Origin: Mytilus galloprovincialis
Taxonomy: Eukaryota > Mollusca > Bivalvia > Mytilida > Mytilidae
Length of the DNA: 64,000 bases
Reading direction: 5' to 3'
NCBI RefSeq assembly: GCF_965363235.1
Contig: NC_134847.1
Span: 73,910,268-73,974,267, forward strand
This document shows positions 1-64,000 of this stretch, piece by piece. Position 1 is the first letter of the stretch; the number at the start of each line of letters is the position of its first letter. The translations under genes were made by a program, and so were the position numbers. The notes under the pieces are model-generated. The model was not told the origin of the DNA and searched no databases. It worked only from the letters and a program-made list of their open reading frames with translations.

Positions 1-263
1 GAATGGGCAAGAAGTGAAAAAAGTGTTTTGTGATAAATGTATCACCCCATTAAAGGGTATTTGAAGTATAAAAATACAAGAAAGATATATTTGATTTGAA
101 TACCAAATATTCATATGTCTCTTATTTAATTGTTAAACAAATTTTAGCTTGAATATGTCTTTCTTATTCGTGTCACTTTTTATATATATCATCACAGCAA
201 CAAGCTATTGGAGTCCTTGATTTTGATTTAAACGTTCTCCTGAAACCAAATAGGCCCATAAAA

Positions 264-545
264 ATGTGCTCCAGAATATTCCGGACTGGACAGCAATTTC
301 AAAATTGGGCATGGTGAGTGTGTCCGGAATATTCCGGAGTGGTCGGAGTCCGGATCCGCGGTGACTCCGGAATATTCCGGACCAGTCCGGACTATTCCGG
401 AGTGAGGGAATCGGGATTTTTCATGCCGAGGTCCGGAATATTCCGGAGTTGTTCGGACTATTCCAAAGTGAGGAAATCGGGATTCACGTTGGGTTCGGAG
501 TAGTCCGGACTGTCCGGAATATTCCGGAGTGATGGAACCAGGATG
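264..545. repeat. Cluster of TCCGGAATATTCCGGA palindromes
   Basis: Perfect copies of the 16-bp palindrome TCCGGAATATTCCGGA lie at 323-338, 366-381, 432-447 and 513-528, with near copies at about 271-286, 386-401 and 452-467. The block is richer in G+C than its surroundings and also repeats the words GTGAGGGAATCGGGAT and GGAGGGAATCGGGAT. Each palindrome contains GAATATTC, which fits a head-to-head heat-shock-element core (GAAnnTTC). Whether it is regulatory or simply a decayed satellite cannot be told from sequence. Confidence 0.75.
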
Positions 546-570
546 CAGGCGGAGGGAATCGGGATTCAGA

Positions 571-692
571 CGGAGGAAGGATCCCCTGATGATCTAGACG
601 GATATAAGCAAAACTCTGGATAACAGACAGGCGGAGGGAGGATCCCCTGATAATCTAGACGGATATAAGCAAAACTCTGGATAACAGACAGG
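571..692. repeat. Two tandem copies of a 61-bp unit
   Basis: The segments 571-631 and 632-692 are nearly identical and share the word GATCCCCTGATRATCTAGAC followed by GGATATAAGCAAAACTC. No coding potential is seen. Confidence 0.85.
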
Positions 693-2458
693 TCATAAAA
701 AATGGTGAGGTGATGGAACTATACACTATATTTACATTGGTTAAAATTATCTGAATAATAAAAATAGTTTGCAAGATTCCTTTATAAAACTATTTAATCA
801 TCACATGCAAATGGCAAAAGAGGTGTAATTAAACGTGAAGAAGAAAATAATTACATTTTGTAGATCACACTTATTTTTTTCATTTCATTCTTGAATATAA
901 GGAAACCAGTTGGAAAAAAATCAAATTGATTATCATAGAAACATGAAATAAGAGAACAAACATTTTACTTCAGGGGGTTTGGTTTGTCCTAAACAAATAT
1001 TCTGGTTCCCAATTTCATGAAATAAATTTCTGACTGAAACAAAAAAGAACATAATCTCCCCCCATGAAGTTTAAGTGATTGCTACCTTACAATAATCCAG
1101 CACGCTATTGTGGCATTTGACTCCTTAATCAGTCAACTAGGATCGCCAATGTTCTCCCGACCACAAAAAAGCCAAGAGTGATAAAAGTGGCGTTAAACAT
1201 AAACAAAAAATCACTCGATATGAAAATAAATTAAGATAGGGCTTTTTACATCAACGGAATATTAGGACAAAATTAGACAATACAAAGTTAATATAACTTT
1301 ATACTGCAAATTAATTTACAAGAAGTTAAGTCGTCATTGACGAAGAGTTCACATCATAATTCATCCTTATTTTATAAAACTAATATGCATTTTTAAATTT
1401 GCGTATTCTTAAATTACAGTTAGCTTTATTACAAACATTTGATTTTTTGTGCTTTACTTAAGAACTTCTCTGAAATGAATGACGAGTCAAACCACAAAAT
1501 GTGCATCACTGCCTTATTACCTTGACCATATAAACTTATCGTAGATAAGACGCGCGTTTCGTCTACAAAAGACTCATCAGTGACTCTCCTGAGTTACAAA
1601 AGTCTTAGTATTTCAAAAATTCTTTGTATTCAGCTATTTTATAATTATGATCATATCAATGATGCAGTAGCAACATATTTTTTTTATGTTACAAGCAAAA
1701 TTACAAATATCATACAAATATAGTTTAACATACGATTCTCACTTTAATAAGATTTTTTTTCAAAATAAGTACCCTAACGGTTTTCGTTCCATCAAAAAGG
1801 GATTATCAACTTATAATCCGAGAAAGACATTCAAACGGTCTACAACGGAAATTTAGCACATAAATAGGATACACGAACCATTTATAATCACCTTTAAGTT
1901 AGTTTAAACAATTGAATATTTATTTGAATCTATGCAACTTCCCTTCAATTTTAAATTTCGTTTATTATTTTGCTAATATGTTTAAAAATTGGCTTAATTC
2001 CATAAGTAACACAGCCAACGCTTGTTATATCCTGTTTCAGCAATTGTTATCTAAACTTCATTATTTTTTTAATTAATTCTTTACAGTTAAAATGCTATAT
2101 ATATCTATAATTGAAAGGTTTGAAATAAATTCAAAATACGTTAAATGTTGAATAATAATTTTCACTGTCTTCATACATTTACGATAAACAATTAAATAAA
2201 TGTAAAATGCTGGTTCATGTTTTAATTGGTTATCTAATGTAAATAATGTTAAATCGGTTTTCAATTTCATAGACTTTTTAAAGCAATATAGAAGTTTGCA
2301 GGCGTAATCATTACGAATACGATTTAGAAAATACGATAAAAAATTAAGCAGTATGATTAGTTTATAAAACGTAAGCCATTATAGTAGAAAACATTAGAAG
2401 TGAAAAATTGTACATTTTCTATAATGTTTTACACTCCAAAAGAATATGACTTGGTTAT
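693..2458. other. AT-rich upstream region without a recognised gene
   Basis: No convincing exon is visible. About 1545-1610 is a short piece of the repeat family (called R3 here) whose core reads GCGYGTTTCGTCTWCAWAAGACTC and which recurs near 5325. The stretch just before 2459 should hold the promoter and 5' UTR of the apextrin-like gene, but no clear core promoter motif can be singled out. Confidence 0.5.
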
Positions 2459-2771
2459 ATGATAGACTTTAAAATGAGAAATTATTTACAGTTATGTATT
2501 GTCATATTTCATATCACAATATCACATGCAGAAAATATAGATAAGAGAATATTCCCCTTATATATAAAGAATGGCGTCAGATTGGATGATCCGTATCATT
2601 CTATACAAATTGGACGATATAGTTTAGTATTATGTGGATTATTGTGTACAAATGAGGCGCAATGTACAGCGTCCAGTCTTTCACGTGCAAACTTCACTTG
2701 CAGATTGCACAAACATGTTATTTCGTCAGAAGTTATTGACAGTGACACAACGCTTGTTTATCAAAATGAAG
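2459..2771 (+). CDS. Apextrin-like gene, exon 1 (signal peptide and PAN-like region)
   Basis: This exon codes for residues 1-104 and leaves phase 1 at the donor AAG|GTTAGT. The hydrophobic segment LQLCIVIFHITISHA is followed by a short region with four cysteines and a closing LVYQ strand, as in PAN/apple folds. The PAN assignment is weaker than that of the ApeC domain. Confidence 0.85.
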
Positions 2772-5700
2772 GTTAGTATTTAACTTTTATAGAAAATGGA
2801 CTTGTAAATGTTAAAAACATTATATGACAATACAAGACTGAATGAAAATACATGTATATCAAATCTCAAATGAAAAAACTCGGAAAAGAAAACAAAACCT
2901 AGCTGATACATAAACAATGTCCAACAAATTATATCAGAAATAAAATAATATTTTAAGCTTCCGAAAGATTTTCTGGATTTATCTTCATCAGAACCGCTGA
3001 TTACAGAATATTTGAAATTCAAGTATATATAGAACCTGTCAGTTTGCACCTAATTGAAATGGTACATATTTTTTTACTCATGTCATGTAATTCATAGAAT
3101 GTTTGTTATGCCTTTTTTTCGAATGTTAGTTTGTCATTCGACTGCTATTATATTTCATAAGCTTATTAACTACTTTCATCCTTATACCCTTTAGAACAGA
3201 CGTTAATTTTATTCATCTGAGTATAAAAGTATGGAACTCGCTGCCTTTAGGTTTTTTTTCTTACATATACTGTAAAGCTTATTTCCAACATTTACTGTTA
3301 ACTAAAACAGAAAAATACATAGTATTACGAAAACATGCATTAAGTTAATTTAACTTTTAAAAACTCCTATTTTTGGCTTTGTAGATTTTTTGATAAAATA
3401 TATAAACTTTGTTGTGCCTTATTAATTCTAGTATCATGCAAGTCTATCTTGTTTTTCATATCGAATTATTCATATAATACGGTTTGAAACATGGGTAAAA
3501 AGATTTAGTTTTATTTTCTACAATGACAGGAAATTGAGAATGGAAAGTATGCTTACAAATTTAAGTCTTCGACATTCTGCGGAATTGTGTTTCAACACTG
3601 TTCGCAACAAAAGTGTGTAAAGTCTGGCCTTACATCTGAGAAATGGTGACAGCTGATCACAAAGTGGATGACACTTTGCTTTTTATTTCGTTTTCGAGTT
3701 AATTTTAGGTTATTTTAAGAAGTTGTAGTTTGGAAGTTTCAAGTATGATTTTAATTATACAAGTTACTGTATATGTCTTCTGAATTTGAGTTGTATCGGG
3801 TTTTTTTTTGTATGGTGATTTCTATTAGTTTTTATGTGGTGTTTAATACTCCACAAGTTTGACTGCTATGTGATGAAATCACAACAGTAGCGTTTTCACC
3901 AATTTTGTGGATTGGAAGCGGGATGCCCTGGTCAGAATAGTTGAAATGGGTTTCTTATTCAAAATACTCGGTTTTAGATCAGTTGATCCTACGGTTCGCT
4001 AAATTTCCTGTCCTGTTATTCCAGTTACCGGGACAACTAGAGGAGGGCTGAGAAGTAACAACACTTATTTTTGTTATCCAACTGAGTATTCACAACATTT
4101 GTTGATTTGTTATTCCACTGGTACAGCCCAAAACAGTTTATGAACGGTTTACACAAAACTGTTTTTTTTTTTTCATTTTTACAGTGACAACTAAAAGAGG
4201 TTGCGAATCAACAACACTAGCCTAGTTCTGCTACTTTTAGTACATAGGTTTTTTTTTACGAACAGTTGTTGACCTTTGAATTCTTATTTGAATTAACGTT
4301 TTTAGGTTTTATAAAAACAGAGGATGTAGTATGATTGACAATGAGACTGCTCTCCACCAGAGACCAAATGACACAGAAATTTACTATAGATCGACGTACG
4401 GCCTTCAACAATGCTCAACGCCCATATCACATAGTAAGCTTAAAAGGCCCCGACATGACAAATGTAAAACAATTAAAACGAGAAAACTAACTGCCTAATT
4501 TATGTATAAAAAATGAACGAAAAACAAATACATGTATGTTAAATATCAACAAACGACAACCACTGAATTACATGCTCCTGACTTTGGACAAGCACATGCA
4601 TGCAGAATGTTGCTGGGTTTAACATATTAGCGGGATCCCAACCCTCTCATAACTTTGGACAGGGATGTATCAGTACGACATAAGAACGAACTATAAACAT
4701 TAGTTGAACAAGGCTCAACTTATTAGATGGAAACAAATAGAAATACATCTAACAAACACACAGGGTGGACGGGGCCGTGTACTTGTATATCCTAACAACA
4801 AAAATACATTGTACTGATCTGAGAGTACTCGCGAATACTGACAGCTAGTTCAAAGACCCTAACAACTAATAAGAAAAGCATCAAAGACTAAATTATCAAT
4901 CCGTACACATCCAACATCCAAGAGATTTAGTGTAGAAACTTCATAAAAAGTCAGATAAAAACATGCCAAGATATCTATTTACTCGAGGAAAATACAATAC
5001 TGTTATGTTACAACATAAGCCAATCCTTTGGTCAGAATGGCTTATAGTATTTTTTATATGAAGTAAATATGAATTATGTTAACAATTTCTTTCAAACCTT
5101 CTTGTATCTTTATTCAAAAGTAATGTGCAACAAAAGAACAAATTATTTCACCATTGAACACCGTTCTTATGAAAATAATCATGAAATAATTGACGACAAC
5201 TATGTCAGAGCGTTTTTAAAAAATAATTTCTCCACATAATTATAATTATTCCGAATGATCAGACAGTTAAATCAGAAATATGAATATAGATATCAAAGGT
5301 ACCAGAATTATAATTTAATACGCCAGATGTGCGTTTCGTCTTCATAAGACTCAAAAGTGACGCTCAGATCAAAATAGTCATAAAGCCAAACAAGTACAAA
5401 GTTGTAGAGCATTGAGGACCCAAATTACATAAAGAAAATCCTTAGTTTGTCAAAAACTTCAAAGTTTTGTCAACAGGAAATTTATGGAAATGACAATATA
5501 ATTGATATTCATGTCAACACCGCAGTGCTGACTACTGGGCTGGTGATACCCTCAGGGACGGAACATCTATCAGTAGTGGCATCGATCCAGAAGTGTGAAA
5601 AGTAATCAAAGGTACCAGGATTTAAATAATTGTTTTACATTCATTTGATGTGTTTGCGTTTTGATTTTGCCATTAAAAGTGAACTTTCTGTTATGAATTT

Positions 5701-8700
5701 TTCTCGCATTTCGGTAATTACATTTTTCCACTTTTCCGTGGAAAGACCTATTGCTTTTCTTCTGATTATTTTTTTTTTCTTCCGCCTTTTTTGTTTTTCT
5801 CGCTGTATTGATGCTTCGCAAGATGTCGCTGAGATATTTGGAATATGATATCGTACAGTTTGTACATATTTGTTACATTCGGAGAACGTGTCATTTGTTA
5901 ACATTTACTGTTTGCAATAGCATTAAGTATTCTATATAATAAGGATGTTCTTATCCCGTGCATAAAAACAATGCCGTATTTGTCAAAACCTTTTCAACTT
6001 TTAATCTTCAGTGCTGTACAACTTTGTACCTTTTTCACGTTCGATCTTTTATATCTAGGCGTTATGTATTCAGGTTTAGTTTTCTGTAATTAGTTAATAC
6101 TTTAGTTTCTTTGTGTATATCTCTTTCATATTCATTTGATAAAATTTACTGTTTGCAATAGCATGAATTGTTCTATATAATAAGAATGTTCTTATCCCGG
6201 GCATAAAAACAATGCCGTATTTTGCGAAACCTTTTCAACTTTTGATCTTCAGTGCTGTACAACTTTGTACTTTTTTCACTTTCGATCTTTTATATCTGGG
6301 CGTCACTGGTGAGTCTTGTGTGGGCAAGGCGCGTTTTTGGCGTATTGAATTTTAAACCTGATGCTTTTTGTTATCTATTAATCATGTTTTTCTGTGTCTA
6401 ATATGTTCTCCTATTTATTTGTATTGTAGTCCTGTAATATTATGTTGTCATTTCAATGTTATATTTAACTTTGCCATTAAAGTGCGAGGTTTGGCATGCC
6501 TTAAAACCAGGTTCAACCCACCACTTTTATTCCCCTTTAAAAGTGTTCTGTACCAAGTCAGGAAGATGGTCATTGTTATATATTGTTCGTTTCTCTTTGT
6601 GTTGCATTTTAACGTTGAGTCGTTTGTGTTTTCTCTTATTTTTGAGATATTGAGATAAGACGTGGCACGGTACTTGTCTATCCCAAATTCATGTATTTGG
6701 TTTTCATGTTACATTTGTTATTCTCGTGGTGTTTTGTCTGATGATTGGTCTGTTTCTGTGTGTGTTGCGTTTCGATGTTGTGTCGTTGTTCTCTTATATT
6801 TAATGCGTTTCGCTCGGTTTTGGTTTGTTACTCCGATTTTGTTTTTTGTCTATGGATTTATGAGTTTTGAACAGCGGTATACTACTGTTGCCTTTATTTT
6901 TCAACAGACTCTCGGCATTCAAATGGGAACCAATTGTGTCCCTCTTCTTGCCGAATTGTTTCTTTGTTTTTATGAGGCTGACTTCATACAGGAACTTCGT
7001 AGGAATAAAGATAAGAAGTTAGCAATATCCTTTAACTCTACTTTCCGCTATAAAGATGACGTTCTTTCACTAAATAATTCAAAATTTGGTGACTATGTTG
7101 AACGCATCTATCCAATCGAACTAGAGATAAAGGATATAACAGATACAGTTAAATCGGCTTCATATCTTGACTTACATCTAAAACTTGACCATGAGGGTCG
7201 GTTGAAAACAAAACTTTACGACAAAAGAGATGATTTCAGCTTTCAAATAGTGAACTTTCCATTTCTAACTAACAACATTTTAGCAGCACCTGCATACGGG
7301 GTACATATCTCTTAATTGATATGATATTCCCGTGCTTGCATTTCCTATCTTGATAGAAGGTTACTGCTCACAAGGAAGCTATTAAACCAAGAGTTCCATA
7401 TGGTGAAGTTGAAATAATCATCCCTTCGTAAATTTTACGGACGTCATCACGACTTGGTTGACTGTTATGGAATAACCGTTTCACAAATGATATCGGATAT
7501 GTTCCTAACGTCATTAATACAATCCCCTTCCCTTTCATGAATGTGACCTACCGAATTAGACTATTTACCGGATTTGTCATTATATAAGCAACACGACAGG
7601 TGCCACATGTGGAGCAGGATCTGCTTACCCTTCCGGAGCACATGAGATCACCCCTAGTTAATGGTGGAGCCAGTGTTGCTTATTCAGTAGTTTTCGATGT
7701 TGTGACAGGTGTTCTGTTGTTTGTCTGTTTGTCTTTTTCATTTTTAGCTAGGCGTTGTCAGTTTATTTTTTATTTATGAGTTTGACTGTCCCTCTGGTAT
7801 CTTTCGTCCCTCTTTTGTACGCTTTTGTAACTAACATTGCGTAGCCGAATACTTTTCCATTTAATAGTTATCCCCCCAACACTGTTTTTTTTTTTTTTTT
7901 TTTATTTCTGAAACTTCGCAACCGTATAAAAACCGACAAATTTATTTTTCTGAATTGGCCGTTATATCCTCAGGATGTTTTCGTTAAATTTAGACCGAAG
8001 CCATATAAAGATACCAAATGAGAGTTATTTCCCCCTTTGTATTTGATGTAAGTTAAATGTATATGTAACTGGAAAACCATAAACGATAGAGGCCTAGAAT
8101 CTTTGGATTTGAGGTTCTTGGTAAAACAAAATGAAAATGAGGTAAAGGTCAATGTTCAAGATTTTGATTTTGGCTTCTTATCACTTATTTTCAGAATCTT
8201 ATAACATACGGACAAAATATTTTCACAGAATTTTTAATTGGGACATGTCGTAACACGTAAATTTTAGTTGAAAGTGTATGTAGACATTTAATAGGAGTTG
8301 TTTTCTCTTTTATATCTAATATTAGTCGTATGTAATATAACTCATTAACAATATATAGTAGAGACCTAGAGTTTTTTTATTTGAGACCCTTGTTTCATGA
8401 CCTTGAAATTGTAGTCGAAGTCAAAGCTTGATTTGACGTTCTAGATTTTGACCTTTGCTTTGAATTTTAATTCATACATAATAAACCTATTAGACTTTGT
8501 GCATTAGGTTGCAAGTCATATGACCTTGAAACAATCATCTGGAAATTACCTTTTGTAAACCGGAAGTAGCATTATTTGTATTTATTTATTGTAAAAGTAT
8601 TTAGAACCATATATTTTTAGAATCCGTGTCAAGTTAACTATCAAATGAGAAAACAAAAGGTAATCATTGGGCACGGAAAATTATATTTCTAGCATCAAAA

Positions 8701-11700
8701 TATACCGTATCGGATGGAATGACCTTCAATTAAATAATTAGTTTTTAATTATGTTATTTTTCTTTTTACTGTTCAGGTTAAGGTGGTACCTAACACTACA
8801 GGGAGATAACTCTGTAAAGTCATCTAAACGTTTTAATTACGTTGGGATCTTAAGGGAATATTAAGCTTCTCAATTTTCAAAATTGGTGTTTTTCAAACTG
8901 CTATATAAACAGTGTATTTTTTCTGACAAAACGGTTGGTTCAAAATTTTTGAAATTTTTATATTTTTGTTAAATGGTCAAAGTAAATACTTTGTCAAAAT
9001 GTTATTAAAATCAAACGAGCCAAATTTATCTCAGTGAAAGTGTTAGGTACCACCTTAATGACAAGTTTTGTATCAATATGTAGTGGTATAGTATAATATT
9101 ATTTCCGAAAGTGCATCAGTGGGGATACCTTGAAGTCATTATCAATAGTTTAATTAAACTCCTATATTCAATATGTCGAACTTGTTTATATTGAATTTTG
9201 AATGACCCGGAAAGATTGTCTTTTTTGATAGAAATAGAATTTGCTTGTCGCATCAATCAAATTATGCACTTCGCCATTCGAAAAACCCAAATGATGATCG
9301 ATGAGTCATGATATTGTTTTGAATAACTTGCGTGTTTTCTGTATATATATTGTTGTTAATTGAACAATATGTTTACATCCGTTAAAGTTATTAAAACCAT
9401 ATTGGTATTAAACATTAGCTTTTTCAAAATAAAATCTTATACATTTCAATATTTGTTAAATATCAGTAGATAAGAGGATAAAATGCATCTGTAATTGAAA
9501 TGTTCTTCCGGATATGTATAATACATTTTGAAAGAAAACAAAATGGTAGAATAAAGTCATGTGGTTTGTCCATTAAAATAAAAAAAATACAAAGTATTAG
9601 GTTATTATAATATTTTTGAATAACTTCTTCCATCTAGTCAATTTTATTTGCATCCTTCTAAACTCATGTTGCATTTCTTCAATTTTTCGTCTTTGTTTTT
9701 TTTATCATTTTCATTTTTTATCTAACAATGGACTTCACAACAATTGTATATCCTAGCCGATAGTCGATTTCGAGGTTAACGCTGAAGCCTAATCGAAGAC
9801 TACGTTTAAAAAAAATACAAATTAGTATGTTATTATAATATTTATTGAATTCATTCTTCCATCTAGTAAATTTTTCCATTTGCGACCTTCTAAAAACATG
9901 TTACATTTATTCAAATTTTTTGTCATTATTATAAAAAGAAAATCATCATTTTCATTTGTTATTTAAGGAATAACTATAATATATTTTATGTCTATGAAAA
10001 AATAATATAAAAAAATGTGGTGCACACTGAATAACACGCATAGTGGGTTATTTAACAGTGCGTACCACATTGTTTTTATGTTATTTCGAATAGATAGATA
10101 AAATATTACAGTTATTTCTTATAATTTGATTCTAAATTCCATTTTACGACAAAATTGTGTCTATGATATGATAAACAAAACGACGTCAGCCAATTAGAAG
10201 ACGCGTTACATCGACAATTAAATTATATAACAAGGGACTTCACAGCGATTGTTAATCCAGGCCGACATTCAATTTCAAAGTTGACGCTGAAGCCTAATGG
10301 AAGACTACGTTAAAAACAAAAACGTTCGTTTTGGTTGTGCGGGATGAATCAAGTTTACAGCCACGTCCGGTCAGAATGTGGACGTTAAATTCGATGACTC
10401 CTGTAAAGAGAATGCCACTCTTTTTCAATTCCTATTCAATTTACCCTCATTTTCCAGTGGCAGTCACAATTTCTCCGACCATCATCCTGAGTGGCATTAT
10501 TTATTACTACCTACCTATTTTATTTTTTGTTAACTTGTTCTCGTCCAGAACATGCATGAAATATTTGCCACTGGACGTTAAACATCCAACAACCAATCAA
10601 TCAATAAAAAACAATGAGGTGAAAACCTGTCATAGAACGACTGAAATTATTCATATTCGTATACAATCTAATAATCAATTAAATATTGTACCTTTAACTC
10701 GCATTAACCGTAAACTTTGTAGACTTTTTTATTCATCCTTAAAGGTCAAATAATAATTTCAGTTCTTTTTCTATATAATTATGTAAGTTATATTATGCTG
10801 TATACCATAGTCGTACAAGCTATTCATCAGGACCTCATATCGGCATTTCAGTTTTCTGTTAATTATATTTTGTAAGGAATTTGCCATTTATGCAATGTAG
10901 TATTTCCTTCTTCTTTGCAAGAATATGTAATTATAAACTTCGTGAACATGTTGGTGAACGTGCCATACGTAGTGCGTTGGCCTTCATTACATTCAAATCC
11001 CAGCTTGAAGCTATGCAGATTTTATAACCAAATACATATAAACGAAAAAAATAAGAAATTGTTACATTCCATATTTTATTATCTAAACATTCAGAACATG
11101 TAACATGTAAATTTTACTTTTGTTCTTTGTGCGTCCACTATAATTACATAGATGCACTACCTGTAAAGCTTCAACTTATACATTGCTCCGTGTTTGTTGT
11201 ATTTTCTACATATATATTGACATTTTAGTCTATCGTAACGTTTTAAACATGTTTTAGTAACATCATTGTTTCTGTTTTAAACAATATAACTCAATGATGA
11301 CACGTTTCACCGCCTATGATCTTTGTTAACCAGAAAAGTCGTCTGATTATGTACTTTTTCTGATTGTGAAATTTGTTTAGAGTGAGGATATGCAGTGTGA
11401 GTAATACATGAAAAGTAGGAGATGCTTATCCTGTTCACACCACTGTTCCTGTTTCTTTGGAGGTCATGCGATTCTCTCTGTTTTTGTTTAAGTATTAAAT
11501 TATTATATGGGGGGTATCCAGTTGCGCCAAAATGTGAATATATGTGCCACAACATATTTTAAACTTTACAAATCTGGTCTATTTGTATCCACTAACTATC
11601 AATGGAAATTCACATCTTATCAATATTGGAACATATACATTGAACAATTACTAACACAATTCCATATTGATTTTCTTGTTATTGTTATAAAAAAACATCA

Positions 11701-14700
11701 AATACCATAATTACTAACCTAATCGTGATTTATATCCAATATTCAGAAGTTTGCCCGTGACGTTACTTTTTGTGGCGTTTATACATTCGTATGACGCAAA
11801 GTTCGTCATTCTATTATGCTGTTTTTGCGTATTGTCCTAAATCATTTTAGGTATTCGTTGTTATTCTGTGGTCAACATGTTGAAATGTACTATTATATTA
11901 TCTTTTTTATGTTATTCTCTGTCTCGAGTGTTCTTGTATTTATTTGTACTGTATTCCAGTCATGTAATATTTTTATTTTAGTTATATATTAGTCATTGCT
12001 ATAAAACTTTTTCTTAAAATTTCCTGTACCAAGTTAGAATTATGGCAGTTATTATACAATAGTTCGTTTCTATGTATGTTGCATTGTCGATTGTCTTTTG
12101 TTGCGCTTCAGTTTTTATATTATTTTGTTATTTTTCTCATATAGTTGATGTGCTTTCCTAAGTTTTAGTTTGAAATCCGGATTTGTTTTCTCTCACTCGA
12201 TTCATTACTTTGAACGACAGTTTACTACTTTATTCAATGTCTTATGAACAAAATGACGATAGGAGATCACAAAGGGCAAGCAAACCACACTTTATAAAAC
12301 ACAACACTCAAGTATACACTCTCTGGAATTTCCGAAGGATACGTTTATTCTACTCCACTTGTCGAACCTGTCTTGATTATTGTAACGAAGAAAAATGGGG
12401 ACAATGTGGCTAGCACAATTTTAGTATCCGAATCGTCTTTGGAAATGCCATTTCATAACTATCAATTATGTTTGAATGCGTCCATTAAATCTTGATGTTA
12501 TAACTTCAGCGTTGTCATTAAGAAAACTTCAGTCAACCTCTAAATGGTAAGCAATGTATACTAATTTAATTTTGCAGTGCATCATCTTCATGAACAGTAC
12601 TACGTTATGAGAAAATTCATTTTATCTCTTTTGCTGAAAACCCATGTTTACCTACGTTTACAACTGAATCAAACTGTCAGTTGTAAGTCGAAAATTTGAA
12701 CTAGACCTTTATGATTATCTGCGGTATTCTTTTATTTCAAGTTCATGTTCAATTGGTGATAGACAATAAAGCCAACATGTATGTGCTGTAGAGCGTTGAC
12801 ACAGCACTAATGATAGAAATAAGGTGTAAAATCAGGTCTTTGGTATAAAATTGAGTCTCACTTCATTTTGACATTTGATCATAGATATATCAGTGAGTGT
12901 GATAATTTAATAATATTTTTTATCTTTTTTATTTGGTTGATAAATGTCAACTCCGCTGCATATTCATTAATACAGAAACTATTAGGATCTAATCAATACT
13001 TAATAGTTCATTATTATATCACAAATGGATTAGTTATAGTTAAAATAGAATAATCGGAAACCATCCGATGTATTTAGAATAAATATCGACTCATTACCTT
13101 CTTTTTTCATTAAGCAAAAGGAGTACATGTTTCAGCTTATTCTGTTCATGAACGGGCACGTTCAAATTTTTAGACGAAAACATTCTCACCTAAATTTTGA
13201 CATATAGCTCTTTTCTTGTTTCGATTTTATGCAAATTTATCTTTCAAATATTCCGCTTTGAGCGTTCTGAAGAAGGTTAATCCAGAAAACGATTCGGAAA
13301 TTTGTAACGAGTTGTTTATTTTTACAGACATAAATATTTGTGTGTTCGCTCAAGCTTAAACCTTTATAAGTTTCTTCTTCGAATATTTTTCGAACTCCGC
13401 TCGTGCAGGTGCACTCGACTCCAATCATTATTGACTAGGATTGTCAGTTTTCTTATCGAAGGTCGGTGGTTTTCTCCCGACACTCAGGCTTCCTCCACCA
13501 ATAAAAAATGACCGCCACGAAATAGTCTAAATGCGGTGCTTAAAACTGGCGTTAAAACACCAAATATCAAATATCAAATCAATCTTCATATATTTTACAT
13601 CACATTGATGAATCATTCCATGTTAGATTTGTCCAATTCAATATTTTGTTTTTCTAAAATAAGAAATCACACTAGCTGAGTTCAAGACATGATTAATCAT
13701 TTTCTATATAAAGACCTGCTAAATATATAGTGTTAGCTTCATTGCTTAAGTACAAAATATTGTCATCATGTTACAGCGATACAAACAACTACAGTGAAAA
13801 ATCTGCAGACAAGTACAGAAACATTTACCACGACAGAAAAGGTGACTGAAGTTATTACTACTACAGTTAAATCAACAACTGTGGAAACTGTTGTATCATG
13901 GCCAGGTGGAACATACAGTTTAATGAAACCCGCTGTTGGATGTCCAGGAAATGATATCACCTGGATGGAAGGCAACAGGTACCATGACACTGAAGATGAC
14001 CAACGTTACAATGGCTATGTTGTCTCTACGAGCATGACAGGTAATTTCCATTAAGAATATTTATATTCAAAACTATCTGCTCCAGCAGCAGTGTAGGTTT
14101 TACTTTTTACACTGCAGTTATTCATCTTATAGAAAAATATATATATTTGATTATTCGGATTTTTAAGATGACTGGTTTAGTTATTGAATATAGATTAAAT
14201 GTTGCACTTCTGAAAATATAGACTTGTATTTTATTCAAAGGTCAGAACATATGTTCGACATATTTTTAACAATGATTTTCCCCGAACTTCTGGGCCCTTC
14301 CTCAGAATTCAATATTCGCATATACCCTATGTGTCTTTATACTTGTAATTTCCCCAAGTTATGTCTTTATGGGATGAAACATAAAGATCATATATGGTAA
14401 CCTGTAGGTAAACAAAACAAAATATCTTTCAATATTATATATCTCCCTAAAAGAGGCGTATCTTGTGAAACAGCTGTATTTACAAAGTGCACTATATATA
14501 TCGCATTATTCGTGCAGTCATTTCATTACATTTAGAATGACTGTGGTATAATCAAAATGCAGTTTCTGTCTGTTTCTGGCATCAGTTAACACCCAAAATC
14601 TTAATTTATTTGTTCAAAAAATATCTTAAATGTCTATTAACAGACAAAATGGATAATTCTTTTCACTTTTTCATTTAAATATTTTCATCATATCTAAACT

Positions 14701-17700
14701 TTCATTTTAGGGTAAGCTGAATTCCAAATAAATCTGGTTTCATATTGATTTTGTAGAGTTTTGGATACTATTAACCAAGTCTCCAGTGTTTTAGTTGTGT
14801 TTTAATTTGAAACCATAAAGAGGTTATGTGCTATGCCCTTATTAATGTGATTACAAGTGACCTCAATCATTGTCTATCAAAAGATAAATAAGTCATTCAC
14901 TGAAGAGAAATGTGTTGTCAATATGCACATTTATTGCAGTTATATTGGTTTTCATAATGGTATTACGGTAAACGATAGGCTGTTGTATCCCGTTTGAATT
15001 AAAGTTTGTATACGTTCCATATTTTCATCGATTAAGGGGAAACCACCAACAATAAACAATTTCCGCTGGAAAACCCAACTCACTGTGAAATATAAAACTA
15101 AGAAATATGATCGACAATATAAATATAAACAGAAAACTGTATTTGGTACCTTATCGATTCAATGAAAATAAAATTGTATTTTAAGAAACCAACTCTTTTT
15201 AAACAAATGTCATTTTATAATAATAATTGAAAATTAATGTGCAGAGACATTATGCTATATAATGCAATTAGTTTAACATTGATTTTGCCGTAAAAAATAA
15301 ATAAAATTAATTAATGTACTACATTGTTATACTTGATTCCAAACACTTCAAATAACACTTATTTATATATACCAAACTCGAATTATGTTTCAGATTTTGA
15401 CCAACATCCAAATCAATTCGAATTTCTAATGCAAAATAGCTAATGCTAATCGAAACTTTCACCTCAGAGGCATTTTAATAAAGATATATCCAGGAATGCG
15501 AATAATGCTAAGAACAATAAGCACGTTTTACTTGGATTTCATCCACAATGATTTTTCTAATTTTAAAATAACAACATTTCATACATCTTTTATTGAGCTT
15601 TTCATACGCCAGCAAAACAGGAAGTCGCTCACCTTCCTGTAAGATTGCAGTAACATACTGAACTGTAGTTGAGATTTGATTGATAATAGTTGGTTCATTG
15701 ATATCAAAGTCTATTTTGTATGAAGCTTCATGCAAAAGGCTCAATATCTGTCGAACCACTTTTTATCTATAGATTTAGTAATATATAATTAAAGTATTGT
15801 TTTTATCATTCTGAACATAACAAGCTTCATACATATGCATGGTATGTTGAAGGTGGACATTGAATATTTGAGGCTAATATTTTATACATCGATCAATCAT
15901 ATAATGGAATATTTCTACAATAATTGAATATAAATGAAAAATTCAAAGTTGAATGCATATGGTAACATGTCATTATCATTCAAACTGTCCACCTTATTGC
16001 TATGATGTTTGAGTAAAACATTTAAAATACTATAAGTTATTTCTGGTTCAAAGACTGACATATTGCATTTCTTGTTATACGTTCAACGGTGTCACTAACC
16101 TCAATTATTGTTTCCGTTTCAAGTGGAACAATTCAAACATCAATTTGGTTGCACAGTATTATAATAAAGCAAAGCCATTACAGATGTTTACTGAACAGCC
16201 GAGTAAGGGCATACATTCACTATGAAATGTCTTATTCTTAATCGACGGTTATGGAACGCCAACACTGTCTTGTTATGACCATTTTCTTTATATGCTGTGC
16301 ATTTACCTTTATATGATGTGCAATTGTCATTATATGATGTGCAAATATCCTTGCATGATGTGCAAACATCCTTATATGATGTACAAACATCGTTATTTGA
16401 TGTGCAAACATCATTATATGATGTGCAAGCATCATTATATGATGTACAAACATCATTATATGATGTGCATGTATACTTATATGATGTGCATATATACTTA
16501 TATGATGTGCTTATATACTTATATGATGTGCAAATATACTTATATGATGTGCATATGTACTTATATGATGTGCGAATGTACTTATATGATGTGCAAACAT
16601 TCTTATACGATGTGCAAACGTACTTATAGTATGTACAACGATCCTTATATGATGTGCAACTATACTTATGTTACATGCAAATATACTTATATGATGTGTA
16701 CATATCATTATATGATGTGCAGTTACCATTATATTATGTGCAAATATCTTTATATGATGTGGTTGTGTCATTATATTATGTGCTTGTAATCTTATATTAT
16801 GTGGTTTGGTTTACTTCATTATATGATGTTGAAACGTCATTATATGATGTGCTTTCATCGTCCTTATGGTCAATGAACATGATTACGATTAGAATGATTA
16901 CTGTCTACGTCATAACTGATTCCGATCAGCTTCTGTAAACTATATAAAAAAAAAAATATTTCACAAAATACAAATTTTATTATTGTTTTATTTAATTCAC
17001 CTGTGCACTTTATTGTGGGGCCACGTGTTATCATGAATGAAAAGTTATATTGAGCAATACAATTGCTTACGGAATAACACGTGATGTGCAGTTAGCCAAT
17101 CAGAATAAAGTATCATAATGAAACATACATCTAATGTAATTATTACATTCTACATCTTACCATTTATATTATTCAATAACAGTTTATAAAACAAACCATC
17201 TCGCCATATTATGCATGAGTAGATAATTCTATAGCTATTGTTGTGAAATATTTTTAAAACTGACTGTGAGTTCAATGATGAATTGTGCAATGAATAGAAA
17301 TAAGAAGATGCGGTATGAGAGCCAATGAGAAAACTCTCCATCCAAGTCATAATTTGTAAGAGTAAACACTCATAGGTCAAAGTACGACCTGCAACACGTA
17401 GCTTTTGCTAAACCCAAATAGCAACCTATAAAGAGCCTCAAAATTTGTTTTATCATATTTTCGCCACAGCCGCAAATTTCTCCAATTAGCTCCTGTATTA
17501 ATTGATCTTTAAATTATCTCCCTCTGAACTGTTTAAAACGTTGATTTTGTTAAATTGCATTGTCTCATTTTTCCTATTAATTGCACTCTCGCTAGCGATG
17601 GACACATATTTGAGCCGGGTTTATAGTTTACAGAAGCAGATCGGAATCAGTTATGACGTAGACAGTAATCATTCTAATCGTAATCATGTTCATTGACCAT

Positions 17701-20700
17701 AAGGACGATGAAAGCACACCATATAATGACGTTTCGACATCATATAATGAAGTAAACCAAACCACATAATATAAGATTACAAGCACATAATATAATGACA
17801 CAACCACATCATATAAAGATATTTGCACATAATATAATGGTAACTGCACATCATATAATGATATGTACACATCATATAAGTATATTTGCACATGACATAA
17901 GTATAGTTGCACATCATATAAGGATCGTTGTACATAATATAAGTACGTTTGCACATCATATAAGAATGTGTGCACATCATATAAGTACATTCGCACATCA
18001 TATAAGTACATATGCACATCATATAAGTATATTTGCACATCATATAAGTATATAAGCACATCATATAAGTATATATGCACATCATATAAGTATACATGCA
18101 CATCATATAATGATGTTTGTACATCATATAATGATGCTTGCACATCATATAATGATGTTTGCACATCAAATAATGATGTTTGTACATCATATAAGGATGT
18201 TTGCACATCATGTAAGGATATTTGCACATCATATAATGACAATTGCACATCATATAAAGGTAAATGCACATCATATAAAGAAAATGGTCATAACAAGACA
18301 GTGTTGGCGTTCCATAGACGGTGGTCTAGTAGGTTGGTATCATAGTCTTGTTCGTCTTTCAGTTTTGACATATGGTAGACTCATTTGGTGTAGTATAGTG
18401 TTATTCTATATGTTTTTGCATTGGAACATTATGTTCCTAGTTGTATTATTTGTACGAAATTTGTTTTATACAATATGTACAAGATACGTTTGGAAAACAC
18501 TTTCAACGATGAATAATTAAAGCGAAATTGTAGTATTGTATTGTTCGATATTTTCAATGACGAATGAAAAACAAAATGCGCAGCAGGGGTTCTTGGGTTT
18601 ATTTAAGAGAATAAAAAATAAAACATGTAAAGGATTTATTATTCATCATTGAAAGTGTTTGTGAAATTGTAGTATTGTATTGATCGATATTTTCAATGAC
18701 AAATGGAAAACAAAATGCGCAGCAGGGGTTCCTGAGTTTATTTAAGAGCAAAAAAATTAAAACATGTAAAGGATTTTGTAAATTGTTTAAAATAAAACTA
18801 AGGGTGTGTTATATGACTGCCAATGAGACATTTGTTCATCAAATACTGCATTAAGCAAACAGCAAACATAAAATAATACTCGATAGGTTGCACTTCTGTT
18901 AATAAAGACAATGCAATTTCCCAAAAGAACTCTTTTTACGATTAAACTGTGTCATTTCTACTATGACGTTTCGTAAAATATCATATCCTAAAATTGAGAG
19001 TTCACATGCATTACAAAACTTTTAACTTCTGAATTTATTTGTTTAAACTATCACTTTATTATTTAATTGGTACAGGGGTTTTTTTTCTTGATACATGCAA
19101 TTTGATGAATTTGTTAAACGTTGTTTGTTGATTCATTTATCAGGTTTGATAAATAAAGCATATATTTTGTTAGTCTTGTATTATTTTAATTTTAGTTTCT
19201 TGTGTACAATTTGGAAATTAGTATGGCGTTCATTATCACTGAACTAGTATATATTTGTTTAGGGGCCAGCTTAAGGACGCCTCCGGGTGCGGGAATTTTT
19301 CGCTACATTGAAGACCTGTTGGTGACCTTCTGCTGTTGTTTTTTTCTATGGTCGGGTTGTTGTCTCTTTGGCACATTCCCCATTTCCATTCTCAATTTTA
19401 TTCATGCTCGTATTTTTAAATTTTTGTATTTAATAAGAATAAGGGTGCGCTATATTCTTGCCAATGAAATGAGACAGTAATCCATCAAATACCCTAGTAA
19501 AAGATTTTCGAAAGGTACTCTTCTTACGACTTAAACTGTGTCACTTGTACTACAAAAGTCCATTAAAAATTATATTCTGGTTCCTATGCATTACAAAACA
19601 AACGGCTCTGCGGAATATTTATCATCATTCATATGCCTTCAAACTTTTTAAAGTTTAAACTTCTACTACAATTGTGTACTGCCATTCTCTTTACTTTGGT
19701 AATTCATATTTCAATTTGGCCGCCATCCATGTGTATTTCAGCTGGTAAAATTCCTAAGGTGTTTCAGCTAAAAAACATAATAGCCGAGTGATAATAAAAT
19801 GAGACAGTCCAAATGACAAAAAAACATCAAAGTGTTTATACTAACACAATCAAAGGAAAACAATCAACTGACCACAACAGCAACTCCTTTAGTTATTTGA
19901 TTGGACTATCACGATCAAGTTTATTATTTACTTGTTGCTATGTGGTTTTTTCTTGCTGCACTTTGCGGATTTGTTTAAAGAGTCTGTTGATTCATTTTTA
20001 AGGTCTGATGAATATAGCATATAGTTATGTTGTCTGAGTGCTGAGAACTATTAACTTATTACACTCGAGCTCGTTTGTTTGTTGTAAATTGTATAGATTA
20101 ATGTAACCGGAATAAAGCATGTTTTCATTTCCTGTACATTCTACTATTAGTGCACATTTCTATATTTATTCTCTTATAAAGTAATTAACTTTCAGAAAGA
20201 AAAGGAATAAGTCAGGCATTACATTTGATAAACAAGCGCACTTTCCCGTACAACACTTTCTCGAATGTCTACATGTACTTGAATTAGGTTGTCTAGGTGA
20301 TAAAAAGTAGCAATTAATTGAATAAATGTGTTAAAAATGTGTGTCAAAATACCAAATTTCTATTTCTATACAATTTGATGAAAGTTTTCCGCAATTACAC
20401 ATTCATTATTAACGTGTTTTTTTAATTGATTATTGACTGATTTTGACCTGATTAAGAGCGTAAAAATTCGAAACTTGAAGATTTATTTGCCTTTAGAAAA
20501 CGACCATTGTAGACTTTTAACTGCTGGTCAATATAAAGTCCTGCCATTGCGTATACTTCACATATATACTATTACACCGTTACATGTACATAATCCCTTC
20601 GTATACTCCACATATACACCATTACACCGTTCACCATACACTGTTACATTTACATAATCCTTTCGTTCACTAAGTTGTCCCGTTGTAATCAAGTCATTTC

Positions 20701-23700
20701 CAACTAATTGTTAGTTTGTTCTCATGTTTTCCTGTTTCACCAGTGTCCGCGAATATTGGACGTAAAGTGAAATTTTATAGTTTATTATATGGTTTGGGTT
20801 TTCTCATAGCTGAAAGCCATGTAGTTACATGAAATCTTTCATATTTTTGTCATTTTAGTGTCTACGAATGTTGTTTTAAACAGTTATGGGTACTATCCAC
20901 TAAGTTTCAAGCGTTAAAGTTGTGCTTCAATCTATATCCCACATTTTTTTTTATGTCGTACATTGTCGATTCAATGAAAATAAAATTGTTTTTTAAGTAA
21001 TCTATTGTTATTTAACAATTTTTTTGCGACGATTTAATGCGAAATAAATGATACTTTTTCAGCACAAACATTATGCCATATAAAGCAATTAGTTTATCAT
21101 TGATTTAACAGTTAAAAAATGATAAAATGAAATAAAGCAATGTATTTAAGTTGTTAAACTTGATTCAGAACAATAACATTCAATTATTTATTTAACAAAC
21201 TAGATTTATGTTTGAGGTTTTGACAAACTTTCAAATCGAATCAAATTTCAACGCAAATTGTTGGGTGAAAGTTTTAACTGTGGAGCATTTAAAAATCGAT
21301 ATATATATTTTTTTTTTGAGAATGCGATTCAAGCTAAGATCAAGCAGTACGTTTTACTTGGATTTCATCAACAATGTTTTTTACTTTAAAAATCACAACA
21401 TTTCATACAACTCTTAGCGAGCTTTTCATACTAAAGCAAATAAGATTGTCGTGCACCTTCCTGTAAAATTGAACCCCAAGGGTGACTGGGGTATAGATAT
21501 ATGGTCACTTGGTCTTCTCCCGACCGGCAGTAAAACGCTTGCCGAAGTGGGGCGTCCGTTTGTTTGTGCGAGATATATCAAGTTCGCAGTCACGTCCGGT
21601 CAGAAGGGGGACGTTAAATCCGATGCCTCGTGTAAAGAGAGTGCCACGCTCTTTGCACGTTAATAACCCTTGCAACAACTCTTTGAGGGGTCCGTAGGTG
21701 GTCTGTTGCAAGGCAAAATTTCTATCCCTATCCAATATACCCTCATTTTCCAGTGGCAGTCCAAATTTCTCCGACCATCGTCCATGGTGGCCTCTATTGT
21801 ATCAACCTACCTATTGTATTTATTGTGAACTTGTTCTCGTCCTGAATATGCATGAAATATTTGCCACTGGAGTTAAGCAACCAACAACCAATCAATCAAT
21901 CCTGTAAAATTGCAGTACCAGACTGATCTGTAGTTGAGATTTAAATTGATAATAGTTTGTTTATTGATATCAAAGTCGATCTTGTTGAAGCTTGAGGCAA
22001 AAGTCTCAATATTTGCCAAAGTTTTTTTTTAATTTATAGATTTAATTATCACTTATCATGGAATGTATAACGACACTTGTTATAATTTGGACCACAAAAA
22101 GCTGTACAGATATGCTATGTTCAAGGTGAACATTGGATAATTGCAGGCTTAATATCTTAAATATCGATCAACCATATAAAAGAATAAATTTATTATAAGT
22201 GAATAAAAATGTTAAATACAAAGCTGAATGTACATAGTATTAATTATTTCATTATCATTGAAACTATCGACCTAATTGTTATACTACTTGGTGGAAACAT
22301 TGCAAGCATTAAGAGGGCCATATTATTGCAGGTTCAAAGTCTCGGGTTAAGTTGTTTAGTACTTTATATCTTTATATTCCTAGAAGTATGATATATATGA
22401 CATTTGTTCCAACAAATTTTAATTAGTATATAAATTATTAATACCTTTACTGAACAAAACTAGCACTTTCAACGATAAGAAAATTAAACAAAATTGTAAA
22501 TGTACAATATATGTATTTTTTAATATTTTTAATGACAAATAAAAAATAAAATGCGCAGCAGAGGTTTTTTAATTCATGTAAGAGTGAATTATTTAAAGCA
22601 TGTAAATTTGTTCTCGGTATTATTGTATAAAAATAAAACTAAGGGCGTGTTATACGACTGTCAACTAGACATTTATCCATCAAATATGGCTTAAGCAAGG
22701 AGGAACCATGAACTTATTATGTTACACGTCTGTTAATAAAGACACTGCATTTCCCAAAGGAACTCTTTTTACCACTAAAACTGTGTCACTTTGTAAAAAA
22801 TCATATCCTACAATTAATAAGGCTTACAAAACATACAGCCATTAGGCATATTTTTTACAGTTTTATGCCTTTAGACTTCTAAGAGTTTAAATTTATACTA
22901 AAATTCTGTACTATCACTCCCTTTACCATGGGTGTTCCTCATAATTCAATTTGGTCGCTATTCATGTGTATTTAACTGGCAAAATTCATACAGCTGCTTT
23001 TACAAAATTCATCTTTGAATCAGCTAAAAAAAAAACAAAAGCAAAATCATAACAAAATCTTGTATTGTTTAAAAGACAAATATACTAACACAATAAAAGA
23101 AAAACTAATCAACTGACCGCAACCACTGGACGTTATTTGTTTAAACTCAGTCAATTTAGGTATGTACTTGTAACTGTATATTTCTTGATAAATGCATTTC
23201 GAAGAAATTGTTTAACTGTTGATTTATTTATCAGGTTCGATATATATAGCATTTAGTCATGCTGTTTAAGTGCTAAGAATAATCAACTTATTATTTGCTG
23301 TTAATGCCATGGATTAATATAACCGGAATAAAGCATGTTGCATTGTACACTACCATTGGTGTACATTTTAATAAAATTAACGGTACCAATTTTCTTGCAC
23401 CAGATGCGCATTTTGACAATACATGTCTCTTCAGTGATGCTCGTGGCCAAAATATTTGAAATCCAAAGCTTATATAAGTGTATTCTTATATGAAATAAGT
23501 AAATTACAGAAAACAAGGGAAGCGAATTAGACATCATATTGGATGAAAAAGTAGACTTACCAGTTCAACACTTCTTCAAGCGTCTGCATGTACTTGAATT
23601 AAGTGTGTTTCCTAATTGATGAAAAGAAGCAATTAATTGACTGAATGCGTTAAAAAGATGTGTCAAGATAGTTTAATTCAATTTTCATAATCTCAAATGA

Positions 23701-26700
23701 TAGCTTCCTCAATTACACCTTCATTGTCAACGTGTAAGTTCATCAAATGAATAGCTTTTGTAGTTAACGTGTCTGTTACCAAGTAATATGACAGTTTTTG
23801 ATCTTTTACATTTGATTAAAGACTTTCCATTAAAAATGTTCCTCGGAGTTCAGTATTTTTGTGATTTTACCTTTTACAAGATAAGGAGGATAGTTATCAG
23901 AAACTGCTCCGGATTCAAATGTAAATCCAATCTACTCCTCAATATAACTGGTTTTTTTTTTTATTTGTGATCTAGGTTTTTGTTTGATTGACTAATTTTA
24001 ACCTGATTAAGAGCGTACAAATTCGAAACTTAAGAGAGTATTTTACCTATAGTCAACGACCATTCTAGACTTTTACCGGCTGGTCAATATACAGTCCTGA
24101 AATGGTAAATACTTCATACATAAACCATTACACTGTTCACCATACACCGTTATACGTACACAATTCACACTTTCACTATTGTTGTCGCGTTTAAATTAAA
24201 GTCTTTCCAACTAATTATTACAGTATTTTTCTTATGCTGTGCGGTTTCACCACTGAAAGTGGATAGGGGAAGCTACGTGTCTTTTATAGTTTCTGTACAT
24301 CACGGGTTTTGCTCATTGTTGAAGTCGTGTGGTTACATAAAATTGTTCATATTATTGTCATTTGGTCCCTACGTATATTTGTTTAATTAGTATTCATGCC
24401 ACATATCATGTATATTTATTCATTCACTTATTAAGCAGCCCTACTGACAAGCAGAAATTGCATAGCTGTATTTAAATTGTAAGCATTTTCTAGTTGTACA
24501 GGACCAATATAGCAACATAAGAGTATATTTCTGCACCAAACCTTCAACATCTGGCAGTGAGAGTGACTGGCCTGCTGGGAATTATTGTATCATGAAATAC
24601 ACCACATGTCCAACAGGTAGGCATATGAAATACATTACGCAATATAGCATACACGCATATCACTTACAAAACTAAAAAGGATGTCCGTTGCATTACATTA
24701 TCAACTGTATATATAGAGAATAATACATAACCTTTTCCATACCGACCCGGGTATCATCCTGAGACCCCATATTAGCCCAAGACGAAGTCGCGGTGCTGTT
24801 ATGGGTTGACGGATGATACCCGGGCTGATATGGAAAAGGCCATGTATTAATCACTTTATCATATACTTCCGACAATTGTCTTATGTAAGGCAAAAAACAA
24901 AATGAAATTACTTCAACAGTCAAAAGCTTTACAAAAAAGTCAAATTATGCATCCAACATAATATACACTACAATTGTCCAACAATAGCATCACTACTTCG
25001 ATATATATGTGGATAACATAGATCCTGTAGATCCTGTAAATTCATGATAAACTATCATCATTTTGGAAATCTATATCATTGGATTTGGCCATGTTTTCAT
25101 CTATTTGTCCGCCATAAATGGACTTCAAAAAGGTTCCCGTAAAACGGTGACGTCATAATATAAAAAAAAAATCTGACGCCCACAATGGAAAAGTAAACAA
25201 ACGATTCTGGAAATACCGGAAGTAACTTGCACGAGAGGCACTATTACGCGTTTGTGCACGAGATGCCCCTGATATGGGTTATATCAGCCCGGGTGGGAAA
25301 GTATGGCTTGTGTACTTCCTTTCATTACATATATGCAAAAACTATCATATCAATGCTAAGTATATGATAAATTGATATAAAGGATCTGAAAGATACATGT
25401 ATCTGGCAAAATAAATATGTTCACCTGTTCTCACATTTTTTCCGAAAAACTATCATCAATGACCTATACACTTCGATAAGTTTGTTTTTACAGAAAAAAA
25501 TGAAAACAACACGTTTAATCATATCTTTTGGCTCAAAGCCAAACATTTGAAATCCGAAGATGTATAAGTGCCGAAACCCTTGAAGACCTATATGTCAAAA
25601 ATACCAAAAAGAAATAGCCAAATACATCTGAAGACAACTTTGCCTGAGGGAGTTGAAACCGTAGTTTCTTAATAATTTAAAAATTTATAAACGGACAATT
25701 TCAGTAGAGTTGGTTAAATCATGTCGGTACCGAAGTACTGACTACTGAGCTGATGAAACCATCGGGGACTGAAAGTCCACCAGCAGAGGTATCGACACAG
25801 TGATGTAAAAAATTGAAAACAATACGTTTAATAATTTCTTGTAAATTTTTAGATGAGAAATCAGTAAGACGTTATAAATATATTTTGTTATTTGTCTTTT
25901 GTCTTTTGTCTTTTTGTTTTCTTTTTCAGTCATTGCGTTGTCAGTTTATTTTCGATCATGAGTTTGACTTTCCCTCTGGTATCTTTCATGAATTATATAA
26001 TTGGTCATCCCTTCGGGTGCAATCATAATTTGTTTTACACTCAAGATATTACTGCACCACATATTTATCGTCTTATGATTTTTTAATATCTTTTAGACAT
26101 TCTCTGTCTTTTTCATTTCATTCAGTTTTCTAAATCAAAGAAAGGGCAACAATATTTGTTTATCTAAAATGTATAAGTAGATATATTAAGATGTGTTGTG
26201 AGTTCCATTGAGACAACTCTCCATCCAATTCGCAATTTGTAAAAGTAAACCATTATAGTCATCAATCGTTGATATGACAAGCAAAATATTGTGTTACATG
26301 AGAAAAAATAGCAGGCGGTAGAAAAGTCTCATCATTCCTGGTTGACAAAACCAATTTAAAGGTATGGACTTAATTGCCAGAAATTCTATACAAAATGAAG
26401 TATATTCATTTACTATTCGGTGAAACAACAAATATAAAAAAACAATATGTTTTTGATTTTATGGTCGTAAGCGCTTTTCTGGATTTACCTTCTTCATGAA
26501 CGCATTACGCCCGATAATTGAAAGACAAGGATATACAAAAACAAACATTGAAGAGGTAAATCACCAAACAGAACACAAAAAGCCAAAATCAACTGCCGTG
26601 TTCCTTGATATCTTTCTACAAGCAAAGAAACAAATCTACAAATTGTTTTATGTAATTTGTTTTCACAAAATCTTAGCTAGCTAGCTGTTTAACAGTTGTT

Positions 26701-28517
26701 ATCTGTTAAGTTAAGCAAAAAACAAAAACAACAATTGAAAAACTTGCAATACGACAGTTACTTAATAATTTTATAAAGATGCAGTATTCGTGAAATAAAT
26801 AATCTTAACCGTTGAAAAAAGTCACTATTTTCAGGCTTTACGGAGGGTTCTATAACATGGGACGATGAAAGCAACATGAATGCCAATGAGAAATCTGGGA
26901 CGTTACCATCGGGAGTATATAATACAAACACTATTATATACTACTGTTGTAGGTAAATACGGAAAAACACGGTCTTATTTACTTTTGTTTTAACTAGAGA
27001 TAAAAACATGAAAACAAACATCAGTATACTGTTAATTGCATTTTCTTTTTTAATCTATACTGAACATTCTGTGTTTCTTTTTCATGATACACTGATCAAG
27101 GCGTAAATAGAAAGGATGACATCTCAAAATCTGGAAAAACTCCGCATCCTGTTTATATGTCTCGGAATATGATTATTTTTATTTGTCTTTTATAACATTT
27201 TATATTGATGAAGTGAATTATCGTTTCCGTTTCCTTCCTCCTTTCCGTGACTTAAAATATTACATAAAAACTTATCGTTCTACAAAGTTTTATGACGGTT
27301 CTTCGTGAAATCTATTTGAAGTACAACGGTCTATATTGATGTATACGACGGCATAATTTCTCCTCGGGAGATAAGATATTTTAAGCTTGCTTTTAGTAAC
27401 TACGAATATTGTTCCATGGGATAGTATTTAGTATTCTTTTAAGTGTACATATGATTTAGTTGATTGCAATGCTGATATTACATAATTGATTGCCTTTTTA
27501 ACTATGAGTTACGCCCTTCGAAATAACTTGTTATTTCAATGATCAAACTTGGTATTCAACTTAGTCATGTTATCACCAAATCCAAATATGTTAATGGAGC
27601 CCCATGTTAATTGCCTTTTGCAAGGCATAAGCATTGGCGGTGGGTTATTTTTTGTTTAAATAATCATGTATTTGTATATGTTGATAATGGCAACAGTAGT
27701 ATACCGATGTTGAAAAGTCATAAATCGATTGAGCGAAAACAACCTTGGGCACCAAACTAAAACCAAGAGATTTATCACTGAATTATTGCAACGTTTGTTC
27801 TTTCTATGAAGAAATAACATACAAAAATGTGGTATACAATTAAGAAAAATTGTGTATCCTTATTTTTAAGTTATTTCGAATGAACTGAAAAAACTTCAAT
27901 CATTCCTGAAAATTTAATTTTCAGTCCTATTTATAGGAAGAAATCATGAAGAAAAATGTTGATGACGTCATGGTAACACGACAAAATTTTGTCTATGAGT
28001 TGATAGATAAAAAAAACAACAAAAATTAAATCATCATAGAATGAAATATAATAAGCAGATCTTAGTTATATTTTAAATCAGAATTTTGATCAGAAACTTA
28101 TTTATGTTTTATAAGTATGAATACAGAATAATCTATGTACATTTTAAATATTTGAAATATTTTCTTAATTTATAAAGCAATAATAATAATAATAAATCGA
28201 ATATATCTACTTGAATAATTTGACATCGTTTTGATTTTTTTTTTTAAATACAGCGATTTTGTTTTTAATCAGCTTTTTTGTTTTTGTCTTCAAGAAATGA
28301 TAGAAGTGATGTCTTAGAAATAAAACTACCCACTGGAAATCCATTTTACCTTTTACGGTATACTGGTTCGTGTCAGAAGGTAAAATCCATGTCTGTGTCT
28401 GAAGAAACCATCACATGGGCCTGTCAGACTGGAGGGGTTAAAACTGTTGCGACTGTAAAACCGTATGAAGATGGTGCTGCTGAATATATCAGACTTCATT
28501 TCTGTTATTATTATTAG
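2459..28517 (+). CDS. Apextrin-like secreted protein with PAN-like region and ApeC domain (5 exons)
   Basis: Exons join as 2459-2771, 13777-14040, 24494-24616, 26835-26952 and 28295-28517. The total is 1041 nt, i.e. 346 residues plus stop. All introns are GT-AG and all phases fit. Residues 1-24 form a signal peptide; Met6 at 2474 is an alternative start. Residues 25-104 form a PAN/apple-like region with Cys59, 63, 69 and 81. Residues 106-145 are a Thr-rich linker. Residues 146-343 match the ApeC domain: WPGGTYSLMKP, a VYFCTK block, WPAGNYCIMK, GFTEGSITWDDE, YCCR, LPTGNPFYLLRY and a second CQ motif. ApeC proteins are secreted or cytosolic recognition proteins of invertebrates, linked in some animals to binding of bacterial wall components. 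That function is family knowledge and is not shown here. The long introns 1 and 2 (11.0 and 10.5 kb) are filled with repeats. Confidence 0.92.
4316..4800 (+). repeat. R1 interspersed repeat copy
   Basis: The copy opens with GAGGATGTAGTATGATTGAC, and the words ACGGCCTTCAACAATG, AAAAGGCCCCGA, GGCTCCTGAC-like and GCGGGATCCCAACCCTC follow in order. The same order recurs at 44550-44872 and 46080-46455 and partly at 33121-33295 and 40268-40440. No open frame spans it. The name R1 is mine; the family is probably a non-autonomous element common in mussels. Confidence 0.8.
5310..5610 (+). repeat. R3 interspersed repeat copy
   Basis: The copy begins near CGCCAGATGTGCGTTTCGTC, continues through AAAGCCAAACAAGTACAAAG and ends near GTGCTGACTACTGGGCTG and a GGTACCAGGATTT-like word. 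A diverged copy of its second half lies at 25540-25810. It is non-coding. Confidence 0.65.
5903..6306 (+). repeat. Direct duplication of about 160 bp
   Basis: 5903-6060 and 6147-6305 share TTTACTGTTTGCAATAGCAT, ACAATGCCGTATTT and CAGTGCTGTACAACTTTGTA with few differences. The second copy runs into repeat R2, so this may be a duplicated head of that element. Confidence 0.75.
6290..6890 (+). repeat. R2 interspersed repeat copy
   Basis: The copy reads from GGCGCGTTTTTGGCGTATTG to CGGTATACTACTGTTGCCTTT. Its reverse complement is found at 60220-60885, with shorter pieces at 27685-27780, 52915-53135, 53425-53580, 54399-54480 and about 57395-57560. Long open frames here are chance frames. The 3' end abuts the reverse-transcriptase remnant that follows. 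Confidence 0.8.
6885..7805 (+). mobile_element. Penelope-type (non-LTR) reverse-transcriptase remnant with 3' UTR
   Basis: Translation of 6891-7315 gives fingers/palm motifs of a Penelope-like reverse transcriptase: QTLGIQMGTNCVPLLAELFL, then FRYKDDV in the catalytic site (usual form YxDD, here K in place of I or V), then SASYLDLHLK and KLYDKRDDFSFQIVNFPF. The open frame ends at 7315. The rest of the C-terminal part to about 7560 is recognisable only in broken frames, followed by a 3' UTR ending near CTCTGGTATCTTTCGTCCCTC. The N-terminal half is missing and replaced by repeat R2, so this is a dead 5'-truncated copy. The exact clade is uncertain. Confidence 0.7.
8778..9058. mobile_element. MITE with TTAA target duplications
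   Basis: Perfect inverted ends GGTGGTACCTAACACT (8782) and AGTGTTAGGTACCACC (ending 9054) are flanked on both sides by TTAA (8778-8781 and 9055-9058). The body of 273 bp has no coding capacity. A TTAA target duplication is typical of piggyBac-mobilised elements; the superfamily is inferred from that alone. Confidence 0.85.
9585..10312 (+). repeat. Diverged direct duplication with an inserted hairpin element
   Basis: 9589-9808 and 9811-10312 share CTTCCATCTAGT, GACTTCACA and GACGCTGAAGCCTAAT-type words in the same order. The second copy is longer because it contains a hairpin-bearing repeat (R5, about 10005-10225). Confidence 0.6.
10005..10225 (+). repeat. R5 hairpin repeat copy
   Basis: An imperfect hairpin built from AATGTGGTGCACACTG and CAGTGCGTACCACATT is followed by TTATAATTTGATTCTAAATTCC and AGCCAATTAGAAGACGCG. 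The same order is seen at 58855-59060 and, more diverged, at 27818-28015. It is probably a non-autonomous DNA element. Confidence 0.65.
10326..10608 (+). mobile_element. 5'-truncated SINE-like copy
   Basis: It matches the 3' part of the element at 21472-21900 (CACGTCCGGTCAGAA, GGACGTTAAA, TCTCCGACCATC, CACTGGACGTTAAACATCCA) and ends in CAACCAATCAATCAAT. It lacks the 5' head and has an internal deletion. The open frame over it (10331-10753) is not a gene. Confidence 0.75.
13777..14040 (+). CDS. Apextrin-like gene, exon 2 (Thr-rich linker, start of ApeC)
   Basis: Acceptor TTACAG|CG and donor ACAG|GTAATT bound residues 105-192. The first half is a run of Thr, Val and Glu, a likely O-glycosylated stalk. 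WPGGTYSLMKPAVGCPGND then starts the ApeC domain. Confidence 0.9.
15508..15759 (-). pseudogene. Possible decayed coding fragment, unknown origin
   Basis: This 83-residue open frame has a protein-like composition, with a run LPVLLAYEKLNKRCMKCC that resembles the Cys-rich tail of some DNA transposases. The paralogous stretch in copy 2 (about 21,350-22,030) has stops and is split by a SINE, so the sequence is not maintained. Chance openness is not excluded. Confidence 0.25.
16250..18316. mobile_element. Foldback-type transposon with long subrepeat-built inverted ends
   Basis: Two arms of about 695 bp (16250-16944 and 17622-18316) are near-perfect inverted copies. The outer ends are TATGGAACGCCAACAC and its exact complement, directly flanked by GACGGT on both sides (16244-16249 and 18317-18322), a 6-bp target duplication. 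Each arm consists mainly of about 26 tandem 21-bp units (consensus near TATATGATGTGCAAACATCCT), then a unique inner piece of about 80 bp. The 677-bp centre includes an R1 fragment near 17295-17440 and no transposase. This matches the layout of foldback elements known from flies and sea urchins. Long open frames in several frames come from the stop-free 21-bp period. Confidence 0.85.
18520..18780 (+). repeat. Two direct copies of a 120-bp stretch
   Basis: 18524-18630 and 18658-18770 share GAAATTGTAGTATTGTATTG, ATTTTCAATGAC and AAAATGCGCAGCAGGGGTTC. A third, more diverged copy lies in the second segmental copy at 22,488-22,610. Confidence 0.75.
19165..19400 (-). repeat. R4 interspersed repeat fragment
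   Basis: This is the reverse complement of part of the repeat at 28870-29240, with the words GGGGCCAGCTTAAGGACG, TTGGTGACCTTCTGCTGTTG and GGTTGTTGTCTCTTTGGC. It is absent from the matching place in segmental copy 2, so it inserted after the duplication or was lost there. Confidence 0.75.
21472..21900 (+). mobile_element. SINE-like element with 12-bp target duplication
   Basis: The 429-bp element starts AACCCCAAGGGTGACTGGGG and ends in CAACCAATCAATCAAT. It is flanked by CCTGTAAAATTG at 21460-21471 and 21901-21912. The paralogous segment at 15,636-15,647 has the uninterrupted CCTGTAAGATTG, the empty site. This proves both boundaries. Open frames across the element are not genes. The family is a common bivalve repeat; a tRNA-derived head was not verified. 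Confidence 0.9.
24494..24616 (+). CDS. Apextrin-like gene, exon 3 (ApeC middle part)
   Basis: I chose the acceptor TTTTCTAG|TTGTACAG because it keeps phase and yields VVQDQYSNIRVYFCTK. The AG eight bases downstream would put a stop in frame. The exon ends CCAACAG|GTAGGC. It holds the WPAGNYCIMK motif. Confidence 0.88.
24721..24850. repeat. Short palindromic element
   Basis: Arms of about 39 bp (24721-24759 and 24811-24850) pair around a 51-bp centre; the core reads CCGGGTATCATCC. A further related piece, TATATCAGCCCGGGTGGGAAA, lies at about 25,280-25,300, so a larger decayed element may span 24,700-25,320. Confidence 0.65.
25540..25810 (+). repeat. R3-type repeat, diverged copy
   Basis: It shares ACTGACTACTGAGCTGATGA and the sequel down to a GTATCGACACAGTG-like word with 5522-5600. 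Non-coding. Confidence 0.55.
25893..25990 (+). mobile_element. 3'-UTR scrap of the Penelope-type element
   Basis: GCGTTGTCAGTTTATTTTCG and GAGTTTGACTTTCCCTCTGG match the tail of the element at 6885-7805. No coding part is left. Confidence 0.65.
26835..26952 (+). CDS. Apextrin-like gene, exon 4 (ApeC core)
   Basis: Acceptor TTTTCAG|GC and donor TTGTAG|GTAAAT. The exon codes for GFTEGSITWDDESNMNANEK and the YCCR motif, the most diagnostic ApeC stretch in the gene. It carries phase 1 in and phase 2 out. Confidence 0.92.
27685..28015 (-). repeat. R2 and R5 repeat fragments in intron 4
   Basis: 27685-27780 matches the end of R2 (GCAACAGTAGTATACCGATG and sequel). 27818-28015 has the R5 pattern, with AATGTGGTATACAATT and a GATGACGTCATG word. 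The orientation given refers to R2. Confidence 0.55.
28295..28517 (+). CDS. Apextrin-like gene, exon 5 (ApeC end and stop)
   Basis: Acceptor GTCTTCAAG|A completes the Arg codon begun in exon 4. LPTGNPFYLLRYTGSCQKV and MSVSEETITWACQ match the ApeC C-terminal half. The stop TAG is at 28515-28517. Confidence 0.92.
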
Positions 28518-28727
28518 TGTTGTTATTGTTAATACTGGCGTCTTTCAGTCCATAATGAAATTGCTGAGACATTGGAAAAGAAACATGTAATATAAACATA
28601 GCTGTAAAAATGAGTTTTGTTATAAAATGTTTATAAAAACAATGTTCAAAGTAGCTATAGTTGTTTGATATTGGTTATAACAGTGTTCAATATTTATAAT
28701 ATTTGTTTTAGCTATTCCATATGTATA

Positions 28728-28733
28728 AATAAA
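28728..28733 (+). terminator. Candidate polyadenylation signal of the apextrin-like gene
   Basis: AATAAA lies 211 bp after the stop codon in a plausible 3' UTR. No cleavage site can be placed without transcripts. Confidence 0.5.
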
Positions 28734-28869
28734 GAAATTAATAAATGTTTCCCGTAGCAACAATTTTCATTACTAAACACAGTAGTTGTCGTAAAAATAG
28801 ATAATAACAATTTTTTTTTTTTTTTTTTTGTATTCCTTTCAACCTTTAATGAGTTTCCATCAGATAATA

Positions 28870-29240
28870 AAATGGGAGGGAAATGAGAACTGTGTCAAAG
28901 AGACAACAACCCGACCATAGAATCGACAACAGCAAAAGGTCACCAATAGGTCGTCAATGCAGCGAGAAACTACCGCACCCGGAAGCGTCCTTCAGCTGGC
29001 CCCTAAATAAATATATATACTAGTTCAGTGATAATGGACGCCATACTAAACTCCAAATTGTACACAAGAAACTAAAATTAAAAATCATACAGGACTAACA
29101 AAGGCCAGAGGCTCCTGACCTGTGACAGGCGCAAAAATGCAGGGTGTGTAAACATATTTTTGATATCTCAACCCTCCCCCTATGCCTCTAGCCAATGTAG
29201 AAAAGTAAACGCATAACAATACGCACAGAAAAATTCAGTT
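28870..29240 (+). repeat. R4 interspersed repeat copy
   Basis: The copy contains GTCAAAGAGACAACAACCCG, AGCAAAAGGTCACC, CACCCGGAAGCGTCCTTCAG and GAGGCTCCTGACCTGTGACA. Its complement is found in part at 19165-19400. No open frame of note. Confidence 0.75.
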
Positions 29241-32200
29241 CAAGAGAAGTCTGATTCTGATGTCAAAAGAGGAAACAAAAGAAAAAAAACAAAGAAGAAG
29301 AAGAACACTATTTGAGAATATAAAGTACTAAAAGTTGGCACCATTGCAGGCAATGCTATTTTTATCAATTATATTCATAAATGGCGTTTTCTATAAACTA
29401 TCTATGGAAAAACTGCTGTTGTTTAATTAGAGCTCGATATCTATTTGTGATATGTTCTCCGTCCGTGATATTTTTTTTAATCGGAGGTTATTTATTTTCT
29501 ACATCCAGCTTCATAGATACCCATGTCGTCGACTTGATATCTAATTGTTCTGCTTAACTATATGTAATAGATAAATTGAAAACTTATGCAAATGGTGTTT
29601 TTTTTAAATAAAATACTTCGTAATTGAGCAGAACATTGTCATTTTATTTGTTTCTATTACCTTTTAAATTTTTTGTTAATATAGTAAACATTGCAGTAAG
29701 CATTTATCGCCTTCTCTAACAAAGAGCTTCGATTCTTTTGTTCTATTTCAACCGGGTTTCCGCCTATAATGCTTTCCAGGAGAAAAATATATATATGATA
29801 GAACAACCCTTCACAGAAAGCCAGTTATTTTTTATTCTCCATGTCATGTTCCCCATGTAATTGTATTTAGTACATTGTAATCTTGAGACAATAAAACTAA
29901 CACTCTATAGGAAAAGGGAGACAACAAACACAGTCTATTCCCAAAGATAATGAATGATTGAACACAACAGACTGTACCGTTGTATTATTGAAAAAGAACA
30001 GGTGCTACTTATGTTTTATAACTTATTTTCTCTCTTTTAGCAATAATCAAACTATCAATCAAATTTATCATTATGCTATCAACGAATTGATCTTTATTTG
30101 ACATCAACCATACACATTTTGATTGGTCATTTAGATATTTAAAATATTAAGTAAATTTAGAGGATAAATCTCAAATGAAACTGGACCTTACAGTTTTAAG
30201 TGATGGACATTGAAGAAGATAATGAATTTTCATCTTCATCAATGTCATTATTACATAATTTACAAATTATTTTGTCTGGGAGCTTTCCTTTACTTGTCCA
30301 AGTCATTTGCACTGATTCTAAAGTTGGCTAGCTTATTTATTGTTTTATAGAGCTAATTATTGAGATATTAATACGGCAGGCGATGAGAGAGACGTGAGCT
30401 ACTGAGAAATTGGAAGTTGACATTTGCAAAGTTATAATCATCCCGTTTGTCGTAGATTATAGGTTGTAGTCGTCCGTCGATATTAAAATATAAAAAAAAA
30501 GATCAAAATAAGTTGCCAACCTTCTAGTTTTAGTAGTATTCTTTAAAATCTCATATGTCAGTAAGTAGGTAGTTACATGTTATTTAAAGTAAAGACATAT
30601 GTACATGATAACAGACAACATTCATCACGCAACTTCAAATATTATAAAAATAATAAAAAAGCACAAGTTTGATTTCTGAACCTCTGTGCTCATACGACAA
30701 ACACCTCTATGGTCATTGAATGTAGGAACCATAAATTACTGACATATCATAAAATTCTGACAAACTAAAAGCGTTTTAGCTACTTCATTTGAAATATTTG
30801 AAATGATTGTTTTATCGGTCCTTACACAATTTATAGCAACAGATTTGAGATTTAGAGTATCTTCAAAACGACACCAACCAATATGAATATATAAACCGAC
30901 ATCTAGAGATCACCTACAACTAAAGTCTTCTAGGGTTCATTATGTCATATTCAACGACATATACAGGTAGCCATCTTCAGCTATACCTTAATGTTCCCAT
31001 ACATCTTCAACTATACCTAGATGTCAATATACCACCTTCAACGACTTATAGAGGTCGGAAACTATCTGCAACGACATGTAGATGTCTTCAAAATCCGTCT
31101 ACGACCTCATCTAAAGATTTTGCCTTATAGTATTCAACGAAATCAGGAGGTAAATATGCTATACAATGTTCTGCGACATCACAAGGTCATCATGGAAAGT
31201 TAAATGAGTACTTTTCTATTTCCAGTTTCAAGTCTAGTATTTCTTGTCAGAAACGATCTAGACAATACCCTGTGGTAGTATGTTTTTTTTGTTTGTTTTT
31301 TTTTTTTTTGGTAATTGTAATGATAAGAAAATAGTCGTTTAGGAAACAAGAAGCAAGTCTTATTGTATTTAGTTGTTGTCAATGTATATTAAACAGTAAT
31401 ACATTTTTCGTCAAGATTACATTCCGTCTTGTTATTTAGATTATCGTGCAATTCCTCCCAATAACCATCAAGATGATTAAAACATGTTCATGTGCTAAAT
31501 ACCGTCGGCTAGATATGCAAAATAACAGCCAAATGTAAAAAACAAATGCGCTGTCTATACTGGTATCTCCTAAAATTTTAGCGATACATGTGTGTTGCAC
31601 TTTGTGTTGGACTTTGTGCGCCGGAAAGGGTAAATAAAAATTATTGCTGATACTTTCCATTTACTGTGGATACAAAACAAAATGAAGTTTCCTGATGTTT
31701 GAAATTCGTAAATACTTTTTTGATATGCAGTAATAAAGTAAATAAGGGGAACTCCACAAGAATATGCCGACAGCATTAATGTCTCCTGCTAATCCAGACA
31801 TAGTAAAAAAACATGTTAGGGAATAAAGATACAATCGGTAAAATTATATCTGGGTGAATTGTTTCTTGAGACATCGTACCGGTAAATTAAAGAGTGATGA
31901 TGGTTTCTGTAAAACTTCTGTGGTGAACTTTATCATTACCCTTACAAATGGACGTTTTGCGTTTTAGAGCACGACCGGTGTAATGTGATTATGCACTGTA
32001 CGCATGCATCATACATCAATATTAGCAAACGTCTTATTAAGGGACAGGCCGTATATGCCAACTGCGAAATTGGACGCTAAACTGAAACTTAAATAGTCAC
32101 ATTTGTCTTAGTTGTGATGTTAAATTCGCTATTGTATGTCAAGAAGTATAGGTAATATGCAAACTTTCGCGTTTTGTTTATAACCTTAATATAATGCTCA

Positions 32201-32621
32201 CTTTGGTATACGAGTTTGAAGCAGTCTATGTTGTGCTTTTAATGCATGACCCTATATCATCATTTAACTGAACATAAAAACTAAATACCATGTAGCCATT
32301 TCTTCTTTTGTCTTTAAGAATGATTTGTATGATTTTACTTTAAAACTTGGTTCAAGAGGTATAAACGATATCTTAAACTGTTATTTTCTTTAAAGATGGG
32401 CATATTCAGTATCATGCTTATTTACAAAGGATACATAGAAAACGTTGTTCGTATGAGTGAAGGAGATTGAATGGTATTTGGTAGCCAGGAGAGTATTGTA
32501 TATTCGGACTACGTCCAATATAGGTCAATCATAATTTATATAACATAAGTTGCCCTACTTCACAGCTAAATAGAGAGATAAGAGTATCACGTTCTATATT
32601 AGAAATAGATTCATATGTAAA
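29241..32621. other. Intergenic stretch between the apextrin-like and ShK/LU/lectin genes
   Basis: No gene was recognised. About 30,940-31,150 is a weak array of words like CTTCAACTATACCTAGATGTC. On the minus strand 30,205-30,330 there is a short protein-like frame containing CKLC that may be a repeat scrap. The last few hundred bases before 32622 should hold the promoter of the next gene, but no motif stands out. Confidence 0.5.
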
Positions 32622-32652
32622 ATGATGGAATTACTTCGTTCTATAGTGTTTG
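32622..32652 (+). CDS. ShK/LU/lectin gene, exon 1 (signal peptide start)
   Basis: The exon codes for MMELLRSIVF and one base of the next codon; donor G|GTAAGT. The first exon of the paralogue at 56302 has the same length of 31 nt and the same phase, which supports this short exon. Confidence 0.82.
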
Positions 32653-35600
32653 GTAAGTCTTATTAATTTTTTTCGAAATATTGTAAGTAATTGATTTTTA
32701 GTCAAAAGGTTGTATGGTTAAGAAGACATAGTTATATTATAGTAGATATAAAAGGGAAACTGTTTAATAAATGCTATTATCTTAATAATTCTAAACTTTC
32801 TGATTGTTACTCTTTAGAATTTTCTTATCAATATTATAAAGTTGTGTAGAATATAGGTTTCTTTGTGACCTTAAAAGCAAACCTTACATGCTGCTATAGG
32901 TATTCACAGTCGGATTATTCGTTACTAACCTGTCGAGAAAATAAAGCTTATTGGAATATTCGTCTTGTATAATGTGTATGCTTATCGGCAACTATCACAT
33001 CAGATGGCCTAATAAGAAAAAAGGAAAATATTGTATGGAAAGGAATGTGTTTGGCCTCGTCCAAGTCAGGAACCTCGAACCTTACTATCGTAGATATTTT
33101 CAATACTGACGTTGTATTGTAACGAATGGCCTCCATACACTTAATCACAGATAAAAATAAGAATATGTGGTATGATTTCCAATGTGAAAACTCTCAACCA
33201 AAGACTATATGCAATAAAAATAAACAGTTATATGTCATTAAACGGCCTTCAACAATGAACAAAATCCATAACGAGTAGTCATTTATAAACATGTTCATAA
33301 AGCTATATCATTTATTTTCACATGATTCGGGTACCAAAATAACAATATTTTGAGTCGGTCGTATAAAACTTCGATTTAAAAAAAAGGTCTCATGATAAAA
33401 ATTCTTAGCTACCTTTTTCTAAAAAAAAAAGGAAACGTGCATTTTTTTAACAGAAAATCTTTCACATTATCAAAATATCCATTCATTAACCGATATTTAA
33501 TTTCCGACGCATTAATTCGCTGATATTTTCCCTTATGCAGGGATCTTCACTAATAAACATATCTTTACCACTGCGGCCACCACACAGCGCATGTGCGAGG
33601 GGAGACCCAGTATGCGTAAATGTAAACAAACGTTTGTTTTTTGGCAAATAGATTCTTAAAGAACAAATAAAACAACAAATTATTTAACAACTGTCAAGGA
33701 AGTTTAATTAACAAATGTGGATACTTGGAAAATATAAAAAGACATTTTATGGCTTTTTCAATTCACTTATTCTCACTTTTTCTCCAATTGCTTTGTTTTT
33801 ATTTTATTTAACAATGTCACAATCGGGCAATCTTCTGTAACAAACTCGATAGTTCATTCATTAACTTGCGATCAACAATCACTGACTGAAATATTATATT
33901 AGACTCATATCATATGAATTAAAAGTTGAATCTCGACTGTTACTACAATGTTCTTTCAGTCGTGTTGGTTTCAATTTCGTACGCTGATGTTTGTGAAGAT
34001 GTGGATACGAAGTCATGTGAAATATTAGCTGCTTTACGTCCAGATTTGTGTTCCAATCCTTGTTTATCTAAGCTGTGCACCCGACATTGTGGACATTGCC
34101 GTAAGTTTAACTTAATTGTCATTTTATATGATAGGTTGACATAAGATACTTGTTGTAACGAATGACTTCTATAAACTTATTCACAGATAAAAATATGAAG
34201 ATGTGGTATGTAGAGAGTTGTCTCATTGAAAATCATACCACATCTTCTTATTTTTATCTGTGATTCAGTTTATGGAAGCCATTCGTTACAACAAATATCT
34301 TATGTTAAATATAAACAAATAAATAAAAATTTTAATCATTTTTTAATGTTTTTATATGTTTATCTTGGCAATTATTTATTCTATTCAATCATTATTTCTA
34401 TTCTATTTCATTCATCTGTTTTTAAGAAAAAAATTGGTTTTGTAAAGAAGTGTTTTGATTTCATCAAGCTGTATATTTAATCTTGACTTATTGATTAATT
34501 GTTGCTAATCAACCATTTGCTTTGCAAATATAACAGTCATTGTCATGACCACTCGCAGTATATATAAACATAAAAATTACAAATATGACTCTTATTGGAA
34601 AAGTGATGTTTTGGATATCTTTAGAAGTTTATTTATCCAAATATAATTATGTCACCCGATCGACAATGTCGGGTGACATATTGCTTTTCCTCTGTTTCTT
34701 TTTCTGTATTATTATTATTATTATTATGGCACCCTCAACGGAGTTGGGGTGACATATTGTTATTGTTCGTTTCTTTTTTTTCTTATATTTATTCTTCCAC
34801 ACTTTTTTGTCCATGCTATTTCTCAGAATTGGCTTGGACAATATTGATAGAACTATACCATAATGAGGACCACTATATGAAATTGTGCAATCGGGGTATG
34901 GCATCATCAAGACGGCTGCCGTTGCCATGGAAACTGATAAAATGTGAAAAAAAATGCAAATTCTAAATCTTTCATTATAAGACCTAGCTGGATGAAACTT
35001 TATGGTAATGTTGGTAGTGGTGCCCTGAGGTACCAGCAGTACTTAGCTTCTGCAAAATGGATGCCATTGCCATGGAAACTGGAGAAAAGTTTAACATTGA
35101 CCCTATGGGAAAAAACATCAAAGCAGCATTTTCTTAAGGAATATCAGACCAAACTCAAAGAAACATCATGAATATGCAACATGGCATAAGTCAATGTTGC
35201 AATTGTTGTTGGAATTTTCGAAATGGACAGTGTTACCATGGAAACAGCAAAAATATCCAAAAATTTCAAAATGGTCCAAACTTAATGAAACTTATAATAC
35301 ATGGTAACTGACAACTGGAGATAAGACTTTGGACCTCAGAATTTCCAAAATGGCCGCCGATGCCATGGAAACTGCAAAAATGTTAAAAATTTAAAAAATG
35401 TCCAAATTTGATGAAAATTTACAGAGAAAAACATTCTTATGTCTTTGTGTGCATTCACTGTTTAAACTTTCAAAAAGGCTGCAGTTTAGAGGCAATGTGG
35501 GAAGGGTGCCATCCGCTATTGCTTGCAATGGCAAATCTAGTTATTATTATTTTTCTTCCACCTAATTTTGTCCGCCCGCTTTCTCAGAGCCACAGGAACC

Positions 35601-38600
35601 AATCTGAATGATGGTGCACTATAACAAGGAACCCTGACTTTCCAGTTGCTTTTCAATATTGGAACTAAAAAATAGCTTCCATCACCATGGAAACGGAAAA
35701 ATGGTGAAAAAATATAATTTTGGAGTTAGGTGAATTGTTTGAGAATGCTTAACCTTAAAATCTTTAGATTTTAATACAATGTAGGTGCCCACTATATACT
35801 GCTTAGGGATGATTTTGGCAATCATTGGAACTGCTATGTTGCCATGGATACTACACCAAAAATTTTTAAAATATGGAAATGCTCCAAATTTTATTAAACT
35901 TCACAGTAACAATGAGCAACATTGGTAGATCTGGAAATTGGCGTTGGAATTTCGAAAATATCTGCCGTTACCATGGAAACAATGCAAAACAGGTCAAAAT
36001 GGTCCAAAAACCTAAAAGTAGCATTTACTTTCTTAAAATGGTAGGTCAAATTGATTGAAATTTTGATGGTATGGTCCCTCCCATATACCAATGTGGTATA
36101 TGCCATTAAATTTTGGGAATAGTCTCTGTTGCCATAGGAACCAATCAAAATGTCAAAAATTTCAAAAATTTCAAAATGCTCCAAAATTGATGTAACTTAA
36201 TATATGTCAAGTCTGCATGAGACTTTTGAAGTTGGAATTTCCAAAATGGCCATCGTTGCCATGGAAACTGCAAAAATGTCAAATATTTCCAAAATGCTCC
36301 AAACTTTATGAAACTTAATATTATTGTCAACTGGCATGTATAGATGAGACATTTGACTTTGAAACTTTCAAAATGGCTGCCGTTGCCATTGAAACAGCAA
36401 AAATGTCATGTTTTTAAAATGATCTAAATGTACTGAAAATTTACAGAAAAATGAATAGCCATGCAAATATGTGCATTCACTGTTAAAAGTTTTTGAAATG
36501 GCTGCCGCTTAGTGGCAATGGGGGGAAGGGTGACATCCGCTATTGCTTGCAATAGCAATTCTAGTTAATATTGATTTTCATGTTGGCGTACTTATGAGTG
36601 TCCGCATACTTACAAATCCTTTACAATCAAAAATAATAAATTGTTTTTCTTTTATGTAGTAATCTGTTTAATTAATTATTTTCTATATAAGCTGTTAAAT
36701 GTTACCAGTGCCATGAAATTGATGATCCATCTAATTGTACCAATCTCATTGCCTGTCCAAGTGCAGATCACGTGAGTAGACCAAGGACTTACATTGGTGA
36801 ACATCTTTTTATTCTTTTACGTATGAAGTAAATCTTAAAATCCCTACACAAATTGCAATCAGCAGGTAAATAAATTGTGTCCTAAGCAAGGACTAAAACA
36901 GGCTAACATGACCTCGTTGACTCCATGCATCTGATTTAAATGAAGCAGGATATATTATGAATTATATATTTCAAATTGATTTTTTTTAATTAACTCAATT
37001 TTCTAAATAGAATATATATGTAAGTACTAAATGACTTTAGATCTTACTTAGTTGTCAGTCAAGCATAATCATATGAACAATCGGATTGATTTATCAATTT
37101 ATATTAGAAAACAACAAAAGGCAACATTTAAAAGTACGTTGTAATTTTAAAAGATACATATCTATCCACTAACAGAAGTAATGAAACCTTGATTTGGCCT
37201 TTTATTTATAACGGATGTCATTACGTACGTGGAATAACAACAATTCTTTATTTAGTAATTTAGTAATAGCCGCTGATATTTTAATATGTTCTTTGAAACA
37301 TATTGATTATGTTAATGGTTGCTTGGTATTAACTTATAGTGATAACTATTTGATGCATATCCGGACATTAACATACTAGTATCACCACATCCTGACCCTT
37401 TATTCTTACTCTGAACCAATGAGTCTGTGCTCTTACTCCCAAATTCTGCGTGCTAAGCGGAGAAGCACCAAATATCAATATTTAAATCTTCGATTTTGAT
37501 TCTGTGTGTAATTAAAACAACATCCTCTCATACTCGAGGTAAGCACGCTATATCTCGAGAACAGGCAGGTCCTTATTCATAGTTAACTCAATCGTTAACT
37601 GAAGTGCTTTGAATGTAATCTGAATACTTAAAACGAAGAACTGGCGCTTAATTACGCTCTTCAGTAATGTTAAACTTCATATAATACGTAACAGTACTTA
37701 ACCACTATCTACCATCTATCATTCTAATGCAACAACGTTTGTAACGTTCATTTTGATTGGATAACGTCACTTTCTTACATGGCATCAATTGACAATTGAT
37801 GCTATGGGACGTACGCGCAAGCTCAGACGGCATATGACAGATTTTAAATGCATGTTTTAACGTTGTTTTCTGTCAGTTTCATTAGAATGGAGATAAGAAT
37901 ATTGTATTTTAAGCTCCGACGGCATCAATTTGGGATTTGATGGTCGCAAATACCCGTTTACTGTCTCCGCTAACGCGTCGCCAGTAAACTTAATTTGCGA
38001 CCATCAAATCCCCAATTGATGCCGTCGGAGCTTAAAATACAATACAGTTATCTCCTAATTCTAATGCAGAACCGAAAATTTGAAACCAAACAAGCGAAAA
38101 GCTTCTAAAGATATCCTATTTCACTCATAGTTAATATCGAAAGACGCCGTACCTTGCTATATATATAGTATATTTAAACATGTTAAAAGTGTGTATATAC
38201 TTTATTTCCATGAAAGTTAAACACGTTAAAAGTGTGTATATACTTTATTTCCATGAAAGTTAAACACGTTAAAAGTGTGTATATACTTTATTTCCAGTAC
38301 TGTTATACCACACAGACATTTACAGACGATTTTACTGAAGTTTACAAAATGGGCTGTGCCATTAGAAGTGTAAGTACAACAGGTTTTTAATTTATTTATA
38401 TGCTATATATTTGTTGCTGTTGAATTTGTATGATTTTGTTAACTATTATTTTAATAAATCTATTATCACCAAAATATATCAATAAAAGTTGTACAAAAGA
38501 AAAAAATATAAATAAATTAACATTATATCATGTAGGTATGTCAGCAGTATCTAGGTGGTGCAGAAAGTATGACAAGGAATATAGATGTAAATGGAGCTTG

Positions 38601-41600
38601 TTGTATGCAGGATAAATGCAATAACAAACTACCGTTAGTCATTATGGGAGCAGAGGTTCCAACAACACAACAACCAGGTATATTATGTCATATAGTTCAG
38701 GTTAGTCATTATGGGAGCAGAGGTTCCAACAACACAACAACCAGGTATATTATGTTATATAGTTCAGGTTAGTCATTATGGGAGCAGAGGTTCCAACAAC
38801 ACAACAACCAGGTATATTATGTCATATAATTCAGGTTAGTCATTATGGGAGCAGAGGTTCCAACAACACAACAACCAGGTATATTATGTCATATAGTTCA
38901 GGTTAGTCATTATGGGAGCAGAGGTTCCAACAACGAAACAACCAGGTATATTATGTCATATAGTTTAGGTTAGTCATTATGAGAGCAGAGGTTCCAACAA
39001 CACAACAACCAGGTATATTATGTCATATAGTTCAGGTTAGTCATTATGGGAGCAGAGGTTCCAACAACACAACAACCAGGTATATTATGTCATATAGTTC
39101 AGGTTAGTCATTATGAGAGCAGAGGTTCCAACAACACAACAACCAGGTATATTATGTCATATAGTTCAGGTTAGTCATTATGGGAGCAGAGGTTCCAACA
39201 ACACAACAACCAGGTATATTATGTCATATAGTTCAGGTTAGTCATTATGGGCGCAGAGGTTCCAACAACACAACAACCAGGTATATTATGTCATATAGTT
39301 CAGGTTAGTCATTATGGGAGCAGAGGTTCCAACAACACAACAACCAGGTATATTATGTCATATAGTTCAGGTTAGTCATTATGGGAGCAGAGGTTCCAAC
39401 AACACAACAACCAGGTATATTATGTCATATAGATCAAGAATAACAAACTACCATTAGTCATTATGGGCGCAGAGGTTCCAACAACACAACAACCAGGTAT
39501 ATTATGTCATATAGTTCAGGTTAGTCATTATGGGAGCAGAGGTTCCAACAACACAACAACCAGGTATATTATGTCATATAGTTCAGGTTAGTCATTATGA
39601 GAGCAGAGGTTCCAACAACACAACAACCAGGTATATTATGTCATATAGTTCAGGTTAGTCATTATGGGAGCAGAGGTTCCAACAACACAACAACCAGGTA
39701 TATTATGTCATATAGTTCAGGTTAGTCATTATGGGCGCAGAGGTTCCAACAACACAACAACCAGGTATATTATGTCATATAGTTCAGGTTAGTCATTATG
39801 GGAGCAGAGGTTCCAACAACACAACAACCAGGTATATTATGTCATATAGTTCAGGTTAGTCATTATGGGAGCAGAGGTTCCAACAACACAACAACCAGGT
39901 ATATTATGTCATATAGTTCAGGTTAGTCATTATGGGCGCAGAGGTTCCAACAACACAACAACCAGGTATATTATGTCTTATAGATCAGCATTAACAAAGA
40001 TAACGGAAGATGTTAATAAACTTTATCGACAAAGTTTTTTCCTGCAACTTTTTTTTCATAGCCAAACACAAATCTTTAAAAAAAAAAGTGAACGCTACTT
40101 CAAAAGAATTGTGAACTTCTTGATTATACAAAGTTGCGAATAGATAAGAAATATATATATTTTTTTTTTCAAATATTAATTCGAGTTTCAATCAGTACGT
40201 GTCAATACACCTACAGACTTGTTTATTCTAGAAAAGAAGAAAGAAATTGTTCTACCTAACTCTTTCATCCGCTTTTTGATATAAAAAAGAAGATGTGGTA
40301 TGATTGCCAATGAGACAACTATCCACAAAAGACCAAAATGACACATACATTAACAACTCTAGGTCATCGTACGGCCTTCAACAATGAGCAAAGCCCATAC
40401 CGTATAGTCAGCTATAAAAACCTGTTAAAAAATCCAACATATCAAACCCCTATGCGTAAAAGTATGTGTTGTAATCATCACACTAGTACATATTTATAAA
40501 GCTGAGGGTAAAAAAGATATAAGATAATTTTGGTTTGAAGTATTTTCTTTTATTTTTAAGTTACATTCGTCAATACAACAGCAGACCCCAATTCCTGTAA
40601 AAATTTAGATGATGGCCTATGTCTGAGATTAGCATTGGCAAGCCCAGGCATATGTTCTGATACATGTTTTGCTGATAATGTTTGTCCACGCATGTGTGGA
40701 TCATGTTGTAAGTACACTCTTAATTTGTAGCGAGACGACACCTATTAATCGGTTTTCGTCTTTGCATTGCATTTTTAATTATTTGTTTCCCTTTTTAACG
40801 CTTTTCATATAGTCAGAACTGATTGAGATGATAATTGTATCCGTTGTAGTAAAATTTCATGTCGAAAAAGTATTTTATACCATGCTCATACAAGAATATA
40901 AAACTACAAGAAATTGCCTACCGTATTTATCGTTACATCAATATCATGCAAAGCTTATTTATAGGTTGGCTTTAACGCATTGTTTTCATGTGTTAAAAAT
41001 TTTAAAACGTGTATTGTCTATTTGTCTTTTTGTTTGTTGTTTAGTTGTTGTTGCTTTCCATTTATCTTTCATCGAGACATATTGTATTAATCATCCAATC
41101 CGTTCGAGGATTACTTTATTGTGGCCTAACGTTCAATTCAAACAAATACATAATAATGTCACTACACAATTATAATGCTGCTTTTGTCAATATATATTTT
41201 TCAGTGAACTGTTACACTTGTAATGATATTGACAACATAACAGACTGTACAACTATCAATGTTTGTCAATCTGGACACGTAAGATGAATAACATATGTAT
41301 AACATCAACAAAAAACATGAAATATTGTCTGTTTTATTGTTTTATCAACTTTGATATAACCCAAAACAAATGAAATCAAAGTCGCGAAGTTAAGATCGTA
41401 AGAACCATATCGTTGATTTTTTTCTGACAGAATAGAGGTTTCTCTACACGCGATCGATATGTAACCTAAACTTACTTTCATTAAGCAGATTTAACTATCA
41501 TACATATCATTCAATTGATATTGGTGATTAAACATTTGTTACAAATGAGTTGTCTTCCTTTAGACAGACTTTAATACAATATATGAGATAATATTGGTTA

Positions 41601-44600
41601 CTAGCGTTTTTCCAGAGGCCTTTTGCCTGACTCCATATATGTTTATGAAAAAAACGGTATCTTTTACAGTTGAAGACTAAAAGAATGTCCTCTTTTGTTC
41701 ATCAGACCGAAAAATTAGTTCGTATTAGAATAATAATGAGCATTTAAATTTGTATTGTTTTAGGAATGTTTTACCCTTGAGACATTAAGCATTGACCTGA
41801 GACCAGTGTTTAGAGTTGGATGTATCGAGGAAAAGGTAGATTATTCAAATTTAAAGCCATAGTCTCTCCATTTTCAGTTTAAAAGAAAAAAAAAAGGAAC
41901 TTTCTTTTGAGAATCAAATCAAAATCGGGGCATGGCCACGTACAAACATGTCAATAATAAGCTTTGAAACTAAATCCATCAATGATTTACCAATTATTTG
42001 TTCTTATACTGTGCTGTTATACCACTGTCATAGATTAGCAGGACAGGGAGTTGCATGCTCACAACATAACTCCGCCATTTTCTATATTGTCACTAAAGAA
42101 GTTCATGTTAATCAGTAGTTCTTCTTTGTTGTGGTATATCATATTTAGTTTTTGTTTATTGTTTTGTACATAAATTGGACTATAAGTATTCTCTTTTGAG
42201 GTGGTTATAACTATTATTATTGTTTTATAGTTGTCATGGGTGGGCCTTAATTGCTTACTATAATGTATTGGTTGTTTTTATGTTTACGGTCGTATAGTGA
42301 CCCATGGTAGTTAACTTTAGCATCATTTATTCTCTTGTGAAAAGTTGGTTCTTAAATAAAACAAGGCTGTTATTTTGTAAATTTATGTGAGCAAAACCAT
42401 CATTTGATCATTTGTATTTCCCGGTTAACATCTTATTGAAGATTGTTCGTCTAAGAGTAGTTATTTTCTTTATGTTTTCAGTTATGCTCGCGATTCCAAG
42501 CTAGCACCGGGAATATTTTTGGCCGACGGGATGGATTTTCCTTAAAAGGAGGATGTTGTAAGAGTGATTTGTGTAATGACCACGTGGAAACGATAAACAA
42601 CCAATTGACAACAACAACAACCCAACAACCAACAACATTGGGTAAGTAATCATAAAATGTTAAATGGTGTCAAAATAACTGGATTCTAAACGATATCAAT
42701 TTTGCTGCACCAAAACACATTTCGACAATTGATGTCAATTCAATGTTGCTCGAGACCAGAATTTGGAAAATGTATACCCTAATATAAACCAATTGTGAAT
42801 AGATACGGTACGTTCAGCAAATCAAATTTCATTTTAGAACACCTCGATTTAATCGTCTATGATGTTAATTTGTCATTATTACAAAGAGACTGTTAATCTG
42901 TAGATTATTTTGAATATGGCGACGTAGAATCGGTACATTTATATCGTTACTGATTTACTGAACGTGAAAGACTTTTCGTGAAATAATAATGTCTGGATAC
43001 GGTTTTTACACAAACCAGGTACCGTTTTTAACAGTCATTTGAGAAGTTTGAACAGCGATTTGAGAAAAATAGCTGTTATGCCATACACTTGCCCATAAAA
43101 TAAATAATATAGAAGAAAAACGAATCGGAGAACAATAATAGGGGAGTGCTGAAAATATAGATCATTTAATGCACAAAGTGGTACATCTAGGTCAAAATAA
43201 AAGATTAATCATCCGAACTGCAATTTTGCTCTATAGAGATTGTGGTCAACAAGCAGATGTTTTCAATTGCATAACATTAAAGATGATTTTATTGATCTAA
43301 AGTGGCTCTTAAAGAAAACCAAACTCATTTTTACTGGCATTTAATTTCCTCACCAATAAATTCTGCAGATACCCTTCATTCTTTTATCAATCAAACATTA
43401 AATAAATCACAACGTGGTTCAAGTTTATCAATTCGCTGCAGATCATCCGATTATAGGACAAAAAACAGATTCATATTTAAGAGGACAAATGTCGAAGATA
43501 AGGAAGAATCTACAAAAGAAATAAAACGAAACGAAAAACTGTATACCTGTTGGCAAATCAGACCAGAAGGGGAAACAAGAACTATCTTTAAAAAAGATAT
43601 CCAACGTATTTAAATTTGAGTATATGTTTAAAACTATCATTTCGATAACCTTCAGAAGCACAAAGATACCATTTAAATAACGTTTTTTTCTGTTTGTGTT
43701 CAGTATTCCCTGTCCTCGTATCTTTCTGTTTACATTCAGCAAAACGCCGCGGAAATCTCACATGCGGAGGTGCGTTCTAAAAGTCATGTACGTTCGTACA
43801 ACAAAGTTTACATTAAAAATTATATAATTGTCCTGAATAAACACCTGTCACGGATGCAAAGAGCTATTGGAGAAACAATTATGTTAGTAAAAACATAAAT
43901 CTTTGTAAGATCTAGTTCAAATATTTATAGTTTTTTACTTGCTTTCCATCACGATATAATTAACGAGACGTTTTTTCAAACACAACCAAATCACCCACCA
44001 TGACAGCATTTTGTCCAATCACAGAAAGGATTTTCGAGCATGCGTATTCTGTTGCCATAGTTAAGCGTCCTTAAGTTCAAAGGGCACAAACCGAAAGTAT
44101 ACCGACTACGTCGAAAAAAAAGGATAAAACTGCTGTTGATAGACAAAATGTATATTAACAGTGATTTATTAAAACCAAACACCAATGGAGCTGGTAGTTG
44201 TTTTCCACTCGTTCGGTTGTTTGATAACGGTTTTTATGGCGTACCTCATTCTGAATTTTGCATTGGAGTTTCGGGTATTTCTGTTATACTATTTTGTTAG
44301 AATGATTCTAATATGTTGATATACAAGCTTATATGTTATCATGATATGTATTGTATATACTTATATGAGGATTGATGTTTTCTTTTGTCAGGTTGTAACA
44401 ACTTACATCACCACTGTCCGGCAGGATTCCACTCTTTGGATTCGTCTTGCTATATGATTGGGCTACAACGTATGTCTTGGCAAGATGCTAAGGTTATAAC
44501 CAATATTATTCATTTATTATTCGATATAGTGTCCATACGTAAATATAAAAAAAAGAAGATGTGGTATGATTGCCAATGAGACAACTATCCACAAAAGACC

Positions 44601-47600
44601 AAAATGACAGACATTAACAACTATAGGTCACCGTATGGCCTTCAGCAATGAGCAAAGCCCATACCGCATAGTCAGCTATAAAAGGCCCTGATAAGACAAT
44701 GTAAAACAATTCAAACGAGAAAACTAACGGCCTTATTTATGTAAAAAAAAAATGAACGAAAAACAAATATGTAACACATAAACAAACGACAACCACTGAA
44801 TTTTACAGGCTCCTGACTTGGGACAGGCACATACATAAATAATGCGGCGGGGTTAAACATGTTAAATGTTTATTATTTCAAATTTTCAGGGGATCCAATG
44901 CTGATTCTATATTCCTTTCACAAAAGAAAACCGAGTGGGAAAAACAAAATCCTAGTTTGTAATTTCTAGGATCATTTTAACAGCTAACTGACAGTCTAGT
45001 AATTTCAAAATTCTGAAATCACGCAAATCTATCAAGAGCTATCTTTGAAATATAACTAATTTCTATAAGTGTTATTGGTTTTTTTTTTTATCTCTTCAGA
45101 GCTACTGCGAATCACACTGCGCCAGACTAGTTGACTTTTCATCTAGGTCTAATATGCAAGATGTTTTTGCTTTATTAGTTCCGCATCGTCAAGGAACCTA
45201 TCAAGGTTAGATTGTATTTTGTTAATTTCAGAACAGTGCTTAACATTTAATTTTATTCGATAAAACGATACGGTCATTATAATTTAATATTATATTTCTG
45301 AATGTAAAATAAATAAGTGATACAAAAAAATGTGTAAATCTGATGGAAATGTCTATCCTGCAATTTGTAACGAAATTCTGATATTTCCATTGGCTATTCG
45401 TTTAGTCAGTAATAACTTTCATATTGAACCTCAAACTCTCGTTTTTTTTAATCTATATGCAAAGCCATAATCACATACTTGTTTGGACTTTATTGAAATT
45501 TTTAAAAGAATTAACGTCGTGAAAGATCGGGTACCGCGTTTTGGGTTTGTTTTTTTTCAGATCGTGAATGGGATCATGAAAGATCTTGTGTCGTCTATAT
45601 GTCATTGCATAAATTATTGAAAAAAAATTGTTAAAATCATTTTGTTATTATGTAAATTGATTATGTTATTTCACGGTTGTAATTCGGTTAAACGAGAGAA
45701 TTGATCGTGAAAGAATATTTAACGGTTGTCAAGTATTGCGAGACTTTCATGAAAGCTCTGGTACCGGATCGTGAAATAATTTTAATGTAAATTCTAGTTC
45801 AGAATCTGTGAAAAAATCGCTTAATTTTCAAAACGCGGAACAAATCCGAAATAAAAAATAAGTCTGTCAAATGGTTGAATTTCCTCAACATTACTGTGCA
45901 AAAAGATAAAGAAAATATGCAATACTTTATGAAAAAACACAAAAGGCGCAATACATGTCTATGAATTGATTAAAAAAAACCACGTTATTGTACCTATAAT
46001 GGTCATATTTCAATATATCATTATATATTTGAAATTCAATCTTTGGTGTATCTGATAGTACAGTAAATAAAAGTATATAAAAAAGAGGATGTGGTATGAT
46101 TGCCAATGAGACAACTATCTACAAAAGACCAAAATGACACAGACATTAACAACTATAGGCCTTCGTACGGCCTTCAACAATGAGAAAAGTCCATACTGCA
46201 TAGTCAGCTATAAAAGGCCCCGATAAGACAATGTAAAACAATTCAAACGAGAAAACTAACGGCCTTATTTACGTAAAAAAATGAACGAAAAACAAATATG
46301 TAACACATAAACAAACGACAATCACTGATTTACAGGCTCCTGACGTGGGACAGGCACATACATAAATAATGTGGCGGGATTAAACATGTTAGCGGGATCC
46401 CAACCCTCCCCCTAACCTGGGACAGTGGTATAACAGTACAACATAAGAACGTATGCCCTTCCCTTAACAGCGTTTGGTATGCTTATGAAAACATTGCATT
46501 TTGTTGAATTTTCATCAAACTTGATCGTGAAAGATCAGGCAACGCGTTATTTTGATCGTAAAAGAAAATGCGTGACCAGACTTTTGATATACCTGCAACT
46601 GGTTGAAGCCTGTAACTATTTTGATAAGAATGAACATTAAAGCTATCATTTATTTTAAATTCAACAGTTTACCTCGAAGGTTTAAATAACAACAACTAAA
46701 ATTGTGTCTAAATCAGTGTGAAAAATTCAGCTCTAAGAATCGGTTTAATACAATTCATGCAGACCGCCACTATTTAGCCAATAATATGGGTATGCAACGT
46801 TTAAACCAACTTGTTAAACATCAACCAAAAACCTACAGAAAAAAACAGCATCTTTCATGAACAATTTGAGATTGAACTATAACCAACAATTTGTGCAACA
46901 GTACTTTCTTAAGTTCTATGTATCTTTATATACAACGTAGCAAATGTGGATTGATCTCCAATTAGATAACTATATACTACAGACTAAAGAATACCGAATA
47001 CGAACACTTTATTTCTTGTAAAACTACATTTACATAGTTATAGAGAACATATATAAATATAACTATAAGGTACAATTTTTACAAGCATGTGTTAACAATA
47101 CAATGAAATTAACTTGGAGGACTGACTTTCACATTTATAACTTTGATAAATTTACATAGTTTTTCTAATATTACAATATTACATGAATTAAACAGTTGAT
47201 CAAATTTATAGATATTAGGGTTTGACCAGCAGTATGTAGGTAAACATTTCTTTCTTTTAAACTTAAAAGATCCACAATTCATAATATAATGGTACTCGTC
47301 ACCAATGTCGTTTTAGTCACAGAGACGGCAATGCTGAAATGTCTCGTCTGCTTTACTTATGATAGTTTATTTGTTGAAAGTCTGTAATATTAAGGGTTTT
47401 ACTAGAAATGTGTCAAATACGCTTAAGATTGTCAATGGGTCATAAAATGAAGTCAAGGTCAGATGAACCATGCCATACATATCTCTACAAACATCCCGTA
47501 CACCAAATATAGGTGTTTCGATCCTTACAGTACCTTAGAAACTGACAAATGTAAAAGTTTTGTTTGGCCAATTAATTCGGAACATAATGTCGAAGGTATA

Positions 47601-50598
47601 TGAACCCTGACCGACAGCAAGGCATAGACATCTTACTATCATTCAATATATCAAATACAATTGACGTCATGACATTTGCAGGCTTATGGAGGTAGAACGT
47701 CATTGTAAGAAAAATTATAAACATGATAAATATCGAGATTCAATGAAATACGTATGTGAAGAAGAGATAAACACTTTCCTTGGCTTCTTTTGTGCTGACG
47801 CCGAACTATACATCATATATAAGTTTTGAAGAAGTTTTACTTTATCGTTTGAAGTGAAAAATATTTGAATCTACATTTTAAATTGATACAAAAAAAATCA
47901 AATTTCTATAAATTTCCATTCATAAATGAAATCTGAACTATATCCCTAACAAATGCATTGTATAAAATGCATATAAGAGAACACCTACTTATAAACTGTT
48001 ACGCGTCGCATACTAAGTATAGAGACATGCATAATAAATCTAAATTAAAATAAAAAAAAAGAATTCTTTAAGCTTACTTTGACAAGTTTTAAACTAACTT
48101 CATTTCAACAAGTTTAAATTACATGTTCTAAAAAAGTGCGCTGCTTTATAAATTTTCTTTCATAAATAGAGTCTGAAATATATCCATAATAAATGCACCG
48201 TATCAAATGCATATACGAGAACACCTACTTATAAACTGATACGCTTCACATACTATGTTAAGAGACATGCATGATAAATCTAATTAAAAGACGAATTTCA
48301 ACAAGTTTAAATTACATGTTCTAAAATAGAGCTAAGAATTGTTTATATTGTAGTAAATTTAAGTCTTTGAAATTTTATTCAAATACGCTATTGAACATTA
48401 CTAAGAGCCAATGAATACAATAATTTTGTATTTTATAAATTAGTGCCTGCAATAAATAAAAGCCGTCATAGAACAGTCTCATTTTCATACCGATATTCGA
48501 AATGACTCGTTTCATTGCTATTACAACACATATGTCATAATAACATGACAGAGAGGTTTGTTTCGGAATATTCTAGATAAATATACAAAAAGCTAATTTT
48601 AGACAGTGTACCATCCTAAGCTTGGAAGTGGCTAGTCACATATAGTTAATGGCGTTTTTCTCACAATGACGTTCTACCTCCATAAGCCTGGATATGTCGT
48701 GGCTGGTCACATATATGAAACATGCACACAGACATGTACACCATATACGAAAAACCGTGGCGCTATATCATACAAAAGAGGGACGAAAGATACCAAAGGG
48801 ACAGTCAAACTCATAAATCTAAAACAAACTGACAACGCCATGGCTAAAAATGAAAAAGACAAACAAAACACAGCACACATGACACAACATAGAAAACTAA
48901 AGAATAAACAACACGAACCCCCCAAAAAACTAGGGGTATATATTCAAAAGGCCAAACAACATAAAATATATTCAAAAGGCCAAACAACATAAAATATATT
49001 CAAAAGGCCAAACAACATAAAATATATTCAAAAGGCCAAACAACATAAAACGAACATTGCCAAATGATGCTATTTCTTTAATTACAATCGGCAATAACCT
49101 CAAAATCTTGTGCATTTCCACATCATCTTCACAATATTTGTGAGTTGTTTCTGTAATGTTATCTGCATCTTCAACCTGTATCACTGGCTCACCTACACTG
49201 GATTGCTTTTTTCTGCGTTTTATTGACCATTGTCTTTTCTTATTGCAGTAGTTGTTATTTCTTTTTCTTTTCATTTTCTGAAAATACGAATACTTTGAAA
49301 TGCTTCAATTTATTGAGGATCTTGGCCTTTCTAGTTTTTCTCAATACTAACAACAAATATTAATAATCATATAATTTAAGAATTATTTGAACGTCTTCGT
49401 AGCATCAGACCTTTCACGATCCTTTTCACGATCTTCAAAAAGCGGTCCGTGATGTTTCACGATCGGAACATCAATTATGTGTAAATATTTCCTTTTTTTT
49501 ACCAAGTTTCAGATTATGTTTCTACAGAATAACTATGACAACCATTTGATTCATTCATTCAAATAGAATGACCTTATTCGAAATACAAGTAGTTTATTTT
49601 ATACGAATTTGTGAAAAAATCATGTGTGTTTATATATTTATATATCATTGAAATGTCGAGAAGCAATCTACCTTTTGTTGTTTTGTATACTATATACTTT
49701 TAAAACTGGATATTCTCACATACTGATCCAAATGTTGAACCATTTTGACAGACAGTTTAATTTTGTTGTAAATTTGTCTGTGTAATTAATTAAATTCGAT
49801 TATTTACTACCTTTCATATGTCTTCCCAATTAAATTTCTTTCACGATCCAGTACCAGAGCTTTCACGATCGTCTCGAAATATCTGACCACCGTTAGATAT
49901 TCTTTCACGATAATTTCTCTCGTTAAACCGAATGACACCGTAGTATTTGTATAGCTAAAGACTGGACATTAATGAGTCGTTCACTATTTGTGAGGAAATA
50001 ATCTTTTATGCTATGAGGGTTCAAAGACAAAAAGATCTGGGTTTTCAATAACATCTTATGAACGCAGTAATCCGTCGTACCCTTACGCAATTACCTTATT
50101 AATCTGTCCGTCCGTCAACATTTTTATGTCCTTATTAATATAACATATTGTGTTAGACGTGTGAAATGTTAAATCATACTCTTTTTTTAAAGCAATGAGT
50201 TATCAAATGTGTATACTGTATATTATAAAAAAAAACTATCAAAATTAATTTCTTGTATTCTTGTATTTTCTTAAATTATTGTTTTACCTTTCTGTTTCAT
50301 ATATATATACATATATATATATATATGTTGCACTTATATATTATTTTAAGACGCAAGAGTATGGACCGATGCTACATATAGTCGGAGTAAATGGGTATGG
50401 AGTCACAGTGGTAATTATATCAGCTCACGTTCCTTTAGAAATTTGGTCTATACACACTCCACCACTCATGCTTGTGGCTTTGCTATGGTTCATACCAGTT
50501 CAGGAGGATTTATTTTTTCACCTACTACAACCGAAGATTTGGAAGCCGACAAGTGTAGTGCAACATATCTTCCACTCTGTGAAGCTTCCAGAAACTAA
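32622..50598 (+). CDS. Secreted ShK-LU-ShK-LU-C-type-lectin protein (12 exons)
   Basis: Exons join as 32622-32652, 33960-34100, 36692-36771, 38298-38369, 38536-38677, 40561-40707, 41205-41278, 41764-41835, 42482-42641, 44392-44492, 45100-45205 and 50351-50598. The total is 1374 nt, i.e. 457 residues plus stop. All introns are GT-AG and all phases fit. Residues 1-19 are a signal peptide; a second ATG follows the first directly. ShK1 is 22-57, LU1 (Ly6/uPAR three-finger fold, ten cysteines, CCxxxxCN end) 61-137, ShK2 168-204, LU2 207-285, a Thr/Gln linker 287-306 and the C-type lectin-like domain 308-454. No GPI signal or membrane segment follows, so it should be a soluble secreted protein. ShK domains in other animals block ion channels or mediate protein contacts, and LU domains bind proteins; the role here is unknown. 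A tandem paralogue starts at 56302. Confidence 0.9.
33121..33295 (+). repeat. R1 repeat fragment in intron 1
   Basis: It reads from GTAACGAATGGCCTCCATAC through AATATGTGGTATGATTTCCA to AACGGCCTTCAACAATGAAC, the head of family R1 as also seen at 34139-34312. Confidence 0.7.
33960..34100 (+). CDS. ShK/LU/lectin gene, exon 2 (signal end and ShK domain 1)
   Basis: Acceptor CTTTCAG|TC and donor TGCC|GTAAGT. It codes for VVLVSISYA and a ShK-like domain with spacing C-x7-C-x10-C-x3-C-x4-C-x3-C-x2-C, i.e. seven cysteines rather than the usual six. It shares 27 of 36 residues with the matching domain of the gene at 56302. Confidence 0.9.
34139..34312. repeat. Palindrome made of two head-to-head R1 ends
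   Basis: Arms of about 73 bp (34139-34211 and 34234-34312) pair with few mismatches around a loop of about 22 bp; AGAAGATGTGGTATG-like words face each other. It lies 38 bp after the exon 2 donor, so the transcript can form a long hairpin there. Confidence 0.8.
34640..36565 (+). repeat. Array of about ten diverged 130-160 bp units
   Basis: Words like GCCGTTGCCATGGAAACTGC followed by AAAATGTCAAA and TCCAAACTTATGAAACTT recur near 34926, 35070, 35233, 35360, 35685, 35840, 35972, 36130, 36257 and 36385. A boundary block GGGTGCCATCCGCTATTGCT appears at 35505 and again at 36530, so a larger unit was also duplicated. The left edge holds a perfect 11-bp stem with loop (TATGTCACCCG and CGGGTGACATA). 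Open frames within are not genes. Confidence 0.75.
36692..36771 (+). CDS. ShK/LU/lectin gene, exon 3 (LU domain 1, first part)
   Basis: Acceptor TATATAAG|CT and donor CAC|GTGAGT. It codes for PVKCYQCHEIDDPSNC and the NLIACPSADH segment, loop 1 of a Ly6/uPAR fold. The length of 80 nt equals exon 3 of the paralogue. Confidence 0.9.
37881..38067. repeat. Palindromic element in intron 3
   Basis: Arms of about 83 bp (37881-37963 and 37983-38067) pair closely; the core reads AGCTCCGACGGCATCAATT and its complement. It is probably a hairpin-type MITE. A related CATTCTAATGC word occurs at 37719. Confidence 0.75.
38182..38297 (+). repeat. 43-bp unit repeated three times up to the exon 4 acceptor
   Basis: GTTAAAAGTGTGTATATACT begins at 38182, 38225 and 38268, a period of 43. 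The first two copies continue TTTATTTCCATGAAAG, while the third continues TTTATTTCCAG and forms the true 3' splice site. Confidence 0.9.
38298..38369 (+). CDS. ShK/LU/lectin gene, exon 4 (LU domain 1, middle)
   Basis: It codes for YCYTTQTFTDDF and YKMGCAIRS; 72 nt, phase 0 at both ends. The paralogue has the same length and the related YCYTTQSFASDF. Confidence 0.9.
38536..38677 (+). CDS. ShK/LU/lectin gene, exon 5 (LU domain 1 end and linker)
   Basis: Acceptor CATGTAG|GTATGT and donor CCAG|GTATAT. It codes for VCQQYLGG, then RNIDVNGACCMQDKCNN, the closing CCxxxxCN of the LU fold, and a short linker VIMGAEVPTTQQP. The last 44 bases and the donor belong to the first unit of the 67-bp array. 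Confidence 0.88.
38634..39983 (+). repeat. 67-bp minisatellite, 20 units, each with an exon-5 end and donor site
   Basis: Units start with GTTAGTCATTATGGGAGCAG at 38634, 38701 and then every 67 bp to 39371, and again from 39453 to 39922. Between units 12 and 13 is a 15-bp enlarged junction containing AATAACAAACTACCATTAG, a copy of more upstream exon 5 sequence. Every unit keeps CAACCAG|GTATATTATG, the splice donor context. Variants at one site (GGGAGC, GAGAGC, GGGCGC) occur in the same order in units 7-13 and 14-20. Confidence 0.93.
40268..40440 (+). repeat. R1 repeat fragment in intron 5
   Basis: It starts AAGAAGATGTGGTATGATTG and contains TCGTACGGCCTTCAACAATG and AAGCCCATACCG. It is a 5' part of R1 only. 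Confidence 0.8.
40561..40707 (+). CDS. ShK/LU/lectin gene, exon 6 (ShK domain 2)
   Basis: Acceptor TTTTTAAG|TT and donor TGTT|GTAAGT. It codes for a short Asn/Thr linker and a second seven-cysteine ShK-like domain ending VCPRMCGSC. Phase 1 in and 1 out, as in exon 2. Confidence 0.9.
41205..41278 (+). CDS. ShK/LU/lectin gene, exon 7 (LU domain 2, first part)
   Basis: Acceptor TTTTCAG|TG and donor CAC|GTAAGA. It codes for NCYTCNDIDNITDC and INVCQSGH. It is 74 nt, equal to exon 7 of the paralogue. Confidence 0.9.
41764..41835 (+). CDS. ShK/LU/lectin gene, exon 8 (LU domain 2, middle)
   Basis: Acceptor TTTTAG|GAATG and donor AAAAG|GTAGAT. It codes for ECFTLETLSIDL and FRVGCIEEK; 72 nt and phase 0 like exon 4. 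Confidence 0.88.
42482..42641 (+). CDS. ShK/LU/lectin gene, exon 9 (LU domain 2 end and Thr-rich linker)
   Basis: Acceptor TTTTCAG|TTATGC and donor TTGG|GTAAGT. It codes for LCSRFQASTG, GGCCKSDLCND and a linker rich in Thr and Gln leading to the lectin domain. Confidence 0.88.
42642..44391 (+). other. Intron 9
   Basis: No repeat family used here is recognised. An open frame at 43302-43613 (103 residues, Lys/Arg/Ser-rich) has no recognisable domain and is overlapped by an equally long frame on the other strand; I regard both as chance. Confidence 0.5.
44392..44492 (+). CDS. ShK/LU/lectin gene, exon 10 (lectin-like domain, part 1)
   Basis: Acceptor TTTGTCAG|GT and donor GCTAAG|GTTATA. It codes for GCNNLHHHCPAGFHSLDSSC and the MSWQDAK helix start, the classic N-terminal half of a long-form C-type lectin-like domain. 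Confidence 0.9.
44550..44872 (+). repeat. R1 repeat copy in intron 10
   Basis: It runs from AAAAGAAGATGTGGTATGAT to GCGGGGTTAAACATG and is highly similar to 46080-46380. It lies 57 bp after exon 10. Confidence 0.85.
45100..45205 (+). CDS. ShK/LU/lectin gene, exon 11 (lectin-like domain, part 2)
   Basis: Acceptor CTCTTCAG|AGC and donor CAAG|GTTAGA. It codes for SYCESHCARLVDFSSRSN and MQDVFALLV, matching helix 2 and strand 2 of the fold. Confidence 0.88.
46080..46455 (+). repeat. R1 repeat copy
   Basis: It runs from AAAAGAGGATGTGGTATGAT to AGTACAACATAAGAACG and includes GCGGGATCCCAACCCTCC. It is inserted between the outer and inner end motifs of the DNA transposon. Confidence 0.85.
47662..48708. 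repeat. Inverted pair with a perfect 27-bp core
   Basis: 47680-47706 and 48663-48689 are exact inverted copies (core AGGCTTATGGAGGTAGAACG), and similarity extends outward and inward for about 10-15 bp. They are about 956 bp apart. Between them, 47905-48080 and 48145-48310 are a diverged direct duplication sharing AGAACACCTACTTATAAACT. Confidence 0.7.
48776..49052 (-). mobile_element. Penelope-type 3' end with a 28-bp tandem repeat
   Basis: 48776-48925 is the complement of the 3' UTR seen at 7700-7805 and 55617-55770. It is followed at 48941-49052 by four copies of a 28-bp unit containing TATTCAAAAGGCCAAACAAC (starts 48941, 48969, 48997 and 49025). No coding part is left. Confidence 0.75.
48990..49274 (-). 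pseudogene. Possible transposase N-terminus
   Basis: The basic start MKRKRNNNYCNKKRQW and sequel to about residue 77 look protein-like. The remaining C-terminal residues of the open frame come from the 28-bp tandem repeat, so the original frame is cut off. It lies in intron 11 of the host gene, in the opposite direction, inside the DNA transposon. Confidence 0.35.
50351..50598 (+). CDS. ShK/LU/lectin gene, exon 12 (lectin-like domain end and stop)
   Basis: Acceptor ATTTTAAG|AC follows a TA-rich stretch. It codes for DARVWTDATYSRSKWVWSHS, then HACGFAM and KCSATYLPLCEA, the conserved C-terminal cysteines of the lectin fold, and stop TAA at 50596-50598. The EPN or QPD sugar motif and the WND motif of calcium-binding lectins are not present. 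Confidence 0.9.
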
Positions 50599-51016
50599 TT
50601 TACCGGGTTGATTCTCCAGTATTGTATGTCAAAGACAGAATATGAATAAGTCATAAATTAATTGAATATTTGTGTTGTGAATGTTTATTGATATTTTCTG
50701 TTTATAGTTTTGGAAGTAGTTTTAAATTAATGAATGTATCTTCTTACTCATTCATGGCTATTATCCCTATCCCAGGTTAACATTTGGACCTTTTCCGTTT
50801 GATAGACTTGCAAACGTTTGTTTTCCAAAACGGATTTTGATTCAGTTTTGCCTCAATCACTTTGGAAAAGACCTTGCCTTGATTGTTGAAGGTGCATTGG
50901 TTGCAATCATGGTGTAACGAAATATCAAACTCCCTTTGCGAGCTTTTGAACTAATTTGAAATATTTATCAAGTAAAGAAATCGCAAAATTTAAAAAAATA
51001 CAGTATAGGCATATTA

Positions 51017-51022
51017 AATAAA
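51017..51022 (+). terminator. Candidate polyadenylation signal of the ShK/LU/lectin gene
   Basis: AATAAA occurs 418 bp after the stop; another lies at 51,241. Which of them is used cannot be decided. Confidence 0.3.
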
Positions 51023-51931
51023 ATAGCTTTCGTAAATTCTGTAAAAAATCTTTATCCAAGGCCATTATTTCAACAATTTGAAATGACTAAATTGTCTTCC
51101 TGCCTACTTAATCATCAATTTTGATAAAGCATGCTTCAAACCGGAGTTTTTGATAAAGCATTGAAAGGCATTAGCATTATTCCTTACCTTTCCCGTTCCT
51201 TTTTTTAAAATAATGGTCTATCACGTTTAATGAATATGTAAATAAAGTCATCATAGATACTAGGATTAAAATTCCGTACGCCAGAGGTTGTTTTGTTTAC
51301 AAATCATTCATATTTATGCTCAAATCAACAAAAATGAAGAAGAAAAAAAAACGCAAATAAAGTACAAGTTTAATAATATATGTTTGTGTCAACATATGAT
51401 ATGATAACTGTGAATTGAGAGAGTCTTCGTAAAAGTATGTCATTCCAAAGTTTATCCTTTCTACCTCTCTATACAAACTTATAGCGGTAATGATCTGAAA
51501 GTGTTTTTCGTTCAATCTAAAATATAAATAAATCTGCATTGGTAATTTACAGATAGTTATTCGGCAAAATCGTCGAAACTGAAAACCATAGACAGTGGAC
51601 GCGTAATTAATGTTCATTTACCGAATTTGATTGATTTATCACTCCCCCTTTTACGTCTTGATTTTCATTGTGAAGCAGTTTCAATCAAATAAGACGCGAA
51701 ACCGACGGCATACTAAGCATAGCATTTTTATCACAAGATTATGTTGCAAATTAGCAATTGAGTAAGTACTAAATGCCCGTCGATTTTCTCTTGTCGAACA
51801 TGTTTTTCGTGTTTCTACATGTTGTACTGACAATGTTGTATAATAAACATGCCATCTATCATACATACGATGTAACACGTGGTAATCATGTACTATCCTT
51901 ATATGATCGAGTTAGACATCTTGTGTTTTAA

Positions 51932-52002
51932 GCATTGGTGGTTCAGTGGTAGAATGCTCGCCTGCCACACGGGCGGCCAGGGTTCGATTCCCGGCCGATG
52001 CA
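51932..52002 (+). tRNA. tRNA-Gly (anticodon GCC)
   Basis: A 71-nt gene with a 7-bp acceptor stem (GCATTGG with CCGATGC, one G-T pair), box A-like TGGTTCAGTGGTAGAATGC, box B GGTTCGATTCC and anticodon GCC at 51964-51966. The discriminator base is A and CCA is not encoded, as in animals. The anticodon stem has one C-A mismatch next to the loop. A T-rich run (TTTCTTTTTTC) follows and can end polymerase III transcription. Confidence 0.95.
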
Positions 52003-52833
52003 TTTCTTTTTTCTTATCTTTGCCACTTTCCAGTGTACCAACTGGTAATGAAGAGTAAGGAATGCAAAGTATTACAGATTCAATACTTAACAATAATGGG
52101 GGCTTGTTTGAAATGAAGTGCGACCATGTTAAAACCTATAAAGAACTACTACAGTCTTTTTGAAAGTTTCCTTTTACACATCTATGCAAACGAAAATGAT
52201 GAATTATTTTCTTTGTCAGTTGAAAGCAGAAAGCACAAAAATGGTTTAAGCAAAGTAATCAAATAGTCTTGACCTTGCTTATATGTATAATACCATGACA
52301 TTATAAGTTATATGGTTCGCTACTGACCCTCTACAGGTCCATAGAGGTTTAGTTAAAATCATAGGTGAGAGGCCGAAAGCAGAATCTCCCATGAATTTTA
52401 CTTACCCTCTATGGTCCTCAGGTCCTCTATGGTACACCTTATAACGATTTTTGTCGCACGCTAGACTTTTCCTGCCGAGTTTTATAGAAAAAATAAAAAT
52501 AAAATAATGTCAATAGATGACGTCACTATTAACAATAGACGTGACCTCATGAACCTCAAAGAAAATTTAATAACCCCTTCCGGGTATATAAAGGTCACCA
52601 TGTAACAGCGTTTAACCAATCATAACTTCATAATTTACCCGCAGTGCGATAAATTAGCAAATGCATTAGATAATAATAAAAAAAAATGAAAGGGAAGGGA
52701 AGGGGGAATTAAATTGAAACGTGTTGTAAAACATATGCATTTGGAGTTAAAATGATGAACAACCAATACAATAGCTAAATGAAAACCCTTTAAACATTCT
52801 AATATGAAACCTAAAAAATGAATACATGACAAT

Positions 52834-52852
52834 ACACACACACACACACACA
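52834..52852. repeat. (AC)n microsatellite
   Basis: Uninterrupted AC dinucleotides over 19 bp, followed by a shorter stretch at about 52,858. Confidence 0.9.
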
Positions 52853-52914
52853 TAGTCATACACACAAAATAAACTAAACATTTCAATGTCCAAATGATGA
52901 CAGCTTGGTATAAA

Positions 52915-54480
52915 CAAAGGCAACAGTAATATGCCGCTGTTCAAAAGTCACAAATCGATTGAGAGGGGATAAATCGGATTACGATTAAAACCGAGGGAAA
53001 CACATCAACTTTAAGAGGAAAACAACGAAACACTAGAAACACTGAAATGCAACAAAACAAACGACAATGCAACATAAATAGAAACGACCTATTAGATAAC
53101 AAACTGCCATATTCCTGACTTTGTATTATCATTTCAATATCCGGATGACGTTACCAAACGGTGATATACGATCAATAGACAAAACAAAAATATGAGTAAA
53201 TAAGAAAGACTCAAACACTAACTTAAAAACTTATCTGTTTTGACAAAAAAGGAAGTTGAAGTAATAGGTTTTATTAAATATCATCAATTGGCCGTTTCAA
53301 AATCTAGGGACTATGAGTATTTTGATTGTTCGTACCCCAGAATGAAAAGAAAGTCTCGTTTTTGGTTGAATTTCCATTGTTTATTGTGTGTTAAACCAAT
53401 CACGACGTCTTGTTGTACATAAAGGCAACAGTAGTATACCGTTGTTCAAAACTCATAAATCTATGGACAAAAAACAAAATCGGGGTAACAAACTAACACT
53501 GAGGGAAACGCATTAAATATTAGAGGAGAACAACGACACAACATTCAAATGTAACACACACAGCAACGGACTAAGCATACGCTATTGAAAATATTACCCC
53601 GAACTTATTAGACGAATTATTAAAAACAGAATAACTGTAACATATAGATAGTCTAGGATATGTTCAGATTGATGCTTTCAATCTTTTTTCATCTCCATGA
53701 ATTATAACCGACTGGCTCCTATCAATGGTGTTACATGTTACGTACTAGATAGAATAATTCTAGACAGGCATCGAAAGGTCATACACACTGTTATCGGTAG
53801 TACGTGTGTAAGATATTCCTCGATAACGTTCATATAATATGTAGTTAGTTTATATAAATCATTTTATAGGTGATAACCTTGTCACCGAACCTGAGTAAAG
53901 TAGAAACCATTGTTTACACATTTGCAATTGTTTGTTTTTCAGAACCTATAAAAACTTCTATGAAAGGGTATAAACTTGATGATCTTCATCTCTAAACTAT
54001 CCGCTTTTTAGAGAAGTCAACAAATAGCATGACGTCATATAGTAATGTATTGTATTGTTTTACGCATCATAAATAATTGATTTGCATAATAGAACAATTT
54101 TTGATGTATTTAAAAGTCAGTTATGATTTGCTAGATGCGTTGATTGAACAAAACTACAGTAGTAACATCATGAGGTCCATGTTCGTTGAATTGCATATCA
54201 GAATATATATACTGTTTTTGGCAGTAGAAATACAAAACCTGACAAATAAGAACTAACTTTGAAACATAGTAAGATCTTCAAAAAGGAGAAAAAAACAAAA
54301 AAGGCAGCAATGCGTCAAACCGTATAGTCACTGACTCAGCATAAAACATGTTCAGTCAAATCACTATCGTGATAACGATATCTAATTTTACAATTAAGGC
54401 AACAACATAATACCGATGTTCAAATTTCATAAATTCATTCAAAAGATACCAAACCCGTTGTTGTTTGTATGAATTCAAAA
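52915..54480 (-). repeat. Several R2 fragments
   Basis: Fragments at 52915-53135, 53425-53580 and 54399-54480 each begin with an AAGGCAACA word followed by ATACCG or ATGCCG and GTTCAAA. Unlike the first two, the last continues for only about 80 bp. An open frame at 53240-53422 between them is discussed under rejected items. Confidence 0.65.
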
Positions 54481-55616
54481 GGGAGGATTGACAGTGTAAT
54501 GGTCTCCTGTTTTGCATGCATCACCTGCCATGCAAATTCCTACTAAATCAAAATATCACAATCAATCAATTCATAAATCAGACAACTGTTCTGGTATCTA
54601 GACATTTGAGACAGCGATATGTTGTCGTTAATGTCAGAAACACATCGTATTGATCATCAAACGATGATGAACATACACCTTATGTTATGTCGATATTACT
54701 CGTAACCCTTTCGGGGCAGTTTTATAATAAGAAGCACACCCCTGTTTATGAAATCCATTTAGTTGGAGCATCCACGATCATAAGTTATCAACTGGGATAT
54801 GTAAACGCAATACGATGGGGTAGTGTTTATATTACAGCTGAAAAATTGGAAGAAGACAATTGAAAAGTTAAAATCATCAAATTTGTCATAGATTTCAGTC
54901 GTTGGGCTGTGTTAATGTTTGAATAAAAATATCATGATATAAAGCAGACTTGTATTGTTTATGTTGAATTCTTTATACCAACAAGGATATATGAGATATA
55001 TGAACTTACTCAAGGCTGGGTTATTGAGAAAATTGTACCTGTTTCTGTTTGGAAATGGTCCACATAAACTTGTTTCCTACTGTTTGTTGAACAATTGATA
55101 TATCAAACTCAACAAATATGCTGTCAATTAAAAAGTACAACATTTGAAAGTAATTGTCGTTTGCTTATTTGTTGTCGGAATTAATGTGGTTCTTCAAAAT
55201 GCAAGACTTTTCATGACCTACGACAAGGAACTTGTGTCTACGATGCACATTTTTTTTCTCGAAAAGTTCTTTTTTTTTTTGACACAATGTATTTTTTTCT
55301 TAAAAATAAAGAATCTAAAGTTGTATATTACCAGAAAATTGCGATTTGTATGATTTGAAAAACTATACATAGCATCAGCAAAAGCATGTTTTTCATAGAA
55401 TTTGACAACATCAGAGCAAGCGATGCTTAGACAAATATGAATGGGACAAACATTTACTTAGCCAAGCAAACATGTCTACACTCGAAGTAGACAGAACGAA
55501 TCTTTTTATTTAGAAGCAATAAAACCTTGTCAATAAAAATACCAGCATTTGAGAGTTAAGATGCCAAAACTACATTTAAAATATTAAGGTAAGAAGTAGA
55601 ATTTGATGTTTGTTTT
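54481..55616. other. AT-rich stretch without a recognised gene
   Basis: No exon, RNA gene or repeat from the families described here was recognised. The small open frames present are A/T-driven. Confidence 0.5.
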
Positions 55617-56075
55617 AAAAGAGGGACGAAAGATACCAAAGGGACAGTCAAACTCATAAATCTAAAACAAACTGACAACGCCATGGCTAAAAATGAAAAA
55701 GACAAACAGAAAAACAATAGTACACATGACACAACATAGAAAACTAAAGAATAAACAACACAAACCCCACCAAAAACTAGGGGTGATCTCAGGTGCTCCG
55801 GAAGGGTAAGCAGATCCTGCTCCACATGCGGCACCCGTCGTGTTGCTTATGCGATTACAAATCCGGTAAATAGTCTAATTCGGTAGGTCAAATTCATGAA
55901 AGGGAAGGGGATTGTAGTTACGACGTGAGGAACATATCCGATATCATTTGTGAAATGGTTATTCCATAACGGTCAACCAACTCGTGATGGCGTCCGTAAA
56001 ATTTACGAAGGGATGATTTCAACTGCACCATTTGGAACTCTTGATTTAATAGCTTCCTTGTGAGCAGTAACCCTC
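55617..56075 (-). mobile_element. Penelope-type element, 3' remnant
   Basis: It is the complement of about 7385-7805: GGGACGAAAGATACCAAAGG at one end, GTAAGCAGATCCTGCTCCAC and CGATATCATTTGTGAAATGG in the middle, and GCTTCCTTGTGAGCAGTAAC at the other. It keeps only the end of the coding part and the 3' UTR. It ends about 230 bp before the next gene's start codon. Confidence 0.75.
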
Positions 56076-56301
56076 TAATGATTATATTTTAAAGTTACTA
56101 CATATTTGTTAAGGTTTATTCGAGGATCGAGTTGGACAGAAGTTTCAAGTGAGGGAACATAAATTATTATTAGCACACATTTTGACCCGCAATAATGAAT
56201 CTATAAGTGTATATTACCGACCATATCATAACTAACACAATTGATAAGGAAAAAGTAGATCAAGTTGTGTACTATTGACAATCTTCATTCCTACTTTCAT
56301 C

Positions 56302-56332
56302 ATGGCAAATATGATATGGGTTCTTCTGATGG
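56302..56332 (+). CDS. Paralogue, exon 1
   Basis: It codes for MANMIWVLLM plus one base, donor G|GTAAGT. Continued by exon 2 it makes a signal peptide ending ...MLCASA. Confidence 0.85.
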
Positions 56333-59300
56333 GTAAGTATTAAACTAAATAAAATCATCTTTATTTAATATCTTTATGAAATTTCCAAAATTCGATTGAG
56401 GAAAATTTAAATTGCTGAGATATGTTTATGCACTATCATACACCTTTATTTAGATTCTATAAATTCAAATTTAGTAAATTGTATAATTGCATTGTTAAAT
56501 TTGACTTTACCAAGCGGAAGCAAGCAAGTCGAAAAAATTCCTTGTTTTGTGTAGTTATTCAAAAATTGTGAAATCAGAAGATTATTTGGAATAAGTGGAA
56601 ACAAAAGTACATTTAACCGAAAATTCTTTGTATCCCTACTTTTGTCGAATCTGTGTTGATGAAAGTTTCTTATAAAAAGGAATGAATTTCCTTTAATCAG
56701 TATGAATGTGTTTGTCTTTCTGAATTCGTTAATAAATATAAATACCTATATATTCCTAGAATTAATGTAATCAAGATAATAATTCGGAAATCTTTACAAT
56801 TCCTTTTAACTTGAAGTAAAAAAATTCAACATTATTTTTTACAGTTACAGGTGCCATGCTCTGTGCATCAGCATGTAATGACGTAGACACGAAGGCCTGT
56901 GAACTACTTGCTAACCAAAGACCAGATTTATGTAGTGACCCATGTTTGTCTACATTATGTAACCGATATTGCGGACATTGTCGTGAGTATCCGAGTGGCA
57001 AAATAAAAATGAAGATTATATATTTTTTAATCCTAGACAATTTACACTATTTTTTACTTGGTTACTTTAAAAATAATGGAAAACTCCAATTAACAACGCT
57101 TAATGTTTTATGACACGAAATCACATTTATTGCACAATTATAGAAAAAATAGCATTTCTTATTTTAATTTATGTTTTTCAGCCGTGAAGTGTTATCAGTG
57201 CGATGAGGTTAATTTTCCCCAGAACTGCACAAACGTCGTAGAGTGTCCTTCGAAGGATCATGTAAGGTTCATTTGATTATGTCATGTTTGTTGTTGGTTA
57301 GAATACATTGCTTTAATACAGTGATTTGTAACGCACACATAATGCAACGTGTTCTTGTTGGTAGTTTGAACTCAATTTGTTTTAGAAGATAAATACAGGC
57401 AATAGTACCGCTGACCGAAATTCATAAATCAAATAAAAAATAAAACAATTTCGAGTTACAAAGTAAAACCGAGGGAAATCGATCTTCTGAGAAACAGGAA
57501 GAAGATAGTTAGCAAGCAATCGAAAACATAAGTCGTAAAAAAACACAAAACCTGGACCGAAAGAAAATCGACGAAAAAGCGAAGGTCCACAGACATGGAA
57601 AACCTGATATTGGGCAAGACTCATCGCACAAAGAGCAGTGGTTATCATGACAATGTGTGATTCGAAAGGTTTCTGTGACAATAGTGGCACTCGTCGTTTT
57701 CATCATAGCAAGTAAATATTCGGGGAAAAGTTCATTACGACTGTGTGATATGGGATTGCGATAAAGACAGGTGAAACATAGTTCTAGTATTCCATTAAAG
57801 TCAACAAACTTATGACTGCATCAGTTAAACTGTGTTAGTTTTTAAATACACATACTTACAGTAAAGAGAATAGCGATTTGGTTCTTCTCTAGTTGAAATT
57901 TAAATATTAATACGTAATTTCCTTATTACATAGTTTATTTATAATATGAGTTACAAACTAAAACAATATTAGTTTTGCCTAAAGAAACAATGAATAATAT
58001 AATCCAAAGTGTCATTATTTTTATATTTCAGTATTGCTATACTACTCAAAGTTTTGCGTCCGATTTTAGGGAAATTTACCGGATGGGATGTGCTCTAAAA
58101 TCTGTAAGTTTAATTAATTTTCAGACTTCGTAATATCATTTTGAATGTTTTTATTTATTTTCATGAAACTCTTATTACAGATGCTGCATTCAAATTAGTG
58201 TCACACTCTTTACAGCACAAAAATAAGGTTAACAGGAAACCAGTTGCAATGGATGTTTTTTACCTTTAACAATTCATCTCGAACCTAATCTGGTTTAATC
58301 GGTGACATTTGTTTTAAATTTTGTTACATGTGTAAGTCAATTAAATAACCAATACATTGAAAGATATGAATTGACAATATATCAACTATAGAATATGAAT
58401 AACTTCCCTTTTATTGGATTTGGAATTGCATTTTGCTCTTAATGTTGAAAGTTTCATTGAAACAGATATGCAGTCTTTACTTGGGTCCAGATACCAACAG
58501 GAGAAACATAGACGTCAATGGGGCCTGCTGTACGCAAGACAATTGTAATAACAGATTACCCTACGATATAGTTACTTCACAGACACTCCCTTCTCAGTCC
58601 GTATCTACAGGTTAGAATTTACTTTGTATAGGAAGGCGGCCAACGGGCAATTAAATCATAAATACAATGGTTCATTTTATATATATATTATATTCAGGTA
58701 TGTATTATGGGGAAATCTAATGTTTTATGAATGTCTATCTTAATTTTTGTTAAAACAATATCATGTACAAATGAGTTTCGCCAAAGTTTCTGAAAATACA
58801 TCACATTGTTAATCACACGACCGAATATTTATCTATGAAGAAATTAAATCAAAAATGTGGTCACACTGAAGGGTATATTCGACGTGTACGCCACATTTTA
58901 TTTGGTTATCTTGAATAGACAGAAAAAAAATATTACAATCATTACTTATAATTTGATTCTAAATTCCGTTGATGACGTCACGTTCACATAACAAACATAT
59001 GTCTTTGAGCTGGTAGGCAAAATACTTTCAGCCAATCAGAAGACGTGCTACATTCCAAAGTTAAATGTTAACGTGACGTTAATGACAAATAAAGATAAAT
59101 TCTAAACACAAGGCTCATTTTTACATGTAAGTGAATGCGATTTCCAGAATTTAGAAATGCATGCAACAAATAAAAACTGCAACCCAGTAAATTAATCACA
59201 ATTTTTTTAAGTTATCGGATATAATTTTGAAAATGAATAAAGCAGTGTATCATGTGTAAAATATGAATTAGCTAATGACAAATATTTTTATGATTGACTT

Positions 59301-59996
59301 ATTGTTCTACGCTTTTTGAACTGTAGTGATATTACCATCAGGTGCTTCAACGTTGAACCAAAATAGTTGCACCAATCTTGATGATACCGCATGTTCACGA
59401 ATGAATCAAGCAGATCCGTCGCTCTGTTCATCTGGTGGCTGTTTTGCATCACTGTGTCCAGGTGTATGTGGGAGTTGCTGTGAGTATACGACGACAAACC
59501 TCTCATAAAGTAGCATGTTTTCTGATATTATAATAAAATAACAATAATGGTATAACTCCATTTTTGGGTGTTGATATGCTTTCATTGATATTAAATGTAC
59601 TTATGTTACACTATAATATTTATTCGAAATGTTCCAATTAGAATTTATGTTATACTAAACATAGCTCATAGACCCTTGCAATCGCTGACATCGTGTGAGT
59701 ATGAAATTAAACTATTGTTGACTGGTTCTGTTGACTTGCTTGTACTTCCCGCTAGATATTATAGCACAGTTTGCAACGAAGATTGCCATCAGTCCTATTT
59801 CTTTATCTTGCAGAGAAGAATCAGAATTCAAACTACTATATCTTGATAAACATTTTGTTTCAGAAATATTAAAAACAAACGTGTAACGCATTTGTCAAAA
59901 CCCTGTAATTGATTTTTTGCAGTTAATTGTTACACATGTGATGATATTAACAGTCTCACAGATTGCAAAAATACCACTCACTGTCCATCAGGAAGC
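56302..59996 (+). CDS. Paralogue of the ShK/LU/lectin gene, first seven exons (3' end outside the window)
   Basis: Exons are 56302-56332, 56845-56982, 57182-57261, 58032-58103, 58466-58610, 59327-59479 and 59923-59996. They code for 231 residues in one frame: signal peptide 1-20, ShK-like 21-56, LU 60 to about 136, linker, second ShK-like domain 170-206 and the start of a second LU domain (NCYTCDDINSLTDC). Exon lengths 31, 80, 72 and 74 are identical to those of the gene at 32622 and all phases agree, so the two are tandem duplicates. RNIDVNGACC-QD-CNN-LP is shared around the LU end. The next exon was not found before 64000; repeats and a fossil retroelement fill that stretch. Whether a lectin-like domain follows is unknown. 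Confidence 0.88.
56845..56982 (+). CDS. Paralogue, exon 2 (ShK domain 1)
   Basis: Acceptor TTTTACAG|TTACAG and donor TTGTC|GTGAGT. A second AG six bases downstream would remove two residues in frame. It codes for ACNDVDTKACELL and LCNRYCGHC. Confidence 0.9.
57182..57261 (+). CDS. Paralogue, exon 3 (LU, first part)
   Basis: Acceptor TTTTTCAG|CC and donor CAT|GTAAGG. It codes for PVKCYQCDEVNFPQNC and ECPSKDH. Confidence 0.92.
57395..57560 (-). repeat. R2 fragment, diverged
   Basis: AGGCAATAGTACCGCTGACC and AAAACCGAGGGAAATCGATC match the 3' part of R2 in complement. The open frames here are chance frames. Confidence 0.5.
58032..58103 (+). CDS. Paralogue, exon 4 (LU, middle)
   Basis: Acceptor ATATTTCAG|TAT and donor TCT|GTAAGT. 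It codes for YCYTTQSFASDFREIYRMGC and ALKS. Confidence 0.92.
58466..58610 (+). CDS. Paralogue, exon 5 (LU end and linker)
   Basis: Acceptor GAAACAG|ATA and donor ACAG|GTTAGA. It codes for ICSLYLGPDTNRRNIDVNGA, CCTQDNCNNRLP and a Ser/Thr/Gln linker. No 67-bp array follows this donor, unlike in the paralogous gene. Confidence 0.9.
58855..59060 (+). repeat. R5 hairpin repeat copy
   Basis: AATGTGGTCACACTGAAGGG, ACGCCACATTTTAT, TTATAATTTGATTCTAAATT and GCCAATCAGAAGACGTGCTA occur in the same order as at 10005-10225. Confidence 0.7.
59327..59479 (+). CDS. Paralogue, exon 6 (ShK domain 2)
   Basis: Acceptor GAACTGTAG|TG and donor TGCT|GTGAGT. It codes for a linker and a seven-cysteine ShK-like domain ending SLCPGVCGSC. 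Confidence 0.9.
59923..59996 (+). CDS. Paralogue, exon 7 (second LU domain, first part)
   Basis: Acceptor TTTTTGCAG|TT and donor AGC|GTAAGG. It codes for FNCYTCDDINSLTDCKNTTH and CPSGS; 74 nt and phase 0 out, as in exon 7 of the complete gene. Confidence 0.9.
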
Positions 59997-60219
59997 GTAA
60001 GGAACACTTTGCTGTCAAAGTTATTAAATGCCGTTCAGTGTTGACATGAATTATCGGTTAAATGGTCATAATTATAAATTAGCTGTTTACAAAATTGTGA
60101 ATTTATCGAATTACGTAGGATGTTTCACTCCAGGGGCCGTGTCATAGAAAGTGTCTTAATATTTGTCCTAAGATATATCTTAGGATAAATTATAGGACGG
60201 TCTTAGGACTGTCTTATGA

Positions 60220-60885
60220 CCTGTAAAGGCAACAGTAGTATACCGCTGTTCAAAACTCGTAAATATATGGACAAAAAACAAAATCTGGGTAACAAACTAA
60301 AACTGAGGGAAACGCATTAAATTTAAGAGGAGAACAACGACACAACATTAAAATGTAACACACACAGCAACAGACTAAGCATTAGACAAAATCCGATGAG
60401 AATAACAAATATAACATCATAACCAAATACATGAATTTGGGATAGAAAAATACCGTGACACGTCTTATAGTAATGTGAATTCACACTCAAATATAGGAGA
60501 AAATAAACGACACAACGGAAACACAACGTTAAAATGTTACACACACAGAAACGAACTATGATATAACAATGGCCATTTTCCTGACTTGGTACAGGACATT
60601 TTTAAAGAAAAAATGGTGGGTTGAACCTGGTTTTGTGACATGCCAAACCTTGCACTTTAATGGAATTGTTAAATATAACATTAAAATGACAACATAATAA
60701 TACAGGACTACAATACAAATAAATAGGAGAACGTATTAGGCAAAGAAACACATGAATAATAGATAACAAAAGGCATCAGGTTTAAAATTCAATACGTCAA
60801 AAACGCGCCTCGTCCACAAGACTTACCAGTGACGCCCAGATATAAAAGTTCGAAAGTCAAAAAAAAGTACAAAGTTGTTTTATAC
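60220..60885 (-). repeat. R2 interspersed repeat copy, near full length
   Basis: It is the complement of 6290-6890 from AAAGGCAACAGTAGTATACC to CGCGCCTCGTCCACAAGACT. Here it has no reverse transcriptase attached, which shows that R2 is a unit of its own. Confidence 0.85.
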
Positions 60886-62349
60886 ACAACAAAACATAGA
60901 ATATATATTTATTAAGAAATAATAAACTAAGATACATACTACATGATATACATACAATAAAATAAACATCATTTGGCGTTTAGCCGTCTCGGTTGTTGTC
61001 ACAGTGATTGATTAATTCCTAAGCGTGAGAATCATATCAATCGGAAGATCTGAGTTCATGATTGAACTTCTGATAACGATATGACACTAACTTTAAGTTC
61101 ATGCTTGGACTTACTGATGGACCTGTTCTTGTTTATGAATACAAGCATGTAGATCAAAAACGTCAGTGATAGAAGTCCGTGCATGGACTGACGCCAGGAC
61201 TGACTTAAAACAGGGATCTGTTGTTAGTTAGTGTCCGGAAACTTCTAGCACGTGTCTGGTCTATTTAAAAATTAACCAAATTACTGCTATAAGTCCCATT
61301 AACGGTGACAAGCAACTTATACATCAATAACTCTGCATCAAATTTGGGGAAATTGGGTTAATAATAACGAAAATATGCAAAAATATAGTTGATGACTGGT
61401 ATTTAAAGGAGACAACTGAACCCCAAATGAAGATGGTTACTGTAAATTCAAATTTTACTGAGTGCGTATGGTAATGACAAATTTCGCATTAATAGATGAT
61501 ACTTTATATTCTACAGATTTTCTAAAATCGCAATGATAAATGCACGCATCAATTCTGAATTTACAGTATCTTTGAACAAAGATTTGTAACTATATTAAAA
61601 TATATATGAATATATGAATTGATATACAAATGAACAGCAATTAAAACGTCCATCACTAATCGTTTATCAGTATGTAACTCCGGCGTGCTGGAAAACATTG
61701 TAAAAATTTTAGTGATAAGCACAAGTGTTCTGATTAACTACTGTCTATCTCAGCGGGTCGTGAGAAGAAATGTTACGACTTGATGAAATCAAATGTTCTG
61801 CTTGACCTTAACATAACTTTCATAAACATGTCAATGAACTCTGATCATAATGTTCTCAGCATCTGCTAATCTATCATGTTCTTTTATCTACATAGTTAAT
61901 AAGTAAGTTCAAATATCAACACAAAATCGGGAACTGTCATACTACTATAACTTGGTTTAAATGTTTAACCCTTGTCTCATTCATTGAAAATGGTACGTCA
62001 CTGATAGCGATTATAAACAAATGTATATGTTTAGCAATTAATATGCACATAATAAATGTAGACCTAATGAAGACAATGATACGTCAATATATTTACATAA
62101 TATGGGGATCATTATGCCCCAACACTATCGAAACACACTTTAAACCAATATCAGATTAAACAATGGGGATTATTATGCCCCTGAAACACTGATTAAAAAC
62201 GCAATTGATGTCGTTGTGTTGACCTCATAAAGACGATGAACTAACATGTGGTAATGAAACAGTCTACATATACTCTACGGCACTAACAATATTAAATCAA
62301 GATAAAAACGTATGCGATTGAAATATTCCTATGTACAATAAACACTAAA
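60886..62349. other. AT-rich stretch, no gene recognised
   Basis: Two GGGGATYATTATGCCCC words stand at about 62,104 and 62,165. The right part may belong to the non-coding end of the neighbouring retroelement. No exon of the paralogue was found. Confidence 0.45.
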
Positions 62350-64000
62350 TCTTCACTCGACTAATGCTTGTTGAGCTTGCTGTATCGTTGATAAAGATGT
62401 TCTAATATAGCGAGTATAACACTGTGAACTCCACCGTCCGAGTGTCTGAATAAGGTGATCTTCAATTTTTGAACCTGCTGTGGTACTTGCTCTAATGCGA
62501 AAGCTGTGACCATTATATAAGTCTGAGTTGTATCCAAGTACGGCAAGTATATTTTTTAGAGAAGAAATGAAGTAGTTTGGTGTTAAAGCTTTCCTATTTT
62601 CCATCACAAAGAAAGCGTCTTGTGATTTACTATCTTTGAATTTCCTAGTACGATAGTCCATGTAACGTTCCAGAGATAAGACTGGACAAACAGAAGCTCC
62701 CGACGCAAATAAATGAATATCAACACCTTCACGAAATGGGTCTGTTTTCGAAGCTTTCAAATGAAAGGTAACTTTATCCTTAAGAAACCGGATATCTTCG
62801 ATACTCACATTGCATTCTGAATCAAACGAATGTAATACTGTAAATTCCCCACATCGAAGAAATCCAAAATATGCCGTGACACACGCTGCTTCCAGAAGAG
62901 TTTCTACATACGGCGTATAATACCCTTTCCTCAAAAACTGACAAATTTCCTAGAGTATCGTGAAGGTAATTGGCAGTCTAGGTTTTGTTGATTTTTTCTC
63001 ATTTTTCTTTATTCCTCTATATAACGCATCGAGTCAATAAAGTTTATCAGAACTGTCGCTAAATATTGAAGTCTTCCCATCCTCTAAGTATTTATATCGT
63101 ATCCCACATATATACATTTTAATAGTAGAACATTTCAAATGCAAGTTTTTAAAACAATGCGTAGCGAAATGAATAAGAGATTCTTCAGTTAACGGAGGCA
63201 TGTCTGAATTAAGCCAAATCACTCCAGTCATTCGTAAAAAGGTTGCATAGGCAGAAAACCCACACTCATACTGTGTACGTGTTCTGGGAGCTATTGAAGT
63301 TTTGAGTAAACAACTTACACATTACGAGTGAGAAGTGCGGACAAATCATGGCTTGTGCATCTGCTTCCGGCGCTTCTTTCTGGAACGTCTGAAAATCAAA
63401 TCGAGAAAGTGAATCTGCAATCACATTTTTAACACCAGGGATATGCTTACTTGAAAATGTAAAATTGTTAATTGCAGCTAACCAAGTGAGTTTACGCATT
63501 AGTTTCATAATATCTTGCACCTTTGATCGTCCTTTGTTTATGATATTAACAGTAGATTCATTATCACAATGAAAAACTATTCGTTTTCTCGTCCAATGTT
63601 TGCCCCAAAGTACTGCCGCCACTACAATTGGATACAATTCTCGAAAAGCCATAGACATATCAGAATCAAGTATATTTTGTAACTCTGGTGGCCAAGAACT
63701 ACAAAACCAATGTCCCTTGAAGTACCCCCCAAAGCCAAGTGTTGAAGCAGAATCTGTATACAATTTGAAATCCGCTGCATTGGAATGAAAGTATCGTAGA
63801 AAAAGGAGACGCAGTTCCACTGGTTCAGAAAAATATACCACATCTTTAAATCATCTCGACATTCGGCTGACAGTGTAACATAGTAATTGAGATTGTTAAC
63901 TTTAGTCGATAGGTAAATGAGATAACTTACAAAAGTCCGTCCAGGTATAATAACTCTCGCAGCAAAATTGAAATGTCCCAAGAGTTGTAAAAGTTCTCGT
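62350..64000 (-). mobile_element. Fossil DIRS-like (tyrosine-recombinase) retroelement, runs off the window
   Basis: On the minus strand, in the order expected for DIRS-type elements, come the end of the reverse-transcriptase region, an RNase H region (about 63,270-63,840) and a tyrosine recombinase region (about 62,353-63,230) with the conserved GHSFR and LGRW motifs. The 5' part lies beyond position 64000. The visible part is broken in a few places, so it looks like an inactive copy of moderate age. It lies in or behind intron 7 of the paralogue. Confidence 0.8.

What the first reader, a model, noticed from the sequence alone, without database searches (positions are those of the whole stretch)
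32622..50598. A secreted protein with the order ShK - LU - ShK - LU - C-type lectin-like domain
Twelve exons join in a single frame with all splice phases matching, giving 457 residues. Each domain is common in animals, but I know of no described protein with this order. It would combine two channel- or protein-binding type modules with a lectin-like end in one soluble molecule. That the order is new is my judgement without a database search.
Basis: partly seen in the sequence, partly recalled or inferred. Interest (0 to 1): 0.85.

Follow-up and report, generated by a model that had tools for sequence, protein, structure and literature searches.

The report
Mussel five-domain secreted protein family
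A mussel gene really does encode what looks like a secreted protein built of ShK-like, Ly6-like, ShK-like, Ly6-like and lectin-like parts, and it belongs to a many-copy family in that genome whose two ShK-like parts may be tied together by a sulphur bridge; what it does is still unknown.

Summary
Twelve exons at 32622-50598 join with matching phases into 457 residues. New support: the same genome holds nine more genes with the same eleven domain exons in order, six read as DNA and three mapped as ordered matches; one starts in this window. So the lectin-like exons belong to this gene. A shorter form (ShK-LU-CTLD) occurs twice on C13. Pfam finds LU twice and the CTLD narrowly; the ShK parts match by cysteine pattern only, below Pfam's threshold.

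The channel-blocker hint is not supported: no Lys-Tyr dyad in 26 of 26 ShK-like domains; EPN, QPD and a calcium-site WND are absent from eight CTLDs or CTLD tips checked. Both ShK-like parts carry a seventh cysteine. Of 21 genes where both were read, 19 have it in both, 2 in neither, none in one, suggesting a ShK1-ShK2 disulphide (C45-C191); four more first domains have it with no second domain found. Function is inferred: a soluble binding protein of defence or mucus. Eight open-access paper searches showed no record of this order. Expression was not testable.

The parts
32622..32652 (+). exon 1: start codon and first part of the signal peptide (residues 1-11)
   Evidence: hydrophobic N-terminus
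33960..34100 (+). exon 2, phase 1-1: rest of signal peptide and ShK1-like domain (residues 11-58), seven Cys, extra one C45
36692..36771 (+). exon 3, phase 1-0: LU1 first part
38298..38369 (+). exon 4, phase 0-0: LU1 second part
38536..38677 (+). exon 5, phase 0-1: LU1 third part and linker
38634..39988 (+). tandem array, 20.0 copies of 67 bp by TRF, copying the 3' end of exon 5 with its splice donor; a donor-containing stretch was found 18 times; the first copy is the exon end itself
40561..40707 (+). exon 6, phase 1-1: ShK2-like domain (residues 156-205), seven Cys, extra one C191
41205..41278 (+). exon 7, phase 1-0: LU2 first part
41764..41835 (+). exon 8, phase 0-0: LU2 second part
42482..42641 (+). 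exon 9, phase 0-1: LU2 third part (FGRR stretch) and Thr-rich linker
44392..44492 (+). exon 10, phase 1-0: CTLD first part; weak donor AAG|GTTATA
45100..45205 (+). exon 11, phase 0-1: CTLD second part
50351..50598 (+). exon 12: CTLD last part and stop codon
56845..56982 (+). neighbouring gene G2: ShK1-like exon
57182..57261 (+). neighbouring gene G2: LU1 first exon
58032..58103 (+). neighbouring gene G2: LU1 second exon
58466..58610 (+). neighbouring gene G2: LU1 third exon
59327..59479 (+). neighbouring gene G2: ShK2-like exon (one of two possible acceptors)
59923..59996 (+). neighbouring gene G2: LU2 first exon; its remaining exons lie beyond the window (C10:73978855-73986076)

Best explanation
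The gene is one of a family in this mussel genome that makes heavily disulphide-bonded five-domain proteins, secreted to judge by the N-terminus. Shown from sequence: the gene structure, the recurrence of the order in ten genes, constraint on the exons of all domains, and faster divergence of linkers and CTLD than of the LU domains. Inferred from co-occurrence: the seventh cysteines of ShK1 (C45) and ShK2 (C191) bond to each other, so that ShK1, LU1 and ShK2 form a closed, rigid base. Inferred: the base and LU2 present the variable CTLD, on a Thr-rich linker, as a non-classical binding tip without calcium-sugar motifs. Most likely it acts outside the cell as a soluble recognition or binding protein of the haemolymph or mucus, with a defence role the likeliest use.
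For: Splicing. Paralogues. Phase-1 borders of the domain units, which allow whole units to be added or lost in frame. LU: whole-protein Pfam score above cut-off in 6 of 6 proteins; Lectin_C above cut-off in 2 of 6, G1 at 24.4 against 22.6 bits and G5 at 34.4. Extra Cys in both ShK-like domains in 19 of 21 genes, in neither in 2, in one only in 0 (read; counted by hand; 1/210 = 0.0048). The two C13 copies, in which no second ShK was found, lack it too. Cys of the chain is even in six of six spliced proteins once Cys in the N-terminal signal region are set aside by eye: 42 in five, 40 in G3. Mean pairwise identity over six genes: LU2 58%, LU1 55%, ShK1 54%, ShK2 46%, CTLD 32%, linkers 25%. No strong later hydrophobic span in G1.
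Against: No RNA, protein or structure was available, so expression, secretion and the disulphide are not shown. The Cys test has few independent events: G3, the C13 pair, and C10:51.82, whose ShK1 has also lost core cysteines. The two domains of a gene were paired by position and strand; outside the ten mapped genes they were not shown to be in one transcript. Four position-1 domains have the seventh Cys although no second ShK was found for them at E up to 1: C5:84.862, C5:84.931, C10:84.069 and C10:46.151; the two on C5 are followed by CTLD exons. If they truly have one ShK they speak against the bridge within one chain. G6 has lost one LU1 cysteine; G11 and G12 have each lost a core ShK1 cysteine but keep the extra one, and the third LU2 exon of G12 matches in two pieces, so some copies may be decaying. 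A defence role rests on family size, divergence and bivalve lectin biology only. The changing CTLD could also be loss of constraint; among the C11 copies it is about as conserved as the rest.
Confidence: 0.5

Rival explanations
1. A toxin-like or receptor-modulating protein: the ShK-like parts block potassium channels or the LU parts act on nicotinic receptors, with the CTLD as a targeting end.
For: ShK-like cysteine pattern and LU domains; channel block by ShK peptides (PMC6409789, passages). That LU proteins can act on nicotinic receptors: abstract start of PMC6616073 in a listing.
Against: No Lys-Tyr dyad in 26 of 26 ShK-like domains; that dyad is regarded as essential for toxin binding to Kv channels (PMC6409789, passages). 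The LU action was not tested.
Confidence: 0.1
2. A structural mucus, adhesive or matrix protein in which the Cys-rich modules only give stability and cross-linking.
For: Limpet mucus protein P-vulgata_14 joins a C-type lectin-like domain and a dyad-less ShKT, for which its authors proposed a part in stable disulphide bridges (PMC7333891, passages). ShK and C-type lectin annotations are over-represented in digestive gland of another mussel (PMC5549309, passages), though that paper links its ShK domains to metalloproteases.
Against: The same authors suggest an antibacterial part for P-vulgata_14. The CTLD diverges most among the domains, as expected of a binding end.
Confidence: 0.25
3. The seventh cysteines pair between two protein chains, giving dimers, rather than within one chain.
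For: A dimer bonded at both ShK parts would also make both cysteines come and go together. Four position-1 domains have the seventh Cys with no second ShK found.
Against: A dimer through one part alone would allow two-ShK genes with only one extra cysteine; 0 of 21 were seen.
Confidence: 0.3
4. Two genes: the ShK-LU exons end at exon 9 and the CTLD exons belong to a separate lectin.
For: Exon 10 has a weak donor, and one hydrophobic ATG frame lies between exons 9 and 10 at 44185.
Against: CTLD exons follow the second LU in the same order in ten genes on two large contigs, with matching phases in the six spliced, and follow a single LU in two more on C13.
Confidence: 0.04

Closest known systems
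Bivalve-specific CTLD-containing multidomain proteins (CTLDcps, category C of PMC10140915)
   Same: Uncharacterized proteins joining a CTLD to other domains, found in mussels, without general orthology outside bivalves
   Different: Its text names WSC, sushi, scavenger receptor, apextrin and immunoglobulin domains, among others; the words ShK, Ly6 and uPAR do not occur in its main text (passages and section 8). Its supplements could not be read, so this family may be listed there unnamed.
Limpet mucus protein P-vulgata_14 (PMC7333891)
   Same: C-type lectin-like domain and ShKT in one chain from a mollusc's mucus, predicted secreted, dyad lost
   Different: Also has peptidase M12A, ApeC, CUB, kringle and sushi domains; no LU listed; other order (passages)
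Gastropod ShKT proteins of Cumia (PMC6409789)
   Same: Secreted mollusc ShK domains with frequent gene and domain duplication
   Different: Single-domain peptides, or joined to M12 or CAP domains; the words C-type lectin and Ly6 do not occur (passages)
Ly6/uPAR (LU) proteins
   Same: Ten-cysteine LU domain; Pfam PF00021 above the whole-protein cut-off
   Different: LU units alternate with ShK-like units and the chain ends in a CTLD; no membrane anchor looked likely in G1

Membership tests
LU (Ly6/uPAR) domain | Pfam PF00021 above curated whole-protein cut-off | tested here: met
   G1 39 bits against 24.8 with two stretches; above in 6 of 6 proteins
LU (Ly6/uPAR) domain | ten cysteines ending CC-x4-CN (recalled pattern) | tested here: met
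   read in both LU domains of G1; LU1 of G6 lacks one Cys
ShK domain | Pfam PF01549 above curated cut-off | tested here: not met
   0 of 6 proteins at E up to 1; 2 of 8 ShK1 pieces (best E 0.0035) and 0 of 7 ShK2 pieces at E up to 10; the window's own pieces not matched; 0 of 68 listed genome matches in this family
ShK domain | six cysteines in ShK order | tested here: met
   six core Cys in 26 of 26 aligned, plus a seventh in 23; 26 of 48 read were aligned, and three of those left out have damaged cores. Profile comparison with seven ordinary mussel ShK: probability 77 over the C-terminal half. One PDB match, a ShTK domain protein, E 0.032
ShK channel blocker | Lys-Tyr dyad | tested here: not met
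   0 of 26
C-type lectin-like domain | Pfam PF00059 above cut-off | tested here: met
   G1 24.4 against 22.6 bits and G5 34.4; G2, G3, G4 and G7 not matched at E up to 1
Calcium-dependent sugar-binding C-type lectin | EPN or QPD and WND motifs (recalled) | tested here: not met
   EPN and QPD absent in 8 of 8 checked (six C-terminal parts and two last exons); one WND, in G7, lies in SWNDAK near the CTLD start, not at the calcium site
C-type lectin-like domain | CTLD fold | not testable with these tools
   Structure prediction takes only unspliced translations; not sent

The most novel reading that the evidence does not exclude
A mussel-expanded protein family with an undescribed order in which two ShK-like domains, separated by a whole LU domain, are locked together by a dedicated seventh-cysteine bridge, making a ring-shaped base for a fast-changing lectin-like tip; where the second ShK is lost, the bridge cysteine goes too.
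Probability: 0.35. Interest if true: 0.6.

Novelty: new variant of a known kind. Interest (0 to 1): 0.45.

Why it matters
It gives bivalve biology a clearly bounded, multi-copy family of probably secreted proteins that domain scans easily miss, because the ShK-like parts fall below Pfam's threshold and the CTLD often does. The predicted ShK-to-ShK bridge is a simple test of how small Cys-rich units are joined into a larger binding protein.

Tried and rejected
Rejected: separate CTLD gene (the order recurs); channel blocker (no dyad); classical lectin (motifs absent). A bridge between two further CTLD cysteines (C308, C347; eight Cys after the last LU in 6 of 6 spliced proteins) could not be judged: the two C13 copies lack the second one, but where their exon with the first one ends is unsure. 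Use of the intron-5 repeats as extra exons or donors: the 67-bp unit is not a multiple of three and reading past the normal donor meets a stop (read by eye); not pursued. The C13 short form as ancestor of the long form: its LU scores closer to LU2 than to LU1 for 5 of 6 genes with the first copy and 6 of 6 with the second (first and third LU exons only), so loss of the LU1-ShK2 block is at least as likely. Animal relatives outside this genome could not be searched: the tool holds no relatives of it, and the contig collections are of prokaryotes, viruses and metagenomes by their descriptions; I did not search those.

Full report
Observation. The window is C10:73910268-73974267 of a 1.385-Gb assembly of 331 contigs. 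The genome carries genes of the myticin family: 17 matches, best E 6.4e-24, and 0 of 14 control genomes. The twelve exons join exactly as described into 457 residues. The chain starts with a hydrophobic stretch and shows no strong later hydrophobic span, so it is read as secreted. Pfam finds UPAR_LY6 in two stretches (whole protein 39 bits, cut-off 24.8) and Lectin_C once, narrowly (24.4 against 22.6 bits), and no ShK.

The gene is one of a family. A search of the own genome with the joined protein gave 90 exon matches, the gene's own included, many of them in ordered sets elsewhere. Reading the DNA of five blocks gave six further genes with the same eleven domain exons in order: G2 next door (C10:73967132-73986076), G3 (C10:24547623-24563587), G4, G5 and G6 in tandem on C10 at 66.82-66.78 Mb, minus strand, and G7 (C11:75241910-75257982) (last exon of G6). 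Five of these (G2, G3, G4, G5, G7) were spliced in frame with the same phases, without their first exon; one junction in G3 needs a GC donor. Three more on C11 (G10 at 75.87 Mb, G11 at 76.11 Mb, G12 at 79.63 Mb) show all eleven exons as ordered matches, the third LU2 exon of G12 in two pieces. That makes ten genes, the window gene included. Partial sets with ShK1, ShK2 and a CTLD exon lie on C10 at 51.95 Mb (CTLD match weak, E 0.029), C10 at 67.10 Mb and C5 at 84.79 Mb. Two genes on C13 read ShK-LU-CTLD; the middle LU exon of one is a candidate only and that of the other was not sought. At eight other places both ShK-like exons were found but the CTLD was not established. Counts are lower bounds, because the tool scores only the best candidates.

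Domain borders. The domain units (ShK: one exon; LU: three; CTLD: three, the last ending the gene) begin, and ShK and LU also end, at phase-1 introns, so units can be gained or lost without breaking the frame. The LU of the C13 short form resembles LU2 rather than LU1 (5 of 6 genes for the first copy, 6 of 6 for the second), and its ShK was aligned with ShK1 (56% to G1). The short form may thus have arisen by loss of the LU1-ShK2 block.

What the domains are. LU is firm: above cut-off in 6 of 6 proteins. Lectin_C was matched in 2 of 6 (G1, G5); the others are CTLDs by homology to these, with a shared W-x-W and cysteines. ShK is a pattern-level call: 2 of 8 ShK1 pieces (best E 0.0035) and 0 of 7 ShK2 pieces match Pfam ShK, the window's own two not at all, and none of the 68 matches of a genome search with Pfam ShK lies in the family. 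A profile of 26 domains finds one PDB chain, a ShTK domain protein, at E 0.032; profile comparison with seven ordinary mussel ShK domains gives probability 77 over the C-terminal half.

The seventh cysteine. I read 48 ShK-like domains, 27 of position 1 and 21 of position 2 (tallied by hand; a broken fragment at C11:75.753, L073, left out). Of these, 26 were aligned; the 22 left out are mostly near-duplicates and include L051, L053 and L075, which have lost core cysteines, and L068 and L075, which lack the extra one. In the aligned set 23 of 26 have a seventh Cys between the third and fourth core Cys; 0 of 7 ordinary mussel ShK have it. In ShK2 of G2 it sits one residue further on. In the 21 genes with both domains read (paired by position and strand), 19 have it in both, 2 (G3 and C10:51.82) in neither, 0 in one; the chance figure is 1/210, which overstates the evidence because the genes are related. 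G3 sits among genes that have the cysteines (unrooted tree of six), so it has probably lost both. C10:51.82 is damaged in ShK1 and is weak evidence. The two C13 genes have no ShK2 match and no extra Cys. Against this, four position-1 domains (C5:84.862, C5:84.931, C10:84.069, C10:46.151) have the seventh Cys though no second ShK was found for them at E up to 1; the stretches between were not read, so they are open. On balance this points to a bridge between the two ShK-like parts, C45 to C191 in the window protein; a two-chain dimer is the main rival.

Selection. In three gene pairs, dN lay below dS in 33 of 33 exon comparisons, with dS saturated in 22 (matched parts only). Mean identity over 15 gene pairs: LU2 58%, LU1 55%, ShK1 54%, ShK2 46%, CTLD 32%, linkers 25%. 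So the base is kept and the tip diverges. Among the recent C11 copies, however, the CTLD is about as conserved as the rest.

Mechanism. No Lys-Tyr dyad occurs in 26 of 26 domains. The dyad is regarded as essential for toxin binding to Kv channels (PMC6409789, passages; see also PMC6917819, passages). EPN and QPD are absent from 8 of 8 CTLD parts checked; the one WND, in G7, is near the CTLD start. I therefore read the protein as a soluble, non-classical binding protein. Defence or mucus is the likeliest setting, from bivalve lectin biology (PMC10140915, passages and section 8; PMC5549309, passages, which links its ShK domains to metalloproteases); this is inference.

Known or new. Eight searches of open-access papers on this order (a ninth was on the dyad) showed no protein of this order in their listings, some of which were cut (for example 25 of 139 papers and 12 of 202). 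The bivalve CTLD survey does not contain the words ShK, Ly6 or uPAR in its main text; its supplements were not readable here. The nearest printed relative that I saw is limpet P-vulgata_14, which has a C-type lectin-like and a dyad-less ShKT domain among others (PMC7333891, passages). Domain-architecture databases could not be queried, so the order may be recorded there. I rate it a new variant of a known kind: a new arrangement and family of known animal modules.

Noticed in passing
38634-39988; C11:75875200-75875640 (L091); C5:84931039-84931193: Tandem copies of an exon's 3' end together with its splice donor: about 20 copies of 67 bp after exon 5 here, three copies of another unit after exon 5 of G10 (counted by eye), and two partial matches after a ShK exon on C5. 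The same kind of array seems to have arisen more than once in this family.
   Followed up: partly
C10:51838130-51883736 of the own genome: A cluster of myticin-family matches (antimicrobial peptides) lies between two members of this family, at 51.82 and 51.95 Mb.
   Followed up: no
56845-59996 and beyond the window: Next-door paralogue G2 starts in the window and ends near C10:73986076.
   Followed up: yes
62353-63850: Minus-strand open frames that look, by eye, like a tyrosine recombinase and an RNase H of a DIRS-like retroelement, inside an intron of G2.
   Followed up: no
16288-18278: Two arrays of what looks like the same 21-bp unit in opposite orientation about 1 kb apart, as in an inverted-repeat element.
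   Followed up: no
51932-52002: tRNA-Gly (GCC) just downstream of the gene.
   Followed up: no
C11:75887692-75891431 of the own genome: A second set of LU2c and CTLD exons follows gene G10, a possible alternative end or partial duplicate.
   Followed up: no
C5:84862751-84882586 and C5:84930878-84941555 of the own genome: Two further family members with a seven-Cys ShK, a first LU exon and a last CTLD exon, but no second ShK found.
   Followed up: partly
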